DNA of 64,000 bases from Sulfitobacter sp. SK012 (GTDB lineage Bacteria > Pseudomonadota > Alphaproteobacteria > Rhodobacterales > Rhodobacteraceae): NCBI RefSeq assembly GCF_003352085.1, contig NZ_CP025804.1, forward strand, positions 2,418,001 through 2,482,000. The letters are read 5' to 3'. The notes under the pieces are model-generated. The model was not told the origin of the DNA. It did no database searches and saw only the letters and a program-made list of their open reading frames with translations. Every line of letters begins with the position of its first letter. The first letter of the stretch is position 1. Positions 1-64,000 of this stretch are shown piece after piece. Made by a program: the position numbers and the translations under genes.

Positions 1-180
1 CGCCGGTAGCGTGCCGGCGTTTTGCCCGTCCAACGTTTGAACGCGACGGAGAATGCTGCCTGGTCGGAAAAGTCGAGCATGAAGGCTGTCTGGGCTATGC
101 TCTCGCCGTCTCGCAGAAAGCGCTTGGAAAGATCACATAGAACACCTTCAAGAAGTGCTTTGAAATCTGCGCGTACTGCT
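1..180 (-). pseudogene. AraC-family regulator, C-terminal remnant (runs off left edge)
   Basis: Reading the minus strand, this stretch encodes the second helix-turn-helix of an AraC/XylS regulator: around FSDQAAF followed by FKRWTGKTPARYRR, preceded by a helix region ending RFLRDGESIAQ. That is the classic C-terminal signature of the family. Going upstream (toward base 230) the same frame soon meets two close stop codons (AGC TGA CAC TGA), so the expected first HTH and sensor domain are absent or frameshifted. No start codon with a ribosome site is visible. I read it as a decayed or truncated regulator; the last few residues lie beyond base 1. Confidence 0.55.
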
Positions 181-382
181 GTTGCTGTACCGCCATACGC
201 CAAAATTCAGTGTCAGCTTGCCAGGTAGGTCCAATCGAAACATCACATTCCATACCACCCAAGGCACGAATATCGGAACTATTGAAAGAAACTCAAGACA
301 AACAACAACGATTTCCAAGCCGACCTATGCAAACAAAAATGTCCCTCAAAACGATCTTAGGAAATCTATGAGAATTGTGGTC

Positions 383-472
383 TGGCGGAGGCTCAGGGAT
401 TCGAACCCTGGGAGGACTTTCACCCTCGTCGGTTTTCAAGACCGGTGCATTCGACCACTCTGCCAAGCCTCC
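383..472 (-). tRNA. tRNA-Ser (anticodon UGA)
   Basis: On the minus strand a complete class II tRNA is visible. The acceptor arm GGAGGCT (472-466) pairs with AGCCTCC (393-387). The anticodon loop is CTTGAAA with anticodon TGA, there is a long variable arm typical of serine tRNAs, a T-loop GGTTCGAATCC, discriminator G, and an encoded CCA (385-383). It decodes UCA and UCG-type serine codons. It stands alone, with the AraC remnant downstream of it. Confidence 0.97.
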
Positions 473-731
473 GCAGAACGCTTTCCTAATCCGGCTCGGA
501 CGATTCGGCAAATGGACAAATGGGCATAAGTAAAAAAACTTTTCCTGTTGCCTTTCAAATTGCTGGAAATGGGGAAATTTGCCGATGTTCCTTGCTGTGT
601 CTTGTCGGCGCGGGTCCGCACAGGCTAGGGTATTCATCAAGACCCCCTTTCAGGGGGCGAACAGGCATGTCGGGGGGACCTCGACGCATCTGATCGGCAG
701 ACAGCCGGTCCGCAGGCAAGGACATAGTACC

Positions 732-1625
732 ATGAGCAGTGCAATCATTCTGGGCGAAGCGGCAACCACAAAGCGGCGCCGCGGCATCATCGGCGGCACG
801 CTCGCGTTGGCTTTGTTGGCGGGCTGTGACGACACGGGCAATTTCGCAATGCCATCCTTTGGCCAGGACGCCACAACGCCAGAGACGACCACGCAAGCAT
901 CGGGCGGCAAAACCGTTGAGCGCGATGTCGAAGCACCGGAGGTTTTTGCGGTGACTGATGAGGGGCTTTGGGACGGGCGGCCAAGCCTGGGCGGTGTGTG
1001 GGTCGCGCATCCTGACGTAGGCGATCCTGAACGCGTCATCATTCGCAACGAAGCCAATGGCAAGTTCGTGGTTGGGGCTTTGTTTCGGCGCGAGCGTGAA
1101 ATCCCTGGTCCCAAACTACAGATATCTTCTGACGCGGCCGCATCGCTGGGTATCTTGGCCGGTTCCCCTGCCCCGTTAAACGTCACGGCCCTGCGCCGTG
1201 AAGAAACTCAGGTGCCATCTGAGGCCGAGCCCGCAGATGAAGCTAGCGTTGAAACTGCAGCAATTGCGGCGCCCGCAGATGTTACAGCGGCACCGCTCGA
1301 TCCGATCGAGAGCGCCTCGGCTGCGATTGATGCGGCAGAACCAGCGGCCGTTGCGGCAGCAGCGCCTCAACCCGCGCCCAAGGCATCGTCATTGGCCAAG
1401 CCATTTGTGCAAATCGGCATCTTTAGCGTCGAAGCCAACGCCACACGTGCGGCGAAACAAATCCGCAGTGCAGGACTTTCCCCTACGGTCAAACGTCAAG
1501 AAACCAATGGCAAGCCGTTTTGGCGTGTGCTGGTTGGCCCTGCGGCCAATTCGGGTGAGCTTAAATCGAACCTGTCTGCCATCAAAGCCGAAGGCTTTAC
1601 AGATGCTTACGCCGTTACTAATTGA
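732..1625 (+). CDS. SPOR-domain lipoprotein
   Basis: A 297-residue envelope protein. The start at 732 is chosen because an AAGGA motif precedes it and it places a positively charged stretch (KRRRG) before a hydrophobic segment ending in a lipobox LLAGC. The middle is an Ala/Pro/Glu-rich linker of low complexity. The last ~75 residues form a SPOR repeat (from about PFVQIGIFSVEAN to TDAYAVTN), a fold known to bind denuded septal peptidoglycan. It lies 24 bases upstream of a D-Ala-D-Ala carboxypeptidase, fitting a cell-wall or division role. An in-frame start at 579 would add 51 residues but would bury the lipoprotein signal. Confidence 0.85.
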   Translation: MSSAIILGEAATTKRRRGIIGGTLALALLAGCDDTGNFAMPSFGQDATTPETTTQASGGKTVERDVEAPEVFAVTDEGLWDGRPSLGGVWVAHPDVGDPERVIIRNEANGKFVVGALFRREREIPGPKLQISSDAAASLGILAGSPAPLNVTALRREETQVPSEAEPADEASVETAAIAAPADVTAAPLDPIESASAAIDAAEPAAVAAAAPQPAPKASSLAKPFVQIGIFSVEANATRAAKQIRSAGLSPTVKRQETNGKPFWRVLVGPAANSGELKSNLSAIKAEGFTDAYAVTN

Positions 1626-1649
1626 TCTCAACTCAAGGGAGCTTGCCCT

Positions 1650-2819
1650 ATGATCCGGATAGTCCTTGCCACTTTGGCGCTGGTCGCCTCGACCCTGTCG
1701 GCCGTTGCATTTGAAACGAGCGCTACGGCGGCCTACGTTGTAGACCAGACTACAGGCACCGTGCTTTTGGCCAAAAATGCCGATACGCCGCTGCCGCCTG
1801 CGTCGATGTCCAAACTGATGACGCTTTACATGGCGTTCGAGGCCCTAGAGCGCGGCAAATCAAACGGCGGGCTTGAGTTGGATGAATTGCTGCCGGTATC
1901 GGCCCAAGCTATGAGCTATGGGGGTTCCACGCTATTTTTGAGGACTGGCGAGCGCGTTAGTGTTGAGAACCTACTCCGCGGCATCATCGTGCTGTCGGGC
2001 AATGACGCTTGCGTTGTGATTGCCGAAGCGCTTTCGCCTGACGGGACCGAAGGTGGCTTTGCACGGCTGATGACCCAGCGCGGCGCACAGCTTGGCATGA
2101 CCAATTCTACATTCACAAACTCCAACGGATGGCCCAAGGCGGGGCACCGCATGTCGATGCGTGATCTGGGACTGCTGGCCAACCGCATCATCACCGATTT
2201 CCCACAGTTCTATCCATTGTTTGCAGAAAAAGAATTCCTCTTTGACGAAGCTGAAGCCAGCAACCGGTTTAACCGCAATCCACTGCTCACGTTGGGCATC
2301 GGGGCTGATGGCCTCAAGACTGGGCACACCCAAGAAGCGGGCTATGGCCTGACTGGATCAGCCAAGCAGGGCAACCGGAGGATTATTTTTGTCTTGTCGG
2401 GGTTGGATAGCGCCGCGGCCCGCGCCCAAGAAGCCGAAGCGATTGTGAATTGGGCCTTTCGCCAGTTTGCACAGACCGAGCTTGGCACCGCAGGCCAAAA
2501 GATCGCGGACGCAGATGTTACGATTGGGGCCGAAGCCACCGTGGGCCTGGTATTGGCCAAGGACCTAAGTGTTTTGGTACCAACCAATGCAAGTGAAGGG
2601 CTGAAAGCAGAAGTGATCTACGAGGGCCCTGTGCGCGCACCAATCAGCAAAGGCGATGAGCTGGGCGAATTGGTCGTAACACCGCAAGGCCTGCCCGAGA
2701 CGCGCGTGCCATTGCTGGCAGACCGCGACATCGGGGTTTACGGCTTTAAGGAACGGATGCTGGCCGCTGCGCAACATTTGCTGGTGCGGATCAATCAGGG
2801 GCCCGAGGGCGCTTCGTGA
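1650..2819 (+). CDS. D-alanyl-D-alanine carboxypeptidase (PBP5/6 class)
   Basis: A 389-residue periplasmic penicillin-binding protein that trims the terminal D-Ala from peptidoglycan pentapeptides. It has an N-terminal signal peptide ending around AVAFET. The active-site motifs of serine peptidase family S11 are all present: SMSK with the nucleophile Ser near residue 52, SGN near 116, and KTG near 223. A C-terminal beta domain follows, and the end looks amphipathic (ERMLAAAQHLLVRIN), as for membrane-anchoring helices of this class. The start has AAGGGAG upstream. It overlaps the thymidylate kinase start by four bases, so the two are probably translationally coupled. Confidence 0.93.
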   Translation: MIRIVLATLALVASTLSAVAFETSATAAYVVDQTTGTVLLAKNADTPLPPASMSKLMTLYMAFEALERGKSNGGLELDELLPVSAQAMSYGGSTLFLRTGERVSVENLLRGIIVLSGNDACVVIAEALSPDGTEGGFARLMTQRGAQLGMTNSTFTNSNGWPKAGHRMSMRDLGLLANRIITDFPQFYPLFAEKEFLFDEAEASNRFNRNPLLTLGIGADGLKTGHTQEAGYGLTGSAKQGNRRIIFVLSGLDSAAARAQEAEAIVNWAFRQFAQTELGTAGQKIADADVTIGAEATVGLVLAKDLSVLVPTNASEGLKAEVIYEGPVRAPISKGDELGELVVTPQGLPETRVPLLADRDIGVYGFKERMLAAAQHLLVRINQGPEGAS

Positions 2820-3445
2820 CGGCAAACGGCCTGTTCATTAGTTTCGAAGGCATCGACGGCTCCGGAAAATCAACGCAAGTCACATTGCTCGCGGCGCATC
2901 TGCGCGGCTTGGGGCGTGATGTGGTGGTAACCCGCGAACCCGGCGGTAGTCCCGGTGCCGAAGAAATTCGCGCATTGGTTTTGCAGGGCGATCCTGACCG
3001 CTGGTCTGCTGAGACGGAGATATTGCTTTTTACCGCAGCGCGCCGGGACCATCTTGAGCGGTTGATCCGCCCTGCCCTTGCCGCCGGTAGCATTGTGATT
3101 TGTGACCGATTTGCGGACAGCACCCGGATGTACCAAGGTCTTAGCCGAGGTGACCTGCGGGGCACCGTCGACACACTACATGATCTGATGATCGGGGTTG
3201 AGCCCGACCTGACTGTGTTGATCGATATGGACCCCGACGACGGGCTTGCGCGGGCCAAAGGGCGCCAAGGTCATGAAGAGCGATTTGAGGATTTTGGCAG
3301 CACGCTTCAGGCACAGATGCGTGCCGGGTTTCTAGCGTTGGCCCAAGAATTTTCTGATAGGTTCGTGGTCATTAACGGCGCCCAAGATATCTCGGACGTG
3401 GCAAATGACATCACCCGTGCGGTCGAAAGCCGGATTCAAGGTTAA
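2816..3445 (+). CDS. tmk: Thymidylate kinase
   Basis: A 209-residue cytosolic kinase converting dTMP to dTDP. The P-loop EGIDGSGKST lies at residues 11-20, the DRF/DSTRMYQG dTMP-binding segment near residue 100, and the family length is normal (about 205-215). Translation begins at a GTG that overlaps the stop of the preceding carboxypeptidase gene (GTGA). The tmk-holB-tatD order seen here is a common conserved arrangement in alphaproteobacteria, but in this window a copC gene on the opposite strand sits between tmk and holB. Confidence 0.96.
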   Translation: MTANGLFISFEGIDGSGKSTQVTLLAAHLRGLGRDVVVTREPGGSPGAEEIRALVLQGDPDRWSAETEILLFTAARRDHLERLIRPALAAGSIVICDRFADSTRMYQGLSRGDLRGTVDTLHDLMIGVEPDLTVLIDMDPDDGLARAKGRQGHEERFEDFGSTLQAQMRAGFLALAQEFSDRFVVINGAQDISDVANDITRAVESRIQG

Positions 3446-3576
3446 CGCGGCAGAGTCAGCACGCTAGTCAAAGCGAACAGCATTGCAACACTGACTGTTC
3501 CTGCCGCTTTAAGAACACCTAAATGGTGTGCCGCCTGGGTCGCAACTAACGCTAGGCTCCCGGCGTTCAACAGCGG
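3442..3576 (-). pseudogene. Possible membrane-protein (CopD-like?) C-terminal remnant
   Basis: Immediately downstream of copC on the same strand an open stretch of about 44 codons has no ATG; possible TTG or CTG starts lie next to the copC stop. It would encode a short peptide with one hydrophobic segment (AAGTVSVAMLFALTSVLTL) and ends at a TAA overlapping the tmk stop. In many genomes copC is followed by copD, so this could be the tail of a deleted copD. The similarity is too short to assert; it may be a chance frame. Confidence 0.2.
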
Positions 3577-3577
3577 A

Positions 3578-3919
3578 TTATTTAACCGTAAAGCTGACGC
3601 CGCCCGTCATGGCGTGGCCATCGGTCCCCAGAGCGCGCCAATCAAGTTCGTAGGTCCCAGGGCCAAGATCCGTCAAAGGAAGCGCTATATTGGCCGCAAA
3701 CCCTTTCAACGCATCGAGCGCGATGTCTTCGTTTTTCTTTCCATCAAGATAGACCTCAACTCGAGTCAGACGGATTTTCCCAGTAAAAATCAGCGCAACT
3801 TCGGGCGGCACGGATTGCAATACGGCCCCATTCGCCGGGGTGCTGAGTTGAAGCGTTGCATGAGCAAAAGCGGACGTTGCGAAGATGCTGAGGGCAAGAA
3901 CATGCAGGATCATTTTCAT
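3578..3919 (-). CDS. copC: CopC-like periplasmic copper-binding protein
   Basis: A 113-residue secreted protein. The start at 3919 is supported by AAAGGAG eight bases upstream and by a clear signal peptide (MKMILHVLALSIFATSAFA) cleaved before HATLQLS. CopC domains bind Cu(II) with the N-terminal His of the mature protein and a C-terminal Asp/His pair; here the mature N-terminus begins with His, and DGHAMTGG is present near the end. The beta-sandwich repeats (PANGAVLQSVPPEVALIFTG, VEVYLDG) match the family. It is encoded opposite to tmk and holB, so it interrupts that operon and has its own promoter. Unusually, no complete copD follows. Confidence 0.88.
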   Translation of the reverse strand: MKMILHVLALSIFATSAFAHATLQLSTPANGAVLQSVPPEVALIFTGKIRLTRVEVYLDGKKNEDIALDALKGFAANIALPLTDLGPGTYELDWRALGTDGHAMTGGVSFTVK

Positions 3920-4039
3920 CAGTCGGCTCCTTTGGATCAGTTGCCGGAGATCAGGCCCCAAGGGTGTATCAAGCCCGGCAAAATGCACAATGGCGCATCC
4001 CCCATTCCCTCGGCTCGCAAACATGCTAAACCGCATGAT

Positions 4040-5155
4040 ATGAGCGATGAAACCCCTCCCCAGCCAGAACGCCTTGAAGGTGCGCCGCACCCGCGTGATA
4101 CCGTCCGTCTGATCGGGCAAGACGCGGCAGAAGCAGCGTTTGTCGATGCGTTCAACACCAGCCGGCTACATCATGCATGGCTGCTGACAGGCCCACGTGG
4201 CGTGGGCAAAGCGACGCTTGCGTGGCGTATCGCACGGTTTCTGCTGACCACCCCGGCGCCAGATGCGGGCGGCATGTTTGCACCTGAGCCTGCCACGTCA
4301 CTGGAAGTGTCCGCCGATCACCCAATCGCACAACGCATCGCAGCAGGTGGCGAAGGGCGTATTCGTAATGTCACCCGTTCGGTCAATCCGGACACCAAAA
4401 AACTGCGTCGAGAGATTGTCGCTGACGACATTCGCAGTCTCAATCAATTTTTTCAGATGTCCGCGCCCGATGGCGGCTACCGTGTGGTCATCATCGACGA
4501 TGCTGATTTGATGAACATGACGGCCGCCAACGCGTTGTTGAAGATGCTCGAAGAACCCCCTGCTCGTGCTGTTTTGCTGCTGATCAGCCACCAGCCATCG
4601 AGCCTTTTGCCCACGATCCGCTCGCGCTGTCGCACGTTGGCTTTGCGGACGCTGGACAGCGACGGTGTGGCCGAAGCGATGGCACAAGCGGGCGTTGATG
4701 CGGACCGAAGTGGTGGCTTGGCCGCACTCTCCGGGGGTTCGGTTGGAGGAGCGATGCGCCTGTCTCTCTTGGGCGGTGCTCAGATTTACCGCGAGCTTGT
4801 TGGTCTCATGGAAACGATGCCGCGCATGGACCGCCCCCGTGCCTTGCGACTTGCGGATGCGGCTGCGACCCGCGGGGCTGAGGCCAAACGCGATTTGCTC
4901 TTTGTGTTGCTGGATTTGCTGCTTGCCCGTCTGGCGCGCACTGGTGCGACAGGGTCACCCCCAGACCCCGAAGCGGTCCCCGGCGAGGCACAGGTGCTTG
5001 CCCGCCTTTCGCCATCACCGCACCAAGCACGGATCTGGGCCGATCTGGCCCCTGAAATATCCGCAAGGGCGCGTCATGGGATCGCGGTCAACCTTGACCC
5101 TGCCGCGTTGGTCCTAGATACCCTGATCAAGATCAGCCAAGCGGCACCGCGCTAA
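4040..5155 (+). CDS. holB: DNA polymerase III subunit delta'
   Basis: A 371-residue clamp-loader subunit that helps load the beta sliding clamp. The start MSDETPP at 4040 is preferred: the open frame extends upstream to 3614, but that part overlaps copC antisense and is not protein-like. A Walker A-like GPRGVGKAT lies near residue 47, the DDADLMNMTAANALLKMLEEPP block is the conserved sensor region of delta'/gamma proteins, and an SRC motif (TIRSRCRTL) follows. TatD and an MBL-fold hydrolase are immediately downstream, the usual partners. Confidence 0.93.
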   Translation: MSDETPPQPERLEGAPHPRDTVRLIGQDAAEAAFVDAFNTSRLHHAWLLTGPRGVGKATLAWRIARFLLTTPAPDAGGMFAPEPATSLEVSADHPIAQRIAAGGEGRIRNVTRSVNPDTKKLRREIVADDIRSLNQFFQMSAPDGGYRVVIIDDADLMNMTAANALLKMLEEPPARAVLLLISHQPSSLLPTIRSRCRTLALRTLDSDGVAEAMAQAGVDADRSGGLAALSGGSVGGAMRLSLLGGAQIYRELVGLMETMPRMDRPRALRLADAAATRGAEAKRDLLFVLLDLLLARLARTGATGSPPDPEAVPGEAQVLARLSPSPHQARIWADLAPEISARARHGIAVNLDPAALVLDTLIKISQAAPR

Positions 5156-5184
5156 GTGTGGTCCGCGTACCAAAGCGGACCCCC

Positions 5185-5991
5185 ATGACCCAAACGCCCC
5201 CCATCACCGACAGCCATTGCCACCTTGATTTTCCAGATTTCGAAGGCGAGCTAAACGACGTTATCGCGCGCGCGGCTGAGGCCGGTGTGACGCGGATGGT
5301 CACCATTTGCACCAAGCTGAAAAATGAACCTGCGGTGCGGGCCATCGCGGAGGCGCATGCGCCGGTTTTCTATGCGGCCGGCACTCACCCAATGAGCGTG
5401 GCAACGGAGCCGATGGCAACCCTTGATCAGCTTATAGAGATCGCCCAGCATCCCAAGATGGTTGGCATTGGCGAGACTGGTCTGGATTACCACTACACTG
5501 CTGAAAGTGCTCAGGACCAACAGACATCTTTGCGGCTTCACATTGCGGCCGCGCGCGAGACGGGACTGCCGCTGATCATTCACGCGCGCGACGCTGATGA
5601 TGATATGGCCGCAATCCTGCGCGAAGAACACAAAACTGGTGCATACACGTGTGTCATGCATTGCTTTTCTTCGTCCGAAGCGTTGGGGCAAGCGGCCTTG
5701 GATCTGGGTTTCTATCTGAGCATGTCGGGCATCACGGCCTTTCCCAAGTCCCAAGAGCTGCGCGATATCTTTGCGCGCGCGCCGTTAGACCGGATTTTGG
5801 TCGAAACAGACAGCCCATACCTTGCGCCGCCACCTTTTCGCGGCAAACGTAACGAGCCTGCCTACACAGCCCATACAGCCACCCGTGCCGCAGAAACCTT
5901 TGGTATGGATTACGTCGATTTTGCCGCTCAGACGCAGGCCAATTTCGAACGTCTTTTCACCAAGGTTGCCGGCTTTGAGGCCGCTACTTGA
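5185..5991 (+). CDS. TatD-family metal-dependent hydrolase (DNase)
   Basis: A 268-residue cytosolic TIM-barrel hydrolase of the TatD family, with 3'-5' exonuclease or DNase activity known for characterised members. Metal ligand motifs are visible in order: DSHCHLDF at the N-terminus, GETGLDYHY, a His after LPLIIHARD, MHCFSSS, and ILVETDSPYLAP with the final Asp. The start at 5185 gives the canonical N-terminus just before DSHCHL; an earlier GTG at 5158 is possible but adds only a charged tail. It ends overlapping the start of the next gene (TGATG), consistent with an operon from holB. Confidence 0.93.
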   Translation: MTQTPPITDSHCHLDFPDFEGELNDVIARAAEAGVTRMVTICTKLKNEPAVRAIAEAHAPVFYAAGTHPMSVATEPMATLDQLIEIAQHPKMVGIGETGLDYHYTAESAQDQQTSLRLHIAAARETGLPLIIHARDADDDMAAILREEHKTGAYTCVMHCFSSSEALGQAALDLGFYLSMSGITAFPKSQELRDIFARAPLDRILVETDSPYLAPPPFRGKRNEPAYTAHTATRAAETFGMDYVDFAAQTQANFERLFTKVAGFEAAT

Positions 5992-6791
5992 TGGATGTGA
6001 TGCGTATCACAATTTTAGGCTGCGGATCATCGGGTGGTGTGCCGCGTTTGGGCGGACATTGGGGCGCGTGTGATCCACACAACCCCAAAAACAACCGTCG
6101 CCGCTGTTCGATCCTTGTGGAGCGGGTTGCCGAAACCGGGATCACCTCGGTTCTGATCGACACCTCCCCTGACATGCGCGCGCAACTTTTGGATGCAGGT
6201 GTTGGACGGCTCGATGCGGTGATCTATACCCATTCGCACGCGGATCATGTGCACGGCATTGATGATTTGCGCATGATCGTGATCAACATGCGCAAGCGAC
6301 TGCCTGTTTGGGCCGATATCCCTACCCATGCCGCACTTACGGACCGTTTCAGCTATGCTTTTGTGCAACCTGAGGGATCATCCTATCCGCCGATCCTTGA
6401 TCTCAACATGATAGATAGTGAGATCAATATTGACGGGCCCGGCGGTACCTTGCGATTTACACCCTTTGAAGTTGCGCATGGCGGGATGAACGCGCTTGGG
6501 TTTCGCATGAACGATGTAGCGTATCTACCTGATGTTTCAGCTTTACCTGACGCGGCGTGGCAGCAACTGGAGGGCCTGAAATGCTGGATCGTGGACGCCT
6601 TGCGCCGTGAGCCGCATCCGACCCACAGCCACTTGGCACAAACGCTTGATTGGATCGCCGATGTGGCCCCCAACGAAGCCGTGTTGACCAACATGCACAA
6701 TGATCTCGATTACGAGACCGTCGCGGCCGAGACGCCTGAGCATATCCGCCCCGCCTTTGACGGCATGACACTTGAGTTCCCGATCAGTTAA
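5991..6791 (+). CDS. Metallo-beta-lactamase-fold hydrolase (PhnP-like)
   Basis: A cytosolic MBL-fold protein of about 266 residues. The Zn-binding signature HSHADHVHGID is intact, with further His and Asp ligands (EVAHGG, LPDVS, HSHLAQ, NMHNDLD). Members of this branch include the phosphodiesterase PhnP, but in alphaproteobacteria this copy usually travels with tatD and holB, and its physiological substrate is not settled. The ATG at 5991 overlaps the tatD stop; ATG 6000 (MRITILGCG) is an equally good start because the family fold begins there. Confidence 0.85.
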   Translation: MDVMRITILGCGSSGGVPRLGGHWGACDPHNPKNNRRRCSILVERVAETGITSVLIDTSPDMRAQLLDAGVGRLDAVIYTHSHADHVHGIDDLRMIVINMRKRLPVWADIPTHAALTDRFSYAFVQPEGSSYPPILDLNMIDSEINIDGPGGTLRFTPFEVAHGGMNALGFRMNDVAYLPDVSALPDAAWQQLEGLKCWIVDALRREPHPTHSHLAQTLDWIADVAPNEAVLTNMHNDLDYETVAAETPEHIRPAFDGMTLEFPIS

Positions 6792-6817
6792 GGCACTTCG
6801 CCCCGAAAGCCGTTTTT

Positions 6818-7747
6818 ATGCAAACCCTATTGGACGTCATCCTGCCGGTTTTCATCGTCATCGGCTTTGGCTATGTGTCTGTCTGGCGCGGATGGTTTCC
6901 AGTCTCTGGCATCGACGGTGTGATGAAATTCGCCCAAAGTTTTGCCATCCCCTGTCTGCTTTTCCAGGCCATCGCCCAGCTTGATCTGTCAGTCAGTTTT
7001 GACCCGCGCTTGCTACTCAGCTTTTATGGTGGGGCGACGATCTGTTTTGCTCTTGGCATCTTCGGCGCGCGTCTCCTCTTTCGCCGAGACTGGGAAGATT
7101 GCGTCGCCATCGGCTTTTGCTGCCTGTTCTCTAATTCGGTCCTCTTGGGGTTGCCCATAACAGAGCGTGCCTACGGACCCGACGCGCTCACTGGAACTTA
7201 CGTCATCATCGCGTTCCATGCGCCATTTTGTTACGCGCTTGGCATCACCGTCATGGAGATCACCAAAAACCGCGGCAAATCAGTTGGCTCCATCGCACGC
7301 AACGTTGGCCGTGCGATGTTTCGAAATGCGCTGGTGATCGGGATTTCGGCCGGGTTTATCGTGAACATAACGGGTTTTCAGATGCCCGAGGTTGTGGATG
7401 ACGCGCTGTCATTGATCGTACGCGCAGCGCTGCCAGCAGCTCTTTTTGCCCTAGGGGGCGTGTTGATCCAATACAAACCAGAGGGCGACATGAAGGCCAT
7501 CGCGATGGTTTGTGGCATCGCACTGATCGTGCATCCTTCTCTGGTGTGGCTCTTTGGTACAACATTGCAGCTGCCACAGGATTTCTTCCGCTCTGGCGTC
7601 CTTACAGCCGCAATGGCACCAGGTTTTAACGCCTATATATTTGCAAACATGTATGGCCGCGCGCGCCGGGTCGCGGCGTCTTCTGTGTTGATCGCCACGA
7701 TTGCGTCGATTGGAACAGTTTGGGTCTGGTTGATGGTGCTGGCTTAA
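6818..7747 (+). CDS. AEC-family permease (auxin efflux carrier-like)
   Basis: A 309-residue inner-membrane transporter with about ten hydrophobic segments spread over the whole length. It begins directly with a membrane helix (TLLDVILPVFIVIGFGY), a hallmark of the AEC/bile-acid-type carriers; conserved FSNSVLLGLP and PAALFALGG segments fit this family. Bacterial members export or import small carboxylates; the substrate cannot be read from sequence. It lies 26 bases after the MBL hydrolase gene on the same strand and may be read through from that operon. It is convergent with the LacI-type gene downstream. Confidence 0.82.
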   Translation: MQTLLDVILPVFIVIGFGYVSVWRGWFPVSGIDGVMKFAQSFAIPCLLFQAIAQLDLSVSFDPRLLLSFYGGATICFALGIFGARLLFRRDWEDCVAIGFCCLFSNSVLLGLPITERAYGPDALTGTYVIIAFHAPFCYALGITVMEITKNRGKSVGSIARNVGRAMFRNALVIGISAGFIVNITGFQMPEVVDDALSLIVRAALPAALFALGGVLIQYKPEGDMKAIAMVCGIALIVHPSLVWLFGTTLQLPQDFFRSGVLTAAMAPGFNAYIFANMYGRARRVAASSVLIATIASIGTVWVWLMVLA

Positions 7748-7859
7748 TCGGTAGCCAAAATTATAAAATAGATCGCTCTGCTCTTGAGCCGCGGGTGAGC
7801 TGCTATACCATATACATTGATCACATGAACTACGTTCTGTAAGATGCTGAATTAATGAT

Positions 7860-7877
7860 TGAATGAATATTTATTCA
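7860..7877. repeat. AT-rich palindrome between convergent genes
   Basis: TGAATGAAT followed directly by ATTTATTCA is an inverted repeat with one mismatch, in the 189-base gap between the AEC permease and the LacI-type gene. It is AT-rich and lacks the GC stem of a standard rho-independent terminator, so its role is unclear. Confidence 0.35.
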
Positions 7878-7936
7878 GTGATTTTAGATGAGTGTTATCG
7901 AAGCATGTTATCGCTGAATTGAGCGGGTGTTTGCCC

Positions 7937-8959
7937 CTATTCAGCGGGCGCGCCAAGGGAGTCGCGTATCCTAAGAGAAATCTGCAATTCCTCTGAAACG
8001 GCGGCATCGCCCCCCTCGACGATTGCAACCAGCTCCTTTGCTGCTTTTCGACCCATCTCGCGGTGCGGCACGTGAACGGTTGTCAGGCTTGGTGTCACGA
8101 TCCGGGACACGTCGATATCGTCAAATCCGGTGATGGACACATCTTCTGGCACGCGCAGCCCCATTTCTCGGGCACCCTTCAGGGCCCCAGCGGCAAGCAC
8201 GTCATTGCCACACATCACCACGGTCGGAGTGACGTCGGACGACATCATTTGCTTAAACGCCGTCTCACCGTTTTCGATGTCATAAGGTGTCTCTATGACA
8301 GGGACTGTCGCAGGATCGACCCCATGTGCGGAAACGGTGTCCATGACCCCTTGCAGGCGGTCTTTGGCGCGGTCGTTGCCCTTTACGATCGCGGAAATCA
8401 TCCCGATGCGCCTGTGCCCAAGCTCCCAAACTTTTTCGCACAGAAGCTGCATCGACGCGCGGTTATCGAATCCTATGGCGGGTTGTTTGTTTTCAGATTG
8501 GAACGCCCATGCCAGCAGAACTGGAATATTTCGACCTTCCAAATATTCATATATCGCGGGTTCACGATCATAGCCGATCAAAAGCAACCCATCTGCCCCG
8601 CGAGCCACCAGCGCCCGTATTTGCTGATCTTCGACGTCGGGCCGGTAGCCTGTGCTGGACACCAGCAAGGTGTAACCCAGCTCGTGCAGCTCTTCTTGAA
8701 AGGCTTGTATGCCGCGCGCAAAAATTGCGTTTTCCATTGTGGGGATAATGGCCCCGATTGTGCGGGTCCGCTTGACAGCCATCACGCGCGCGCCAAAATT
8801 TGGTGTATATCCCAATGCGTTAACCGCCGACATGACGCGTTCACGTGTGGTTTTGTTTACTTGGTCTGGCAGATTTAGGCACCGAGAAACCGTTGCCGTC
8901 GACACGCCAGCTGTCTTGGCTACGTCTTCAAGAGTAGGAATGGATGGGCGGCCTGACAT
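7937..8959 (-). CDS. LacI/GntR-type transcriptional repressor of the sulfonate operon
   Basis: A 340-residue LacI-family regulator. The N-terminal HTH (LEDVAKTAGVSTATVSRCLN) and hinge helix (NALGYTPNFGARVMAVKRT) are typical, followed by a periplasmic-binding-protein-like effector domain (from about TIGAIIP). It is divergent from the TRAP/HpsN operon, with a LacI-type palindrome (9042-9055) in between, so it probably represses that operon until a pathway ligand binds. The ligand is inferred to be the sulfonate or an intermediate; this cannot be seen in the sequence. Confidence 0.9.
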   Translation of the reverse strand: MSGRPSIPTLEDVAKTAGVSTATVSRCLNLPDQVNKTTRERVMSAVNALGYTPNFGARVMAVKRTRTIGAIIPTMENAIFARGIQAFQEELHELGYTLLVSSTGYRPDVEDQQIRALVARGADGLLLIGYDREPAIYEYLEGRNIPVLLAWAFQSENKQPAIGFDNRASMQLLCEKVWELGHRRIGMISAIVKGNDRAKDRLQGVMDTVSAHGVDPATVPVIETPYDIENGETAFKQMMSSDVTPTVVMCGNDVLAAGALKGAREMGLRVPEDVSITGFDDIDVSRIVTPSLTTVHVPHREMGRKAAKELVAIVEGGDAAVSEELQISLRIRDSLGAPAE

Positions 8960-9041
8960 CTTAACACCTTACAGAATATTCCGACCTTTCGAATAACACA
9001 GTGAGGAAAAAGAAAAACGGGGTAAATCGATCCCACTCAAA

Positions 9042-9055
9042 TGTAAGCGCTTGCA
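9042..9055. promoter_or_regulatory. LacI-type operator palindrome
   Basis: TGTAAGCGCTTGCA is a 14-base near-perfect palindrome with the central CG typical of LacI-family sites (one mismatched pair). It lies in the divergent gap between the LacI-type gene and the TRAP operon, 61 bases before the first start codon of the operon, a good position to block transcription. Confidence 0.7.
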
Positions 9056-9115
9056 AGAATCGAATTCAGGAGCTTATGGTGGGGAGCGGAACCCACGAAT
9101 CAAGGAGTGATCCAT

Positions 9116-9301
9116 ATGTTTCTTTTGGCATCTATCGTCGTGTTTGCGATCTATTTCACAAACGTAGCACTGGGCGCTTTCTTTCAAGCAGCGGTCTTAG
9201 GAGATGTAGGTGAGATGTTGGTTCTGCTTGCGGCAGCGGTCTTATTCGTCGTCGCAATTTTGCAAAAAGAAGCTGACCAAAAAGATAAAGATGGCAGCTG
9301 A
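9116..9301 (+). CDS. Small membrane protein leading the TRAP operon
   Basis: A 61-residue protein with two predicted membrane helices (LLASIVVFAIYFTNVALGAFF and MLVLLAAAVLFVVAILQ) and a charged tail (KEADQKDKDGS). The start at ATG 9116 is fixed by an AAGGAG eight bases upstream; an in-frame GTG at 9107 would overlap that ribosome site. It precedes the TRAP binding-protein gene by 22 bases and is thus co-transcribed. I do not recognise a named family. A helper of the TRAP transporter or of the membrane dehydrogenase is a guess from position only. Confidence 0.7.
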   Translation: MFLLASIVVFAIYFTNVALGAFFQAAVLGDVGEMLVLLAAAVLFVVAILQKEADQKDKDGS

Positions 9302-9323
9302 AGGTCTACCGGGAGGAAACGAA

Positions 9324-10472
9324 ATGACTGACGAACGCAAGGAGCTGGCATCCGCCGAGCGCCGCAATTTTCTAAAACTGACCGCGACAGGCGGCTTTAC
9401 GGCTGCCATGGTTGCGGGCGCGAGCGGAATGCTCTGGTCTACTGAGGCCGCTGCTCAAACTGCTAACGAAGAACGCGACCGTGAAAAGGCCGCTGAGCAT
9501 GTTATGACAATTGCTACAGCCTACGTCTTGGGTGCGTCGCGCAGCTATCCAATCATGCAGTTGGACCTGAAAGAGAACATCCAGAACGCAACCAACGGCA
9601 AAGTCTACGTCAAGCTCGCCCCCGGTGGGCAGCTCGGTGCAGGCGGCAATCTGGTTCAAAAGGTTCAGGGCGGCACAATCCAAGCGGCACAGCATTCTGT
9701 TTCGAACTTTGCGCCTTTCGCTTCCACCGTTGACCTGATCAACATGCCTTATCTTTGTGGTTCCAACCAACGTTTCACCAACTTGGTGACGTCGGATTAC
9801 TGGGACACCGAAGTACACCCCAAGGTCGAAGCGGCCGGGTTTAAGGCGCTGTTTTACGTCAACATCGACCCACGGGTTGTTGCGGTTCGTAAAGGCGGCA
9901 ATGGTGCCGTACTTGCGCCGGATGACCTCGCAGGCGTTAAGTTCCGCGTTCCGGGCTCAAAGATGCTGCAGCAATACTACCGTATGGTTGGTGCAAACCC
10001 GACGCCTGTTGCATGGGGTGAAACACCTTCTGCGATCAAGCAGGGTGTTGCAGACGCACTCGATCCATCCGTTGGCGCGCTTTATGTCTTTGGTTTCAAA
10101 GACATCCTAAGCCACGTTACGTTCACGCAAGCCGTTCCAGACAGCCAAGTTTACTCATGTAACTTGGAGTGGTTCAATTCTATGCCTGCCGACATACAGG
10201 AAGGCATCATGTGGGGCGCAGAAATGACGGCGCACCAGAACCTGTCCAAAGTGCCATCGGCACGGGCCTACGCAATGGCCGAACTGTCCAAAGCCGGCGT
10301 TGAGTTCCACTCTCTGAGTGAAGATCAGCTGAACGTTTGGAAAGAAGCCGGCGGCTATCAGCGCACCGAGTGGGATAGCTTCAAGGTCGAACTTGCTGGT
10401 TCCATGGACGCCTTCAACAAGCTCGAAGAAGCTGCGAGCACGCAAGGCAAATACTTCGTCCACGACGCCTAA
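9324..10472 (+). CDS. TRAP transporter substrate-binding protein (DctP-type), sulfonate
   Basis: A 382-residue periplasmic binding protein. GGGAGGAAAC precedes ATG 9324. The N-terminus carries a twin-arginine-like signal (ERRNFLKLTATGG) followed by a hydrophobic stretch and AAAQTA cleavage site, suggesting Tat export. DctP features are visible: ASRSYPIMQLDLKENI, the PGGQLGAGG segment, a DLAGVKFRVPGSKM block containing the conserved Arg that contacts acidic substrates, and PSAIKQGVADALDPS. The neighbours (HpsN-like, ComDE) suggest that the ligand is a C3 sulfonate such as DHPS. It is separated from the membrane subunits by a hairpin that would allow its overproduction. Confidence 0.9.
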   Translation: MTDERKELASAERRNFLKLTATGGFTAAMVAGASGMLWSTEAAAQTANEERDREKAAEHVMTIATAYVLGASRSYPIMQLDLKENIQNATNGKVYVKLAPGGQLGAGGNLVQKVQGGTIQAAQHSVSNFAPFASTVDLINMPYLCGSNQRFTNLVTSDYWDTEVHPKVEAAGFKALFYVNIDPRVVAVRKGGNGAVLAPDDLAGVKFRVPGSKMLQQYYRMVGANPTPVAWGETPSAIKQGVADALDPSVGALYVFGFKDILSHVTFTQAVPDSQVYSCNLEWFNSMPADIQEGIMWGAEMTAHQNLSKVPSARAYAMAELSKAGVEFHSLSEDQLNVWKEAGGYQRTEWDSFKVELAGSMDAFNKLEEAASTQGKYFVHDA

Positions 10473-10478
10473 AGACAA

Positions 10479-10516
10479 GCGGGCACCCGACGTGGTGCCC
10501 GCGGTTTTTCTTTTTT
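10479..10516 (+). terminator. Rho-independent terminator/attenuator after the binding protein
   Basis: GCGGGCACC, a six-base loop, then GGTGCCCGC (10479-10502) form a nine-pair GC-rich stem followed by GGTTTTTCTTTTTT. It begins six bases after the binding-protein stop codon. It probably stops most transcripts there, so that the periplasmic protein is made in excess over the membrane subunits and enzymes. Confidence 0.88.
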
Positions 10517-10580
10517 GACAGAACTCCATCGTTTGCGCTCTTGAGCGAGGCGTTGGGCTGTCCAGATTTTGGGAAAAGAT

Positions 10581-11093
10581 ATGGGAATTTTGCGCCGAAT
10601 TGACCGCGATGCCGAGCTTTGGCTTCTGCTGGTATTTTATGTGATGCTCGTTGCGACCATGGCTGTCGAAGTCCTGCGCAGAGAGCTTTTCTCCTACTCA
10701 TCGATCTGGGGTGAGGAGATTGTGCGATATGCCTTTATCTACCTCGCGTGGATTGGTGCTGCTGCTGCTGTCAAAGAACGCGCGCACATCCGGATCGACG
10801 TCGTCATGCATTATCTGTCCCCACGCCCGAAGGCGCTGCTTTATATCTTCGGCGATCTGGTCATGTTCATTGTCGCTATCATCGCGCTCTATTGGTCTCT
10901 TGAGACAGTCCATATCTCGGCCAAGTTTGGATCTGTAACCGACGGTTTGCGGATATCAAAAGTGTGGTTCCTCATGTCCGTTCCCCTTGGTTTTGCGTTG
11001 ATCATCTGGCGCTTGCTGCAATCTTTTAGACGCGATTTGCGCAGCCTGAAGGACGGTACACCCGTCTATCAGGGCGACACGCTGTTTGATTAA
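10581..11093 (+). CDS. TRAP transporter small membrane subunit (DctQ-type)
   Basis: A 170-residue inner-membrane protein with four hydrophobic segments, the usual topology of DctQ. Family features include the WGEEIVRYAFIYLAWIGAA segment and the following RAHIRIDV. ATG 10581 is preferred over a TTG at 10569. Together with the large subunit directly downstream it uses a sodium gradient to import the ligand delivered by the binding protein. Confidence 0.9.
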   Translation: MGILRRIDRDAELWLLLVFYVMLVATMAVEVLRRELFSYSSIWGEEIVRYAFIYLAWIGAAAAVKERAHIRIDVVMHYLSPRPKALLYIFGDLVMFIVAIIALYWSLETVHISAKFGSVTDGLRISKVWFLMSVPLGFALIIWRLLQSFRRDLRSLKDGTPVYQGDTLFD

Positions 11094-11104
11094 GGAGATA
11101 CGAC

Positions 11105-12433
11105 ATGCTTTGGAATACAGTTAATCAAACGGTCGAACTCGGTTGGGATTTCTACCTGCCGGTCCTCCTTTTTGTCGCAATGATCGGGCTTGCTGTCCCG
11201 GTCTGGGCAGCCATTGGATCCACTGCGATCTTGATGCTATGGATGTCTGGCGACCTGCCGCTAAGCCTTGTGGGTGAAAGCCTGTTCTCGGGCATTGATG
11301 CCTTCGCGCTGACGGCCGTGCCGCTCTTTATCTTAACGGGCGACGTCCTGGTGCGCACCGGACTTAGTCGAAAATTCCTCGATGTGGCTGAGGCGCTGAC
11401 CAACTTTGCCAAAGGTGGTTTTGGGTCTGCCACGGTTTTGGTTTGCGGAATGTTTGCGGCCATATCGGGGTCTGACGCGGCGGGTGCTGCTGCTGTGGGT
11501 CGCATGACAATCGCGCGGTTGGTTGAGGCTGGTTATCCCCGTCCATATGCCTGCGCACTTGTGGCGGCTGGGGCCTGTACTGGTATCCTGATCCCACCAT
11601 CAATTGCCTATATCATCATCGGCCTTGTGCTGGGTATATCTGCATCCACGCTGTTCCTAGCAGCCTTGATCCCCGGTCTTGCAATCTTGTTTGCGATCCT
11701 GATCACCAACCTGATCGTTAACCGCATTCATGGGTATGAAGGTGGCGGCAACATGAGCTTTAGCGAATGGTCCGGAAATCTTGGCCGCAGCCTGAAGTCT
11801 GGCTGGTATGCGTTTATCGTGCCTGGCATCATCTTCTACGGTATCTTCTCAGGCCGTCTGACCCCAACAGAAGCCGGTGCGACAGCGGTTGTTGTTACCA
11901 TCTTGATGGGTTTCATCATGGGCACGCTAAAGCTGGCTGATTTCCCTGCCATGCTTCTAAGTTCTGCCAAAGTGAACGGTGTTATCTTGCCGATTATCGC
12001 CTTTTCGGCCCCCTTGGCCGAAGCACTTGCAATCATGGGCGTACCGCAAGGTTTTGTGACATCGATCACGAGCATTACGAATGAGCCATGGCTGTTGATC
12101 CTGCTGATGATCGGTATTTTGATTGCAGCAGGCTGCGTGATGGAAACGACACCCAACATCGTTATCCTTGCGCCGATCCTCATGCCGCTGGCCGACAACA
12201 TTGGTATGAATGAAATTCAGTTCTGCATCATGATGATCACGGCACTTGGCGTGGGGTTCATTACACCACCTCTTGGGTTGAATTTGTTCGTCGTATCGGG
12301 GATTACGGGGGAGTCTATTTTAAAGATCGCTGCCCGAGCTGTCCCCTTTGTGTTGTGCATGTTCGTTGTGGTTCTCTTCATCGCTTATGTACCTGCAATT
12401 TCAACAACTTTCCTGCCCGATAGCTATAAATAG
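11105..12433 (+). CDS. TRAP transporter large membrane subunit (DctM-type)
   Basis: A 442-residue permease with about 12 membrane segments. AAGGAG lies upstream of ATG 11105. DctM signatures include the VGESLFSGIDAFALTAVPLFILTGDVL region, GSDAAGAAAVGRM, and the GILIPPSIAYIIIG and GFITPPLGLNLFVVSG segments typical of the ion-transporter superfamily. It is the transport channel of the TRAP system and lies 11 bases after the small subunit gene. Confidence 0.94.
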   Translation: MLWNTVNQTVELGWDFYLPVLLFVAMIGLAVPVWAAIGSTAILMLWMSGDLPLSLVGESLFSGIDAFALTAVPLFILTGDVLVRTGLSRKFLDVAEALTNFAKGGFGSATVLVCGMFAAISGSDAAGAAAVGRMTIARLVEAGYPRPYACALVAAGACTGILIPPSIAYIIIGLVLGISASTLFLAALIPGLAILFAILITNLIVNRIHGYEGGGNMSFSEWSGNLGRSLKSGWYAFIVPGIIFYGIFSGRLTPTEAGATAVVVTILMGFIMGTLKLADFPAMLLSSAKVNGVILPIIAFSAPLAEALAIMGVPQGFVTSITSITNEPWLLILLMIGILIAAGCVMETTPNIVILAPILMPLADNIGMNEIQFCIMMITALGVGFITPPLGLNLFVVSGITGESILKIAARAVPFVLCMFVVVLFIAYVPAISTTFLPDSYK

Positions 12434-12444
12434 GATCCCGACTA

Positions 12445-13752
12445 ATGACACGTGAGTATCTAAAAAACGCAACGCTGACTGCTGAGTCAGATGCATCCGA
12501 AACCCATGAGACGGTCAAAAAGATCCTGGCCGATATCGAAGCTGGGGGTGACGCCAAGGCGCTGGAATATGCAAAGAAGTTTGACCGTTACGAAGGCAAT
12601 GTAATGCTGACGCCCGAGGAAATTGAAGCCGCTTGCGCTTTGGTTCCCGAAAAGCTCAAGCAGGACATTCAGTTCGCCCAAGGTAACGTACAGCGCTTTG
12701 CCGAAGCACAAAAAGCCACTGTGTCAGATGTCGAGATTGAGATCGTGCCCGGTATGATCGCTGGCCAAAAAGCGATCCCCGTGGATGCGGCGGGCTGCTA
12801 TGTGCCCGGTGGGCGCTACAGTCACATTGCCTCGGCGATCATGACGGTAACCACGGCTAAGGTTGCTGGATGCCATCATATCACGGCATGTTCTCCGCCG
12901 CGTCCCGATGTTGGTGTGAACCCGGCGATTGTTTATGCGGCGCATATCTCTGGCGCAGACAAGATCATGGCTTTGGGCGGTGTTCAGGGCGTTGCTGCGA
13001 TGACATTTGGCCTCTTTGGACTGCCAAAGGCGAACATCCTTGTTGGTCCGGGTAATCAATTTGTGGCCGAAGCCAAGCGGATCTTGTTTGGCCGCGTTGG
13101 CATCGACATGATTGCGGGTCCAACTGACAGCTTGATCCTCGCCGACAAGAATGCAGACGCGCATATTGTGGCAACGGATTTGGTTTCGCAGGCTGAGCAT
13201 GGCTATAACTCTCCTGTTTGGCTGGTCACAGACGACCGTGCGCTGGCGGAAAAGGTGATGGAAATAGTACCGGGTTTGATCGACGATCTGCCGGATGTGA
13301 ACCGTGAAAACGCCTTCGCCGCGTGGCGCGATTATGCCGAAGTTATCTTGTGCAAAGATCGTGAAGACATGGCCGCTTGCTCAGATGAATATGCACCAGA
13401 GCATTTGACAGTTCAGGCCGGTGATTTGGATTGGTGGTTGGAGCGTTTGACTTGCTACGGCTCACTGTTCTTGGGTGAAGAAACCACCGTATCTTACGGC
13501 GACAAAGCGTCTGGTACCAATCACGTGCTGCCAACATCTGGCGCCGCCAGCTATACCGGTGGCCTGAGTGTGCATAAGTACATGAAGATCGTGACGTGGC
13601 AGCGTTCCACCCGCGATGGCTCCAAGTCGGTAGCTGAAGCAACGGCACGTATTTCACGTCTAGAAGGAATGGAAGGTCACGCGCGCGCTGCGGATGTGCG
13701 TTTGGCAAAATACTTCCCCGGTGAAAACTTTGACTTGTCCGCCAATGGCTAA
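12445..13752 (+). CDS. hpsN: HpsN-like sulfopropanediol (DHPS) dehydrogenase, histidinol-dehydrogenase fold
   Basis: A 435-residue zinc-dependent, NAD-linked dehydrogenase of the HisD superfamily. HisD motifs are present: AGCYVPGGRY, NPAIVYAAHISGAD, GPGNQFVAEAKR, SQAEHGYNSP with the catalytic region, and DEYAPEHL. In this genomic setting (TRAP transporter, ComDE and no other his genes) it fits HpsN, which oxidises (R)-DHPS in two steps to sulfolactate. True histidine-biosynthesis HisD is normally a separate gene in a his locus. The assignment is by fold plus context; the substrate is inferred. The last eight bases overlap the next gene. Confidence 0.82.
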   Translation: MTREYLKNATLTAESDASETHETVKKILADIEAGGDAKALEYAKKFDRYEGNVMLTPEEIEAACALVPEKLKQDIQFAQGNVQRFAEAQKATVSDVEIEIVPGMIAGQKAIPVDAAGCYVPGGRYSHIASAIMTVTTAKVAGCHHITACSPPRPDVGVNPAIVYAAHISGADKIMALGGVQGVAAMTFGLFGLPKANILVGPGNQFVAEAKRILFGRVGIDMIAGPTDSLILADKNADAHIVATDLVSQAEHGYNSPVWLVTDDRALAEKVMEIVPGLIDDLPDVNRENAFAAWRDYAEVILCKDREDMAACSDEYAPEHLTVQAGDLDWWLERLTCYGSLFLGEETTVSYGDKASGTNHVLPTSGAASYTGGLSVHKYMKIVTWQRSTRDGSKSVAEATARISRLEGMEGHARAADVRLAKYFPGENFDLSANG

Positions 13753-14506
13753 TGCGGCGTCACTCTTTGATCTGACAGGGCGCGTTGCGTGTGTAACCGG
13801 GGCCAGTTCTGGCCTTGGCCGCCGCGCGGCCGTTGCTTTGGCCGCGGCGGGTGCTCAAGTTGTTGGCGTTGCGCGCCGTGCAGATGCATTGCAAGAATTG
13901 CGCGATGAGATTGGCGACGCCTGCGCTGTTGTCGCCGCTGACGTCGCGGACAGATCAGGCATCCCTGCCCTGCGCGATGCGGTCACCGCCCCGTTTGGTG
14001 CCCCTGACATCATCGTCCATGCCGCGGGTATCAACACCCGCGAGGCTGCGGATGATGTCACAGAAAACGGCTGGGACCAGACCATTGCGCTCAACCTGTC
14101 GGCACCGTTTTTCCTGACACAGGCTTTGGTCCCTGCAATGCGCGCCAAAGGCTGGGGACGGATCGTAAATTTTGCGTCCCTGCAGACAACTCGGGCGTTT
14201 CCTGGCGGCATCGCATACGGAGCAACCAAGGCCGGGATCGCGCAATTAACACGCGCAATGGCCGAAAGCTGGTCGGCTGATGGGATTACAGCCAACGCCA
14301 TCGGCCCTGGGTTTTTCCCGACCGAACTGACACAGGCGGTATTTTCTGACCCTGACCGCGCCGCGCGCAATGCCGAACAGACCTGTGCCGGCCGCAACGG
14401 ACGGCTTGAAGATATGGACGGACCCTTGGTCTTTTTATGCTCAGATGCTTCGTCCTTTGTCACAGGTCAGGTTTTGATGGTTGATGGGGGGTACACAGCG
14501 AAATGA
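13745..14506 (+). CDS. Short-chain dehydrogenase/reductase in the sulfonate operon
   Basis: A 253-residue NAD(P)-dependent SDR with the Rossmann motif TGASSGLGRR near the N-terminus, HAAG after the third strand, and the catalytic Ser (NFASLQT), Tyr (AYGATK, YxxxK) set. ATG 13745 lies within the end of the HpsN-like gene. DHPS operons in other bacteria carry extra dehydrogenases that interconvert the two DHPS enantiomers through the ketone; this SDR and the next gene are candidates for that. That assignment is inferred from position, not from specific residues. Confidence 0.82.
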   Translation: MANAASLFDLTGRVACVTGASSGLGRRAAVALAAAGAQVVGVARRADALQELRDEIGDACAVVAADVADRSGIPALRDAVTAPFGAPDIIVHAAGINTREAADDVTENGWDQTIALNLSAPFFLTQALVPAMRAKGWGRIVNFASLQTTRAFPGGIAYGATKAGIAQLTRAMAESWSADGITANAIGPGFFPTELTQAVFSDPDRAARNAEQTCAGRNGRLEDMDGPLVFLCSDASSFVTGQVLMVDGGYTAK

Positions 14507-15483
14507 AAGCTCTTGTTTATGACGGCGTTGAAACGCTTGGTTTCCGCGATGTCCCTGATCCACAGCCCCGAGACGGCGAGCACCTTATCCGCGTCGAAGC
14601 CGTTGGAATTTGCGGGTCGGACATGCATGCCTATCTGGGCCATGATGTGCGTCGCCCTGCCCCGCTGATCCTTGGACATGAGGCTGCTGGTGTTATCGTT
14701 GGTGGCCCGCGCGATGGGGCACGCGTCACGGTCAACCCGCTGGTGACCTGCGGAACATGCGCTGCGTGCACATCGGGGCGCGAAAACCTATGCCCCACGC
14801 GGCAGATTATATCGATGCAGCCGCGCGAGGGGGCTTTTGCCCAGTTCGTGACGATGCCGGATCAAAACCTTGTTGAGGTGCCAGCCGCAGTGTCTTTGGA
14901 CAAGGCCGCACTTGCTGAACCGCTTGCTGTAAGTTGGCATACGGTCCGCTTGGGCCTGCAAGCGCTGCACCCAAGCGTTGAGCCGCGTGCGCTGGTCATT
15001 GGCGGCGGTGCTATCGGTCTGGCCGCGGCTCTTGCCTTGCGTGCAATGGGCACACAAGACGTCACCATTGTAGAACCAAACGCCGCGCGGCGGGCATTTT
15101 TGCAAGACACCTGTGACCAACAGGTCGTCTCTGAGGCGGAAGGCCTGTTCCCGATTGTGATTGATGCGGTTGGCTACTCTGCCACGCGGGCAACTGCCTC
15201 CGCCCTCGTGCAAAGCGGCGGGGTCATGGCCCATGTTGGTTTGGGCGAGGATACAGGCGGTCTGGATATCCGGCGCATGACCTTGCAAGAAGTGACGTTT
15301 ATCGGCACCTACACCTACACAGCCCAAGACTTCCGCGATACGGCGCAGGCCATATTTGACGGACGGCTTGGTCCGCTGAATTGGACACAGACACGTAGCC
15401 TCTCCGAAGGCGGGTCTGCTTTTGCGGATTTGCGGCGCGGCGCTGTCTCTGAACCAAAAATCATACTGACCCCTTGGCCTTAG
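14503..15483 (+). CDS. Zinc-dependent alcohol dehydrogenase (MDR family)
   Basis: A 326-residue medium-chain dehydrogenase. Catalytic zinc ligands are recognisable in GICGSDMHAYLGH and GHEAAGV. The structural zinc loop keeps four cysteines (CGTCAACTSGRENLC). A Rossmann motif (VIGGGAIGLAAALAL) binds the cofactor. It overlaps the SDR by four bases (ATGA), so the two are probably coupled. A plausible job is oxidation of a hydroxyl on DHPS or its enantiomer; no substrate can be read directly. Confidence 0.85.
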   Translation: MKALVYDGVETLGFRDVPDPQPRDGEHLIRVEAVGICGSDMHAYLGHDVRRPAPLILGHEAAGVIVGGPRDGARVTVNPLVTCGTCAACTSGRENLCPTRQIISMQPREGAFAQFVTMPDQNLVEVPAAVSLDKAALAEPLAVSWHTVRLGLQALHPSVEPRALVIGGGAIGLAAALALRAMGTQDVTIVEPNAARRAFLQDTCDQQVVSEAEGLFPIVIDAVGYSATRATASALVQSGGVMAHVGLGEDTGGLDIRRMTLQEVTFIGTYTYTAQDFRDTAQAIFDGRLGPLNWTQTRSLSEGGSAFADLRRGAVSEPKIILTPWP

Positions 15484-15498
15484 ATTAGGACCCTACCA

Positions 15499-15912
15499 AT
15501 GTATAAAAAAATCGTTGTTACCATGGCTCTGGATCACGGAATTTCGCCCGAAACGCTGGCGATTGCCGAGGCGTTGCGCGCAGACGGCGGCGAAATCATC
15601 GGATTGCACGTCTATGAGACCCCTCAGGGTTCAGTCAGCGCCTATTTGGATGCCGACGTCGTGCAGGCGGGTTACGACAAAGCCCAAGCAGATTTGCAGG
15701 CAAAGGTTGACGGCACGGCGAATGTGACAGCCGTTCTGATCAAGGGCCACTCTGCGCGCGGCATCATCGATTATGCTGATGCCAACGATGTCGATTGCAT
15801 CGTGATCGGTTCGCACAAACCAGGGCGCGGGCGTTTCTTGCTCGGCTCTACAGCGGCGCGCGTTGTGCGCCACGCCTCTTGCGCGGTGCATGTGCGCCGC
15901 AGCATCGATTAA
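15499..15912 (+). CDS. Universal stress protein (UspA family)
   Basis: A 137-residue cytosolic protein with the Usp fold: a hydrophobic strand at the start (YKKIVVTMALD), then the ATP-binding signature at the C-terminal side (VIGSHKPGRGRFLLGSTAARVVRHASCAVHV), matching G-x2-G-x9-GS. Usp genes are often found inside transporter operons of the TRAP type. It sits between the dehydrogenases and ComDE, 15 bases after the previous gene. Confidence 0.9.
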   Translation: MYKKIVVTMALDHGISPETLAIAEALRADGGEIIGLHVYETPQGSVSAYLDADVVQAGYDKAQADLQAKVDGTANVTAVLIKGHSARGIIDYADANDVDCIVIGSHKPGRGRFLLGSTAARVVRHASCAVHVRRSID

Positions 15913-15948
15913 TCTTACAACTAGCACCTCCGGAAAGGCCCAACTCCC

Positions 15949-16455
15949 ATGAATATCGACAAGAAGATCGCAGATGATCTGATTGCGAATGACGTCTCAT
16001 TTGTGACAACCGTGCCCTGCAAACAGCTGGCCGGCGTCATCGAAGAAGTCGAAGCGCGCAAAGAGATTTTCCACATTCCATCCAACAACGAAAACGAAGG
16101 TATGGGCCTGTGCGCTGGTGCGTTCATGGGTGGCAAGCGCCCGATGATCATCATGCAAAACACCGCCATCGGTGTCACGATCAACACGCTGGCGACGTTG
16201 ACCCAGTTCTACCGCATGCCGTTGCCGATGCTGATTTCGTATCGCGGTGAGCTGCGCGAGCCTGTGGCCTGTCAGGTTGAAATGGCGGTTCACACCAAGG
16301 CTCTCTTGGCGCAGCTGAACATCCCAACGTACCATTTCCATTGGCAAAAAGACGTCGAGGAATTCGATAACATCTTGAAATACACTTTCATGTGCAACAA
16401 GCCGGTCGCGATCCTGACCGATGCCAACTTCTGGGGAGGCTACGGAGACCAATGA
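15949..16455 (+). CDS. comD: Sulfopyruvate decarboxylase, alpha subunit
   Basis: A 168-residue protein matching the N-terminal (Pyr) half of TPP decarboxylases, split as in ComD. SNNENEGMGLCAGAFMGG contains the catalytic Glu of the pyrimidine-binding domain. With ComE it decarboxylates 3-sulfopyruvate to sulfoacetaldehyde. An alternative would be phosphonopyruvate decarboxylase, but the split subunits and the sulfonate context favour ComDE. The stop overlaps comE by four bases. Confidence 0.85.
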   Translation: MNIDKKIADDLIANDVSFVTTVPCKQLAGVIEEVEARKEIFHIPSNNENEGMGLCAGAFMGGKRPMIIMQNTAIGVTINTLATLTQFYRMPLPMLISYRGELREPVACQVEMAVHTKALLAQLNIPTYHFHWQKDVEEFDNILKYTFMCNKPVAILTDANFWGGYGDQ

Positions 16456-17006
16456 TCCGTTCAGAAATCCTGCGCGACATCGCGCCAATCATCCGTGACC
16501 ACCTGGTCGTTTGTAACATCGGTCTGCCAAGCCAAGAGCTGCATATGATCGACGACCAACCCACCAACTTTTACATGTTGGGCACCATGGGTCTGTCATC
16601 CTCCATCGGCCTGGGCCTGGCATTGGCACAAGACAAAACCGTCATCTCTATTGATGGCGACGGATCTGTCCTGACCAACCTTGGCACGCTGCCTACAATC
16701 GCCAACAACGTGGCAGACAACTATGTTCTGTTGATCATCGATAACGGCTCTTATGGCTCAACCGGCGATCAACCGACCTATGCGGGCATGAAAACCTCGC
16801 TGACGGCAGTTGCAAAGGCGTGTGGCTGCGAGAATGTGATCGAGGTTCAAGACAAAGACCTTGGCCCCGTTCTGCAATCGGCCATCGACGGCAAGAAGAT
16901 GACCGTGATCGTATGTAAATGCGACAGCGGCAATATCAAGCTGCCGGTGATCACCATGGATCCTGTGGTCATTCGTGATCGGTTCATGACCTCCGTCGCG
17001 GGGTGA
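16452..17006 (+). CDS. comE: Sulfopyruvate decarboxylase, beta subunit
   Basis: A 184-residue TPP-binding (PP) half-domain. The diphosphate/Mg motif GDGSVLTNLGTL followed by LLIIDNGSYGSTG (GDG-x~27-N) is intact, and the length matches ComE. The start ATG 16452 overlaps comD (ATGA), ensuring equal subunit synthesis. It provides the cofactor-anchoring half of the sulfopyruvate decarboxylase. The product sulfoacetaldehyde would need Xsc (sulfoacetaldehyde acetyltransferase), not found in this window. Confidence 0.86.
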   Translation: MIRSEILRDIAPIIRDHLVVCNIGLPSQELHMIDDQPTNFYMLGTMGLSSSIGLGLALAQDKTVISIDGDGSVLTNLGTLPTIANNVADNYVLLIIDNGSYGSTGDQPTYAGMKTSLTAVAKACGCENVIEVQDKDLGPVLQSAIDGKKMTVIVCKCDSGNIKLPVITMDPVVIRDRFMTSVAG

Positions 17007-18106
17007 GTGCCAGCGCCATCCATTCTGCTGAGGACGCGCGGCGGCTTGCCCGCCGCCGCCTGCCATGGATGGTGTTTGACTATATAGACGGGTCTGCAGG
17101 AGCTGAAACCGGTGCCGCGCGCAACCGTGCCGCATTGGATGCCATCACCCTGCAGCCCCGCATTTTGCGCGATGTGAGCCAACGTTCAATGGCGACAACG
17201 CTGTTTGGTGCCCCTGCCGAGCGACCGTTCGGTATCGCACCTATGGGTATGTGTAACCTGTCTGCGCCCGGCGCTGATCTAATGTTGGCGCGGCTGGCTG
17301 CAAAATATAAAATACCCCACGGCGTCTCCACCGTCGCCTCGACACCGCTTGAAGAAATCCTTGAAGTTGCTGACGGCCATGCGTGGTTTCAGATCTACTT
17401 CACAGGCGATGGTGTTGGTACTTTCAAACTGATCGAGCGTGCACGCCACGCAGGCTACGAGACACTTGTTCTGACGGTCGATGTTCCAGAAGTTGGCCGC
17501 CGACCGCGCGAGCTGCGCCATGGCTTCAAAATGCCATTTCGGATCGGCCCGCGGCAGTTTATCGATTTTGCTTTGCATCCGCGTTGGTCTTTGACCTCGC
17601 TTTTCCACGGCAAACCGCAGATGGCGAATTTTGAGATGCCCGGCTACGCGTTTGACCGAACAGAAAGCCGCGCGCGAGCCGATTGGAGCACGCTTGAGCA
17701 GATGCGTGCCGCTTGGCCCGGCAAGCTGGTCGTTAAGGGTGTGCTTGACCCCCAAGATGCTGCAATGCTGAAGGACAAGGGCGTCGATGCCATTCAGGTA
17801 TCCAGTCACGGTGCGCGGCAACTTGAAAGTGCGCCATCCCCTGCCCTTATGCTGCCCGAGATCCGAAAAACGGTTGGACCCGAATTCCCATTGTTTTTCG
17901 ACAGCGGTCTGCGCTCTGGCGAAGACGTGCTCAAGGTGATGTCTCAGGGCGCTGATTTCGCGTTCTTTGGGCGCATTTTGCAATATGCGATCGCTGCAGG
18001 TGGCGAAGATGGCCTGCATGCAATGTGGAACGTGCTGAGTGAAGAGCTAAGCATCGCAATGGCTCAGTCTGGGCTCAGCGTATTGCCACAACACCGGTCA
18101 GACTAA
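17003..18106 (+). CDS. FMN-dependent alpha-hydroxy acid dehydrogenase (LldD-like), putative sulfolactate dehydrogenase
   Basis: A 367-residue TIM-barrel flavoenzyme of the LldD/glycolate oxidase family. It starts at a GTG overlapping the comE stop. Conserved parts: FDYIDGSAG near residue 30, FGIAPMGM, WFQIYF, LVLTVDVPEVGRR, LVVKGVLDPQDA with the flavin Lys, the catalytic His in SSHGARQL, and FFDSGLRSGEDVLK. The active-site loop deviates from the usual SNHGGRQLDG. Since no GlcD-like SlcD is present, I infer that it oxidises sulfolactate to sulfopyruvate, feeding ComDE; ordinary lactate is the alternative. Confidence 0.82.
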   Translation: MSASAIHSAEDARRLARRRLPWMVFDYIDGSAGAETGAARNRAALDAITLQPRILRDVSQRSMATTLFGAPAERPFGIAPMGMCNLSAPGADLMLARLAAKYKIPHGVSTVASTPLEEILEVADGHAWFQIYFTGDGVGTFKLIERARHAGYETLVLTVDVPEVGRRPRELRHGFKMPFRIGPRQFIDFALHPRWSLTSLFHGKPQMANFEMPGYAFDRTESRARADWSTLEQMRAAWPGKLVVKGVLDPQDAAMLKDKGVDAIQVSSHGARQLESAPSPALMLPEIRKTVGPEFPLFFDSGLRSGEDVLKVMSQGADFAFFGRILQYAIAAGGEDGLHAMWNVLSEELSIAMAQSGLSVLPQHRSD

Positions 18107-18123
18107 GAGACGCACCCTAATTC

Positions 18124-19158
18124 CTACAAACTGCGGGCTTGAGGTGGGACATTCTCCGGGGTCACAACCTGAATGTTTGAAATCGTCGCAGAGGGCTGAT
18201 CGGCGACTAGTTTGTGGTGATGTAAGAAGACTTGAAAGACGTTTTCCAAGTCGATGCGAAGGTCATGATGCAGCACAAAACTCAGGGATCCCGCCTCAAT
18301 AAGGGTCCGGTTGTCCTTGTCAAGATCATGAGCCACGAAGATCGCGGGGTGCAGCCCATTCAACCTCAGAACTTCCATAATAGTATGGTTCCCGCCACCC
18401 ATGGAATAGACCGCGCGCAATTGGCCAAGGTCCGCAACGGCACTTTGCATCAAGCGCGACGTTTCAAAATGAACGCCACTGCCCCCGCTGACATTCACTA
18501 CGCGCAATTGCGGACACAGGTGCTTTAGGCTGAGGGCAAACGCTGCCTGCCGCTCTTCCTCCCCCAGAAAAAGTTCGTTGCTGCTTGAGGTAAGGACGGT
18601 ACCGGGAACATCGCCAACGGTTTTAGCGATCAGGTAAGCCGCAGTTCGACCGGCGCTGTGGTTATCGAGCCCCACATAGGCAATACGCCCCGTCGCCGTA
18701 AGGTCAGTAGCCAGCGTGATTACGGGGATGCCTGACGCGGTTAATGTATCAACCGCGCGGCGCACAGCAGGCAGGTCACGCGCCTTGAGGCAAACGCCGT
18801 GGCTGCCACGTTTGGTAATGCGGGCCAGTGTTTTCACCATGTCCGTTTCATTCATGATTTCTTGCAAAACAAAGCGTGGTCGGCATACCGCAACGCCAAT
18901 TTTGGGCACGACCTGTTCAGCCGCACGGCGCACCTCAAGGCTAAACCGGGCTGGAGCCTCGATCACGAAGTCAAAGAACATGCGCCGCCCGCGTGCGGCC
19001 AGTTGCGCTTCTTGGCCTTCGAGCTCAGAAATCGCGGCGGCAACCCTCGCTTTGGTTTGCGGGCTGACATGGGCGCGATTGTTGATGGCTCGGTCAACGG
19101 TTGCTGTGCTCAGACCAGCCTGTCTGGCAACTTCTTTTAGGGGGAAACGATGCGTCAT
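18124..19158 (-). CDS. LacI-family transcriptional regulator (second)
   Basis: A 344-residue regulator with an N-terminal LacI-type HTH (LKEVARQAGLSTATVDRAIN) and a periplasmic-binding-protein-like effector domain resembling those binding sugars or cyclitols (VITLATDLTATGRIAYVGLDN, GRTAAYLIAKTVG). The variant TVDRAIN instead of TVSRVLN is typical of the branch with rhizopine/ribose-like binders. It is convergent with the sulfonate operon (17-base gap) and divergent from the PhyH-type dioxygenase gene, which it probably regulates. Confidence 0.88.
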   Translation of the reverse strand: MTHRFPLKEVARQAGLSTATVDRAINNRAHVSPQTKARVAAAISELEGQEAQLAARGRRMFFDFVIEAPARFSLEVRRAAEQVVPKIGVAVCRPRFVLQEIMNETDMVKTLARITKRGSHGVCLKARDLPAVRRAVDTLTASGIPVITLATDLTATGRIAYVGLDNHSAGRTAAYLIAKTVGDVPGTVLTSSSNELFLGEEERQAAFALSLKHLCPQLRVVNVSGGSGVHFETSRLMQSAVADLGQLRAVYSMGGGNHTIMEVLRLNGLHPAIFVAHDLDKDNRTLIEAGSLSFVLHHDLRIDLENVFQVFLHHHKLVADQPSATISNIQVVTPENVPPQARSL

Positions 19159-19166
19159 TGATGTGT

Positions 19167-19196
19167 TCTTGATGTATTTTTACGATCCAATCAAGA
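19167..19196. promoter_or_regulatory. Inverted repeat in the LacI/dioxygenase divergent promoter
   Basis: TCTTGAT and ATCAAGA are exact inverted repeats separated by 16 bases, lying in the 80-base gap between the two divergent genes. The spacing (two helical turns centre to centre) suits a dimeric regulator, though LacI-family sites usually have no gap between half sites, so the assignment is tentative. Confidence 0.4.
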
Positions 19197-19238
19197 TGCC
19201 TTTGGTCCAACCTAATGAAAGAACCAAGGAGCTGATTG

Positions 19239-20420
19239 ATGAGCAACCAACATGAACTATGTGCCGGGTATCTCGACCCCGAGGCATGTGACCTCAACGT
19301 ATTCAAGGCATTAATCGATCAAGAGACCGAGGCATCCTGCGTGCCTTACGCAGCAGATATTCAGAAAAACGTTCCCATTTACGATGTCTCAAAGCTCCGT
19401 GAACCCCTCCAAGACCCCGTCGCACGTCGCGTAATTATGGCGGAGTGGGCGCATGTCTTGAAAGCTGGTGCAGGCGCTTTGGTCCTTCGAGGGGCTTACG
19501 CTGATACCGATGTGCTGGACGAGGCAACTTTGATTTATGAAAAAATCATCGAGGCTGAGAAAGAAGATACCGGTGGTGGCAGTGACCATTTTGCGGCGTC
19601 TGGTGCCAATGACCGCATTTGGAATTCCCTGGAAAAGCTATGCGAAGCAGACCCGGATGTGTTTTTGCGGTACTTCGCAAATCCCTCCATCGCCGCGGTG
19701 TGTGAGGCATGGCTTGGCCCGAACTACCAAATGACTGCACAAGTCAATCTTGTGCACCCCGGCGGGGCTGCCCAACAGGCCCACCGGGACTATCACTTGG
19801 GGTTCCAATCGGCCGCAGTCAGTGCTGACTATCCTGCGCATGTCCATGATCTGTCACCTGCCCTGACGCTTCAAGGCGGCATTGCCCATTGCGACGTGCC
19901 GCTGACAAGTGGGCCGACCAAGCTATTGCCCTTTTCACAACTCTACGCAGCAGGCTATGCCGCTTGGCGACGCGAAGATTTCCGTGCGCTATTTGAGGAC
20001 CGCCATATTCAGCTGCCCTTAGCGAAAGGCGACGCTGTGTTTTTCAGCCCGGCGCTCTTTCACGCAGCAGGAGCCAACACGAGCCCCGACATTCACCGAA
20101 TGGTCAACTTGCTGCAGGTGTCTTCTGCCTTTGGTCGTGCGATGGAAACTGTGGATCGCCGGAAAATGTGCCAACTGATCTATCCCCATGCGGTAAAATC
20201 GCAGACCGACGCCACCTTGAGTGCATCTGAACTGACAGCTGCGATTGCTGCCGCTGCAGAGGGGTATTCCTTTCCCACCAACCTAGATCGGGATCCGCCA
20301 AAGGGTGGGCTTGCCCCAGAGACGCAACAAGCACTCTTTGCGCGGGCAATTGCTGAGGGGATGAGCGTTCAAGGTTTTGCGGAACACCTTGATGCGATGG
20401 CTGCACGTCAAAGGACTTAG
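19239..20420 (+). CDS. Phytanoyl-CoA-dioxygenase-like Fe(II)/2-oxoglutarate oxygenase
   Basis: A 393-residue PhyH-superfamily enzyme. AAGGAG lies eight bases before ATG 19239. The iron triad appears as HRD (QQAHRDYHLG) with a distal His (FFSPALFHAAGANTSPD, the Arg in IHRMVN being a candidate 2-oxoglutarate ligand). Family members hydroxylate diverse small molecules; the substrate here is not identifiable. It is controlled with the divergent LacI-type gene and ends facing the Rieske operon across a shared terminator, so it may act on a related substrate, which is inference. Confidence 0.78.
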   Translation: MSNQHELCAGYLDPEACDLNVFKALIDQETEASCVPYAADIQKNVPIYDVSKLREPLQDPVARRVIMAEWAHVLKAGAGALVLRGAYADTDVLDEATLIYEKIIEAEKEDTGGGSDHFAASGANDRIWNSLEKLCEADPDVFLRYFANPSIAAVCEAWLGPNYQMTAQVNLVHPGGAAQQAHRDYHLGFQSAAVSADYPAHVHDLSPALTLQGGIAHCDVPLTSGPTKLLPFSQLYAAGYAAWRREDFRALFEDRHIQLPLAKGDAVFFSPALFHAAGANTSPDIHRMVNLLQVSSAFGRAMETVDRRKMCQLIYPHAVKSQTDATLSASELTAAIAAAAEGYSFPTNLDRDPPKGGLAPETQQALFARAIAEGMSVQGFAEHLDAMAARQRT

Positions 20421-20436
20421 CGATTGAGCAGGTTAG

Positions 20437-20467
20437 GTTACACGCGCCCTTTGCTGGCGCGTGTAAC
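20437..20467. terminator. Bidirectional hairpin terminator
   Basis: GTTACACGCGCC, a seven-base loop, then GGCGCGTGTAAC: a perfect 12-pair stem centred between the convergent dioxygenase gene and the Rieske-TPP gene. No long T-run follows, but position and strength fit a shared terminator. Confidence 0.75.
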
Positions 20468-20484
20468 TGCCGTGTCAAAACCGG

Positions 20485-22464
20485 TTAGACCAACTCGGCG
20501 TCGGTCATGAGTTCTACCAATGCAGGGCCTTTAACCGCGAGCGCCTTTTCGATTGCGTCGTCTATGTCCTGCGTATTGGTGACCTTTTGCCCATGCCCAC
20601 CACAAATTTTTGCAAAGGCTGCGAAAGACGGATTATGCAGATTGGTTTCCCAAACTGGCCATTCGCCCGAGCGCTGTTCTTTGGATATTTTTCCAAGCTC
20701 GCCGTTGTGCAAAAGGATATGCGTTATATCCATGCCGTATTTTACCGCGGTGGTGAAATCCATCGGGTACTGACCAAATCCACCATCGCCAGAGATTGAG
20801 ATGACTTTGCGACCGCGCAGTGCTTGGATATCTTGCGTTGCGGCCCACGCGCCAATGCCTGCAGGGAAGCCGTAGCCGATGGACCCCAAATACCCTGACA
20901 TCAAAACCCGCTGGTTCCCCTTGGTCTCTAGGTAGCGCCCGAAAGAATAGGTGTTGTTACCGACGTCCACTGCAAAAATCGCGTCATCTGGGGCGAGCCG
21001 CCCAAGGGCCTCAAAGATCGCAAAGGAATGGATGCCATTGCCATGTTCCTCGGCCAGGCGCCGTTGTTTTTCATCGCGCCAAATCTGCCAGCGCTCTGCC
21101 AATTCGCCATGTTGATCCACCGCATCTGCGTTGCGCGTTATCGCGCCCGCCGCCGCTTCGCAGAACGCGCCAATTTCACCCCAGACGGGGACTTTGACCG
21201 GGTGGAACTTGCCCAATTGCATCCGATCATAATCGACCTGAATGATGTTTTCTTTTAACGCAATGCCGGTGTGGTTCGAGAAGCTTGCGCCGAAGGCAAC
21301 TAGAACATCGGCCTCATTCATGAACCAACTTGCAATGGGCGTGCCGGAGCGTCCAAGCACCCCTGCGCCCAGTGGATGACTGTCTGGAACCAGTCCCTTT
21401 GCTTTGAAGGTGGTCACCACCGGGGCACCAATTTTTTCAGCCAAAGCGATAATCTGATCGCGGGCGGCATAGGCCCCGTGACCTACGACAATCATCGGGC
21501 GTTTTGCCCCATTCAACAGCGCGACCGCGGCGTCAATATCGTCTTGGGCTGGTCTTACCCGTGTGCCGCCCATCCGGCCTGCTGGTGTCCCAGCAGGTTT
21601 TGCTGAGGGGACGGTTTGAACGTCGTCAGGAAAGATAAGATGGGCAACGTTTTGCTCAACAATGGCATTCTTGCAGGCCAGCGACATAAGCTCTGCATGG
21701 TTGGAGCTATTCAGAACCGTTTGCGAGAATGTCGTTACCGCTTGGAAGGCAGACCCCAAATTGATGTCTTGAAAAGCGCCAGGGCCAAAAACCTGCGTTT
21801 GCACTTGGCCGGTCAATGCCAGCACAGGCGCGCGGTCAACTTTAGCGTCCCACATACCTGTCAAAAGATTGGTCGCACCGGGACCTGCGATGGTAAGACA
21901 AGCCGCGGGTCGGCCGGTGAGCTTGCCATAAGCAGAGGCTGCAAAGGCTGCGACGCCTTCGTGCCGAATGCCGTAGTATTTCAGCTTTTTATCAATCACC
22001 GCGCGGCGGATCGCATCGGACAGACCAAGGTTGGAGTGTCCCACCATGCCGAACACCGACTGCACACCCCAATTGGTCATCGTTTCAACCATCACATCTG
22101 TGACGGTGCGCTCATGAGGCGGCTCGGCTTCAAGGCCTACGAAAATCTCGCCATCTCGGATGTCGATCGGGTACATATCTTGGCCGGAATCTTCGTGGCC
22201 ACCGGGGGGTTTGCCTGTCAGCGGGTCAAAATCCCAGCCATGCCATGGGCAGCGGATCCAGCTCTTGTCATCGGTGCCCTTTTCAATCGACCCTTCGCCA
22301 AGCGGCCCTTTTTGATGGGGGCAATGGTTGTTCATTGCAGCCCATTGGCCATCGAAATGTACAAGGCATATGGATGTGGTGCGTGCAGTAACGGTTTTGA
22401 TGCGCCCCTCAGGCAGATCATCGATCTGTCCGACAGAAATCCAATCAAGGTTCTCAGTGGTCAT
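20485..22464 (-). CDS. Rieske [2Fe-2S] - thiamine-diphosphate enzyme fusion
   Basis: A 659-residue fusion. Residues ~1-105 are a Rieske domain with Cys48-x-His50 and Cys72-x2-His75 (HCPHQKGPLGEG, RCPWHGWDFD). Residues ~115-655 are a full acetolactate-synthase/pyruvate-oxidase-type TPP enzyme: catalytic Glu in YGIRHEGVAAFAASAYGK, GPGATNLLTG, a central domain, and the Mg/TPP motif GDGGFGQYPMDF ending in LLHNG. The start at 22464 is chosen because AGGAGG lies nine bases upstream; an ATG at 22473 directly abuts that motif. It is last in the Rieske operon, overlapping the small membrane gene by 11 bases. It probably performs an electron-yielding decarboxylation coupled to the fused iron-sulfur centre; the substrate is unknown. 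Confidence 0.87.
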   Translation of the reverse strand: MTTENLDWISVGQIDDLPEGRIKTVTARTTSICLVHFDGQWAAMNNHCPHQKGPLGEGSIEKGTDDKSWIRCPWHGWDFDPLTGKPPGGHEDSGQDMYPIDIRDGEIFVGLEAEPPHERTVTDVMVETMTNWGVQSVFGMVGHSNLGLSDAIRRAVIDKKLKYYGIRHEGVAAFAASAYGKLTGRPAACLTIAGPGATNLLTGMWDAKVDRAPVLALTGQVQTQVFGPGAFQDINLGSAFQAVTTFSQTVLNSSNHAELMSLACKNAIVEQNVAHLIFPDDVQTVPSAKPAGTPAGRMGGTRVRPAQDDIDAAVALLNGAKRPMIVVGHGAYAARDQIIALAEKIGAPVVTTFKAKGLVPDSHPLGAGVLGRSGTPIASWFMNEADVLVAFGASFSNHTGIALKENIIQVDYDRMQLGKFHPVKVPVWGEIGAFCEAAAGAITRNADAVDQHGELAERWQIWRDEKQRRLAEEHGNGIHSFAIFEALGRLAPDDAIFAVDVGNNTYSFGRYLETKGNQRVLMSGYLGSIGYGFPAGIGAWAATQDIQALRGRKVISISGDGGFGQYPMDFTTAVKYGMDITHILLHNGELGKISKEQRSGEWPVWETNLHNPSFAAFAKICGGHGQKVTNTQDIDDAIEKALAVKGPALVELMTDAELV

Positions 22465-22744
22465 TTGCGTCATCCTCCTGGGAAGTGGTTTTAGCCAAAA
22501 TGAAGTCGATGAATCTTTGTAGGTAGGTCAGGATCAAGAAAATACCGATCGCCCAAATCAACAACTCGAACGGGGCAAATGGCGTGCCGCGCAGCCAACG
22601 ACCCAATAGGCCACCGCCCGGGCGCAACGCTTCCCAACCAAACAATCCGCTGCGCGGCCAGAGGTCCAAAAACCAAAAGCGTGACAGGTACAACATGACG
22701 ATGCCGACGACAAAAACGAGTACAAGAAGTAGGATGCGTTTCAT
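22454..22744 (-). CDS. Small two-helix membrane protein of the Rieske operon
   Basis: A 96-residue protein with an N-terminal hydrophobic helix (RILLLVLVFVVGIVMLYL), a Trp/Gly/Arg-rich linker (FWFLDLWPRSGLFGWEALRPGGG), and a second hydrophobic segment (LLIWAIGIFLILTYLQRF). No cofactor motif is visible and I do not recognise the family. Start and stop overlap neighbours (ATGA with the upstream gene), so it is co-translated with the Rieske proteins and may be a membrane subunit or assembly factor. Confidence 0.72.
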   Translation of the reverse strand: MKRILLLVLVFVVGIVMLYLSRFWFLDLWPRSGLFGWEALRPGGGLLGRWLRGTPFAPFELLIWAIGIFLILTYLQRFIDFILAKTTSQEDDANDH

Positions 22745-23505
22745 TGGTCTGTCAGCTCCAATGTTGTATCATCCATCCGCAGAACAAGGATATCGCCGCG
22801 ACGCTCCAGGTCGCCCTCAAGCGTGATAAATTGACCTACATAATCATAGGACATGGTCGGCAGGCGTGTGCCATCAGGGCCAGTGATTACCATGAAGTCA
22901 GACCCGTCAATCGGCTGAGTTGAAACGAACACGGGTGGGATATCTCCCAACAGGCACAGATTTGCGCAGGCTTTGTGGGCCAAGCCGCGCCCTGGCCGCA
23001 TGGCGCCATTCAGGCATTTTCCATCGCAGATTTCCCCCGCGACTTTCCAACGGCCCAACTGCTCGGTTTCCATTACAGGTGCTATGCCTTCAGCCGCCTT
23101 AAGGCCCCGGCCACCGCCGCGCAGTTGCATCATGTCAATCGTCCCGCGTTGCAGGATGACCCCAGACACAGTTGCCAGTTTTCCGTCTAATCCCATTGCC
23201 CGCATATCAACGCCAGATTTTCCGGCGCTTGTCAGCATCAGGGTTTTGCCCGGTTTGATCAGGTCATTGCCTTCCGTAACCCGCAGCAGCGGATAAGGGG
23301 TGAGCTCAATCACGCCCGTGACAGTTTGACGGCCATAATCGAACCGGAAGCCAGACGCAGGCGGTGCGTCTTGGGTGCTGCCGATCAATGCGCCGCTTAC
23401 CGCAAAGATCGCAATGACCAAGACACTCGCGACCATCAAGAACCGGCGCAAACCTCCGGGCACAGCAAGGTAGCCCACGAAAAATGGCGTGTTTTTATCG
23501 CTCAT
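22741..23505 (-). CDS. Membrane-anchored protein with a C-x3-C / H-x2-C-x3-C site
   Basis: A 254-residue protein with one N-terminal membrane helix (residues ~22-42), the rest probably periplasmic. Two beta-rich halves flank a conserved-looking motif: GEICDGKCLNG (Cys160, Cys164) and then GLAHKACANLCLLGDIPPVF (His177, Cys180, Cys184). The four cysteines and one histidine could bind a metal or form disulfides. No named family is recognised. It sits between the ferric-reductase-Rieske gene and the small membrane gene with four-base overlaps on both sides, implying a shared complex or pathway. Confidence 0.75.
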   Translation of the reverse strand: MSDKNTPFFVGYLAVPGGLRRFLMVASVLVIAIFAVSGALIGSTQDAPPASGFRFDYGRQTVTGVIELTPYPLLRVTEGNDLIKPGKTLMLTSAGKSGVDMRAMGLDGKLATVSGVILQRGTIDMMQLRGGGRGLKAAEGIAPVMETEQLGRWKVAGEICDGKCLNGAMRPGRGLAHKACANLCLLGDIPPVFVSTQPIDGSDFMVITGPDGTRLPTMSYDYVGQFITLEGDLERRGDILVLRMDDTTLELTDQ

Positions 23506-24554
23506 GCTGCGGCCTCGATTTTAACGGGTTCTACGAAAGTCCCCGGTGGGTTTGCGTCCCGGTGTACTTGCACAACAGCACCACTCAGCCGGATGTTATA
23601 CGTCGGGACCATTTCAGTGAAAGGTGCCGGTGAACGGCCGTTGGTCACATCATATTGAAAACCATGCCACGGGCAGGTCACAAGACAGTCAAGGACCCTG
23701 CCCTCACCCAAAGGCCCATTTTGATGGGCACAGGCATTGGAGATCGCGCTGAGTGTTCCGGCTTGGCGAAAGACAGCAACACGTTCGCCATTTGCCAAAA
23801 TCTTGATTTTGGCAAAGCCGTCGCGCATTTCGGCCACACTGCAAACATCGATCCAGCCGTCCACATCGACGCCCAACCTATCGCCATGGCGACGTTCATA
23901 GATGGCCGCATAGGCATGCAGGCCCGCAACCGCCAAGGCACCCCCGGTGAAGATCACTGTAAAAGTGTGGTTTTGCTGATCTTGCAGGACCCCAAGCGTG
24001 ACATGGGCAACTACAGAGACATAAGCGAAATAGATCAGGCTGTGGATGTGCTTCCAAACCGGTGGGGTCAGGAACTTCATCCAGAAATCGTGGCTGGTTG
24101 TGGCTAAAATGGCGAGGCACAGAAGTGAGAAAATACCAAAGAATTCAAACGGAAAGCCCGCCAATTGACCATAACTGGTGTTGGCAAACAGGAGCGCTTC
24201 GTACCGGTCAGAACTGGAAAAAGCAAAATACCAGTTCATGATGTAACTGGCATGCGTGATCGCCACAAAGAGTGTCATCACCCCAAAATGCCTGCGGTTA
24301 TACAGCAACGGTAAGAAACGGCGATCAATGCGGGCAAGTGGGCCGATGCAAAGGATCACGGTCAACATCACAAAGGCACAGGCCCCAAAGGCGCGCGCAT
24401 TGTGGATTTGCGGATTGAGGGGAAACTCGTGGCTCAGCAGTTCAGGGCTGATGAACAAAAATAGCCACAAGAACACGATCACACCAGCAAGCATGACCGC
24501 ATCATAAAGCCACTTGTTACGGTTCCATTGGACGGGGATATATTTAACGCTCAT
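23502..24554 (-). CDS. Ferric-reductase-type membrane domain fused to a Rieske domain
   Basis: A 350-residue protein. Residues ~15-215 hold about six membrane helices of the ferric reductase-like (YedZ/MsrQ, NOX) superfamily, with candidate haem histidines at 101, 171 and 184 (AITHASYI, KHIHSLIYF, VVAHVTLG). Residues ~230-335 are a Rieske domain: Cys275-x-His277 (ACAHQNGPLGEG) and Cys294-x2-His297 (TCPWHGFQYD). Such a fusion would pass electrons between a membrane b-haem and a [2Fe-2S] centre in place of the usual FAD/NAD module. The start ATG 24554 overlaps the previous stop (ATGA); the open frame upstream is antisense noise. Confidence 0.85.
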   Translation of the reverse strand: MSVKYIPVQWNRNKWLYDAVMLAGVIVFLWLFLFISPELLSHEFPLNPQIHNARAFGACAFVMLTVILCIGPLARIDRRFLPLLYNRRHFGVMTLFVAITHASYIMNWYFAFSSSDRYEALLFANTSYGQLAGFPFEFFGIFSLLCLAILATTSHDFWMKFLTPPVWKHIHSLIYFAYVSVVAHVTLGVLQDQQNHTFTVIFTGGALAVAGLHAYAAIYERRHGDRLGVDVDGWIDVCSVAEMRDGFAKIKILANGERVAVFRQAGTLSAISNACAHQNGPLGEGRVLDCLVTCPWHGFQYDVTNGRSPAPFTEMVPTYNIRLSGAVVQVHRDANPPGTFVEPVKIEAAA

Positions 24555-24928
24555 TGGCTGACCTCCGCCGCTGGAGACAGCTGAACTGGTGCTATGTCCA
24601 CGGGCCAAATTTGCCGGGCTGACAGGCCCATGACCAAGATTGCAACAATCGCGATCGGCATCGCCAGTGCGAACCATTGATGGTTGTGTCTGCGGGGGCG
24701 GTATTTGACCGGCCAGGTGTCTTTACCTGAACCAAGCACGTACCAGCGCCACACAACAGCCGGCCAGATCAAAACAATCCCGGGGACCAGCAAGGGCCGA
24801 AAGACATAGGCACCGCGCGCGTCTTCGTCCAACCGGTCCATGCCAAAAATTAGAAAGGGGATTGCAACAAGCACACCCGCGCCGGCCCATAACTTGACAA
24901 CAAGCACGATCAGTTCGGCTTGGTTCAT
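24551..24928 (-). CDS. Three-helix membrane protein of the Rieske operon
   Basis: A 125-residue protein with three hydrophobic segments (LIVLVVKLWAGAGVLVAIPFLIF, VPGIVLIWPAVVWRWYVLG, FALAMPIAIVAILVMGL) and a His/Arg-rich loop (RPRRHNHQW). The family is not recognised. Both ends overlap neighbours by four bases, so its product is made together with the two Rieske fusions on either side. It may be a membrane subunit for the ferric-reductase-like partner. Confidence 0.74.
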   Translation of the reverse strand: MNQAELIVLVVKLWAGAGVLVAIPFLIFGMDRLDEDARGAYVFRPLLVPGIVLIWPAVVWRWYVLGSGKDTWPVKYRPRRHNHQWFALAMPIAIVAILVMGLSARQIWPVDIAPVQLSPAAEVSQ

Positions 24929-26535
24929 GCCACGCCACCAAATGTAACGCCGGAGATATCAGCCATATCTTTTTTCCACGTCGTCAGATCATCATGGTTG
25001 AATTTGGACAAATGATCATGGCCACAAGCACGTGCCATGACCTGCATCAACTCTACTGAAGCCCCAAAGAAATTTGCCAGCTGTTGCGCTGATTTTTCTG
25101 CGATCAATCGATTGACCAAATGGGGTTTCTGAGTTGCGATACCAACTGGGCAATTGTTGGTATGACAGGCCCGCATCGCCAGACAGCCAATCGCCTGCAT
25201 GGCCGAATTTGACACCGCAATCGCGTCCGCCCCAAGGGCCATGGCCTTGATGAAGTCCGCGGGTTTACGCAAACCACCGGTGATCACAAGGCTGATGTCA
25301 TCGCGCCCCAGTTTGTCCAAATGCCTACGAGCACGGGCCAAAGCTGGAATTGTCGGAACCGAGATATTGTCGCGGAAAATGATCGGTGCGGCGCCTGTGC
25401 CACCCCCGCGCCCATCCAAAATGACATAATCAACGCCAACCGCGAGAGCCGCATCAATATCCTTTTCGATGTGCTGGGCTGACAGCTTGTATCCAATGGG
25501 AATACCGCCTGTACGGGTGCGAACTTCATCCGCGAACTCTTTGATCTGGCTCACTTCTGTCCATTCAGGAAACCGCGATGGCGAAATGGCGGCCGTGCCT
25601 TCTTCAAGACCACGAACGCCTGCAATCTTACCTTTTACCTTGTTGCCCGGCAAATGGCCGCCCGTGCCTGTTTTAGCACCTTGGCCACCCTTGAAATGGA
25701 ACGCTTGAACCTTGTCGAGCTTGTCCCAGCTAAAGCCGAACCGACCCGAGGCCAATTCGTAGAAGTAACGGGAGTTCTCGGATTGCTCCTCTGGCAGCAT
25801 GCCACCTTCACCAGAGCAGATACCTGTCCCGGCCAGTTCTGCGCCACGGGCAAGCGCCACCTTGGCAGATTCAGACAGCGCCCCAAAACTCATGTCCGAC
25901 ACAAATAATGGGATCTCTAGCCGCAGGGGTTTCTTTGCATTTGGCCCAATGATGATTTCAGTGCCAACTTCAGCGTTATCCAACAGCGGCGGCGTGGCGA
26001 GCTGTGCGGTTAACAGTTGAATGTCGTCCCAATCTGGCAATTCGACCCGAGACACACCCATTGAATCGACGATGCCGTGATGCCCCGTTTTGGATAGACC
26101 GTTTTTGGCGTAGTTTTGGATCATGCCGTTGTAAGGTTCTTCGGCAGTCCCGTGACTTGGATCAGCATAAAGGCCCAGATATGCGTCGCGGTTATAGGGC
26201 TGCGGGTTGTCGAAACCCCAGCTGTTAATCTCGTCGGCGTCGACACACACATCGTCTCCGTCCAGCCAAGATGTAAACTTTGGCAGTTTCTCATCGTTGG
26301 CATAGGCGGACACACCACTATCAAGCCGGTAGTCCCAGTTGTGCACACCGCAAATCAGATCGTTGCCCCGCACATGGCCATCCGACATCAACGCCCCGCG
26401 GTGTAAACAGCGACCGTAGAAAACCGATACCTCCTCGTCAAAACGGACAACCACCAAGTCGACCTCGCCCACGATGGCATATTCAGGATCGCGGTCAGCA
26501 AGTGCACTAAGTTTAAAAATGGCCGTTTTGTTCAT
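24925..26535 (-). CDS. Rieske - glutamate synthase FMN/[3Fe-4S] domain fusion
   Basis: A 536-residue fusion. Residues ~1-105 form a Rieske domain with Cys43-x-His45 and Cys62-x2-His65 (RCLHRGALMS, ICGVHNWDY). Residues ~170-520 match the central FMN-binding (synthase) domain of glutamate synthase: PLFVSDMSFGALS, KGGQGAKTGTGGHLPG, ISPSRFPEWTEVSQIKEF, LDGRGGGTGAAP, and the [3Fe-4S] cysteines 451, 457 and 462 (C-x5-C-x4-C). No glutaminase (GATase) domain is present; the Rieske domain takes its place. It could catalyse a flavin-dependent amination or oxidation with electrons from the Rieske chain. ATG 26535 is preferred to an upstream GTG. Confidence 0.87.
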   Translation of the reverse strand: MNKTAIFKLSALADRDPEYAIVGEVDLVVVRFDEEVSVFYGRCLHRGALMSDGHVRGNDLICGVHNWDYRLDSGVSAYANDEKLPKFTSWLDGDDVCVDADEINSWGFDNPQPYNRDAYLGLYADPSHGTAEEPYNGMIQNYAKNGLSKTGHHGIVDSMGVSRVELPDWDDIQLLTAQLATPPLLDNAEVGTEIIIGPNAKKPLRLEIPLFVSDMSFGALSESAKVALARGAELAGTGICSGEGGMLPEEQSENSRYFYELASGRFGFSWDKLDKVQAFHFKGGQGAKTGTGGHLPGNKVKGKIAGVRGLEEGTAAISPSRFPEWTEVSQIKEFADEVRTRTGGIPIGYKLSAQHIEKDIDAALAVGVDYVILDGRGGGTGAAPIIFRDNISVPTIPALARARRHLDKLGRDDISLVITGGLRKPADFIKAMALGADAIAVSNSAMQAIGCLAMRACHTNNCPVGIATQKPHLVNRLIAEKSAQQLANFFGASVELMQVMARACGHDHLSKFNHDDLTTWKKDMADISGVTFGGVA

Positions 26536-26574
26536 GGTCGTCCCCACTGACTATTTAACCGAGTTTCAATGTCT

Positions 26575-27822
26575 TTAGCTATTCGCCGCGGCATGTCTCT
26601 TTCGGTCATCTATTGGCTGCGTTTCAGGGCACTCCCCCATGACAGCAATCTTTCGACCGTACCACCGTGCCCCAGGTGCCGCCGAAATACCATGTAAGAC
26701 TGCGCTGATCCAAACTGTGTTCACAGCAATATGAAGAACTTGCTCGCCTAGTTCATGCGGAATGATCTCGACGACCAGCAAGGCAAATAGCGCCGTGGCG
26801 AGCCCTCTTGGGCCAAACCAGCCAAAGAAAAGTCGGGTCAAAGGGGCTGTGTCGGTGCCGAGCAATGACAGCCAAATCGCGAGCGGACGCACAATCAGCA
26901 AGCTGACCATGATCAAGCCAAACATTGACCATGTAAGATGCATCATCGCTTGTGGCACAAGCGCTGCGCCAAGAAGCAAAAAGGCGGACCACGCGAGTAT
27001 CTGTCCTTCTCCTTCGACAAACTCGTAGATGAATTTGCAGCGGCTTTGGGCAATTCCCCCAAAAACCAGCCCCGCAACAAAGGCTGCGATAAAGCCGTTA
27101 CCGTCAATCTGGGTCGCCAAAAGATATGATGCGCCGGCCAAAGCAAGTGCCCCGATCCCCTCAAAGGTTTCAGAGGTCAGCTCGTGGTCCTTGGCGTAGA
27201 TCATGACCTGACCGCCAATCCAGCCAATTGCGACCCCGACCAAGGGGCCAAGGATCAACTGCTTGGCCACAAACACCAGCCAAGCACCGTTTGTCTGGGT
27301 CATTTCCCCCAAAGTAAGGCTCGCTAGGAATAAGATAACCGGAAGGGCCAGACCGTCGTTCAACCCACTTTCAACCACAAGCGCGCGACGCGGGCGGATC
27401 GGAACTTCAGGGTTGGACACAACCGCTTGCCCTAGCGCGGCATCAGTTGGGGCCATGATTGCCGCCATTAAAATGACAGCTACAAACGGCCAATCAGTCA
27501 AGAACACAAAGCCCGCGAGTGTGCCAAGGACGATCGCTAGTGGAAGGCCAAAACCCAGCATGCGGGCGGGCCACGTTCGCCGGAGCCTTAATGCGCGCAA
27601 ATCGGTCTGCGCAGCGTCCAAAAAGAGCAGTATCACAAGTGCTATTTCAGCGACCGGGTGCAATACAGATTCAGCGTTTTCATGATCGACCAAGCCGGTG
27701 ACGGACATCAGCAATCCGAGGGACAAAAACACCATAGGCGCTGTGACAATTGTTGATGCAAGTCGTTTGCCAAGCATGCAAAACGCCATTGTGACTGCGC
27801 AAACGATTAGTAAACCTAGCAC
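26575..27822 (-). CDS. Cation:proton antiporter (CPA/NhaP-like)
   Basis: A 415-residue membrane protein with about 12-13 helices. The ion-binding region of CPA antiporters is visible (LMAAIMAPTDAALGQAVV with the Asp in PTDAA, and VESGLNDGLALPVILFL). Start codon GTG. It lies 39 bases upstream of the Rieske-GltS gene on the same strand with no obvious terminator between, so it may be the first gene of that operon and keep ion balance for it, or be an independent gene. Confidence 0.85.
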   Translation of the reverse strand: MLGLLIVCAVTMAFCMLGKRLASTIVTAPMVFLSLGLLMSVTGLVDHENAESVLHPVAEIALVILLFLDAAQTDLRALRLRRTWPARMLGFGLPLAIVLGTLAGFVFLTDWPFVAVILMAAIMAPTDAALGQAVVSNPEVPIRPRRALVVESGLNDGLALPVILFLASLTLGEMTQTNGAWLVFVAKQLILGPLVGVAIGWIGGQVMIYAKDHELTSETFEGIGALALAGASYLLATQIDGNGFIAAFVAGLVFGGIAQSRCKFIYEFVEGEGQILAWSAFLLLGAALVPQAMMHLTWSMFGLIMVSLLIVRPLAIWLSLLGTDTAPLTRLFFGWFGPRGLATALFALLVVEIIPHELGEQVLHIAVNTVWISAVLHGISAAPGARWYGRKIAVMGECPETQPIDDRKRHAAANS

Positions 27823-28040
27823 GTCTCTACAATCCTGCCCTGTTGCGCCGCCTTAGCTTGGTTAATTGGGCATATCCTCTAATGCTGCTGGGAAATTGGC
27901 AACCGCTCAGGGGCCTTAGAGCCCGCATGTCGCGCATACGTGAACGAAATACCTCTTCCATTGCAAAGGTCTATTCCCTTGGCATGCCCTTTTGGTAACC
28001 CCAGCAGCGCCACCTGTTTTGCCCACCGATGCGCGTGAAC

Positions 28041-28871
28041 CTAGGTTCGTTTGGCGATAATCTGCACGGGCGAAACGGTGCCATTCTGAACGTTTGTAAA
28101 CATGTTCTTCACTTTGATCTTCGCGTTATTTCCCATGACAATATGAAGACCAAGCGGTGGCGGCCCGCCTTGTGCCAGCCGCGCCATAATCGCCTCAAAA
28201 AAGCTGATTGCCACGTCGCGCTTGTCGATCACATCCATTATCTCAAACCCTGCGGCCTCCAGTGTTTGTCTATAGTCAGTAATGGATGAAACAAACGATG
28301 TACCCTCGTCTTCGGCCCATGCGACCGGGTAGATGATCGGGGCATCGCCCGTCCGCATCACGTCATAAACCCCGAAATAACCACCCGGGCGAATGACACG
28401 CGCGGCCTCTTGCATCAGCTTTTGTTTGTCTTGAATGTTCATACCAACATGCAACATGCAGGCCCGATCAAACTGGGCATCTGCGAGCGGTAGATCTAGA
28501 GCGCTGGCCACGTGAAGGCTGATTTGATCTGTTAAACCAAGGTCTTCGTTCAATTCCTCCCCGACGGAGATGTATTCTGGCGTCAAATCAATCCCTACAG
28601 CCTGGCATTGATACGTCGTGGCCAGAAAGCGCGCTGTACCGCCCAAACCACATCCAATGTCTAGGACGGTTGAGCCCGGTTCAAATTGCAGGGCCTGCGC
28701 CAATGCCTTTGTGGCGGGGCGCCCACCCATATGAAATTCGTCCACAGCCGCAAGCAGATCGATGGGGTTTGTGTCCGTTTCCGCGCCTAGCTTTTCAAGC
28801 CCGCCCCGAACAATTTCGCTGAGCGTCCCGTGTGTATAGTGGCGCGCGACTGTATCTTCGACTTTTGACAT
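28041..28871 (-). CDS. SAM-dependent methyltransferase (sarcosine/dimethylglycine MT-like)
   Basis: A 276-residue cytosolic class I methyltransferase. Motif I VLDIGCGLGGTARFL binds SAM; the acidic residue after VGIDLTPEY and the post-motif segment RVIRPGGYFGVYD are also present. Overall it resembles glycine-sarcosine or dimethylglycine N-methyltransferases and UbiE-like enzymes. An AAGG lies before ATG 28871. The nearest gene on the same strand is a dimethylglycine/sarcosine dehydrogenase-like gene 763 bases upstream, hinting at methylated-glycine chemistry, which is inference. Confidence 0.72.
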   Translation of the reverse strand: MSKVEDTVARHYTHGTLSEIVRGGLEKLGAETDTNPIDLLAAVDEFHMGGRPATKALAQALQFEPGSTVLDIGCGLGGTARFLATTYQCQAVGIDLTPEYISVGEELNEDLGLTDQISLHVASALDLPLADAQFDRACMLHVGMNIQDKQKLMQEAARVIRPGGYFGVYDVMRTGDAPIIYPVAWAEDEGTSFVSSITDYRQTLEAAGFEIMDVIDKRDVAISFFEAIMARLAQGGPPPLGLHIVMGNNAKIKVKNMFTNVQNGTVSPVQIIAKRT

Positions 28872-29634
28872 TGTGAGCCTTCTATTCTGACATTGGTCAA
28901 AACGTAGCAGAGCAGACGGAATTTCCCAAACGGTGTTGGTGCTTGCTGTGACCGTATGAATAACGACCGGATAGCATCCAATTCAATAGGACGCATCTCA
29001 GCCCAGAGACAGCGGACTGCGCCCGAACACACGACATTTGCAGATAGTGTCCGTCCGGCGATAAGTGGGTGTAACCATTCAAGTCAAATATTCTTCGGTC
29101 TGGTCCACTACGGCATTAATTCGGAACTATAACAAGCGTGAGCAGTATTCGAATGTGGGTTATACAGTATTCAACAAGCTGTCTGCGCCAAACAAAATAG
29201 GAGCAAAAGTTCAATTGGGAAAATCAGCTAAGTTAGGGTCGAAACCCCGAGCCCAAACAACCATACGGTGCAACAGATAGTCGCACCTTTTTGCCCTCGC
29301 GAACCCTGCTGCACCGCTTTTTTGGCAACTACTTTGTGCGCTTAGAATATGTCGATTTCGATATTGCCCAGACCACTGATATTGATACCGTTTACAGAGG
29401 GGGCAACCACAGAAGTGGCCACCAAGAGTTGAGCTCGTTTGAACTGAGATCTGGATGGCTGATCGGAGCGCCGGTCAAGTTTATACGCGCGCGGCATTTG
29501 TATTGAGCGAGCCTTAGGGTCTTCGTAGTAATGCTGATACGGCGATCAGTCTGATCGACATTTTCTTAGAAAGGCTTGCCTGCAGTTGCGTAACGAAACC
29601 GCTCACTTGCTGGCCTACGGGCCGCAGTGTGTAC
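28872..29634. other. 763-base non-coding gap
   Basis: Only short open frames with unusual composition and no recognisable protein motif are seen on either strand. The base composition is more AT-rich than the flanking genes. The left end must hold the methyltransferase promoter. I see no IS ends, tRNA or strong hairpin. It may hold decayed sequence. Confidence 0.5.
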
Positions 29635-32070
29635 CTATCCCCGCATCCAAATGTAATCGGGGTCATAGGGAGAGCTTGCGATAACGGTTACCTCGGTGGG
29701 GTCTCCGCATAGGTCAAGCTGTAGGACCGTCCCGGCCTCTGACAATGCAGGATCGACATAAGCATAGGCTAGATTCATACCAACGCGGTGGCCCCAGTCC
29801 CCAGATGTCACTGTGCCGACCACCTGCCCGCCTTTCATCAACGACGCGCCGCCATGGGCGGGAGCATGGGTGGCAGCCACCTGAACTGTTACGAGTTTCT
29901 TGTGACGACCCTCGGCGTGGCGTTTTAACAATGCGTCCTTACCAATAAAGTCAGGTTTCTCAAGTTTGACAAAGCGTTCAAGCCCAGTCTCGAATGGGTC
30001 GAATTCGGTAATCAGATCGGCCTTCCAGTGCAGAAAACCTTTCTCCATCCGCATCGATTCAACAGCGCGCGCCCCAAATAGCGTCATGCCAAATGCCTCT
30101 CCCGCCTCGCGCAGCGCTAGATAGCCTGCATAAAGTGACGCATTGGGCAGGTGAATTTCATATGCTAATTCACCAGAAAAACTTACGCCCAAAACAGTCG
30201 CAGGAGCATGGCCAATAAAGCACTCCCGCACCGAGAGCCAAGGAAAGGCTTCCTTTGACCAATCGCCTCGGGCGCAGGAGGACAGAACGTCGCGCGCACG
30301 GGGTCCGGCCACGACAAGTATGGTCTGGTCATTTGTGAGTGAGCGGATCTGCACGTCCTCATCAGCGCCAAGATGGGCCTGCAACCAGTCCATATCGTGA
30401 AACTCGCTGGCGGCGGCCGAGCCGTACCAAGCCCGGTCAGGTCCTCGGTCACTGGCGGGGATGTTTGCAACCGTAGCCTCAGCTTTAATCATGCCTTGGT
30501 GGTTCAGCAGATACCCAAGACCAACCCGGCCTGCGCGCTTTGTGACCGTGCCGCAGAACATCCGATCAAGGAACGCATGACGGTCGGCGCCTGTGATCTC
30601 GAACCGGTTGAAACCATTGATTTCAGCCAGCCCAACGGCGTTTTGCACATTTGCCACCTCCTTGGCGACAACGTCAAAAACTTCGTTAAAGCGAAAGCTG
30701 TGGGTTTCGTGAAAATCGGGTGTTGGCTTGATGTAATCAACCCGTTCCCAGCCGTTTACTACGCTAAATTCCGCGCCTTCTTGGGCCATGACCGGCGTCA
30801 GAGCCGTGGTCTTGGCATTGCGCCCTGCTGGGCGATGTTCATGCGGGAGGTGAAAGCGAAACTCGTTTTGGTAATCCTCCACTGCCTTAAGACCTGTCAG
30901 TTCCACATTGGCATGTCCCGTGAACCGCCGTGGATCTATGCACCATGTGTCAAAGCATGCCTCGCCATGGACAATCTGTTGGGCCAGCAGCCAGCCATGG
31001 CCGCCCCCTTCACCAAGGCCTGCGCGCAAGCCAATGATGCAAAACGCATTTCGTTTGCCGGGGATTGGCCCAACCAAGGGTGCCCCATCAATGGTGTACG
31101 TGATCGGACCATTCACCACCGTATGGATGCCAGTTTCCATCAACGCCGGCATACGCTCAAACGCTCCCTCCAGCACATCGGTGACACGGTCCAAATCATC
31201 AGGACACAGTGCGTTGACAAAATTGGGGTCAATCCCGTCCATGCCCCATGTCTTGCAGTTCTGTTCATAGAATCCGACCAGCAAACCGTTCTTTTCCTGG
31301 CGGCAATAGTAGTCGCTGATAGGGCAGCGCAGCAGCGGCATGCGGTAGCCTGCTTCCTTGATGGCCGGGATATCTTCGGTCAGGAAGTATTGATGCTCCA
31401 TGGAGGCCACGGGGTGGTGAACCCCCATCATCGCGCCTACCTCGTTCACCCGGTATCCGCCCGCGTTTACGACGACGTCACAATCGATGTCGCCCTGCCC
31501 TGTGTGCACTGTCCACGTGTCATCTTTGTGCTGGGTCAATGCGGTTACGGGCGTATGGCGGTACACTTCGGCACCCGCTTTTCTGGCCCGGCGCGCCAGA
31601 GCCTGACACAACTGTGCAGGGTCGATATCACCGTCTAGAGGATCCCACAGACCACCCATAAGGTTATCCGTCGAGATAAGCGGATGGCGCCGCGCGCATT
31701 CCTCCGCATCAATAACCTCAAAATTAACATCCATCCCACGTGCCATAGAGACAAAATGGCGATATCCGTCCATATGCGTTTCAGAATTCGCCAAGCGTAT
31801 GCCGCCATCCCCATGGTGATAGTTGATCGGATAATCGGGATCTTCAGCCAGTTCCTTATAAAGGTTGATCGAGTGCGTTTTCAGGCCAACCATCGTCTGG
31901 TTCATGCCAAAATTTGTGACCTGAGCCGCAGAATGCCATGTCGTGCCGCTGGTCAATTCGTTGCGCTCAATCAAAACCACATCGCTCCACCCTTCTTGGG
32001 TGAGATGATAGAGCGTTGAACACCCGGCGATACCTCCGCCAATAACTACAACCTTCGTGCGCGACTTCAT
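29635..32070 (-). CDS. Dimethylglycine/sarcosine dehydrogenase-like FAD protein with GcvT domain
   Basis: An 811-residue flavoprotein. The N-terminal FAD motif VVVIGGGIAGCSTLYHL is followed by TSGTTWHSAAQ; in mammalian and bacterial DMGDH the His of this motif carries the covalent FAD. The C-terminal ~380 residues match the aminomethyltransferase (GcvT) fold that binds tetrahydrofolate to capture formaldehyde (VSFSGELAYEIHLP, LFGARAVESMRMEKGFLHWKAD). Likely reaction: oxidative demethylation of N,N-dimethylglycine, sarcosine or a related amine to 5,10-methylene-THF. ATG 32070 follows a GGGGG ribosome site. Confidence 0.88.
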   Translation of the reverse strand: MKSRTKVVVIGGGIAGCSTLYHLTQEGWSDVVLIERNELTSGTTWHSAAQVTNFGMNQTMVGLKTHSINLYKELAEDPDYPINYHHGDGGIRLANSETHMDGYRHFVSMARGMDVNFEVIDAEECARRHPLISTDNLMGGLWDPLDGDIDPAQLCQALARRARKAGAEVYRHTPVTALTQHKDDTWTVHTGQGDIDCDVVVNAGGYRVNEVGAMMGVHHPVASMEHQYFLTEDIPAIKEAGYRMPLLRCPISDYYCRQEKNGLLVGFYEQNCKTWGMDGIDPNFVNALCPDDLDRVTDVLEGAFERMPALMETGIHTVVNGPITYTIDGAPLVGPIPGKRNAFCIIGLRAGLGEGGGHGWLLAQQIVHGEACFDTWCIDPRRFTGHANVELTGLKAVEDYQNEFRFHLPHEHRPAGRNAKTTALTPVMAQEGAEFSVVNGWERVDYIKPTPDFHETHSFRFNEVFDVVAKEVANVQNAVGLAEINGFNRFEITGADRHAFLDRMFCGTVTKRAGRVGLGYLLNHQGMIKAEATVANIPASDRGPDRAWYGSAAASEFHDMDWLQAHLGADEDVQIRSLTNDQTILVVAGPRARDVLSSCARGDWSKEAFPWLSVRECFIGHAPATVLGVSFSGELAYEIHLPNASLYAGYLALREAGEAFGMTLFGARAVESMRMEKGFLHWKADLITEFDPFETGLERFVKLEKPDFIGKDALLKRHAEGRHKKLVTVQVAATHAPAHGGASLMKGGQVVGTVTSGDWGHRVGMNLAYAYVDPALSEAGTVLQLDLCGDPTEVTVIASSPYDPDYIWMRG

Positions 32071-32230
32071 ATTAACCCCCGATATGATCACCGGTGATAG
32101 AGCCAAGTTTAGCCGCCACGTGCAATGGCTTCAGACGAGATTGTGCAATTTCGCAAGCTTCACTGTCGGTTTTTGGAATATGAAGGGGCGCGGATGGATC
32201 TAGCGCCCTAGGACCCACAGCTACCGCGCT

Positions 32231-32794
32231 TTACCCACCGTGGGCATCAATCAAAGCTTGCGCCGCGGCCTTTGCATCCATCGCCGGGTTTTCGCTGTGG
32301 CCCATGACGGCCATGATGATCGCGCCTTCTTTGAGTATCATCAATTGTCGCGTCAAATCTTCTGGTTCAGAAAGTCCGGCCGCTTTGGCCGCGATGATAA
32401 AATGCTCGGTCAGAAGGCGTTTGTGCTCAGCGGATTGCACATGAATGGGGTGATCCAATTCTTGGAACTCGGCGCTGGCCTTGATGAACATACATCCGCG
32501 GAACTCAGGGCGCGCAAACCATTCCTCCAAAGCGTCGTATATCGCGAGCAACTGACCTTTTGGGGTGTCTGCCAAAGCTTCAACCCGTCGGTATAACCAA
32601 TGACGGAAGTTCTCATCGCGCAATTCAAGCGTTGCTAGAATGATGTCTTCCTTGGTGCGAAAATGTTTGTACATCGAGGTCTTCGATATCCCGGTTTCAG
32701 CAACCAGTTTGTCCATGCCGGTGGCGTGAAATCCGTTCGCATAAAAGACCTCCAACGCCTTTCGCACCAGTTCGTCGCGTTTGTTTGGGCGCAT
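32231..32794 (-). CDS. TetR-family repressor of the detoxification operon
   Basis: A 187-residue repressor with an N-terminal TetR HTH (GFHATGMDKLVAETGISKTSMYKHF). The start at 32794 has GAGAGA eight bases before it. It is divergent from the five-gene operon 33021-36524. Two palindromes of the same type lie in front of that operon and one in front of this gene, so it very probably represses both itself and the operon and responds to a toxic electrophile. Confidence 0.92.
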   Translation of the reverse strand: MRPNKRDELVRKALEVFYANGFHATGMDKLVAETGISKTSMYKHFRTKEDIILATLELRDENFRHWLYRRVEALADTPKGQLLAIYDALEEWFARPEFRGCMFIKASAEFQELDHPIHVQSAEHKRLLTEHFIIAAKAAGLSEPEDLTRQLMILKEGAIIMAVMGHSENPAMDAKAAAQALIDAHGG

Positions 32795-32810
32795 GGAATT
32801 CTCTCTTAAT

Positions 32811-32825
32811 TTACCGATCTGTACA
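32811..32825. promoter_or_regulatory. TetR operator copy 1 (autoregulatory)
   Basis: TTACCGATCTGTACA, a near-palindrome around GATC, lies 17 bases upstream of the tetR start. It is the reverse complement of copy 3 except at one end base. Confidence 0.75.
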
Positions 32826-32940
32826 TAATAGACGCGAAGCCACTTCCTAATCAATGAATTATGTATCCATTTAAATCAGCGGTGTAGGAGATTCTCAGGA
32901 TCCAAAGGCTGGGCTTTTCTAATCTGAGTGTTGACTTTAG

Positions 32941-32955
32941 TTACCGATCGGTACA
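32941..32955. promoter_or_regulatory. TetR operator copy 2 (perfect palindrome)
   Basis: TACCGATCGGTA (32942-32953) is a perfect 12-base palindrome, within the longer TTACCGATCGGTACA. It lies about 66 bases upstream of the NTF2-like gene, in the divergent promoter. Confidence 0.78.
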
Positions 32956-32972
32956 CTTATAGAAACACAAGA

Positions 32973-32988
32973 TGTACAGATCGGTACA
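32973..32988. promoter_or_regulatory. TetR operator copy 3
   Basis: TGTACAGATCGGTACA has GTAC-N-GATC-N-GTAC symmetry, 30 bases after copy 2 and 32 bases before the first operon gene. It probably overlaps the promoter or the transcript start. Confidence 0.75.
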
Positions 32989-33020
32989 TGATAAATTTGA
33001 AACCCGAGGATACCCACAGG

Positions 33021-33485
33021 ATGGAACGCCCACCCTTCCCGCCGTTCGACACAAACACCGCGGCACAAAAGGTCCGCTTGGCCGAAAACGCATGGAACAC
33101 GCGCAATCCTGATGTGGTTGTTCCTGCCTATTCCGATGACAGCGCATGGCGAAATCGCGCTGAGTTCGTGACCGGCCATGCTCAGATCCACGCGCTTTTA
33201 ACCCGCAAATGGGAACGCGAATTCAACTACCGCCTGATCAAAGAATTATGGGCCGTTACGGGCAACCGGATCGCCGTGCGCTTTGCATATGAATGGCAAG
33301 ATGTTGAAGGGGTTTGGACACGCTCCTATGGCAACGAGAATTGGCAGTTCGCGCCAGACGGCCGGATGAGTCACCGCCATGCCAGCATCAATGACCTGAA
33401 GATCGCGTCGAAAGATCGGCTGTTTCACTGGCCACTGGGCCCTCGCCCTGATGATCACCCCAACCTCACAGACCTAAACCTCTGA
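33021..33485 (+). CDS. DUF1348 / NTF2-like (SnoaL-type) protein
   Basis: A 154-residue cone-fold protein of the DUF1348 type (AAQKVRLAENAWNTRNPD, WRNRAEFVTGHAQIHALLTRKW, RIAVRFAYEWQD, ENWQFAPDGRMSHRHASIND). The start ATG 33021 follows GAGGA; an in-frame upstream ATG at 32988 overlaps operator copy 3. DUF1348 proteins have an unknown small-molecule role, often under TetR-type regulators. First gene of the TetR-controlled operon. Confidence 0.82.
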   Translation: MERPPFPPFDTNTAAQKVRLAENAWNTRNPDVVVPAYSDDSAWRNRAEFVTGHAQIHALLTRKWEREFNYRLIKELWAVTGNRIAVRFAYEWQDVEGVWTRSYGNENWQFAPDGRMSHRHASINDLKIASKDRLFHWPLGPRPDDHPNLTDLNL

Positions 33486-33506
33486 TCCGCAAACAGGAGA
33501 AAACCC

Positions 33507-34118
33507 ATGCCCCTCGCATTTGCAAAAATCGCATTCACACCATCGGTTCAGGCCGAGCAGGCCAAATTCGGCTCCGCCAATACATATGCAAAATTCCTGT
33601 CTGACGACCGATGGGGCGGCGACCAAATTGGCCCGGACGAAGCAGAGTTTCTAGGCGAGCGTGATGGTTTCTTTCAAGCCAGCGTTTCCGAGACCGGCTG
33701 GCCTTATGTTCAATTTCGCGGCGGCACACCGGGCTTTGTCAAAACGCTTGATGCCAACACTATCGCCTACGCGGATTTGCGCGGAAACCGTCAATACATC
33801 AGCGCCGGTAATCTAAAGCATACGGGTCGCATATCTTTGATCGCCGTGGATTATCCGAACCAGCGTCGTCTCAAGCTTTGGGGAGAGGCGCAGCTCGTTG
33901 ATCCCGCGTCAGAACCTGAACTCGCCGCGGCACTCCACACCGGCAAAGAGGTGATCGAACAGATCGTTGTGATCAAGGTTTTGGCCATCGACTGGAATTG
34001 CCCCCGCCATATACCGCGCCGTTTCACGCTCGAAGAATTGGAGCCAGAACTAAGCGCACTCCACACTCAGATCGCACAACTCACCACTGAGAATGCCGCA
34101 CTGAAAGGTGCTGCTTAA
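33507..34118 (+). CDS. Pyridoxamine-5'-phosphate-oxidase-like flavin protein
   Basis: A 203-residue split-barrel protein of the PNPOx-like group that binds FMN or F420-type cofactors (FFQASVSETGWPYVQFRGGTPGFVKTL, YADLRGNRQYISAGNL, ISLIAVDYPNQRRLKLWGEA). It has AACAGGAGA before ATG 33507. The C-terminus has a short coiled-coil-like stretch (LSALHTQIAQLTTENAAL). Second gene of the operon; likely a reductase or flavin-binding protein whose substrate is unknown. Confidence 0.85.
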   Translation: MPLAFAKIAFTPSVQAEQAKFGSANTYAKFLSDDRWGGDQIGPDEAEFLGERDGFFQASVSETGWPYVQFRGGTPGFVKTLDANTIAYADLRGNRQYISAGNLKHTGRISLIAVDYPNQRRLKLWGEAQLVDPASEPELAAALHTGKEVIEQIVVIKVLAIDWNCPRHIPRRFTLEELEPELSALHTQIAQLTTENAALKGAA

Positions 34119-34154
34119 CCAACCTGGACACATAACCCCTGAAAGGACTAACCG

Positions 34155-35120
34155 ATGAAAACCTCATTTTTAAACACCGCTTCTTCCGCCGTCATCGCCG
34201 CTGCGTTGCTCTTTGCCCCGATGGCGACGACCAGTTTTGCCGCTGAACCCAATGACAACAACGTTCGGTTCAATTCGGCACAGATTGATGGCCTAAACAT
34301 CGCCTACCGCGAGGCAGGGGATCCCGCAAACCCGACCGTTTTACTGCTGCACGGCTTTCCCACCTCGTCGCATATGTTTCGCAACCTGATCCCCGAATTG
34401 GCGGAAAACTATCACGTCATCGCCCCTGATTATCCCGGCTACGGCGCATCAGACATGCCTGATGCGGCCGATTACGAATACTCATTTGCAAACACTGCTG
34501 AGGTCATCACCCAGTTGCTGGATCAAAAGAACGTTGATGACTACGCGGTTTATCTTATGGATTACGGCGCACCTGTTGGGTTCCGGATGTTTGCAGAACA
34601 CCCAGAAAGAGTGTCTGGATTTATCATCCAGAACGGCAACGCTTACGAGGAAGGGTTGAAGGAATTCTGGGACCCGCTCAAAGCGTATTGGGCCGATCCT
34701 TCTGCTGAAAATGGCGACCAGCTGCGCGGGTTTCTAGAGATGGATGCGACCAAGTGGCAGTTTACCCACGGCACCCAAAAGCCCGAAGCAATCAGCCCTG
34801 ATAACTTCTGGCATGTTCAGTACTTGCTCGACCGTCCCGGTAACCAAGAAGTGCAGCTTGAGATGTTTTTGGACTACGGCGCAAACGTTGCCGAATACAC
34901 CAAATGGCAAGCCTTGTTCCGTGAGCATCAAACACCGGCGCTGCTGATGTGGGGCAAGAACGACCACATTTTCCCAGCTGACGGCGCTCATCCTTACAAA
35001 CGGGATCTTGAGAATTTGGAGTTTCATCTTCTCGATACGGGCCACTTCGCGCTTGAGGAATATGGCGATGAGATCGCAGGCCGGATGAATGAATTTTTGG
35101 ACCGCAATACTAAGCCATAA
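34155..35120 (+). CDS. Secreted alpha/beta hydrolase with Asp nucleophile (epoxide hydrolase/haloalkane dehalogenase-like)
   Basis: A 321-residue protein with a signal peptide (cleaved near TSFAAEP). The oxyanion-hole motif [13 protein letters not shown], a catalytic elbow with Asp not Ser ([10 protein letters not shown]), a late Asp (WGKNDHIFP) and catalytic His ([10 protein letters not shown]) are present. An Asp nucleophile points to epoxide hydrolase or haloalkane dehalogenase chemistry. Third gene of the TetR operon; the product would act in the periplasm on reactive or halogenated compounds. Confidence 0.83.
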
Positions 35121-35140
35121 ACCACCTCTGCTTATCGTTT

Positions 35141-35160
35141 GGGCCGGCTCAGACCGGCCC
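35141..35160. repeat. GC-rich hairpin between hydrolase and GST genes
   Basis: GGGCCGG, a six-base loop and CCGGCCC form a stable stem in the 120-base gap, about 20 bases after the hydrolase stop. No T-run follows, so it may only attenuate or stabilise the mRNA; the downstream genes could also be read from here. Confidence 0.5.
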
Positions 35161-35240
35161 AGACACCTCAATGAAGTTAGTAAGACCGTTGGCGTTCAAT
35201 TCGCCCTAACCTCAATGTTTGCAAAGCGAGGAGATCGAAA

Positions 35241-35966
35241 ATGTCAGAGCATCTCACCTTATATTCAGCTTGGTATTGCCCCTTTGCTCAACGGACATGG
35301 GCGACGTTGGAACACCTGGAAATTCCGTACAATTACCGTGAAACGGACCCGTATCATAAATCGCCGGAATGGATGGATATTTCACGCGGGACGGGCCAGG
35401 TTCCGGTCCTTGAAATTACAGAAGACAAAGGGAAACCGCTTCGTGTTCCAGATTCACTTCGGTCCATGGAGTTTCTGGATGATCTCCAGAATGAGGGCGT
35501 TGAATTAGGCGAAAATGGCGCATCGCGCCGTGCAGATGCCCGTTACTGGCTAGATCTTCAGAAGACAGAGATTATTCCATATTTCTATCGTTTTCTGAAG
35601 GCAGATCGCGGCAGTGCCGAGGCTGATCACGCCAGAGAGCAGATGTTGGACAGTTTGCAAAAACTTGCGAAGGCCATGCCTTCGGAAGGGCCATATTTTG
35701 CGGGGCATACCCCAAACGTCGTTGATTTTGCATTCGCCCCATTCGCACTGCGGATCGAACTTATCTTGGGGCATTACAAAGACTTCGTCTTACCCACATC
35801 AGGTCAAGAATGGACACGCTATGCGACGTGGTGGGCGGCTATGAAAACCCATCCCGCGTTGCTTAGAACCATGCCTGAGTATGAGACATACGAGGCACGT
35901 TTGATCGAGTTTTATCTGCCTTACAGCCAAGGTGGCGGCCAAGAAGACGTCACAAATCTTGTCTGA
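35241..35966 (+). CDS. Glutathione S-transferase (omega-like)
   Basis: A 241-residue cytosolic protein with a thioredoxin-like N-terminus containing the candidate active Cys in YSAWYCPFAQRTW (CPFAQR, an omega-type motif), a substrate binding strand (GQVPVLEITE, PDSLRSMEFLDD), and a helical C-terminal domain. GAGGAG precedes ATG 35241. It probably conjugates or reduces electrophiles with glutathione, fitting the detoxification theme. Confidence 0.88.
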   Translation: MSEHLTLYSAWYCPFAQRTWATLEHLEIPYNYRETDPYHKSPEWMDISRGTGQVPVLEITEDKGKPLRVPDSLRSMEFLDDLQNEGVELGENGASRRADARYWLDLQKTEIIPYFYRFLKADRGSAEADHAREQMLDSLQKLAKAMPSEGPYFAGHTPNVVDFAFAPFALRIELILGHYKDFVLPTSGQEWTRYATWWAAMKTHPALLRTMPEYETYEARLIEFYLPYSQGGGQEDVTNLV

Positions 35967-36002
35967 ACATCTACCAAATTCTGTCCATTAGGAGCTTTTA
36001 CA

Positions 36003-36524
36003 ATGGAAACCGTCGAAATCTTTGGCATTCAATTCATCCTGAGCGTGATTGTCTTTGCGCTCATCGCCAGATGGTATGTAACGCCTTGGCTATCTGAAAA
36101 AACACTGCAGGTCGCATTGGCGATATTGATCCTTCCACACGCGTTTCGTCACATTGGCTTAACTTTTTTGACCCCCGCGGTCGTCAGCGATGCGATGCCA
36201 AGTTCGTTTGCAATTGCGGCAGGCTACGGTGACTTTGCCAGCGGTCTTCTTGCCATATTGGCTCTGGTCGCACTGCATAGAAACTGGGGGCCAGCCATTG
36301 GTCTTGTTTGGATCTTCAGCATCGTTGGCTCAGTCGATCTGCTGAATGCGCTGCGCCAAGTTGAGGCCGTGCCGCACTTTGGTGCCGCCTGGTACATCCC
36401 GACTTTCTTAGTTCCGCTGTTGATCGTCACCCATGTGATGGTTTTTGTCCGGCTCGTTCGTCGGAGCCAGCCCGCCAACAAATCAATTCAGTCCCACTCC
36501 GCCTCGGCACATCATGCGCAGTAG
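36003..36524 (+). CDS. Four-helix membrane protein of the TetR operon
   Basis: A 173-residue membrane protein with about four to five hydrophobic helices (FILSVIVFALIARWYV, VALAILILPHAFRHIGL, FASGLLAILALVALH, FLVPLLIVTHVMVFV) and a conserved-looking HAFRHIG segment. No family recognised. AGGAG lies upstream. It is the last gene of the TetR operon and could transport or modify the operon's substrate. Confidence 0.72.
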   Translation: METVEIFGIQFILSVIVFALIARWYVTPWLSEKTLQVALAILILPHAFRHIGLTFLTPAVVSDAMPSSFAIAAGYGDFASGLLAILALVALHRNWGPAIGLVWIFSIVGSVDLLNALRQVEAVPHFGAAWYIPTFLVPLLIVTHVMVFVRLVRRSQPANKSIQSHSASAHHAQ

Positions 36525-36945
36525 CAATCAATGCTCTACATCAATCGTCCCCAACTTCGGCAGGGAGTAACTATGAACGCTGGATTAGAGTTGAGTTAAC
36601 TCCTATGTCTGGTCGCGACTAAATCCTAAAAAAAGGCGAACGATCTCACGTTTTTGCGTGCGACCGACCCGCACCATTCAACAAGAACCTCGCAGCGGTT
36701 CATCCTGAAATACTTCGTGGCGCTTCGTTGTTGTCGAATTTTGATTGATTGAGATCAGAGGCGTATATGGCCGCGAAACAATTCGACAATCGCCGACTCC
36801 AAAGAAGACCCTTGGCTGGTTACTCTTATTGGGCCAAGGGCCTAATTTTCTGCCCAATTGTGTTTCGGATGACCCATCTGGTGATCTTCGTTTGGTCCCA
36901 AGGTGCTTTGCCGATGAGCTGACGCCAGACTAATTCCTCAGATTT
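36525..36945. other. 421-base intergenic region
   Basis: Between the convergent TetR operon and the lipoprotein gene. I see short direct repeats of unclear meaning and no protein-like frame; no clean terminator stem with a T-run was found. Confidence 0.45.
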
Positions 36946-38061
36946 TTATCTTAGAATTCTAATTGGCGTTCTTGCCAGCAGATCTTCGAAAGTTGAGCTT
37001 CTGCCAGTTGTGCCAAAATTGCTATTTGAACTTAGCCCGGCACCGATCAGTTGGACGACTTCTGGGGATCCTGCAAACTTCGAGTGACTGCCTGAGTTGG
37101 AATCCTCAACCTGCCCAAGATCGATGACGGTGACCCCGAAACGTTCTTCAAGCTGCTGTCCATCAGCGGCTCCGACGCGCGGAACGCCCCCTGCAATGCG
37201 ACGAGACAACCGAAGCGCTGCGTCATCCTTGGAAATCAGAAGGAACATCTTTTCTGTAATCGCATGAGGCAAGACAGCCATCTGTGTTTCGAACACATCA
37301 ATGTCAATGTCCGGGGACGCGAGGATGATATGGTTAATTCGCGAACCTTCGTCAAATTTTGCGGTATCTCGCTGGCTCACGAGACCTTCCATCGTCAGAA
37401 AGGTACCCATGGAATGCGCGAATATGTCGACGCTTTCAGCCCGTGTGTTGGCCAAAATTTCACCCATTTTCTGGAGTTGTGGGCGCGCGACAAGTGCACT
37501 GTTGAGATCGTAGACATAACGGCTTCCTTTTGCCGCCGAAGCCCAAGTGAACAGCACAGGCACACCTTTGAAACCAGTGTCTTCTACGAATTGTGAAAGC
37601 CTCAGCACCGCATCGCTTGCTGTGTTGTTAAAGCCGTGGATGAAAATCAGCAGCTCTCGGTCACCCGCCGGACGCTTGGCAAGCTCACGGTTAATTTGGT
37701 TAACAAAAGAGGTGTCCGTTGCATAAACAATGGGGTTAACGACCGTGAACTCAGTGCGCGGATCAGGCGGAAGCCGATCGGGCCGTTCTAACATCCCGGT
37801 TACGTGGGTCGGTGGGACCGTCGCATCTACCGATGCAAGGCCAAGTTCCGGTGCCCTGACCGATGAGTAAAATGCGCCGGTAACCTCAGAAGAGCCACGC
37901 GTCGACATGATAAACATACGGTGCTTTGTGAGGTTAGCCACGGTACCAATCGGGATCTCTTCGTTGGTGATCCCGATAATCTGCGGTGCCCGGGAGCATC
38001 CGACCAAAACAAGCAAAAGGAACGTGGCAACCAAAGATCTGGTGCGAAAGTGACCGTTCAT
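36946..38061 (-). CDS. Alpha/beta hydrolase lipoprotein (DUF900-type)
   Basis: A 371-residue envelope lipoprotein: lipobox LLVLVGCSR at the N-terminus. The hydrolase domain has LLIFIHGFNNTASDAVLRL (oxyanion region) and the nucleophile elbow FAHSMGTFLTM. DUF900 proteins are putative esterases or lipases. The start ATG 38061 has GGAGAG upstream; a longer reading is not supported by a signal peptide. It faces away from the DMT permease gene. Confidence 0.82.
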   Translation of the reverse strand: MNGHFRTRSLVATFLLLVLVGCSRAPQIIGITNEEIPIGTVANLTKHRMFIMSTRGSSEVTGAFYSSVRAPELGLASVDATVPPTHVTGMLERPDRLPPDPRTEFTVVNPIVYATDTSFVNQINRELAKRPAGDRELLIFIHGFNNTASDAVLRLSQFVEDTGFKGVPVLFTWASAAKGSRYVYDLNSALVARPQLQKMGEILANTRAESVDIFAHSMGTFLTMEGLVSQRDTAKFDEGSRINHIILASPDIDIDVFETQMAVLPHAITEKMFLLISKDDAALRLSRRIAGGVPRVGAADGQQLEERFGVTVIDLGQVEDSNSGSHSKFAGSPEVVQLIGAGLSSNSNFGTTGRSSTFEDLLARTPIRILR

Positions 38062-38512
38062 AGCGTCTCTCCAAAGAACCTTGCTTGCAGGGATGCATCT
38101 ACAGGCTTGTTTCACATCCCAATGGCGGAACGCGTTTTGGCGCACCTTGCCTTGGCTTTGCGCTCCTATCAAGTCCTCGAAAGGACATTCTCCAAGTTGA
38201 TTTTGCCTTCTTTGGCTGAATATTCACTTTGCGCCGGGTTTCAGGGGCGGTGCGATCTGCATGAACCTAGGGCTGTACTGGCAAAAGTGAGGACGATCGT
38301 AATGCCAATGGAATCTAGCCAGTCCGATGAGGTTCGCCGGCAACCATGGTCACGACTTAATACTGGATCTGCTCAAACCGATGTGGTCACTGCTGCGACA
38401 GCAGTGCAATAAGACAAAATATAAGTAGCGGTTCCCCACGGCCGCGACATTACCCGTTACGCCTTGCACAACAGCATGGTCCAACACCTCAACACAGCAG
38501 AACGCAGGCCTC
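38062..38512. other. 451-base divergent intergenic region
   Basis: Between the lipoprotein hydrolase (minus) and the DMT permease (plus). It must hold both promoters. No ORF with recognisable motifs or operator palindrome is evident. Confidence 0.45.
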
Positions 38513-39418
38513 ATGGAACTTTGGATACCGATCACGATTGCAGCGGCGTTTTTGCAAAACCTGCGTTCAACCCTGCAAAAGCACCTCACCGGCGTCATGG
38601 GCACAACCGGGGCGACCTTTGTCAGGTTTGGCTTTGGGGTTCCGTTTGCGGCGCTCTATTGCGCAATCCTCATTTGGGGGCTGGGCTATAATACGCCAAC
38701 CCTCTCGCTAGGGTTCTTCTTTTGGGTGGTCATCGGCGCATTGGCGCAAATCATGGCGACATTCCTTTTGGTCTACCTCTTTTCATTGCGTAGTTTTGCT
38801 GTGGGCACGGCGTATTCGCGCACAGAGCCTATGCAGACGGCCATTTTTGCCTTTGTCTTGTTTGGAGCTGAGTTCAGCATTGGTGCGATTTTTGCCATCG
38901 GGATCGCGGTTGTCGGGGTCATTTTGATCTCGGTCGCGCAAACCAAGATCACCCTTCAGACGCTTGTAACCTCTTTGTTCAGCCGTACGGCTCTGATTGG
39001 GCTTGGTGCGGGCACGCTGTTTGGGCTTGCCGCTGTTGGATTTCAAACGGCGGCGCGCAGCGTCGGCTCGGATTTCTTTCTTGTTCAGGCATCCACGACA
39101 CTCTTGATCGGCATTTCATTCCAAACAACCGTCATGCTGATCTATATGATCCTCCGAGATCCTTCTGAACTTGTCCGCGTTCGTCGCGCGTGGAAGCCCG
39201 GTCTGATGGTTGGTTTTGTCGGTGCTACAGCGACATTCGGTTGGTTCGCGGCGTTTACCTTACAACAGGCCGCCTTAGTTAAGGTTGTCGCGCAAATTGA
39301 GATGTTATTCAGCTTTGCATCGAGCGTTTTCATATTCAAAGAAGTCATCAACAAGATCGAAATTCTGGGATGTATCTTGATCGTCAGCAGCATCATCTGT
39401 CTGGTTTTGGTGACATGA
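38513..39418 (+). CDS. DMT-superfamily (EamA) permease
   Basis: A 301-residue inner-membrane protein with about ten helices, laid out as two EamA-like repeats. Typical conserved segments (TFVRFGFGVPFAALY, AYSRTEPMQTAIFAF, KVVAQIEMLFSFASSVFIFKE) match drug/metabolite permeases, which export or import amino acids or metabolites. The substrate is not identifiable. It is a single gene on its strand. Confidence 0.85.
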   Translation: MELWIPITIAAAFLQNLRSTLQKHLTGVMGTTGATFVRFGFGVPFAALYCAILIWGLGYNTPTLSLGFFFWVVIGALAQIMATFLLVYLFSLRSFAVGTAYSRTEPMQTAIFAFVLFGAEFSIGAIFAIGIAVVGVILISVAQTKITLQTLVTSLFSRTALIGLGAGTLFGLAAVGFQTAARSVGSDFFLVQASTTLLIGISFQTTVMLIYMILRDPSELVRVRRAWKPGLMVGFVGATATFGWFAAFTLQQAALVKVVAQIEMLFSFASSVFIFKEVINKIEILGCILIVSSIICLVLVT

Positions 39419-39522
39419 ATGGCTGCGTTGTCCCTTATGCTTGTGATGCCTCGACCTTTGAAACGGTCACAGACGGCACATAGGTTTGCTTTGAAGCTAT
39501 GCTTAATGTGATAGCCCAATCC

Positions 39523-40296
39523 TCACCGTGAAACGGGTGGTTCGCTTTGCTCAAACGCTGCAACTAGAACGCCATAAGCACTCTGACATCGCTTGTTCAG
39601 ATAAGCATCCACGCCGACCACGGGGCTAGGCGCAGCGGATGGACGTGCTTCGATTTTACTCAGGCGGGCGCTGGCGGTAGGATCTCCACCACCACCTAAC
39701 TGAGTTGCTTTGTGGCTCACGTAGCGGTTCTCCAGTTGAGGTGATAAATCCAACCAGTTGCCGATTTGGTCGACAACACTGTCGGGATCATCAAGCAGCC
39801 GCTCAGCGGTTAGACCAAATCTACGTTCGGGTGAAAACGTCTGCCAGCGCTGCGCTAAACTTTCGAGCCTGTTTGCGTAGTAAAGCGCCGCCTGCCCCGG
39901 TTCACGCACCTCCTGCAAAGAAGTCGCCGCTGCGAGTTTTACAATTGACGCTACCGCCGGCCCCGGAGCTCGCACCAGAAATATCGCGCGTGCGTCAGCA
40001 AACGCTTGGGGTGCCTTAACGTCCAGATGGTCATGAAGGACCTTATCAAACAGGAACTTTGCGCGCGGTTCATAGGCGCGTCGCCGTGCCACGTTCACCA
40101 ACACCTGACCGGGGCTGTTTGCTTCGGTATGCGTCACATGGGTTTCGCCATACCCTGAAATCGCCGGGTGGCTGCATAGCACATTTGACAACGCCGTCGT
40201 CGCTGACCGCATATGCGACAGAACAAGGATCATCCTTGAATACCGTGCTTGAGGGGCAAAGGCCGCGACATTCTTCCCGACAAACGCCTTTGTCAT
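39523..40296 (-). CDS. Sulfotransferase-family protein
   Basis: A protein of about 257 residues if started at MTKAFVGKN (40296); an earlier TTG at 40377 would add 27 residues and is less likely. A PAPS-binding P-loop-like element is seen in LVLSHMRSATTALSNVL, a second site in AIFLVRAPGPAVASI with the 3'-phosphate Arg/Ser region, and the C-terminus shows the helical part typical of the family. At the edge of the polysaccharide cluster it could sulfate the polymer or a glycolipid. Confidence 0.72.
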   Translation of the reverse strand: MTKAFVGKNVAAFAPQARYSRMILVLSHMRSATTALSNVLCSHPAISGYGETHVTHTEANSPGQVLVNVARRRAYEPRAKFLFDKVLHDHLDVKAPQAFADARAIFLVRAPGPAVASIVKLAAATSLQEVREPGQAALYYANRLESLAQRWQTFSPERRFGLTAERLLDDPDSVVDQIGNWLDLSPQLENRYVSHKATQLGGGGDPTASARLSKIEARPSAAPSPVVGVDAYLNKRCQSAYGVLVAAFEQSEPPVSR

Positions 40297-40456
40297 ATCG
40301 CGCGTTGGAAATCCCACAGACAATGCCTCATCAAAAAGAATACCCGTAATAGTAGGTATTGCGGGACTATAGTGCAATTATAAAGTGCATTGATGCCTTT
40401 AAGTTTCACCGCAATCTGGCTAACCTTTGCTCAGCTTTCCTTACAGCGTGCAGCCC

Positions 40457-41878
40457 ATGCAGTTTTTGACCACGACACCTTTGGCCCTTCTTCTATTTGG
40501 CGCTATTTTGCTGCTCGGACCGGTTCGTGGGCTGTGGTGTTTCTTTCTGTCTATGCCCTTGGGGAGTGCTGCCGCGCTTGGTCTTACTGGGCTGGGCACC
40601 CTGTCGATGCCGGACTTCTGCATCGTGGCTCTTTGGGTCTCGTTGCTCTTTCATAGGGTCGGGCTGGCAAATCTTGCCGGTACACTCAAGCCTGGCCAAC
40701 CCGGTTTTCTACTGCTGCTCGTATTGGTCATTTCCGCCATTGGTGCAATCTTTATGCCCCGTGTGATGACAGGTTGGACCGACGTTTTTGTCGTCGCCTC
40801 CCAAGCTGGGTCCGACACACTGGTATTGTAGCCGCTCGCACCCTCTGGGGTCAATCTGACCCAACTCGCAAGGCTCGGACTTGCTGCGTCTGCCTTTGTC
40901 GTTCTGGCCACGGTCTTTCGGCTCGATGGCTCGGAACAGCAGGTGCAGCGCGCAGTTGTCGTCGCATCCTTGGTGCATTTGGTTCTGTCGATCGTGGATT
41001 TGGTATCCTATGAGTTGGGTCTGCCAGATTTGCTGGACCCGTTGCGTACAGCGCAATTTCTGATGTTGGACAATCAGCAGATTTTTGGTGTCAAACGGCT
41101 GGTCGGTGGATTTCCCGAACCGTCGTCGTTCAGCTTTTATACAATCGGGCTTTATGGCTATTGGTTGCGCCTGTGGTTTGGCGCCAAACGGTCGCGTCTT
41201 GCAGGGGCCATGCTGCTGATCACTTCAGTCTTGTTGCTGCGGTCAACCTCGACATCGGCCTATGCGACAATGGGCACCTTTACGGCCTTGTTTGTTGTTT
41301 GGCATTTCGGGGCTGCGCTGCGCGAGAAAAAGCCGATGACAGCGTTTGTTGTGCTGGGGGCCACCCTACCGCTGGTCTTGGGGGTCTTGTTGGCAGCTTA
41401 CGGTTTGTTGCCCAACCTGCGTGCCATGATCGATGGGATGTTCGTGACCAAAATCGCCAGTGATTCCGGCGTGGAGCGATTGGTATGGAACCTTCAGGCG
41501 CTCCGAAACTTTCGTGACACTTACGGATTTGGTGCCGGCCTAGGCAGCGTGCGCGCATCAAGCTGGCTTGTGTCATGCTTGGGCAGTCTGGGCTTGATCG
41601 GGACTGGGGTTTTTGTGTGGTTCATCGCAGCAGTCACAACGGCCCGACCCAACGGCCCACATAGCGCCACAGCGAAGGTTGAGACCGCGGCGGCGCTTCA
41701 GGCGGGCTGCCTTGCAATCCTATTGCAATCGCTTATCACGAAACCCTACCCCAATCTCGAAGCCCCGTTTTTCGCAATGGCGGGCATTGCAGTTGGTCTT
41801 TTGCGACATGTGCAAACAACTCAAAGCGCTACATCGCGGTCTCCCTTTTTTGGTCGAAACCGCATCAAACCGATCTAA
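40457..41878 (+). pseudogene. Wzy-type polysaccharide polymerase interrupted by an in-frame amber codon
   Basis: One open frame of about 473 codons is broken only by TAG at 40829-40831 (codon 125; LVL-TAG-PLAPSGVNLTQL). Both halves are membrane-rich and in the same frame. The N-terminal part has helices (LALLLFGAILLLG, FLLLLVLVISAIGAIF); the C-terminal part carries the polymerase-like LRSTSTSAYATMGTFTALFVV and GAGLGSVRASSWLVSCLGSLGLIG. A CAG to TAG change would explain the lesion. Expected role: polymerising lipid-linked repeat units in the inner membrane. It may be inactive, or made by readthrough; or the window has a sequencing error. Confidence 0.78.
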
Positions 41879-42000
41879 GAAGGGTACCGCTCGCCTTATA
41901 TTCCCTCTGGGCGAGATAGTATCTATCTTACTGCACGTTTAGGGTGTATTTATGGTATCTAACCTCACCCCAAGCACCCAATGACAGAGACCTGATATCG

Positions 42001-43350
42001 ATGACCTCAGCCGCCAGTCCAATTCAATCCCCATTCCGGCAACCTGGTCAGGACTTCCCTCGAAAAGCCCTGAAATATGTATGGCGTAACTTTGGTGTCC
42101 GTCAGCTCGTGCTCGAGAACCGTCTGCGCAAATCGCGCCGTGAATGGGATCAGCTAAAGGCAATCTGTGCCCCGGTTGCGCCTTCAAAGAGCATCCTAAT
42201 CATCCCTTCGGATCCCTATGCCCTGACAACGTCTGTGGGGGATCAAGCGATGATCGGCTCCATCATGGCATATTGGCGCAAGAAACGACCCGGCCATGCG
42301 TTCTATTTTGCGACGGCGAACGCCGATGCGGATAGGGCTGCGACAGGGTTGGGCGCCCAACCGCTTCGAATGATGGGCAAGGATATGTCCATGCCGCATG
42401 TTCACGGCGTCCTCAAATCCCATAGGTTTGCCACCGCAATTTTGATGGGCGCCGATGGCCTGGACGGCAGTTACGATCCTTCGTTTTCTGGCCAACAGCT
42501 TATGGTGTTGGATTTGGCAGCCCGGCTGGGTGCTGCGGGGTATGTCACGGGTTTCAGCGTCAGCAAGGCTTTTGATGCCGGCGTTCAGCGCATCTTTGCG
42601 GATCTGCACCCTTCCATTCAGATCAATCTGCGCGACCCTTTGTCCTTTGAGCGGTTTCGCGATCAGACCAACGTGCCTGCTCGTCAAGTGGCAGATGTTG
42701 CTTTCTTGCTGCCTGCGCAAACAACCGCGCGGATGGAGCCGACGCTTGGTTGGATCGCACAGCAAAAGGCATCAGGGCACCGCGTTGTTGCGGTCAACTT
42801 CCATCCCTTGTTGCTTGAGCTGTCAGATCGCGCGCAGTTTCCCAAACTCGTTGATACCTTTGCGATGATCCACAAAGACCTCGCGGCCAATGAGAACCTT
42901 TCCCTGTTGTTGCTTAGCCATGATCAACGGGGTGCGTCTTCGGATGCTTTGGGATTGGATCCCCTTTTTGACGCGCTTAAATCCGATCTGGGCGCTCGAC
43001 TTTGTCAGCCCAGCGAACAGTTGAGTGCACCCGAAATCAAGGGACTGGTTAAGTCTCTGGATGCTGTGGTGTCGGGGCGGATGCACCTCATGATTGCCAG
43101 CATCGGAGCAGGCACACCTGTTTATGGCATCGATTATAAGGACAAGATGGAGGGGCTCTTGATGCTGCTTGGCCTAGAGACAACTGGCTTGTCCACGGCG
43201 GCTGATATCTTGGAAAACCCCGATAAAGTTGCCGCAGGGATCGAGTGTTTCTTGGATGAATTGCCCGCTGAGCAGGCCAAGATCGCCACCCGCATTGATG
43301 CGATCAAAGCATTGGCTTTGCAAAATTTTGAGGAACCCACATCTGCATGA
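42001..43350 (+). CDS. Polysaccharide pyruvyltransferase-family protein
   Basis: A 449-residue cytosolic enzyme with the polysaccharide pyruvyl transferase (CsaB/WcaK-like) fold: SVGDQAMIGSIMAYW near the start, LMGADGLDGSYDPS, and SGRMHLMIASIGAGTPVYGIDYKDKMEGLL in the C-terminal half, which is the family's ligand-binding site. It would transfer pyruvate from PEP to a sugar of the polymer. Start ATG 42001. It overlaps the next gene by four bases. Confidence 0.82.
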   Translation: MTSAASPIQSPFRQPGQDFPRKALKYVWRNFGVRQLVLENRLRKSRREWDQLKAICAPVAPSKSILIIPSDPYALTTSVGDQAMIGSIMAYWRKKRPGHAFYFATANADADRAATGLGAQPLRMMGKDMSMPHVHGVLKSHRFATAILMGADGLDGSYDPSFSGQQLMVLDLAARLGAAGYVTGFSVSKAFDAGVQRIFADLHPSIQINLRDPLSFERFRDQTNVPARQVADVAFLLPAQTTARMEPTLGWIAQQKASGHRVVAVNFHPLLLELSDRAQFPKLVDTFAMIHKDLAANENLSLLLLSHDQRGASSDALGLDPLFDALKSDLGARLCQPSEQLSAPEIKGLVKSLDAVVSGRMHLMIASIGAGTPVYGIDYKDKMEGLLMLLGLETTGLSTAADILENPDKVAAGIECFLDELPAEQAKIATRIDAIKALALQNFEEPTSA

Positions 43351-44276
43351 AGGTCATGCTTAAGACCTTGCGTAACAGCGGTTTCGACTTGCTACGCTAC
43401 CTGCGCCACTCAGGTGCCGTGCGGAATGCAGATGACCCGGATGTATTGCGTGCGCATATTATGATGGACACCCACCGCATCGAAAAGGGGATGGCCTTGC
43501 CAGACCCAAGGCCGGGCTTTGGCCAAGACATGCTGCAGCGGTTAATGACAAACACGCGTGCTTTTGAAACCCAACTTGGTTCCGAATTCGCGACAATCTG
43601 GGCGCGGAGCGTTCTAGAGCATTACCGTAATTTTAATAGAGCCCACGCGATACGCTCGGATGTTGTCGATGGCTTTCTGGACAATTCTGAATTGTGCAGC
43701 GCGCTTGGTGGAATTACTCAGCTAAACACCGAAAGGTCGGATGAATTTGCCGAGGCGTTTCGCGCCCTTGCCCTGTCGCGCCATTCCGTTCGTCAGTTTT
43801 CTGATACGTCTGTAGATGCAAAGCTGATCCATGATGCCACCTTGATCGCAGCCAAGTCGCCTTCGGTTTGCAATCGCCAATCCGCCCGCCTGCACCACAT
43901 CACCGACCCTGATTTGAAACAAAAAGCGCTTGAAATCCAAGGCGGCAACCGAGGCTTTGGCGCGCAAATTCCTGAGCTGCTGATTGTAACTTCGGACCTA
44001 AGTAGTTTTCTGAGCAGTGCCGAGCGGTATCAATGTTGGATTGACGGTGGGTTGTTTGCGATGTCCTTGGTCTATGCGCTGCATTCCAAGGGTTTAGGCA
44101 CCTGCATGCTGAATTGGAGTGTGGATGCCAGTCGCGATATTGCCTTGCGCAAGCACGTCGACATTCCAGCGTCCGAAAATGTCATCGTGTTTATTGCCGT
44201 GGGCCATTTGCCCAAAAACCTGACGGTTGCGACCTCTCCACGCCGCCATGTAGAACAGATTTTGACCGTCCATTAA
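43347..44276 (+). CDS. Nitroreductase-family FMN protein
   Basis: A 309-residue enzyme. The N-terminal ~130 residues are variable with RIEKGMALPDPRPGFG typical of polysaccharide-cluster nitroreductases. The C-terminal half shows the FMN fold: SRHSVRQFSD, AAKSPSVCNRQSARLH, the final Arg and LPKNLTVATSPRRHVEQIL. Such proteins accompany pyruvyltransferases in capsule/EPS loci; the reaction is not established. The start overlaps the pyruvyltransferase gene (ATGA). Confidence 0.8.
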   Translation: MKVMLKTLRNSGFDLLRYLRHSGAVRNADDPDVLRAHIMMDTHRIEKGMALPDPRPGFGQDMLQRLMTNTRAFETQLGSEFATIWARSVLEHYRNFNRAHAIRSDVVDGFLDNSELCSALGGITQLNTERSDEFAEAFRALALSRHSVRQFSDTSVDAKLIHDATLIAAKSPSVCNRQSARLHHITDPDLKQKALEIQGGNRGFGAQIPELLIVTSDLSSFLSSAERYQCWIDGGLFAMSLVYALHSKGLGTCMLNWSVDASRDIALRKHVDIPASENVIVFIAVGHLPKNLTVATSPRRHVEQILTVH

Positions 44277-44285
44277 CGCCTCAAA

Positions 44286-45179
44286 CTACAATTCCAGTAT
44301 ACGCTCTGGTGTGGCGCGCCCGACAATCACATCCCAGATCGCAATGCGGTTGCCCCGCGCCCTTGCGCGCCGATCGATCCAAGCCTCAGACCGCAATATC
44401 TTGGTGTGATTGGCAAGCACATTGCACATCATCAAGCGAGCCCCAAAGCGGCGTGGCAGCGAGCCTTTGCGAACCAGATAGAACACGTTCGCAATCTGAC
44501 TATAGCCCAGCATTTGACCGCTGGTTTCACGCCCAGATTTAACGCCGCAATGGACCCCAATCACAGCATCCGATGTCAGTTTTTCGCCGGGCAAGCGACT
44601 GGCAAAATCCACATCTTCTTGCCAGCCGTAAAGCGGCAGACGTTCATCAAAGCGCAGAGCACCAATTGCTTTGGTGCGGTACGCCATGTTGCATCCATAA
44701 AGACCAACTTCGTTTTTTGTCGCGGTGATCGGCTTAGGGCCGGCAGACACCCTGCCCTGTTCATCATGTTCAATCAGTGTCTCCGCCTCTTTGAAACTCA
44801 GGCCGCGGCCGTTAATTCCATCGGCCAGCAAATGCCCCGAGAGACCAGATGCATCGGGAAACGCGGCAAAGCTGCGCTCGATACCGGCAAGCGCGTCTGA
44901 AGCCGGTAGATAGTCATCATCTATGAAAAACACCGCATCGCAGTCGTCTTGGACATAATCCAAGCCGCAGTTGCGCTGTTTTGGTAGGCCTTTATCACTG
45001 AACACCACCTGTACGTCTGGGTGGTCTCGGGCCAAATTTTGCGGCAGGTCTTTGGGCCGCGTCACGACCAAAAGCACCGTGGTTGGTGCCTTTGACTGAC
45101 GTTTTATCGCGGGCAACACACGAGAGATGGCGGCAGGTCGGTCGATTGAACAAATAACAGCGGCGATGCGCATTGGCAT
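44286..45179 (-). CDS. Glycosyltransferase family 2
   Basis: A 297-residue GT-A enzyme. The nucleotide-sugar-binding start (IAAVICSIDRPAAISRVLPAI), the acidic metal-binding site FFIDDDYLP (DXD) and a GWQEDVDFASRL (ED) motif are visible. It adds a sugar to the lipid-linked repeat. It lies six bases downstream of the priming sugar transferase on the same strand, so both are co-transcribed. Confidence 0.85.
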   Translation of the reverse strand: MPMRIAAVICSIDRPAAISRVLPAIKRQSKAPTTVLLVVTRPKDLPQNLARDHPDVQVVFSDKGLPKQRNCGLDYVQDDCDAVFFIDDDYLPASDALAGIERSFAAFPDASGLSGHLLADGINGRGLSFKEAETLIEHDEQGRVSAGPKPITATKNEVGLYGCNMAYRTKAIGALRFDERLPLYGWQEDVDFASRLPGEKLTSDAVIGVHCGVKSGRETSGQMLGYSQIANVFYLVRKGSLPRRFGARLMMCNVLANHTKILRSEAWIDRRARARGNRIAIWDVIVGRATPERILEL

Positions 45180-45185
45180 GTCGGG

Positions 45186-45869
45186 TCAGCAGCCTGTTCT
45201 GTTTGTTACGGCCCCTGCCGTTTGGAACAGGATGCGGACATCTGACGTGAATGACACGTCGCGGGCATAGCGTGCGTCCATCTCCACCCGCATATCGTAG
45301 CTCACGTCATTGCGCCCCGACACTTGCCACAAACCGGTCACGCCGGGCCGCAAAGACAGATATGCACGTTGGTGAGTTCCGTAGCGTTCGAGCTCAGGTG
45401 CGGTAACGGGTCGTGGCCCAATCAAGCTCATTTCTCCGCGAAGGACGTTCCAAATCTGTGGCAATTCGTCCAAGGACGTTTCGCGCAAAAATACGCCGAG
45501 CTTTGTGACGCGCGGATCATTCTGGAGCTTGCTGTCTTTATCCCACGCGCGCCGCGCGGCGGGGCTCTGGCGTAGAAGATCTGTCAACTTCTTGTCGGCA
45601 TCAGGAACCATCGTGCGGATTTTCCAACAAGTGAACACCTGCCCTTTGCGGCCAATCCGGCGGTGCCCAAAGAAACCAGAGCCACCTTCAAGCCGCACTG
45701 CCACGTAAAAAATCAAGATGACCGGCAGAATGATTGGCAAAAGGACGATCGACAGCACCACATCCAAGACCCGTTTGGGCGCACCACGATAGCTCTGTGC
45801 GATGCGAGCAGCGCGCGGCACCAAAAACAACGCATCTGCCTTGGGGGTGGTACTCGATTGATCTGTCAT
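45186..45869 (-). CDS. Undecaprenyl-phosphate sugar phosphotransferase (priming, WcaJ/ExoY-like)
   Basis: A 227-residue monotopic enzyme with one hydrophobic segment (VLDVVLSIVLLPIILPVILIFYV) and the bacterial sugar transferase core: FFGHRRIGRKGQVFTCWKIRTMV, LRETSLDELPQIWNVLRGEMSLIGPRP, and GVTGLWQVSGR. It starts repeat-unit synthesis by transferring a hexose-1-phosphate to undecaprenyl phosphate. The short length fits the ExoY type that lacks the N-terminal multi-helix region. Confidence 0.92.
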   Translation of the reverse strand: MTDQSSTTPKADALFLVPRAARIAQSYRGAPKRVLDVVLSIVLLPIILPVILIFYVAVRLEGGSGFFGHRRIGRKGQVFTCWKIRTMVPDADKKLTDLLRQSPAARRAWDKDSKLQNDPRVTKLGVFLRETSLDELPQIWNVLRGEMSLIGPRPVTAPELERYGTHQRAYLSLRPGVTGLWQVSGRNDVSYDMRVEMDARYARDVSFTSDVRILFQTAGAVTNRTGC

Positions 45870-45966
45870 CCCGGCGTCCTATCAAGAATTTTAAACAAGT
45901 ATTTTGCTTAAACTCTTAAAATTCTTTTAATCTGGACCGCTTAAACTGACCTCAACCGAAAGTTGT

Positions 45967-48210
45967 TCAATAATAGCTGTAATCTTGGGCATATCCACCA
46001 GGTTCAGCGGTCATATCGGCCATGCTCAGGACCAGGCCTTTGGGGGCAACTCGCACATTCGCGAGTGCGGACAACCCATCAAGGACCGCTTTGCGCGGTG
46101 TGCTGCGCCAGCGCACGAGGTAAAGCACCGCATCCGCGAGAGGCGCGATCAGCAGGCCATCTGACACCGACAAGACGGGCGGGGCGTCAATAATCACAAC
46201 ATCATATTCCAACTTGAGGTTGCCTATCATGCCCTTGATCCGGCCGCTTGAGATTTCATCGATGGGAAACGTCGCCTCTTTGCCGGCACTGATGAAATGA
46301 AATCCCTCGCCCTCAGGGCGCGATATCACGCAGCTGAGTTCAACATCGCCGTTAAGGTGATCAAACAACTCGTACGGAGCGTCGGCGTTCAGCGCATGAC
46401 GCAAGCTTGAGCGCCGCGTATCAAGATCAAGCAACACCGTGCGCGCGCCACTTTTTGCATAGAAATGAGCAAGGGCCAGCGCCGTCGTGGTCTTCCCTTC
46501 ATCAGGCACCGAGGACAGCAACAGGATACTGCGGCTTCGGGCAGGCAAGCTCGACATCAGAACGCCGCGCAATTGTCGGATCCGTTCTGCCAATAGCGAA
46601 TAGGCCGGGTTGCCAATAAGATCGAGAACTTGGCGTGGTTTGGCCAGTTTATCGCGTGGCAAGGTGGCATAGACCCGTAATCCCGTCACTTGCTCCAGTT
46701 GCGCGGTTTGTAAAAAACCTGCCCCCAGCATCTGAAACATGAGCCCGACGATGAGGCTGCCGGTCAGGCCCAGTGTCGCGCCGAACGCGCCCATCAGCAT
46801 TGGGCGCGGCGCCGACGGACCCGTTGGGATTTGAGCTGGGTTCACGATCTTGGCTTCGGCTCGCTGCAGCTCAACTTGCGCGCGCGTTTCGCCCAATCGC
46901 GTCAGTAGGTCTTGATAACTCTGTCGGGCCACATCCGCCTCACCCTCAAGCTGGCGTAATTGGCGCGAGGATGCTGAAATCTCGGTGGTTTGTTCTTCTA
47001 AGGCTGCGACGCTGCGGCCAAGCGAGGCCACACGCACATTCAGGACATCAATTTCATTTCGGTGCGCCTGAACGACATTGCTGACTTCTTGGGTGATGAC
47101 CTTGTCATAACGCGCAAGCTCGGATGCGATATTGCGCCGATCAGGATGTCCCGTTTGCAAAGACGACGCCAGACCGGCATCGCGCTGTGCAAGCTTGTCG
47201 CGCTCTTCGCGCAAGGTGGTCAGGTAGCCTGTGCTTTCTGCTTCTGCCACCGCCAGCGGGCCGCGTTCAGCGATCTGCGCAACAATCTGACTTAGCCGAG
47301 CCTCTTGGGTCGCACGGTCAGATTGCGCCAGCGCAAGGGCCTTGTTCAGCTCCAATAATTGCTGCTGGACCGCCTCTATGGAGGTGCCTGTTTGCCCAAG
47401 CTGAAGACGTTCATACCCCTCAACTGCATGCTCCGCAGATTGCAACGCATCGCGGCGCTCGGACACTTGTGCAGCCAACCACGCCGTTGCCGCTTCAGCA
47501 GTCTGTTCGCGGTCTTTCAACTGTCCCTTAATATAAACGGCGGCCAGCGCGTTGGCGACCTCAGCTGAAAGCGCCTGATCTGTTGACTGCACGCTGATCT
47601 GGATGACGTAGGAATCCCCCAGTCGGTTGATCGACACCCCTTGTCGCAACACACTCACAATTCGGTTTTTTTGCCGCATTTCTGGAGACAGTAACCCCAT
47701 TTCTGGTGCGGCATCTTGCCCGAGAATAAATTTGATGGCCCCTTTGACACGCTCAAGAGCGCCCGGTTGTTGCGTGGCAGGATCAATCGTTGCAAAGCGC
47801 GCGATGCCGATCTGATCCACAACCAATCCCATCATCGTGGAGGACCGCAGAACCGCGACTTCGCTTTCCAGGATGGAATTGTTGAGCTTTAGATCAGACA
47901 CAACTTCGTCCTGCGCGGCGATCACCTGTTGTTCACGCGGATCGAGCATGATCGTTGAGACGGCCGTGTAGCGCGTCGGCTGCATCGACGTGAGAACAAA
48001 GAACACAACCGCCGTGGCGACAGTGCAGGCCAGCACAAACCATTTGTGTCGCCACGCAGCCCGCATGATCCGCCCCAAGTCCGCGCGGTCCGCATCTTGG
48101 GATGCATGCACTGTTGAGGGACGGCTCGCCTTAAGGCCAGCCCCTGCCGGTGCCTCAATTTTCCTGCGGCTTATGAACTCGTTCACGGGGTCGTTTTCTC
48201 CTGAATTCAT
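45967..48210 (-). CDS. Wzc-type chain-length regulator with tyrosine kinase domain
   Basis: A 747-residue fused PCP-2a/BY-kinase. Two membrane helices bracket a periplasmic coiled-coil domain (first helix WFVLACTVATAVVFFVL, second in PMLMGAFGATLGLTGSLIVGLMF). The cytosolic C-terminal kinase has Walker A VPDEGKTTTALALAHF, Walker A' LLDLDTRRSSL, Walker B VVIIDAPPVLS and a Tyr-rich tail (GGYAQDYSYY). It controls polymer length and export with the OPX protein. The start ATG 48210 lacks a strong ribosome site; a GTG at VNEFISRRK with AGGAG upstream is an alternative. Confidence 0.9.
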   Translation of the reverse strand: MNSGENDPVNEFISRRKIEAPAGAGLKASRPSTVHASQDADRADLGRIMRAAWRHKWFVLACTVATAVVFFVLTSMQPTRYTAVSTIMLDPREQQVIAAQDEVVSDLKLNNSILESEVAVLRSSTMMGLVVDQIGIARFATIDPATQQPGALERVKGAIKFILGQDAAPEMGLLSPEMRQKNRIVSVLRQGVSINRLGDSYVIQISVQSTDQALSAEVANALAAVYIKGQLKDREQTAEAATAWLAAQVSERRDALQSAEHAVEGYERLQLGQTGTSIEAVQQQLLELNKALALAQSDRATQEARLSQIVAQIAERGPLAVAEAESTGYLTTLREERDKLAQRDAGLASSLQTGHPDRRNIASELARYDKVITQEVSNVVQAHRNEIDVLNVRVASLGRSVAALEEQTTEISASSRQLRQLEGEADVARQSYQDLLTRLGETRAQVELQRAEAKIVNPAQIPTGPSAPRPMLMGAFGATLGLTGSLIVGLMFQMLGAGFLQTAQLEQVTGLRVYATLPRDKLAKPRQVLDLIGNPAYSLLAERIRQLRGVLMSSLPARSRSILLLSSVPDEGKTTTALALAHFYAKSGARTVLLDLDTRRSSLRHALNADAPYELFDHLNGDVELSCVISRPEGEGFHFISAGKEATFPIDEISSGRIKGMIGNLKLEYDVVIIDAPPVLSVSDGLLIAPLADAVLYLVRWRSTPRKAVLDGLSALANVRVAPKGLVLSMADMTAEPGGYAQDYSYY

Positions 48211-48378
48211 CACATATCGGCAGGGTTTGGGCCGTGGGCTGGCCTTGTTCTTGGAAACAAAGGAACAATGTTGCTCTACGAATAACAAGCTAAAGTTGTA
48301 TTTTGATATAAAATACAGCTATTAATTTAGTAGACCTATGTTGATCCAACAAAAATATCACCGGTTTTCTGGCCGAAA

Positions 48379-49839
48379 GTGCGTCTTTTGAAGGCGCCAC
48401 ACGTTGAAGGCTCGCCGGCCAGCGGCGGCATCGATGCTGCGATTTCAGTGCCGGGGCTCACCTCGCAACAGATTGCATCCTTTGTCATCACGCTCCTTGC
48501 TGCGGGCTTTCTGAGCGCTTCAGATTACGGGATCTACACCCTGGCGATCGTTTTTGTCGAAGGCGTGGTGATGCTGAGCTACACCGGATTTTTCCATTTT
48601 ATTGTGAACTCCAAGGAGGACGAAACCGCGGTTCTGTCGACAATGTTCTGGATCATGTTAGGGATCGGGACGTTCGGCGGCGCGACTTTGATTGTTGCGT
48701 CAGGGCCACTTGCACGTGTGTTTAATGCCCCAGAGCTTGAGCTGGTGTTGCGGCTTTTGGGTCTTATGCAACCATTTGCTTCCGCGATTGGCTGGGCCTC
48801 GGCGGTGTTGACGCGTACCGGGCAGATGCGGCGTTATTTTTCCATTCTGATCGTCTCAAATCTGGGCGGGATGATCGCCGGCGCGATCATTCTGATCTGG
48901 TGGCAGTCGCTGTTTGCGCTGGTAGCGTACCGCGCCATTCGGATCGTGCTGGGGTTGGTGCTTTTTGGTTGGGGCGTGCCGTTTTGGCCCCGTGCAACCT
49001 TTGATCCATCTATGGCGCGCCGGGCGGCGTCTTATGCCAGCGGGCTTTATGGATCGCGATTTCTCAGCTTCTTTTCAAACTTTGGTACTGATCTGGTGTT
49101 GGCTTTTCTATTTTCCACAGCTGAATCCGGTCTTTACCGGTTTGCAAACCGCATCGCGATGGCGAGCGTTGATATCATCGGTCAGCCATTGCGAACCTAT
49201 GCGCTGAAGTCCTTTGGCGAAGCTGCGCGCAATGATGCGCCACTTGCACCTATATTTGCTCGGTTCCTTGGGGCGATGGTGTTCTTGATGGGAGGATTTG
49301 CCATTGTGGTTGTCGTTCTGGGTGGCAGCGCGATCGACGCTCTGTTCAAGCCTGAATATCTCATGGCGCTTGGCGCGGTTTATGCATTGGCATTTCGGGC
49401 TGCGGCCCTTGCGGGTACCAATTTGATCGACCCGGTTTTTGCCGCGCGAGGCACTACAAAGGTCGCGCTGTATCACAACCTATTTTGGACCTTGGTGATG
49501 GTTGGCGTCATCTTGTTGGTTTCCCCCTATGGATTTGAAGCGCTGGCTGGTGCGCAGGCCGCCGTGTCACTGGCGATGTCATTGGCGGCGATCTGGGTCA
49601 TCGGACGTTGGGGGCATGTGAACGTGGCTTTTGCCTTACAGCGCGCATGCATCGCGCTGATCCTGCTGTGTTTTTACGCCGGGGCTTTGGTTTTTGGCTG
49701 GTCATTGCTGCCAGCGCATATGCCCTCTGGAGCTTGGCAATTGGCTGCCGGATTTCTATTGGCCGCGGCGCTTGCGGTTCCTGCCCTATTTGCGGCCATG
49801 CGGACCAAGGTATTCAGCTTGCAGGTGTTTTCAGGCTAA
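48379..49839 (+). CDS. Wzx-type lipid-linked oligosaccharide flippase
   Basis: A 486-residue membrane protein with about 12 to 14 helices. The GLTSQQIASFVITLLAAGFLSASDYGIYTLAIVFV and FSNFGTDLVLAFLFSTAESGLYRFANRIA segments are typical of the polysaccharide biosynthesis (MATE-like) flippases. It starts at GTG 48379 and there is no clear ribosome site, so a nearby alternative start is possible. It would move the lipid-linked repeat to the outer leaflet. Its stop overlaps a convergent glycosyltransferase gene by four bases. Confidence 0.85.
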   Translation: MRLLKAPHVEGSPASGGIDAAISVPGLTSQQIASFVITLLAAGFLSASDYGIYTLAIVFVEGVVMLSYTGFFHFIVNSKEDETAVLSTMFWIMLGIGTFGGATLIVASGPLARVFNAPELELVLRLLGLMQPFASAIGWASAVLTRTGQMRRYFSILIVSNLGGMIAGAIILIWWQSLFALVAYRAIRIVLGLVLFGWGVPFWPRATFDPSMARRAASYASGLYGSRFLSFFSNFGTDLVLAFLFSTAESGLYRFANRIAMASVDIIGQPLRTYALKSFGEAARNDAPLAPIFARFLGAMVFLMGGFAIVVVVLGGSAIDALFKPEYLMALGAVYALAFRAAALAGTNLIDPVFAARGTTKVALYHNLFWTLVMVGVILLVSPYGFEALAGAQAAVSLAMSLAAIWVIGRWGHVNVAFALQRACIALILLCFYAGALVFGWSLLPAHMPSGAWQLAAGFLLAAALAVPALFAAMRTKVFSLQVFSG

Positions 49840-50930
49840 GCCTCCGCCCCAGGGAACCACCGGTCCAGATGCTCCAGGGTGCGTGCGGCGGCGGCACCCC
49901 ATGTAAATTGGGCCGCTCTAGCACGTCCGGCTGCAGAAAGGGCCGCGCGTCGACCGGGATCCGTGCTCAAGACACCCAACGCTTGCACCCATGCGGTACT
50001 TTGATCATGGGGCAATATCCAACCTGCACCCCCCAGGACTTCAGGCAACGCCGCACAATCTGCCGCAAGGACTGGAGCGCCTTGCGCCATTCCCTCCAGC
50101 GCAGGCAGGCCAAAGCCCTCTTGGGTAGAGGGTACACATACCGATGACGCACCGCGGTAAAGCGCTGCGAGCTCTGCGTCCGAAACAAACCCCGCGAAGA
50201 TGACATTGGGGCTTACAGACATGCCTGCAGCAGCAAAGTCTTGGGCATCTGAACGGCCCACAAGGATCAGCTTGTGATCCTGTAGCGCTGGATCGGCAAA
50301 GGCCTGGAGGAGCAGTCGAATGTTTTTGTGCGGCAAGACCGTTGCCAAAGCCACAGACCACCGCGCGCCCTTGGTCAGGCTCAGGCGTTTGAGGATTGCC
50401 GCATCCGGGATCGTGTGACCCACCTGCCCCAGCCCGTTGGGCACTACGCCAATCTGGTCGGCTGCCCCAAGCCCGACGCCTAGCAGCGCCTGTTTTGAAT
50501 GCTCTGATACGGTCAGCACATAATTCCCTGAGGCCGCAGCCCGACGCGCAAGTGTTTGGCGCCACATCCGCGTCGCCGCCTTGTACGAACCCGGGGTCGT
50601 AAAAACTTGAGCATCATGCAGCATCGTTACATGGCCTTTGCCCCTCATGGGCACCGTGTTGAAAAATCCCGCGATCACGCCCTGACGTGCCAGATGCAGC
50701 AGTTCTGTTTGTTCCCAAAGGATGCCGTTGCGCCTGCCGACGACCTTGACAGCAAGGCCGGTGGCACAGGCCTGTTCCTGCAGATCAGGTGGGACCGCCA
50801 GCGTTACATTCCAACCCGCTGTACCATTTTGGGTCGCCTTTGCGAGCGCACAACTCAAATCAAGCGCGACGGTATTGACTGCTGTTACTGCGCCGGCCAG
50901 AAACCGTCCGTTGATAAAAAGCTGCCGCAT
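49836..50930 (-). CDS. Glycosyltransferase family 1 (GT4-type)
   Basis: A 364-residue GT-B enzyme. The start ATG 50930 (MRQLFINGRFL) overlaps the previous stop (TGATG); a more upstream TTG is not needed. GT-B features: NGLGQVGHT-type nucleotide region after VVPNG, the C-terminal EX7E-like segment STQEGFGLPALEGMAQGAPVLA. It is a paralogue of the product of 53625-54791 (same NGRFL start, MLHDAQVF and EGFGLP blocks). Confidence 0.87.
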   Translation of the reverse strand: MRQLFINGRFLAGAVTAVNTVALDLSCALAKATQNGTAGWNVTLAVPPDLQEQACATGLAVKVVGRRNGILWEQTELLHLARQGVIAGFFNTVPMRGKGHVTMLHDAQVFTTPGSYKAATRMWRQTLARRAAASGNYVLTVSEHSKQALLGVGLGAADQIGVVPNGLGQVGHTIPDAAILKRLSLTKGARWSVALATVLPHKNIRLLLQAFADPALQDHKLILVGRSDAQDFAAAGMSVSPNVIFAGFVSDAELAALYRGASSVCVPSTQEGFGLPALEGMAQGAPVLAADCAALPEVLGGAGWILPHDQSTAWVQALGVLSTDPGRRAALSAAGRARAAQFTWGAAAARTLEHLDRWFPGAEA

Positions 50931-51913
50931 CACCGCCAACCCAAGATAACCGATACGCGCGTCCGCCGCGCTATTTCTGAGGCCGCAAGCGGGATGCCAA
51001 CGCCCGCAGTAACGCCTAACAGGATGACTAAACTGATGCTTTCAATGCCCAGTGCGGTCAGTGTAATCCGTGCACCTGCTGTAAACAGGATGTGGGTCAG
51101 GAAAATCGGCATGCTCCGGCGCCCGAGCAAAGCGAGTATCGCGCAAATCTTGCGGCTTACCTGACGCCTTTCCATCCAATCGCATAGGCCAAGAAGCAAC
51201 AAGGGACCCGCAAATAGCGCAGGCAGAAACACGAATTTCAACCCGGGAAAGCCGGTGGTCGACATTGCTGCATTCTGCCATGCAAAGGCGGCTGTTCCGA
51301 GCATCGTGATCCCGCAAATGCGCAGCATGTTGCGCGTCAAGAGCCGGTCGAGCAGCGTTTGATCAAGCTGGCTGGCCAATACGAACACACCGATAAAGCG
51401 CAGATACAGTGGGCTAGGAATGGTGTAACTCGCAACGACCAGTCCAACACCAGTCGCAAGAATGATCCAAACAGGTCGTCCGGTTAGCGCCTTCAGCAAG
51501 ATCATCGCCAGAAACAAGGCATATAGAAACCACGTGACAGACGCGGGCTTCCACAACAGGGTCCATGGTGCAAAGCTTAGGAGTTTGGTGTTGGTATATT
51601 GCGAGAGGCCAAAATGAATGCCCATCAATATTGTGCCCCACAGGGCATAGGGCCACACGATCCGCACCCCAAGAATGCGCATGAATTCAGGCCAGCTTCT
51701 TTCCATCAAGCTGCGCGACAAAAAGCCTGAAACGGCAAAGAATGACGCGACATGAAACGTGTAAATGAAGACCAATAGCGCCGTCATCGGTCGGTTCCAA
51801 CCTGCAAGATTTTGCGCACCATCCATCGCGTGGCCCACCACGACCAACAAAATCGCAATGCCGCGCGCGATGTCCAGCCGGGCATCACGACCCGTGCTAT
51901 CAATGGGGTACAT
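50930..51913 (-). CDS. Acyltransferase family 3 (O-acetyltransferase-like)
   Basis: A 327-residue integral membrane protein with about ten helices. RDARLDIARGIAILLVVVGHAMDG is the hallmark start of OafA-type O-acyltransferases (with the conserved Arg and His); HVASFFAVSGFL and WYLYALFL-like segments follow. It likely acetylates or otherwise acylates the polymer in the membrane. Start ATG 51913. It lies between manC (17 bases) and a glycosyltransferase in one operon. Confidence 0.88.
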   Translation of the reverse strand: MYPIDSTGRDARLDIARGIAILLVVVGHAMDGAQNLAGWNRPMTALLVFIYTFHVASFFAVSGFLSRSLMERSWPEFMRILGVRIVWPYALWGTILMGIHFGLSQYTNTKLLSFAPWTLLWKPASVTWFLYALFLAMILLKALTGRPVWIILATGVGLVVASYTIPSPLYLRFIGVFVLASQLDQTLLDRLLTRNMLRICGITMLGTAAFAWQNAAMSTTGFPGLKFVFLPALFAGPLLLLGLCDWMERRQVSRKICAILALLGRRSMPIFLTHILFTAGARITLTALGIESISLVILLGVTAGVGIPLAASEIARRTRVSVILGWR

Positions 51914-51929
51914 TGCGGGTTTCAGCCCT

Positions 51930-53384
51930 TCACCCCTTGGCACCCTGTCCACGTGCGTAAACGTCCTCGTAGCGCACAATGTCGTCTTCACCGACATAAG
52001 AACCTGTTTGAACTTCGATTAAAACCATAGGAACTTTGCCGGGGTTCACCATGCGGTGGACCGACCCAAGTGGGACATAAATAGACTCGTTTTCGGTCAC
52101 CAACCGCACGGTATCATCGACAGTAACTTCGGCCGTGCCCTCAACCACAATCCAATGCTCTGAGCGGTGAAAATGCGATTGCAACGACAGTGACGCGCCG
52201 GGATGCACAACGATACGTTTTACCTGGAACCGTGGGCCCACAACCAGACTTTCGAACCAACCCCATGGCCGGTGATCTTTGGGAAAGGTTTCGGCCTGCG
52301 TGACGGCTTTCGCTTTGAGCGCCTCAACGGCCAGTTTGACGTCTTGCGCACGGTCCTTGGTTGCAACCAAGACCGCGTCATTCATCGCAACAGCAATAAT
52401 GTCCGTTAACCCAATGCCAACCAATTCAACTGATTGAGACTCGGAGCGTAATAGGCTGTTTTGACAATCAATTGCTGTTGCTCCGACACTGACTGCATTC
52501 CCATCAGTGTCTTGGTTCGACACCCGCCAGATCGCGTCCCAGCCCCCAAGATCGGACCAATCCGCACCATAACAAACCACTGCAAGATCGCTGGCCTTTT
52601 CCATGACCGCGTAATCGAGCGAAATGTCCGGTGCGAGATCCCAAGCGGCTGGATCCAACCGCAAAAACCCAAGATCGTTTTGGGCACCTGCAAGGGCATC
52701 TGTGACCGGAGCCATAAGGGTGGGCGCGTGTTTTTGAAAAGCGGCGATGATGTCCTTCGCGCGAAACAGAAAAATGCCGGCGTTCCAAAGAAACGCACCA
52801 CTGGCCAACATCTGCTCGGCCCGTTTTTTATCGGGTTTTTCCACAAAGCTCCGCAAAGTCACCGCTGGCGCATCCGGACCCGCTGGGTTTTCTAACTCAA
52901 GATATCCATAGCCGGTTTCTGCCCGATCAGGCTGAATGCCAAACAAAACCAACTTGCCCGCAGCGACCGCTTCAATTCCGCGTCCAAGGGCCGCGTGAAA
53001 CGCTTCGGTATCGGGGATGAGATGATCTGAGGGTACCACAAGCATGATTGCATCGGGGTCCTGTGCCCACAGGAACTGCGCTGCGACTAAAACTGCGGGG
53101 CCCGTGTTGCGGGCCGCGGGTTCGATCATAATTGGGCCCGGCTCGACACCCACTGATTGCATCTGTTCGGTCACGATAAACCGAAAATCCGCATTGGTGA
53201 CTACGACGGGTGGTTCAAAGTTGATCGCGCTGTCTCCACCCTGCACACGTCGCACGGTGGCTTGAAAAAGGCTCTCTTCTTCAGTGAGTTTTGCGAACTG
53301 TTTTGGGTAGCTCCTGCGCGACAACGGCCAGAGCCGCGTCCCGGATCCGCCACATAAAACGATGGGTGTGATTTTAGCGTTCAT
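51930..53384 (-). CDS. manC: Mannose-1-phosphate guanylyltransferase / mannose-6-phosphate isomerase
   Basis: A 484-residue bifunctional enzyme making GDP-mannose. The N-terminal nucleotidyltransferase has VLCGGSGTRLWPLSRRSYPKQF and FVEKP with the catalytic segment. The C-terminal cupin-type isomerase shows RPWGWFESLV, ILHPGASLSLQSHFHRSEHW and SVHRMVNPG metal-binding motifs. Start ATG 53384 is chosen over TTG. It is the first gene of the minus-strand run manC/acyltransferase/glycosyltransferase and indicates that the polymer contains mannose, fucose or a related sugar. Confidence 0.95.
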   Translation of the reverse strand: MNAKITPIVLCGGSGTRLWPLSRRSYPKQFAKLTEEESLFQATVRRVQGGDSAINFEPPVVVTNADFRFIVTEQMQSVGVEPGPIMIEPAARNTGPAVLVAAQFLWAQDPDAIMLVVPSDHLIPDTEAFHAALGRGIEAVAAGKLVLFGIQPDRAETGYGYLELENPAGPDAPAVTLRSFVEKPDKKRAEQMLASGAFLWNAGIFLFRAKDIIAAFQKHAPTLMAPVTDALAGAQNDLGFLRLDPAAWDLAPDISLDYAVMEKASDLAVVCYGADWSDLGGWDAIWRVSNQDTDGNAVSVGATAIDCQNSLLRSESQSVELVGIGLTDIIAVAMNDAVLVATKDRAQDVKLAVEALKAKAVTQAETFPKDHRPWGWFESLVVGPRFQVKRIVVHPGASLSLQSHFHRSEHWIVVEGTAEVTVDDTVRLVTENESIYVPLGSVHRMVNPGKVPMVLIEVQTGSYVGEDDIVRYEDVYARGQGAKG

Positions 53385-53499
53385 CAAGACCTGCGTCCTG
53401 ACGCAGCCTCAATGACTGGCAAGTACATCGCGCAACCGGCTGGCGACATGTATAAAAATAGATTTCGCGCATTGAATGGGTCAACCTTCTGACATGTTT

Positions 53500-53519
53500 C
53501 AAATCTCAAATTAGATTTG
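53500..53519. promoter_or_regulatory. Inverted repeat in the manC/glycosyltransferase divergent promoter
   Basis: CAAATCT, CAAATT and AGATTTG form a perfect seven-base inverted repeat with a six-base centre, in the 240-base divergent gap. It is a candidate operator or promoter hairpin. Confidence 0.45.
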
Positions 53520-53624
53520 CTTCCAAAACGTTAATATTTTGTAAGCAATTTTCGAGGTATCCAGAAACAACGGCAGAAACCGCGGCTCACCAAAGGGTGC
53601 CGCGCCAAGTTTGCCTAAATTCAA

Positions 53625-54791
53625 ATGCCACGACCTATGGTGCTGCGGCACGGCACCCACATTTTCCCAACACGTCAGAGAGTCTTATTGCCAAATTTAC
53701 TCCTAAATGGCCGGTTCCTCATGCGCAAAGCAACCGGCGTAGACCGAGTGGCGACAGAGTTGGCCGCAGCCTTGTTAGCGTGTGAATTGCCGGGAGTGTT
53801 GAGCGCGACCCATCCCGCAGGCGTCGTTGTCGACCAACAAGATCGACCGGACGTACTGATGAAAGCAACCGAAGTTTCGGTGTCGCGCCTAAGGGGTCAG
53901 CTTTGGGAACAAACCGCGTTGCTGCAAACCAACCCGCAAGACTGGCTATTGAGCCTGTGCAATATGGGGCCGGTGCTGCGTCGCAAGCAGATCGTCATGA
54001 TGCACGACGCGCAGGTGTTTCGAGAGCCGCAGTCCTATTCGCGCGCATTTCGCAGGTGGTACAGCATTGCACAGCCTCTTTTGGCGCGAAACGCAGCGCT
54101 GGTGCTGACGGTTTCAGAACATTCAAAAAGGGAGCTGGAGGCCTTTGGCGTTGTTCCACCGGGCAAAGCGCGTGTTGTTCATAACGGCGCAGATCACATT
54201 TTGCGTGTCACAGCGGACGCCGCCACCCTGCCCCGTTTTAAGTTAATGCCGCAGGGATACATCCTCGCCATCGGCAGCTCTGCACCACATAAGAACCTCG
54301 CATTCCTTGTCAAAGCGGCACAGGCTCGCACGGATACATCTCAGCCTTTGGTGATTGCAGGTGGTGGCGATGCAGCCGTCTTCGCCGGCCAAGGAATTAG
54401 TGCATCCGACAATGTGAAAATATTGGGCCGGGTTAGCGATAGTGAACTCCGAGCTCTTTACGAAAACGCAACGGCTCTTGCTTTTCCGTCACTGACCGAA
54501 GGCTTTGGCTTGCCGCCCCTAGAGGCAATGGCCTGCGGCTGCCCTGTCATCGCATCAACCGGTGGCGCGATCCCTGAAATCTGCGGAACTGCAGCCATCT
54601 TGCTAGACCCCTATGACCAAATGGGGTGGACTGCGGCACTTAGTACTATCACATACGACCCCGCGATTAGGTTTTCCTTGTCACAGGCTGGAATAGCACG
54701 GGCGGCCCAGTTTACCTGGGCCGCCGCTGCTGAAACACTTGTGGGGTATTTGGCCGAACTTGCGCAGGCCGAGCACCCCCAGCCGGCTTAG
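53625..54791 (+). CDS. Glycosyltransferase family 1 (GT4-type), second paralogue
   Basis: A protein of 388 residues from ATG 53625, or shorter if translation starts near LPNLLLNGRFL, where its similarity to the paralogue at 49836-50930 begins. It carries a GT-B C-terminal signature SLTEGFGLPPLEAMACGCPVIAST and a VVHNGADHI nucleotide region. It adds a sugar during repeat-unit synthesis. It stands alone on the plus strand between divergent manC and a convergent large gene (four-base overlapping stops). Confidence 0.86.
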   Translation: MPRPMVLRHGTHIFPTRQRVLLPNLLLNGRFLMRKATGVDRVATELAAALLACELPGVLSATHPAGVVVDQQDRPDVLMKATEVSVSRLRGQLWEQTALLQTNPQDWLLSLCNMGPVLRRKQIVMMHDAQVFREPQSYSRAFRRWYSIAQPLLARNAALVLTVSEHSKRELEAFGVVPPGKARVVHNGADHILRVTADAATLPRFKLMPQGYILAIGSSAPHKNLAFLVKAAQARTDTSQPLVIAGGGDAAVFAGQGISASDNVKILGRVSDSELRALYENATALAFPSLTEGFGLPPLEAMACGCPVIASTGGAIPEICGTAAILLDPYDQMGWTAALSTITYDPAIRFSLSQAGIARAAQFTWAAAAETLVGYLAELAQAEHPQPA

Positions 54792-57706
54792 GCAATTGCG
54801 GTGAAACCCACTGGCGCTGCAAAGGCAAACCTATCCGCTGTTCCGTGCAAAATGACCTCCGCTGCGGTGTCGTTCTTCAATTGCACGTAAGGATGCACCA
54901 CTGCGGGCATTCCTGAGATATCAAGGCCTCCCGTTCCTGTCGTTGGGTCTGCACTTGCATTGGCGTTCCAAGTCCCTGATCCATTGCGCCGCGCCCACAA
55001 CAGTTTGTTCGGCACGTCCACGGCGAATTGAACTATATCCCCGTCGGATACGACGTTACCCGGACCCATATTGGTGGTTCCGCCGCCATGTATGAACAAG
55101 ACGCCAGACCAATAGCACCGCGCCGTGTGATTGGGCCCACCGCTGATATAGTTCACGGCATCATTTGAGACGCCCGCGATGTTTAGGCCGTTCACGGCTT
55201 CCAGTTCAAAGTAAACCTTGCCGCCCAAGGGATCGACGCCGCGTGAGTGTCTGGCTCCGCTTATGTTGGCATTGGCCGATATCGTGCGATCGTTGTCGCT
55301 ATATGCAACCTGTTCGGGTGCGGGGGAATTGATGGTGCTGTCCCATCCGGCAATCGCACCCGGAAGTGGCGCGTCTTCAACAGCGCTTGTTTGCGCAGTC
55401 AACACTGGGATGCTGTTGCCATTCCCATTTGATGCCACCACCTGCACGCTCAGAACCTCACCAATAGCTGCTGCGCCAACAGTTAGGTTCGTGCCAGTTT
55501 CGCCAGGCATAACGGTTCCTGAAGACAACCATTGATACGCGTATCCGGTTGGGGCGTTTGACCAACTGCCCGTTGATACCGCAAGCGTATCGCCAACCAG
55601 TGGTGCGGTGTTGTCGATAACCGGCAGGCCGGTATTCTCAGGAACACTTGCATCAACGACCGTCAGTGCAAATTCTGGTAAGATCGCCGTGTCCCCAGCG
55701 GTGTCGGTCACCCGCAAAGATATGGCGTTTTGCGTTTCTTGCGCCGCCGGGGTGCCACTAATCTCACCCGTTGTAGGGTTTAACCCAACGCCCTGCGGCA
55801 GTACCCCTCCCATGATATCAAAGGCATATGGGGCACCCCCTCCAGCCACCTGCGGCGCAAAGCTATAAGGATTACCCATCGTTAATGCGGTGATTGGCGT
55901 ACCCGTGATCGCAAGCGGCGCGGTCTGATTTTCCACAAAAAACACTGCAGCACGTTTGAAGATAACCGTGACCGAAGCCCCCACGTCGACGCTCACGGAA
56001 ACCCGTACATCAACCTCGGGCGTTGCGGTTGCGAATGGCGTCTCGGCTGTTCGCACCTGCAATATTCCCGGCTCGGGCATATAAAGGCTGTTGGCGGTGA
56101 TGGTCGACGCTTGGCCGACCCCCGCCACATAAACACACCGCAACCCGGTTGAGCCTGCAACAAGTTCAACTTCAGCCGCTAAACCGTACACATCCCCCGC
56201 GCTGGCCGCTATCAGTGTATCGCGGTGGATTACATTTAGGGTTGTTGGTTCGGCTGCATTTGTAATCATCGCGACCAGTTCGCCGCTCGCATTTTTGGAC
56301 ATTGCCCAATCCGCTGAACCGGTTCGCGTGACGTCCCAATTGCTTGGGATAGCCCCGGTGATCCCAGCAGCGACGGCCATCCGGCTGCCTCCAAATACCC
56401 CGTCAGCACCCAGAATATTATTCGCGGTGTCCAGTACATTGCCAGATATCAGCGCCTCAAACACCTCCAGTATTTTCCCAGATAGCCATCTGGAACCAAG
56501 ATCATTTGGATGGCTCTGATCATTCTTCATCGTATAGGGGTTGAACGCGTCTGAGCCAAAGGCTGCCGCCCCTGTCAGCGCACGGTTCGCCTCCCCAATA
56601 TCAATGGCATAAAACCCAGCATGCGGCGCAACAACATAATCCGTTCCCAGATAAGACACCGTACCGCCACGCTGATACGCGCCCGCCCATGCCGACAACG
56701 CATCCTTTTCGGCGTCGTTGCCGTAGCTGCTCTCGTCCGGCAACGTTGGCACCGCGACCACGACGGCCCCAGCGGCACGCAACTGGCCATAGATGGCCTC
56801 TAGCCGTGCGATGATTTCAACGAAACTGTCATCTTGTGTGGATTGATTTGCCCCAATCGGTCCCATCAAGACAATTGTCTCATTGGGAGCGATCCGGCTC
56901 AGAACCCCAGGCAGGCCTGCAAGGATAGCAGTTGCCGCTTCGCCTCCAACGGCCTGTTGGTAGTCTTGTGGAAACCTCACCAAGCCACCAAGCCTCTGTT
57001 CCAGAATCGACCGCGTGCCAGGCATATAGGCCATCACGCTGTCGCCATCGATAAACAACCGGGGCGACGCGGGCCCTGCATTAAACGCAACCATTGGCAC
57101 AATCGCCACCGCGTTGAGCGCAAATTGCGCATCAACATGCCCCCCCGCATTGCTGGCCCGTACGGCAACCATAAAATTTCCCTCTTGGGTACTCGCGCCA
57201 GACAACAGCCCCGTGCTCGACAAACTGATCCCGTTGGGAAGATCGATTGAGCCCGGCACCCGTTCAAAAACAAGGTCATCCCCGATAAACCCAAGCGACA
57301 GGTCCTCAAAAACCGGCGCAGCAACGTCGACGGTTACGTCGCTCAACCCACCCGGAGCCACAGTCGGACTGTTAGGTGATCCGGGGTCCGAGGGCGCTAT
57401 GGACGCACGGGCCATGATGCTTCCGTATTGCGCCAACTCAGGATCCCCGCCGTCCCGCAGCCAAATGTTGTACCGGCAGGTCTGACCTTCGGGCAAACTT
57501 TCCAATGTTTCGGCCGAGATCACAAATGGCCCCAGTCCAGAGACTTCAATCAAGGGATCTTCATCTGGCTCTAGTGCCATCGTGATAATGATCTCAGCGC
57601 TTGATGTTTGATCATCGATTTCAAACCGCAATGCCTCGCCGGCAAAGAAGTGGATTTCGGACGACTGAACAGTTGGTTGCACCGCAACAGAAATGGTCTG
57701 AAGCAT
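54788..57706 (-). CDS. Large SGNH-like hydrolase with Ig-like and SPRY-type domains
   Basis: A 972-residue protein of unusual build. Residues ~1-200 form beta-rich repeats with VTVDVAAPVFEDL and a putative Ig domain. Residues ~212-430 show an SGNH hydrolase core: GDS at 221-223 (FIDGDSVMAYMPG), GPIGANQST, and DQSHPNDLG with the Asp-x2-His dyad. Residues ~625-790 hold two Ig-like/He_PIG-type domains (LPQGVGLNPTTGEISGTP; GDTLAVSTGSWSNAPTGYAYQW). The last ~165 residues look like a SPRY domain (KVYFELEAVNGLNIAGVSNDAVNY). There is no obvious signal peptide. In the EPS locus it may deacetylate or bind the polymer; phage tail-like proteins share such modules. Confidence 0.72.
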   Translation of the reverse strand: MLQTISVAVQPTVQSSEIHFFAGEALRFEIDDQTSSAEIIITMALEPDEDPLIEVSGLGPFVISAETLESLPEGQTCRYNIWLRDGGDPELAQYGSIMARASIAPSDPGSPNSPTVAPGGLSDVTVDVAAPVFEDLSLGFIGDDLVFERVPGSIDLPNGISLSSTGLLSGASTQEGNFMVAVRASNAGGHVDAQFALNAVAIVPMVAFNAGPASPRLFIDGDSVMAYMPGTRSILEQRLGGLVRFPQDYQQAVGGEAATAILAGLPGVLSRIAPNETIVLMGPIGANQSTQDDSFVEIIARLEAIYGQLRAAGAVVVAVPTLPDESSYGNDAEKDALSAWAGAYQRGGTVSYLGTDYVVAPHAGFYAIDIGEANRALTGAAAFGSDAFNPYTMKNDQSHPNDLGSRWLSGKILEVFEALISGNVLDTANNILGADGVFGGSRMAVAAGITGAIPSNWDVTRTGSADWAMSKNASGELVAMITNAAEPTTLNVIHRDTLIAASAGDVYGLAAEVELVAGSTGLRCVYVAGVGQASTITANSLYMPEPGILQVRTAETPFATATPEVDVRVSVSVDVGASVTVIFKRAAVFFVENQTAPLAITGTPITALTMGNPYSFAPQVAGGGAPYAFDIMGGVLPQGVGLNPTTGEISGTPAAQETQNAISLRVTDTAGDTAILPEFALTVVDASVPENTGLPVIDNTAPLVGDTLAVSTGSWSNAPTGYAYQWLSSGTVMPGETGTNLTVGAAAIGEVLSVQVVASNGNGNSIPVLTAQTSAVEDAPLPGAIAGWDSTINSPAPEQVAYSDNDRTISANANISGARHSRGVDPLGGKVYFELEAVNGLNIAGVSNDAVNYISGGPNHTARCYWSGVLFIHGGGTTNMGPGNVVSDGDIVQFAVDVPNKLLWARRNGSGTWNANASADPTTGTGGLDISGMPAVVHPYVQLKNDTAAEVILHGTADRFAFAAPVGFTAIA

Positions 57707-57941
57707 AATTGATTTCCCCGGATTTGGTTTCCGGCAAAAACTACGCAACACTCTCTAACGATCAATTATTCCTGCGCACGTAGGTCGTTCAAAATGCGCA
57801 ACACGGCGAAATGAAAGTGACTTAAGATCAGTGCGTTGATGACTGCGCGGAACGTTTTCTTAAGGATAACCTACAAATTCCCCTAGCAAATCCAGGTGGA
57901 AGCCGAGTATTAAGGACATACGCTTTAAAGGAAATTTCGCC

Positions 57942-58199
57942 TTGGCATCCAACCGATCAAATACAGTTGATCTTGCGTCGAAAACGGCTCAACCAATGCA
58001 CGGGCAGCCGCGTCCATGGCGGTTGCGCGGGATAGGCGCTGCCTTGCTCGCTGTTCCTTTCGCCTTTGCCGCCGCAACTTGGAGCGTCTTGGCTCTGCAC
58101 CTGTCATGGCTTTGGCTCATTCCGATTTATGGCGGTGTTGGTGCCTTCGTCGCTCTTGGCTTTGTGTGGGCCTCGCGGGGGCAATCTGATCGCAACTAG
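57942..58199 (+). CDS. Small two-helix membrane protein
   Basis: An 85-residue protein with two hydrophobic segments (GIGAALLAVPFAFAAATWSVLAL and LIPIYGGVGAFVALGFVW). It starts at TTG 57942 with AAAGGAAA upstream, or at an ATG at 57996. The family is not recognised. It is convergent with the glycosyltransferase gene and may be unrelated to the polymer pathway. Confidence 0.55.
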   Translation: MASNRSNTVDLASKTAQPMHGQPRPWRLRGIGAALLAVPFAFAAATWSVLALHLSWLWLIPIYGGVGAFVALGFVWASRGQSDRN

Positions 58200-58203
58200 C
58201 CGT

Positions 58204-59313
58204 TTAGGCACCAATTGCTTTGAGGTTGCGCAAAATGCCCGCCTCAAACCTATCCACCCCAAATAATCCGGCACGTGCGACGCAGGCATCTGGGCCCGCA
58301 GTGCTCAGCTCAGATCCCTCAAACCGCTCGACCGCGTCAACCAATGCCTCAACGCTTTGTTCGCGAAAAAAGAGCCCGGTTTCGCCATCAACTACCGTAT
58401 CCAAGATGCCGCCGCGCCCATAGGCTATCACAGGGCGACCAGAAGCCATGACCTCGACGGGTACAATCCCGAAATCCTCTTCTCCAGGGAAAATCAACGC
58501 CTTACAACGCGACATGTGGTATTTCAGCGTTTCAAACGACACCTTGTTCAGGAAAGTCGTATTCGGCCCTGCAACTCCTTGGAGTTTCCGCACCGTCTTT
58601 TCTGGCCCGCCGATCACCACCAATGGCAGGTTCAACCGCGCAAAAGCTTTGACCGCCAAATCCGGCCTCTTGTAGGGTGCCAACTCGCCCGCCCACAGGT
58701 AATACCCCCCAAGCTCTGACCGTAGTGCGGGCGCGAACGCGTCGACCACCACCGGAGGTGCAACCACATCGGATTCCCTGCGCCAGTACTTCTTAATCCG
58801 CGCCGCCACATGATTTGAATTCGCGGCGAACCCATCGACACGTGCGGCACTCGTGACATCCCACTGCCGTAGCGATGGCGCAAAAACCGGCATCATGCTG
58901 CGTGTCAGTAATCCCGCTCCGTTGCGGTAAACATGGTACTGGTCCCACAGATATCGCATTGGCGAATGACAATAGCACAGATGCGGCGCGTCAGGCGGCA
59001 CGATAACCCCTTTGGCTGGTCCGGCTTCGGAGGAGATTACCAAGTCATATCCAGACAGATCCAACTCTTCGAGCGCGCGCGGCATCAGCGGCAGGTATTT
59101 TTGATACATCTTGCGCGCCAATGGTAACCGACCGATGCGCGTTTCAATGATCTTGTGCCGTGTCAGGGTCGCAGACAGCTTTGCGGGATCAGCCACATGA
59201 GTATAAATATCGGCTTGTGGAAACATGCGGCACAGCTGCTCAAGGACTTTCTCGCCGCCGCGCAGACCCACCAACCAGTAGTGGATAATCGCCACCCGCC
59301 TGCCGTCACTCAT
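58204..59313 (-). CDS. Glycosyltransferase (GT4, WbaZ-like mannosyltransferase)
   Basis: A 369-residue GT-B enzyme. Features: RRVAIIHYWLVGLRGGEKVL, VSSEAGPAKGVIVP, YCHSPMRYLWDQYH (acceptor or donor site), WAGELAPYKRPDLAVKAF, and EDFGIVPVEVMASGRPVIAYGRGG. The latter is the usual C-terminal nucleotide-sugar site. Start ATG 59313 lies one base after the OPX stop; earlier ATGs in frame overlap that gene. It probably adds mannose, consistent with manC. Confidence 0.88.
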   Translation of the reverse strand: MSDGRRVAIIHYWLVGLRGGEKVLEQLCRMFPQADIYTHVADPAKLSATLTRHKIIETRIGRLPLARKMYQKYLPLMPRALEELDLSGYDLVISSEAGPAKGVIVPPDAPHLCYCHSPMRYLWDQYHVYRNGAGLLTRSMMPVFAPSLRQWDVTSAARVDGFAANSNHVAARIKKYWRRESDVVAPPVVVDAFAPALRSELGGYYLWAGELAPYKRPDLAVKAFARLNLPLVVIGGPEKTVRKLQGVAGPNTTFLNKVSFETLKYHMSRCKALIFPGEEDFGIVPVEVMASGRPVIAYGRGGILDTVVDGETGLFFREQSVEALVDAVERFEGSELSTAGPDACVARAGLFGVDRFEAGILRNLKAIGA

Positions 59314-59314
59314 A

Positions 59315-60553
59315 TCACCCATCCGCATCAGACCCAACAGATGTGACATTTACGATCAAGGTATCTCCGGGCAAAAGCAGCGTCGTCTCGCTTAACTCGA
59401 GCCGGTCCGCACGCCCCAAACGCGGGCTTTGCAAGGTGAAGGTGACATCAACTGTACCTGACATCAGCAACGCCCCAATATTGCCACCAGTCAACAAGCC
59501 GAGCCGTTCGAGCGCACGGCCATACCGCAAACTAAGCCCTTCGATCTCAACTTGAACAGCCTGTCGCGCGGCCAGATTGTCACCCATCGCCGTGCTCAGA
59601 AACAGCGTTTGCTCACGTTGCGCATTCGAGATGGCTTGCGTCGCCGTGATTAATGCCGATTGAAGATCAAGCGCTCGGGTTTGGGCATCCGCGTCGCGCT
59701 GCTCGACCGTTGCGAGCCGTGTTGATGTCTGCAGCCCACGCGCCTCAAGTTCACGTGCGGCTTTCAAACCTTCGGCTGCACTTTGTACGATAGCGCGTTG
59801 AACAAAAATTCGGTCCGCGAACAATTTCCGCTGCGCTTCGATGGCGGCGATCTCTTCGGCCCAAAACGCTGATAACTCGGCCACACGTTTGCGATCATTC
59901 GCCAGATAAGCGGCTTCGTTTTCCAAGAGCACATCGAGGGCGATGGCCTCGGGTGCAGGAATGCGCCGCCGCAAACCCGCAGAAAGGGCAACAACATTCT
60001 GCCTCGCCAACGCCGCATCCACCCGCGCCATCCGGACCACGGCTGCTGCAATCTCAAGGTTCAGCAATCGCAGCTGTCCTTCGGTCTCAACGCGCACGCG
60101 CTCAACCTCGAACAGGGTTACCCCTTGTGCTTGTGATCCCCCAGACAAGGCCAACGCACCCGCCACACTTAACCCCGGCAGATACTCAAACCGCCCCGGC
60201 TGTGCGACATCCCCAACAACCACGATCGGCGCATATTGCATTACAACGACGCTGACCTGCGGGTCGACAAATAGCTCTGCGCCCTCAATCGCGGTCTCAA
60301 TGGTTGCTTCAACTTGGTCCAGTGTTTGGTCGACGACGCGGATGCCGCCTACATTGCTTAACCGGATCTGCCCATCAAGGTTGACGCCAATTTCTGCAGG
60401 TTCATCTACCCCAGTATGGCGCACCTCGATCCGGTCGCCGGGCACCAATCTGTATGGTTCTGAATGGGCAAAGTTAGCAAATAGAACAGATACCAAAAGA
60501 ACGCCCACAGGCGGCAGCATTTTGTGGATGATCGGAAAATGCAGAAAGTTCAT
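59315..60553 (-). CDS. OPX-family polysaccharide export protein (ExoF/Wza-like)
   Basis: A 412-residue envelope protein with a signal peptide (LLVSVLFANFAHS). The Poly_export domain (YRLVPGDRIEVRHTGVDE) and SLBB-type segment (YAPIVVVGDVAQPGRFEYLPGLSV) are followed by a long coiled-coil alpha domain (residues ~170-350), as in ExoF. It lacks an obvious lipobox. Works with the Wzc-type protein to carry the polymer across the outer membrane. Confidence 0.9.
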   Translation of the reverse strand: MNFLHFPIIHKMLPPVGVLLVSVLFANFAHSEPYRLVPGDRIEVRHTGVDEPAEIGVNLDGQIRLSNVGGIRVVDQTLDQVEATIETAIEGAELFVDPQVSVVVMQYAPIVVVGDVAQPGRFEYLPGLSVAGALALSGGSQAQGVTLFEVERVRVETEGQLRLLNLEIAAAVVRMARVDAALARQNVVALSAGLRRRIPAPEAIALDVLLENEAAYLANDRKRVAELSAFWAEEIAAIEAQRKLFADRIFVQRAIVQSAAEGLKAARELEARGLQTSTRLATVEQRDADAQTRALDLQSALITATQAISNAQREQTLFLSTAMGDNLAARQAVQVEIEGLSLRYGRALERLGLLTGGNIGALLMSGTVDVTFTLQSPRLGRADRLELSETTLLLPGDTLIVNVTSVGSDADG

Positions 60554-60648
60554 CGACTATACCTGTGATAAGATTCGCCAAAGCGAACTATACCTCAGGA
60601 AGAAAAACTTGAATTTAACTCAACTTCAAGGGGAATTAAGAGGCACCT

Positions 60649-61899
60649 TTACCGCCAGGACAGGTAAAACGGCTTATCTTTGGTCGCGTCGCGGTACCAT
60701 GTGATGATGGCGCGCCGCTCTTCGTCGAGCATCCCAGACACATTCGCGGGCGGCATCGCATGCGTTACGCCGGCCTGCAAATAGATCTGACGGGCCGCAC
60801 GCGCGATATCTTCAGGTGTTTCCAAGACGATAGCCTTTGGAGCGTGACGGATACCCTCATAATATGGCTCGCGGTTGTGACACATCGAACAGCGTCCAGG
60901 AACGATGTTGCTCACTTCTTCAAACCCTGCTGCATCCGCAAACACATGATCTACGGAGCTCATCACCTGGGCCTCTGGATCGCCAAGCCGCAGCGGTGCA
61001 GTCGACAACCACATGATCGCAACAAACAGCAGTGCAGTGGCCAGCCACGTCCAATGCGGCCCACGCCCCGTGCTGTGCATCGTGTTGAAATAGTGCCGGA
61101 TCGTGACACCCATCAAAAACACTAATGCAGCGATGATCCAATTGTATTCACTCGCAAAAGCCAGTGGATAATGATTGGACAGCATCAGGAAAATCACCGG
61201 CAGCGTAAGGTAGTTGTTATGCGTGCTGCGTAGCTTGGCGATTTTGCCGTATTTCCCATCTGGCGTGCGCCCGGCCTTTAGGTCTGCAACGACAATCCGC
61301 TGGTTTGGCATAATGATGAAGAACACATTCGCTGTCATAATAGTGGCGGTAAACGCCCCCAAGTGCAGCAGCGCCGAGCGGCCCGTGAAGATCTGGTCAT
61401 AGCCCCAAGCCATCACGACCAGGAGCACAAACAACAGCACCATCAACATCGTTGGTTGCGCGCCCAAACGAGACTTGCACAGGGCGTCATAAATGATCCA
61501 CCCAACGGTCAAAGAACCCGCCGAGATCAAGATCGCCTGAAACGTACCCAAAGCAGCCTTTTCCGGATCGATCAGATATAGTTCAGCACCCGCCCAATAG
61601 ACGATCATCAGCAATGCCGCACCCGACAACCATGTGCTGTAGCTTTGCCATTTATGCCAAATTAGGTGCTCAGGCATGTTTTCAGGAGCAACGAGGTACT
61701 TCTGGATATGGTAAAACCCACCACCGTGGACCTGCCATTCCTCACCCGAAGCACCAACAGGCAGATGCGGTACCTTCTTCAGCCCCAGATCAAGAGCGAT
61801 GAAATAAAATGAGGCCCCGATCCAGGCCATAGCGGTGATCACATGAACCCAACGGACGGCGAAACCGATCCAATCCCACATGATGGCAATGTCGTTCAT
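60649..61899 (-). CDS. puuD: Urate hydroxylase PuuD (membrane urate oxidase with cytochrome c)
   Basis: A 416-residue enzyme: about eight to nine N-terminal membrane helices (WIGFAVRWVHVITAMAWIGASFYFI, GSLTVGWIIYDALC) and a C-terminal cytochrome c domain with one CxxCH haem motif (RCSMCHNREPYYEG) and distal Met in THAMPPANVSGM. PuuD oxidises urate to 5-hydroxyisourate using the respiratory chain rather than oxygen. It is divergent from puuE, with a 174-base shared promoter region. Confidence 0.93.
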   Translation of the reverse strand: MNDIAIMWDWIGFAVRWVHVITAMAWIGASFYFIALDLGLKKVPHLPVGASGEEWQVHGGGFYHIQKYLVAPENMPEHLIWHKWQSYSTWLSGAALLMIVYWAGAELYLIDPEKAALGTFQAILISAGSLTVGWIIYDALCKSRLGAQPTMLMVLLFVLLVVMAWGYDQIFTGRSALLHLGAFTATIMTANVFFIIMPNQRIVVADLKAGRTPDGKYGKIAKLRSTHNNYLTLPVIFLMLSNHYPLAFASEYNWIIAALVFLMGVTIRHYFNTMHSTGRGPHWTWLATALLFVAIMWLSTAPLRLGDPEAQVMSSVDHVFADAAGFEEVSNIVPGRCSMCHNREPYYEGIRHAPKAIVLETPEDIARAARQIYLQAGVTHAMPPANVSGMLDEERRAIITWYRDATKDKPFYLSWR

Positions 61900-62073
61900 G
61901 GTTGTCGTTTCCTTTGTCGCGAATTTATTGAAAATAGTTTAACTTCATTATCCGTGGGCAAACAGCCGCAAAACGGTGATCCGCCTTTGATTTTTACAGG
62001 TAACAGCAAAAACAACTTGTATCCGGGCCGTAATCTTCTGCTTTATCAGGATCAAGACGGACAGGAGCACACC

Positions 62074-63483
62074 ATGAACAGATATCCACGCGACATGCAG
62101 GGCTATGGCGAGACGCCACCCGATCCACAGTGGCCCGGCGGCGCGCGCATCGCTGTTCAAATTGTTCTCAACTACGAAGAGGCTAGTGAAAACAACATCC
62201 TGCACGGCGACGCTGCATCAGAAGCCTTTCTGTCAGAGATTGTCGGGGCCGCCGCTTGGCCCGGTCAGCGGCATTGGAATATGGAATCCATTTACGAATA
62301 CGGTGCGCGTGCTGGGTTCTGGCGCCTACATCGATTGCTGCGCGATGTTCCTCTGACTGTCTACGGCGTGGCCACCGCACTCGCCCGCGCGCCGTCTCAG
62401 GTTGCCGCAATGCAAGACGCAGGCTGGGAAATCGCCAGCCACGGTCTGAAATGGATCGAATACAAAGACGCCACGCCCGAGGATGAGGCCGCCGATATGG
62501 CCGAAGCCATCCGCTTACATACCGAAGTAACCGGCACGCCACCGCGCGGTTGGTACACGGGGCGTTGCTCTGAAAACACCCTGCGACTGGCCGCCGAAAC
62601 AGGGCAGTTTGCTTATGTTGCCGACAGCTATGCCGATGATCTGCCCTATTGGATGGAATTTGGCGACTGCGACCAATTGGTTGTCCCTTACACACTTGAT
62701 GCCAACGACATGCGCTTTGCCACACCCCAAGGGTTCAACTCAGGCTCGCAGTTTTTGGACTACCTCAAGGACAGCTTTACCGCCCTTTACCGCGAAGGTG
62801 CAGAAGGTCAGGCAAAGATGATGTCCATCGGTCTGCATTGCCGCCTGATCGGGCGGCCCGGTCGGGTTGAAGCTTTGCGCGCCTTTCTCGAATTCGCACG
62901 CAGCCACGAAGGTGTATGGTTCGCCACCCGCGAACAAATTGCGGACCACTGGGCAAAAATCCATCCAGCCCAACGCTTTACGCGCCCTAGTGAAATGTTG
63001 CAGGCTGACTTCGTCGCAGCCTATGGCGGTATTTTTGAACATTCCGCGTGGATCGCAGAAGGCGCACATGCGCTTGAGCTTGGTCGCGCGCATGACACTG
63101 CAATCGGGCTTCACAATGCGCTGGCGCGGGTTTTCCGATCCGCTCGCAAAGATCTGCGCCTTGGCGTTCTAACCGCGCACCCAGATCTCGCTGGCAAACT
63201 CGCGCAAGCAAAACGGCTGACGGAGCACAGCAGCGCAGAACAAGCCGGGGCTGGCCTTGATGCTCTAACAGATGCGGAGCGCACGCAATTTACCCAGATG
63301 AACGACGCATATGTGGCCAAACACGGCTTTCCTTTCATCATTGCGGTCCGTGATCATGATAAAGCGGGCATTCTGCGGGCCTTTGGTCGTCGCATCGACA
63401 ACGCTCAAGATGTTGAATTTCAGGAGGCCTGCCGCCAGGTTGAACGGATTGCAGCGCTGCGCTTGCAAGACCTACTGCCATGA
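62074..63483 (+). CDS. puuE: Allantoinase PuuE fused to OHCU decarboxylase (UraD)
   Basis: A 469-residue bifunctional protein. AGGAG precedes ATG 62074. Residues ~1-300 are a cofactor-independent allantoinase of the polysaccharide-deacetylase fold (YGARAGFWRLHRLLRD, SHGLKWIEYKDATPEDEAADMAEAIRLHT). Residues ~305-469 are the UraD domain (LHNALARVFRSARKDLRLGVLTAHPDLAGKLA, FGRRIDNAQDVEFQEACRQVERIAALRL). Together they open allantoin and decarboxylate OHCU, so both 5-hydroxyisourate-derived steps lie in one polypeptide. Such fusions are known in Rhodobacterales. Confidence 0.9.
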   Translation: MNRYPRDMQGYGETPPDPQWPGGARIAVQIVLNYEEASENNILHGDAASEAFLSEIVGAAAWPGQRHWNMESIYEYGARAGFWRLHRLLRDVPLTVYGVATALARAPSQVAAMQDAGWEIASHGLKWIEYKDATPEDEAADMAEAIRLHTEVTGTPPRGWYTGRCSENTLRLAAETGQFAYVADSYADDLPYWMEFGDCDQLVVPYTLDANDMRFATPQGFNSGSQFLDYLKDSFTALYREGAEGQAKMMSIGLHCRLIGRPGRVEALRAFLEFARSHEGVWFATREQIADHWAKIHPAQRFTRPSEMLQADFVAAYGGIFEHSAWIAEGAHALELGRAHDTAIGLHNALARVFRSARKDLRLGVLTAHPDLAGKLAQAKRLTEHSSAEQAGAGLDALTDAERTQFTQMNDAYVAKHGFPFIIAVRDHDKAGILRAFGRRIDNAQDVEFQEACRQVERIAALRLQDLLP

Positions 63484-63971
63484 CCCGACTTCTTACGCCA
63501 CAAGCTCTAATCGCCGCCGATTTCGCACCCTTCGGCGACGTGCTCGAGGCGACTGGCACTGCCGATAAGATCATCAACCAAGGCCTGTGTGGCCGTCATC
63601 ATGACCGCGCGCAGTTAGACTTTGCCGATGGGCGCGCAGGCCTCAGCATATTCGATGCAGAACCCCGCAGTTTTCCCATAACGCTAGATATGATGGAGCG
63701 GCACCCGGATGGCTCCCAAGCCTTTGTTCCGATGCACCAAAACCATTGGCTGGTGATAGTTGCGACTGATCACAATGGCGCACCTGCAAAGCCACAGGTG
63801 TTCCTTGCTGCACCCGGCCAAGGGGTGAATTATCATCGCGGGGTTTGGCACGGCGTCCTTTGTCCGTTACACGCACCGGGGCTCTTTACCGTCGTGGACC
63901 GCATTGGAGGCGGCGCAAACCTACAAGAACACTGGTTTGATACCCCATTAACTATCAACGCAGGCATTTGA
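63480..63971 (+). CDS. allA: Ureidoglycolate lyase
   Basis: A 163-residue cupin-type enzyme that splits ureidoglycolate to glyoxylate and urea. Family segments: LIAADFAPFGDVLEATG at the start, INQGLCGRHHDRAQLDF, MMERHPDGSQAFVPM, QGVNYHRGVWHGVL (metal-binding region) and VVDRIGGGANLQEHWF. It overlaps the PuuE-UraD gene by four bases (ATGA), forming a coupled pair in purine catabolism. Confidence 0.93.
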   Translation: MTRLLTPQALIAADFAPFGDVLEATGTADKIINQGLCGRHHDRAQLDFADGRAGLSIFDAEPRSFPITLDMMERHPDGSQAFVPMHQNHWLVIVATDHNGAPAKPQVFLAAPGQGVNYHRGVWHGVLCPLHAPGLFTVVDRIGGGANLQEHWFDTPLTINAGI

Positions 63972-64000
63972 TCTGCTAAAACAATAAAAAACGAAAAAAC

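Follow-up and report, generated by a model that had tools for sequence, protein, structure and literature searches.

Three enzymes fused to Rieske domains are encoded in one run of overlapping genes of Sulfitobacter sp. SK012, which raises the question of whether these fusions serve a single redox system and how electrons might pass among them. The window that we analysed is a 64,000-nucleotide stretch of contig NZ_CP025804.1 (positions 2,418,001 to 2,482,000), and all coordinates refer to it. The six overlapping minus-strand genes of the original prediction, from 26535 to 20485, were confirmed gene by gene on the window sequence and, with an antiporter gene, form a run of seven co-directional genes:

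26575..27822, minus strand: antiporter gene, 415 aa, first gene of the run
24925..26535, minus strand: GltS-Rieske, 536 aa from an ATG start, N-terminal Rieske plus FMN/[3Fe-4S] domain
24551..24928, minus strand: mem125, small membrane protein, first of a four-gene membrane module
23502..24554, minus strand: FerR-Rieske, 350 aa, STEAP/YedZ-like haem-b membrane domain plus C-terminal Rieske
22741..23505, minus strand: p254, one N-terminal membrane helix plus two OB-like barrels with a Cys/His site
22454..22744, minus strand: mem96, small membrane protein
20485..22464, minus strand: TPP-Rieske, 659 aa, N-terminal Rieske plus pyruvate-oxidase-like TPP enzyme

The four junctions from GltS-Rieske through mem96 are ATGA overlaps, and mem96 and TPP-Rieske share an 11-base overlap (ATGACCACTGA). 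We designate the antiporter, GltS-Rieske and TPP-Rieske as module A and mem125, FerR-Rieske, p254 and mem96 as module B, which in the window separates gltS from tpp. The list of open reading frames also contains an alternative GTG start for GltS-Rieske at 26547 and an upstream start for FerR-Rieske at 24677, the latter not conserved. The antiporter, at the upstream end and 39 bases ahead of GltS-Rieske, is a seventh gene absent from the earlier description. It is a putative NhaP/CPA1-like cation:proton antiporter, with a Pfam match to Na_H_Exchanger (PF00999, E 1.2e-32, 113.6 bits against 26.2); its best NCBIfam match is a potassium/proton antiporter (139 bits, under the cut-off of 355), and no NCBIfam equivalog cut-off was reached.

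As had been claimed, each of the three fusions has a complete C-x-H ... C-x2-H set of Rieske ligands: CLH/CGVH in GltS-Rieske (residues 43-65), CAH/CPWH in FerR-Rieske (275-297) and CPH/CPWH in TPP-Rieske (48-75), all with Pfam Rieske (PF00355) above the gathering score. The ligand pattern is kept in 93/95 TPP, 65/74 GltS and 52/52 FerR cluster rows, and rows lacking it represent CDGSH versions, fragments or paralogues without the fusion. Indeed, tandem CDGSH motifs stand in place of the Rieske domain on GltS bodies that are 68-70% identical, five distant TPP relatives have CDGSH placed ahead of Rieske, and three of the four scanned distant TPP relatives with CDGSH plus Rieske contain Fer4_19, a divergent 4Fe-4S domain. 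Such swapping or joining of the N-terminal Rieske domain with CDGSH or 4Fe-4S domains is expected of electron plugs, and from these sequence comparisons we consider it probable that the Rieske domains are electron conduits among the enzymes.

In sequence, the TPP part of TPP-Rieske resembles pyruvate oxidase, PoxB being the nearest. It contains the three domains TPP_enzyme N, M and C (PF02776, PF00205 and PF02775), all above gathering scores; its closest solved structures include Escherichia coli PoxB (3eya/3ey9, E 1e-66), and it also matches Lactobacillus pyruvate oxidase 1y9d (E 7.5e-55). Glu596 is invariant in 31 rows, and both pyruvate oxidases have a Glu at that position. The alignment with PoxB stops at PoxB residue 527 of 572, five residues short of the end of TPP-Rieske; we take the PoxB tail past this residue to be its C-terminal membrane-binding or membrane-activation segment. 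The NCBIfam cut-offs for pyruvate oxidase were not reached by TPP-Rieske (NF006377, 394.6 against 742 bits; NF006591, 310.9 against 792). An identity as Xsc was rejected (TIGR03457, 223.7 against 676.4 bits), and a true Xsc (917.8 bits) is encoded elsewhere in the genome.

GltS-Rieske joins PF00355 to PF01645 (Glu_synthase, E 1.9e-88), both above gathering scores, and keeps the [3Fe-4S] cysteines as C-x5-C-x4-C, with the motif at residue 451. Its Pfam matches over 540 residues were Rieske, Glu_synthase and FMN_dh only, and an amidotransferase domain was not found among them. Lys, Arg and Glu are kept at positions aligned to the substrate pocket of ferredoxin-GltS, and Gln978 of that enzyme is aligned with a His; these residues, including Gln978, presumably belong to the substrate pocket, so the substrates of GltS-Rieske may differ from those of ferredoxin-GltS. 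An ordinary, full-length GltB is encoded elsewhere in the source genome, which makes glutamate supply alone a weak reason for GltS-Rieske.

FerR-Rieske matches Ferric_reduct (PF01794, 43.8 bits against 28) as well as PF00355, and its residues R87, H101, H171 and H184 are invariant in 27 rows. Foldseek searches with its AlphaFold2 model (mean pLDDT 79) retrieved STEAP1 (E 1.2e-4) and Rieske ferredoxins (E 1e-6), and this predicted STEAP-like fold suggests that electrons could move across the membrane towards p254, where the original prediction had proposed a quinone/haem hub. An identity as MsrQ was rejected (38.6 bits against a cut-off of 130), and none of the seven genes matched MsrP, as an operon partner, in Pfam or NCBIfam. 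The other three overlapping genes had been described as encoding membrane proteins, one of them with a Cys/His cluster, and this agrees with helix-length hydrophobic stretches in mem125 (three), mem96 (two) and p254 and with the p254 motif C-x3-C-x12-H-x2-C-x3-C, which is kept in 52/52 gene-called relatives. The p254 product, modelled with a mean pLDDT of 83, is probably periplasmic and had no match whatever in Pfam or NCBIfam.

We then surveyed the neighbourhoods of 80 named TPP-Rieske relatives, and the unit recurs: a GltS fusion is near TPP-Rieske in 61 loci, and FerR-Rieske in 44, always paired with p254, which is found in the same 44. Relatives of mem125, the antiporter and mem96 appear in 44, 36 and 28 of these loci, respectively. 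All but two of the 61 GltS fusions (59) align from the Rieske start; L008 is cut by its contig and L080 is the CDGSH version. The GltS stop and the TPP start are -10 to 56 bases apart in 40/61 loci, and module B, which has three main arrangements relative to module A, sits between both genes in 20/61. Among the 57 well-covered loci (at least 6 kb upstream and at least 4.5 kb downstream), 46 contain the GltS fusion, 37 contain FerR plus p254 and 30 contain both; GltS appears without FerR in the stretch in 16, module B with TPP appears without GltS in the stretch in seven, one has only the antiporter and three have none of the six.

Likewise, the 196 genomes of the source's taxonomic order include 18 with TPP-Rieske, 23 with GltS-Rieske, 22 with FerR-Rieske and 16 with all three (Fisher tests of co-occurrence ignore kinship among genomes), and p254 and FerR-Rieske are in exactly the same 22. 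The 289 genomes of the taxonomic class include 13 with TPP-Rieske, 15 with FerR-Rieske and seven with both, and in 11 further TPP-Rieske genomes GltS-Rieske and FerR-Rieske are present in the same five and neither is in the other six. Rare co-occurrence of the fusions, or a known pathway with all three, would have counted against the original prediction; they do co-occur, and our literature search found no description of the three-fusion set.

Co-occurrence does not require adjacency. For instance, the fusions of G123 are spread over three contigs, two of which hold them far from the contig ends; TPP-Rieske is 0.66 Mb from the other two fusions in G397, FerR-Rieske is 0.79 Mb from the other two in G344, and the fusions are 18-66 kb apart in G009 and G143. 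They are also on three contigs in G227, a genome too fragmented to judge distance. Within the order, FerR-Rieske is found without either other fusion in 4/22 genomes, GltS-Rieske without TPP-Rieske in 6/23 (one of them, G439, at a contig end) and TPP-Rieske without FerR-Rieske in 2/18. The absence of both other fusions from six of the 11 distant genomes implies that TPP-Rieske can work without them, and on Rhizobium plasmids and in G009 module B is beside a different TPP enzyme that lacks a Rieske domain. One obligate pathway is thus not supported; what stands of the predicted membrane-anchored, shared redox pathway is the co-inheritance and one membrane-bound part, with the parts being modular.

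The fusions extend beyond these bacteria. TPP-Rieske is present in four records of haloarchaeal plasmids (57-58% identity), three of which also have GltS-Rieske (60-61%), and in Halorarius a sodium:proton antiporter is beside TPP-Rieske; FerR-Rieske was not found in haloarchaeal records of the plasmid collection at E 1e-15. The TPP fusion is also on a mycobacterial plasmid. Since the system occurs in several alphaproteobacterial families and its TPP fusion in haloarchaea and on this plasmid, its transmission as a useful unit is probable. Together, these genes are, as judged from gene content, a modular, co-inherited redox system. Because the fusions are co-inherited, whether adjacent or apart, the simplest reading is that they share a redox role, and the seven-gene set very probably constitutes one functionally linked redox system.

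The best explanation overall, plausible and tentatively held, is modular electron-sharing: a 2-oxoacid oxidase would supply both an enzyme of the glutamate synthase type and a haem conduit through the membrane, with the Rieske domains as putative matching plugs for electron exchange among the three enzymes. TPP-Rieske would catalyse the oxidative decarboxylation of a 2-oxoacid, pyruvate being the first candidate, and its electrons would pass through its own Rieske centre to GltS-Rieske, which would reductively aminate a 2-oxoacid in the manner of glutamate synthase, using an amine or free ammonia. Excess electrons would flow to FerR-Rieske and, by way of a single membrane haem, reach the Cys/His site in p254. 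The antiporter might keep cations or protons in balance, e.g. by supplying a counter-ion for glutamate; this is the weakest step. The direction itself, from TPP-Rieske to GltS-Rieske with the surplus to FerR-Rieske, is doubtful.

Electrons could instead all be discarded, with GltS-Rieske oxidising glutamate or another amino acid and TPP-Rieske a 2-oxoacid, as two inputs to one membrane exit that runs from their Rieske centres through FerR-Rieske and p254 to an external acceptor. STEAP-type domains move electrons outward, and the predicted fold of FerR-Rieske agrees with this, as do its presence alongside TPP-Rieske in 16/18 genomes of the order, the position of gltS and tpp on both sides of module B in the window, and the non-Rieske TPP enzyme adjoining module B in Rhizobium and G009. 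We nevertheless consider it unlikely, given the 16/57 well-covered loci with GltS and no FerR in the stretch, a genome (G316) that has the two soluble enzymes but gave no FerR match at E 1e-20, and the haloarchaeal records mentioned above. A redox or stress switch, with the Rieske and CDGSH clusters as sensors of oxidant, NO, iron or pH that toggle the enzymes, would make the operon a stress response altering carbon/nitrogen flow and ion balance. Both cluster types have histidine ligands and are pH-sensitive, CDGSH can replace Rieske, and the unit includes a cation:proton antiporter. A putative ECF-type sigma factor is near the unit in 9/80 loci, in eight of them with a putative zinc-finger anti-sigma-like protein, and merA, DsrE, rhodanese and a TauE/SafE exporter are among the genes nearby in haloarchaea; with such stress-like neighbours in other lineages, a stress role fits too. 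This switch is quite unlikely, however, because no locus with module B has the sigma/anti-sigma pair, and a conduit fits better both the extra, divergent 4Fe-4S domain of TPP relatives and the Rieske domain that the membrane haem protein has at the place where other family members carry electron-transfer domains in the passages of PMC3591440 used here.

The neighbourhood of the window offers another reading, that the TPP enzyme performs a sulfoacetaldehyde acetyltransferase-like step of the adjacent sulfonate cluster (9.2-18.1 kb), which includes genes for sulfopyruvate decarboxylase alpha and beta (15949-17006), and that the operon assists sulfonate breakdown. The sub-threshold Xsc score of TPP-Rieske would agree with this, but ComD, LacI and PhyH from that side match 0/80 of the relatives' loci, and such an accessory role is very improbable. 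It is equally hard to credit that unrelated genes came together by chance: Rieske domains occur widely, and some genomes have the modules apart, but gene ends overlap, archaea have the TPP and GltS fusions together, FerR and p254 occupy an identical 22 of 196 genomes, and distant families with co-occurrence but no adjacency contradict it.

Modular electron-sharing would, in its widest form, represent a new redox metabolism in bacteria and haloarchaea, in which exchangeable [2Fe-2S] plugs, either Rieske or CDGSH, would link the oxidation of 2-oxoacids by the TPP enzyme directly to reductive amination by the FMN/[3Fe-4S] enzyme, without NAD(P)H or free ferredoxin in between, and in which the bacterial STEAP-like haem protein and p254, as a new periplasmic Cys/His protein, would form an overflow exit; in this full form we regard it as somewhat unlikely. 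TPP enzymes pass electrons to FAD/quinone, 4Fe-4S ferredoxins or lipoamide, and a Rieske domain fused to a TPP enzyme would be a new electron exit. Likewise, p254 would tie an invariant Cys/His site, in a protein with no Pfam or NCBIfam match, to a STEAP-like electron conduit.

Among known systems, PoxB and pyruvate oxidase share with TPP-Rieske the same three TPP domains and the Glu at the common position, whereas TPP-Rieske has an N-terminal Rieske domain and lacks the tail past PoxB residue 527. GltS-Rieske is like GltB and ferredoxin-GltS in its FMN/[3Fe-4S] domain, its three cysteines and most aligned pocket residues; it differs in its size (ca. 540 residues), the lack of an amidotransferase domain, the pocket Gln replaced by His, and the Rieske domain as the likely point of electron entry. 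In the passages of Zhang et al. 2013 considered here (PMC3591440), Rieske is among the domains of the FRD superfamily that act as electron transfer agents, and the haem-binding membrane domain shows a conserved Arg/His pattern. FerR-Rieske resembles this superfamily (YedZ/MsrQ, STEAP) in its predicted STEAP-like fold and in an Arg at the first canonical position plus three His, the spacing rule as applied to R87, H101, H171 and H184 being our interpretation of those passages; unlike the systems they describe, it is paired with p254 and tied to two more Rieske enzymes. Finally, the type 5 CISD of Lin et al. 2011 (PMC3174974), to which the passages considered assign no function, joins tandem CDGSH motifs to the FMN domain of glutamate synthase. 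The architecture idea is the same, and the catalytic body is 68-70% identical in close relatives; the GltS-Rieske of the window has a Rieske domain rather than two CDGSH motifs, which are found in relatives only. For this CDGSH-GltS protein, listed since 2011, the swap to Rieske beside a TPP oxidase gives a concrete partner.

The six-gene operon of Sulfitobacter sp. SK012 belongs to a real, conserved and modular Rieske-linked redox system of which we found no description; in the full-text literature, with most subscription papers outside its scope, no paper joining these fusions was recognisable. The original prediction had described six overlapping minus-strand genes, and this matches the sequence to the base, with ATGA at four gene junctions and a final overlap of 11 bases. 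We took as true the starts at 26535 for GltS-Rieske, 24554 for FerR-Rieske and 22464 for TPP-Rieske, setting aside longer reading frames of these three fusions because their starts lie upstream of the conserved ones. A seventh gene ends 39 bases before GltS-Rieske, and another gene set stands beside the operon:

27822-26575, minus strand: CPA1-like antiporter, the seventh gene
26535-20485, minus strand: operon for the three Rieske fusions and the products mem125, p254 and mem96
9210-18106: sulfonate gene set, probably of the dihydroxypropanesulfonate type, from profile scores

Antiporter, GltS-Rieske and TPP-Rieske are designated module A, and the membrane unit of mem125, FerR-Rieske, p254 and mem96 module B. 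A scan returned one promoter-like site, versus 5.2 in shuffled sequence, and 11 terminator-like sites, versus 9.3. The host genome comprises 4 contigs and 5.18 Mb, and the closest relatives of the window bear names of Rhodobacteraceae and Roseobacter type. The sulfonate set contains genes for a TRAP transporter, a HisD-like dehydrogenase, which we take to be HpsN-type, an SDR, a zinc alcohol dehydrogenase, an LldD-like enzyme and sulfopyruvate decarboxylase, the alpha subunit of which scores slightly below its cut-off (146.4 bits; 147.95) and the beta subunit above (239.7; 221.5). A sulfonate (Xsc) link of the operon was dropped; a true Xsc was found elsewhere in the genome.

Pfam profiles exceeding their gathering scores identify Rieske and TPP_enzyme_N/M/C domains in TPP-Rieske, Rieske and Glu_synthase in GltS-Rieske, and Ferric_reduct and Rieske in FerR-Rieske. 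Among solved structures, the TPP part comes closest to E. coli PoxB (3eya, 3ey9), acetolactate synthase I and Lactobacillus pyruvate oxidase. Glu596 of TPP-Rieske, invariant in 31 aligned rows, corresponds to Glu in the two pyruvate oxidases and to Gln in acetolactate synthase I; beyond the end of the alignment PoxB has ca. 45 more residues and TPP-Rieske 5. GltS-Rieske keeps all three [3Fe-4S] cysteines and has residues identical to Lys966, Lys972, Arg992 and Glu903 of ferredoxin-GltS (chain numbering as printed), the Glu903 stretch being a very weak alignment block, although Gln978 is replaced by His; we take these five to be substrate-pocket positions.

In the membrane module, R87, H101, H171 and H184 of FerR-Rieske are invariant in 27 sequences (alignment A3, using 27 of 53). 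Structure searches with its predicted model (mean pLDDT 79) retrieved Rieske ferredoxins at E 1e-6, together with STEAP1/2/4 at E 1.2e-4 to 6e-4 and, for 6y9b, a TM-score by target of 0.58; in STEAP proteins, electrons move from the cytosol to the outside. YedZ/STEAP1 proteins, according to PMC3591440, have the first canonical His replaced by Arg and the other three kept, and by residue spacing we read FerR-Rieske as of this type, probably holding one membrane haem. Membership of MsrPQ was rejected, the family cut-off not being reached. The predicted model of p254 (mean pLDDT 83) consists of a single N-terminal helix and two OB-like barrels, and its C-x3-C-x12-H-x2-C-x3-C site is invariant in 52 of 52 relatives (31 of the 52 used in alignment A2); p254 has no match in Pfam or NCBIfam, and a fold search yielded generic OB-like barrels only.

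Conservation of the gene neighbourhood, which the original prediction had proposed to test, was borne out. TPP-Rieske relatives occur in 206 stretches of the genome collection, of which the best 80, hence the nearer relatives, were kept. Among these best 80 of 206, a GltS fusion lies near TPP-Rieske in 61 and FerR-Rieske and p254 stand together in the same 44, while mem125, the antiporter and mem96 are within the fetched stretch in 44, 36 and 28, respectively. The GltS fusions align from the Rieske start in 59 of the 61 cases, one other being cut by the contig and one a CDGSH version; the copies of L060 (35%) and L075 (contig-cut) fall below threshold and are outside the 61. In the 57 well-covered loci, which extend 6 kb or more upstream and 4.5 kb or more downstream, we found GltS in 46, FerR plus p254 in 37, GltS and FerR in 30, the antiporter in 27, GltS without FerR in 16, FerR without GltS in 7, and none of the six partner genes in 3.

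The end of GltS lies an estimated -10 to 56 bases from the start of TPP in 40 of the 61 loci, and module B is inserted between them in 20. Other positions of module B are upstream (L015-L017, L019, L127) and, in ten Roseibium-type loci, downstream. In a FerR tree of 57 rows (9 of 11 later-fetched loci have FerR and 3 passed the length and motif filter), the downstream set forms one side of a branch with support 100/99, and the upstream and inserted sets require 2 and 10 changes; the modules may descend from a single ancient association, rearranged later.

When the ORFs of the best 80 of 206 loci were clustered, one further frequent cluster emerged, in 21 loci at scattered offsets, which we read as ABC-transporter ATPases, followed by DUF5996, in 11 loci, with a membrane protein of ca. 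230 amino acids. The latter, without Pfam match, stands behind TPP-Rieske or DUF5996 in L046, L048, L049, L068, L075, L084 and others, and its apparent TrkH-like filter motif and RCK-like end hint at potassium again. PhyH, LacI and FMN dehydrogenase, beside the operon, were discarded as parts of the system, being unmatched in the best 80 of 206 loci, with the exception of a 32% FMN-dehydrogenase match in L030. An ECF-type sigma factor lies near antiporter-GltS-TPP in nine loci of lineages whose stretch lacks module B (L044, L046, L048, L049, L057, L067, L081, L083, L084), eight of them with a zinc-finger anti-sigma-like gene, both named by reading sequences.

The fusions also co-occur across genomes. 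Among 196 genomes of Rhodobacterales, TPP-Rieske was found in 18, GltS-Rieske in 23 and FerR-Rieske, always with p254, in 22; TPP and GltS coincide in 17, TPP and FerR in 16, GltS and FerR in 18, and all three in 16 (Fisher p for the pairings 9e-17, 1e-18 and 2e-17, uncorrected for kinship). The 23 GltS-Rieske genomes have matches starting at query residue 8 or earlier, picked by hand, and exclude G418, where the gene looks broken into separate pieces; in G439 the match contains one TAG. The eighteenth TPP genome, G387, has a CDGSH version of GltS immediately preceding TPP-Rieske. In 289 genomes of Alphaproteobacteria, TPP occurs in 13, FerR in 15 and both in 7 (p 3e-7). Beyond the window's family, GltS-Rieske and FerR-Rieske accompany TPP in the same 5 of 11 genomes and are both missing from the other 6; one of these 6 has a GltS match of 37% that does not cover the Rieske region. 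In a phylum sample, TPP-Rieske appeared in 5 of 249 genomes at E 1e-130, four from the window's family, so the fusion is rare overall.

The three fusions can be on three contigs (G123) or separated by 18-66 kb (G009, G143), and TPP lies 0.66 Mb from the other two in G397 and FerR 0.79 Mb in G344; G227 is too fragmented to judge spacing. Chance clustering was rejected on the recurrence in loci and this co-occurrence without adjacency. A strict single pathway is disfavoured because, in the order, 6 genomes have GltS-Rieske without TPP-Rieske, 4 have FerR with neither other fusion and 2 have TPP without FerR. Near GltS-Rieske without TPP-Rieske in L106, L108 and L109, we also noted a pair resembling MsrP and MsrQ by sequence reading.

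The TPP and GltS fusions also occur on plasmids from outside the class. Among the matches listed from 72,556 plasmid records, full-length TPP-Rieske is present in four haloarchaea (57-58%) and Mycobacteroides abscessus (52%). On three of these four plasmids from haloarchaea there is also GltS-Rieske (60-61%), at 16.7 kb, ca. 4 kb and ca. 1.4 kb from TPP-Rieske. In Halorarius the gene directly after TPP-Rieske encodes a sodium:proton antiporter, and in M. abscessus TPP-Rieske has a CPA2-like antiporter ca. 3 kb away. Neighbours on haloarchaeal plasmids (L128-L131, L136) include merA, DsrE, rhodanese, TauE/SafE, dihydrolipoyl dehydrogenase and DUF3179, in a mix varying by record, possibly a sulfur or metal stress island. 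FerR-Rieske in this collection was limited to five Rhizobium records. Module B is found without the soluble fusions alongside in 18 loci, with p254 after FerR in 17; in L162 p254 is absent after FerR-Rieske, and its place is taken by a protein of 375 aa whose start is Rieske-like (L162:6257-7384). The same block of neighbours recurs in L100 and L103. In 4 of the 18, three Rhizobium records and G009, this membrane unit has a second TPP partnership: it adjoins a non-Rieske TPP enzyme, a CoA-transferase and a TPR protein (L133-L135, L166), the last two named in G009 by reading sequences.

Architecture, ligands, linkage and exchangeability of the system are established, and we infer that the Rieske centres of the fusions pass electrons among each other. 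TPP-Rieske would oxidise a 2-oxoacid, pyruvate being the first candidate, its electrons would be consumed by GltS-Rieske, and module B would serve as an overflow or alternative exit. We favour this flow because TPP and GltS are the tightest pair (40/61 adjacent, 17/18 co-occurring) and stand side by side in many of the loci that lack module B. A close rival is that both enzymes oxidise and module B is their common exit. For the antiporter, counter-ion or proton balance is our guess.

Exchanges of Fe-S domains bear on the role of the Rieske parts. Eleven GltS relatives with 68-70% identity across residues 131-540 align from residue 131-134, and all four N-termini read (L105, L110, L111, L112) have two CDGSH motifs for Rieske, confirmed by Pfam in two; L080 and L105 seem to be one gene. 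Likewise, in five distant TPP-Rieske proteins (53-61%) CDGSH stands ahead of Rieske, with Fer4_19 also in three of the four scanned. These domains may be sensors; since unrelated Fe-S domains are swapped or added at one and the same terminus in two enzymes, electron plugs fit better than a part in binding or catalysis. That such [2Fe-2S] plugs couple 2-oxoacid oxidation by a TPP enzyme to reductive amination, a categorically new redox metabolism, is conceivable but less likely than not. The parts themselves are new fusions inside known families. The CDGSH versions of GltS correspond to the type 5 CISD that Lin et al. 2011 (PMC3174974) described, and bacterial CDGSH partners in PMC5859297 include Fer4_19, Glu_synthase, ferritin-like and Rieske_2 domains.
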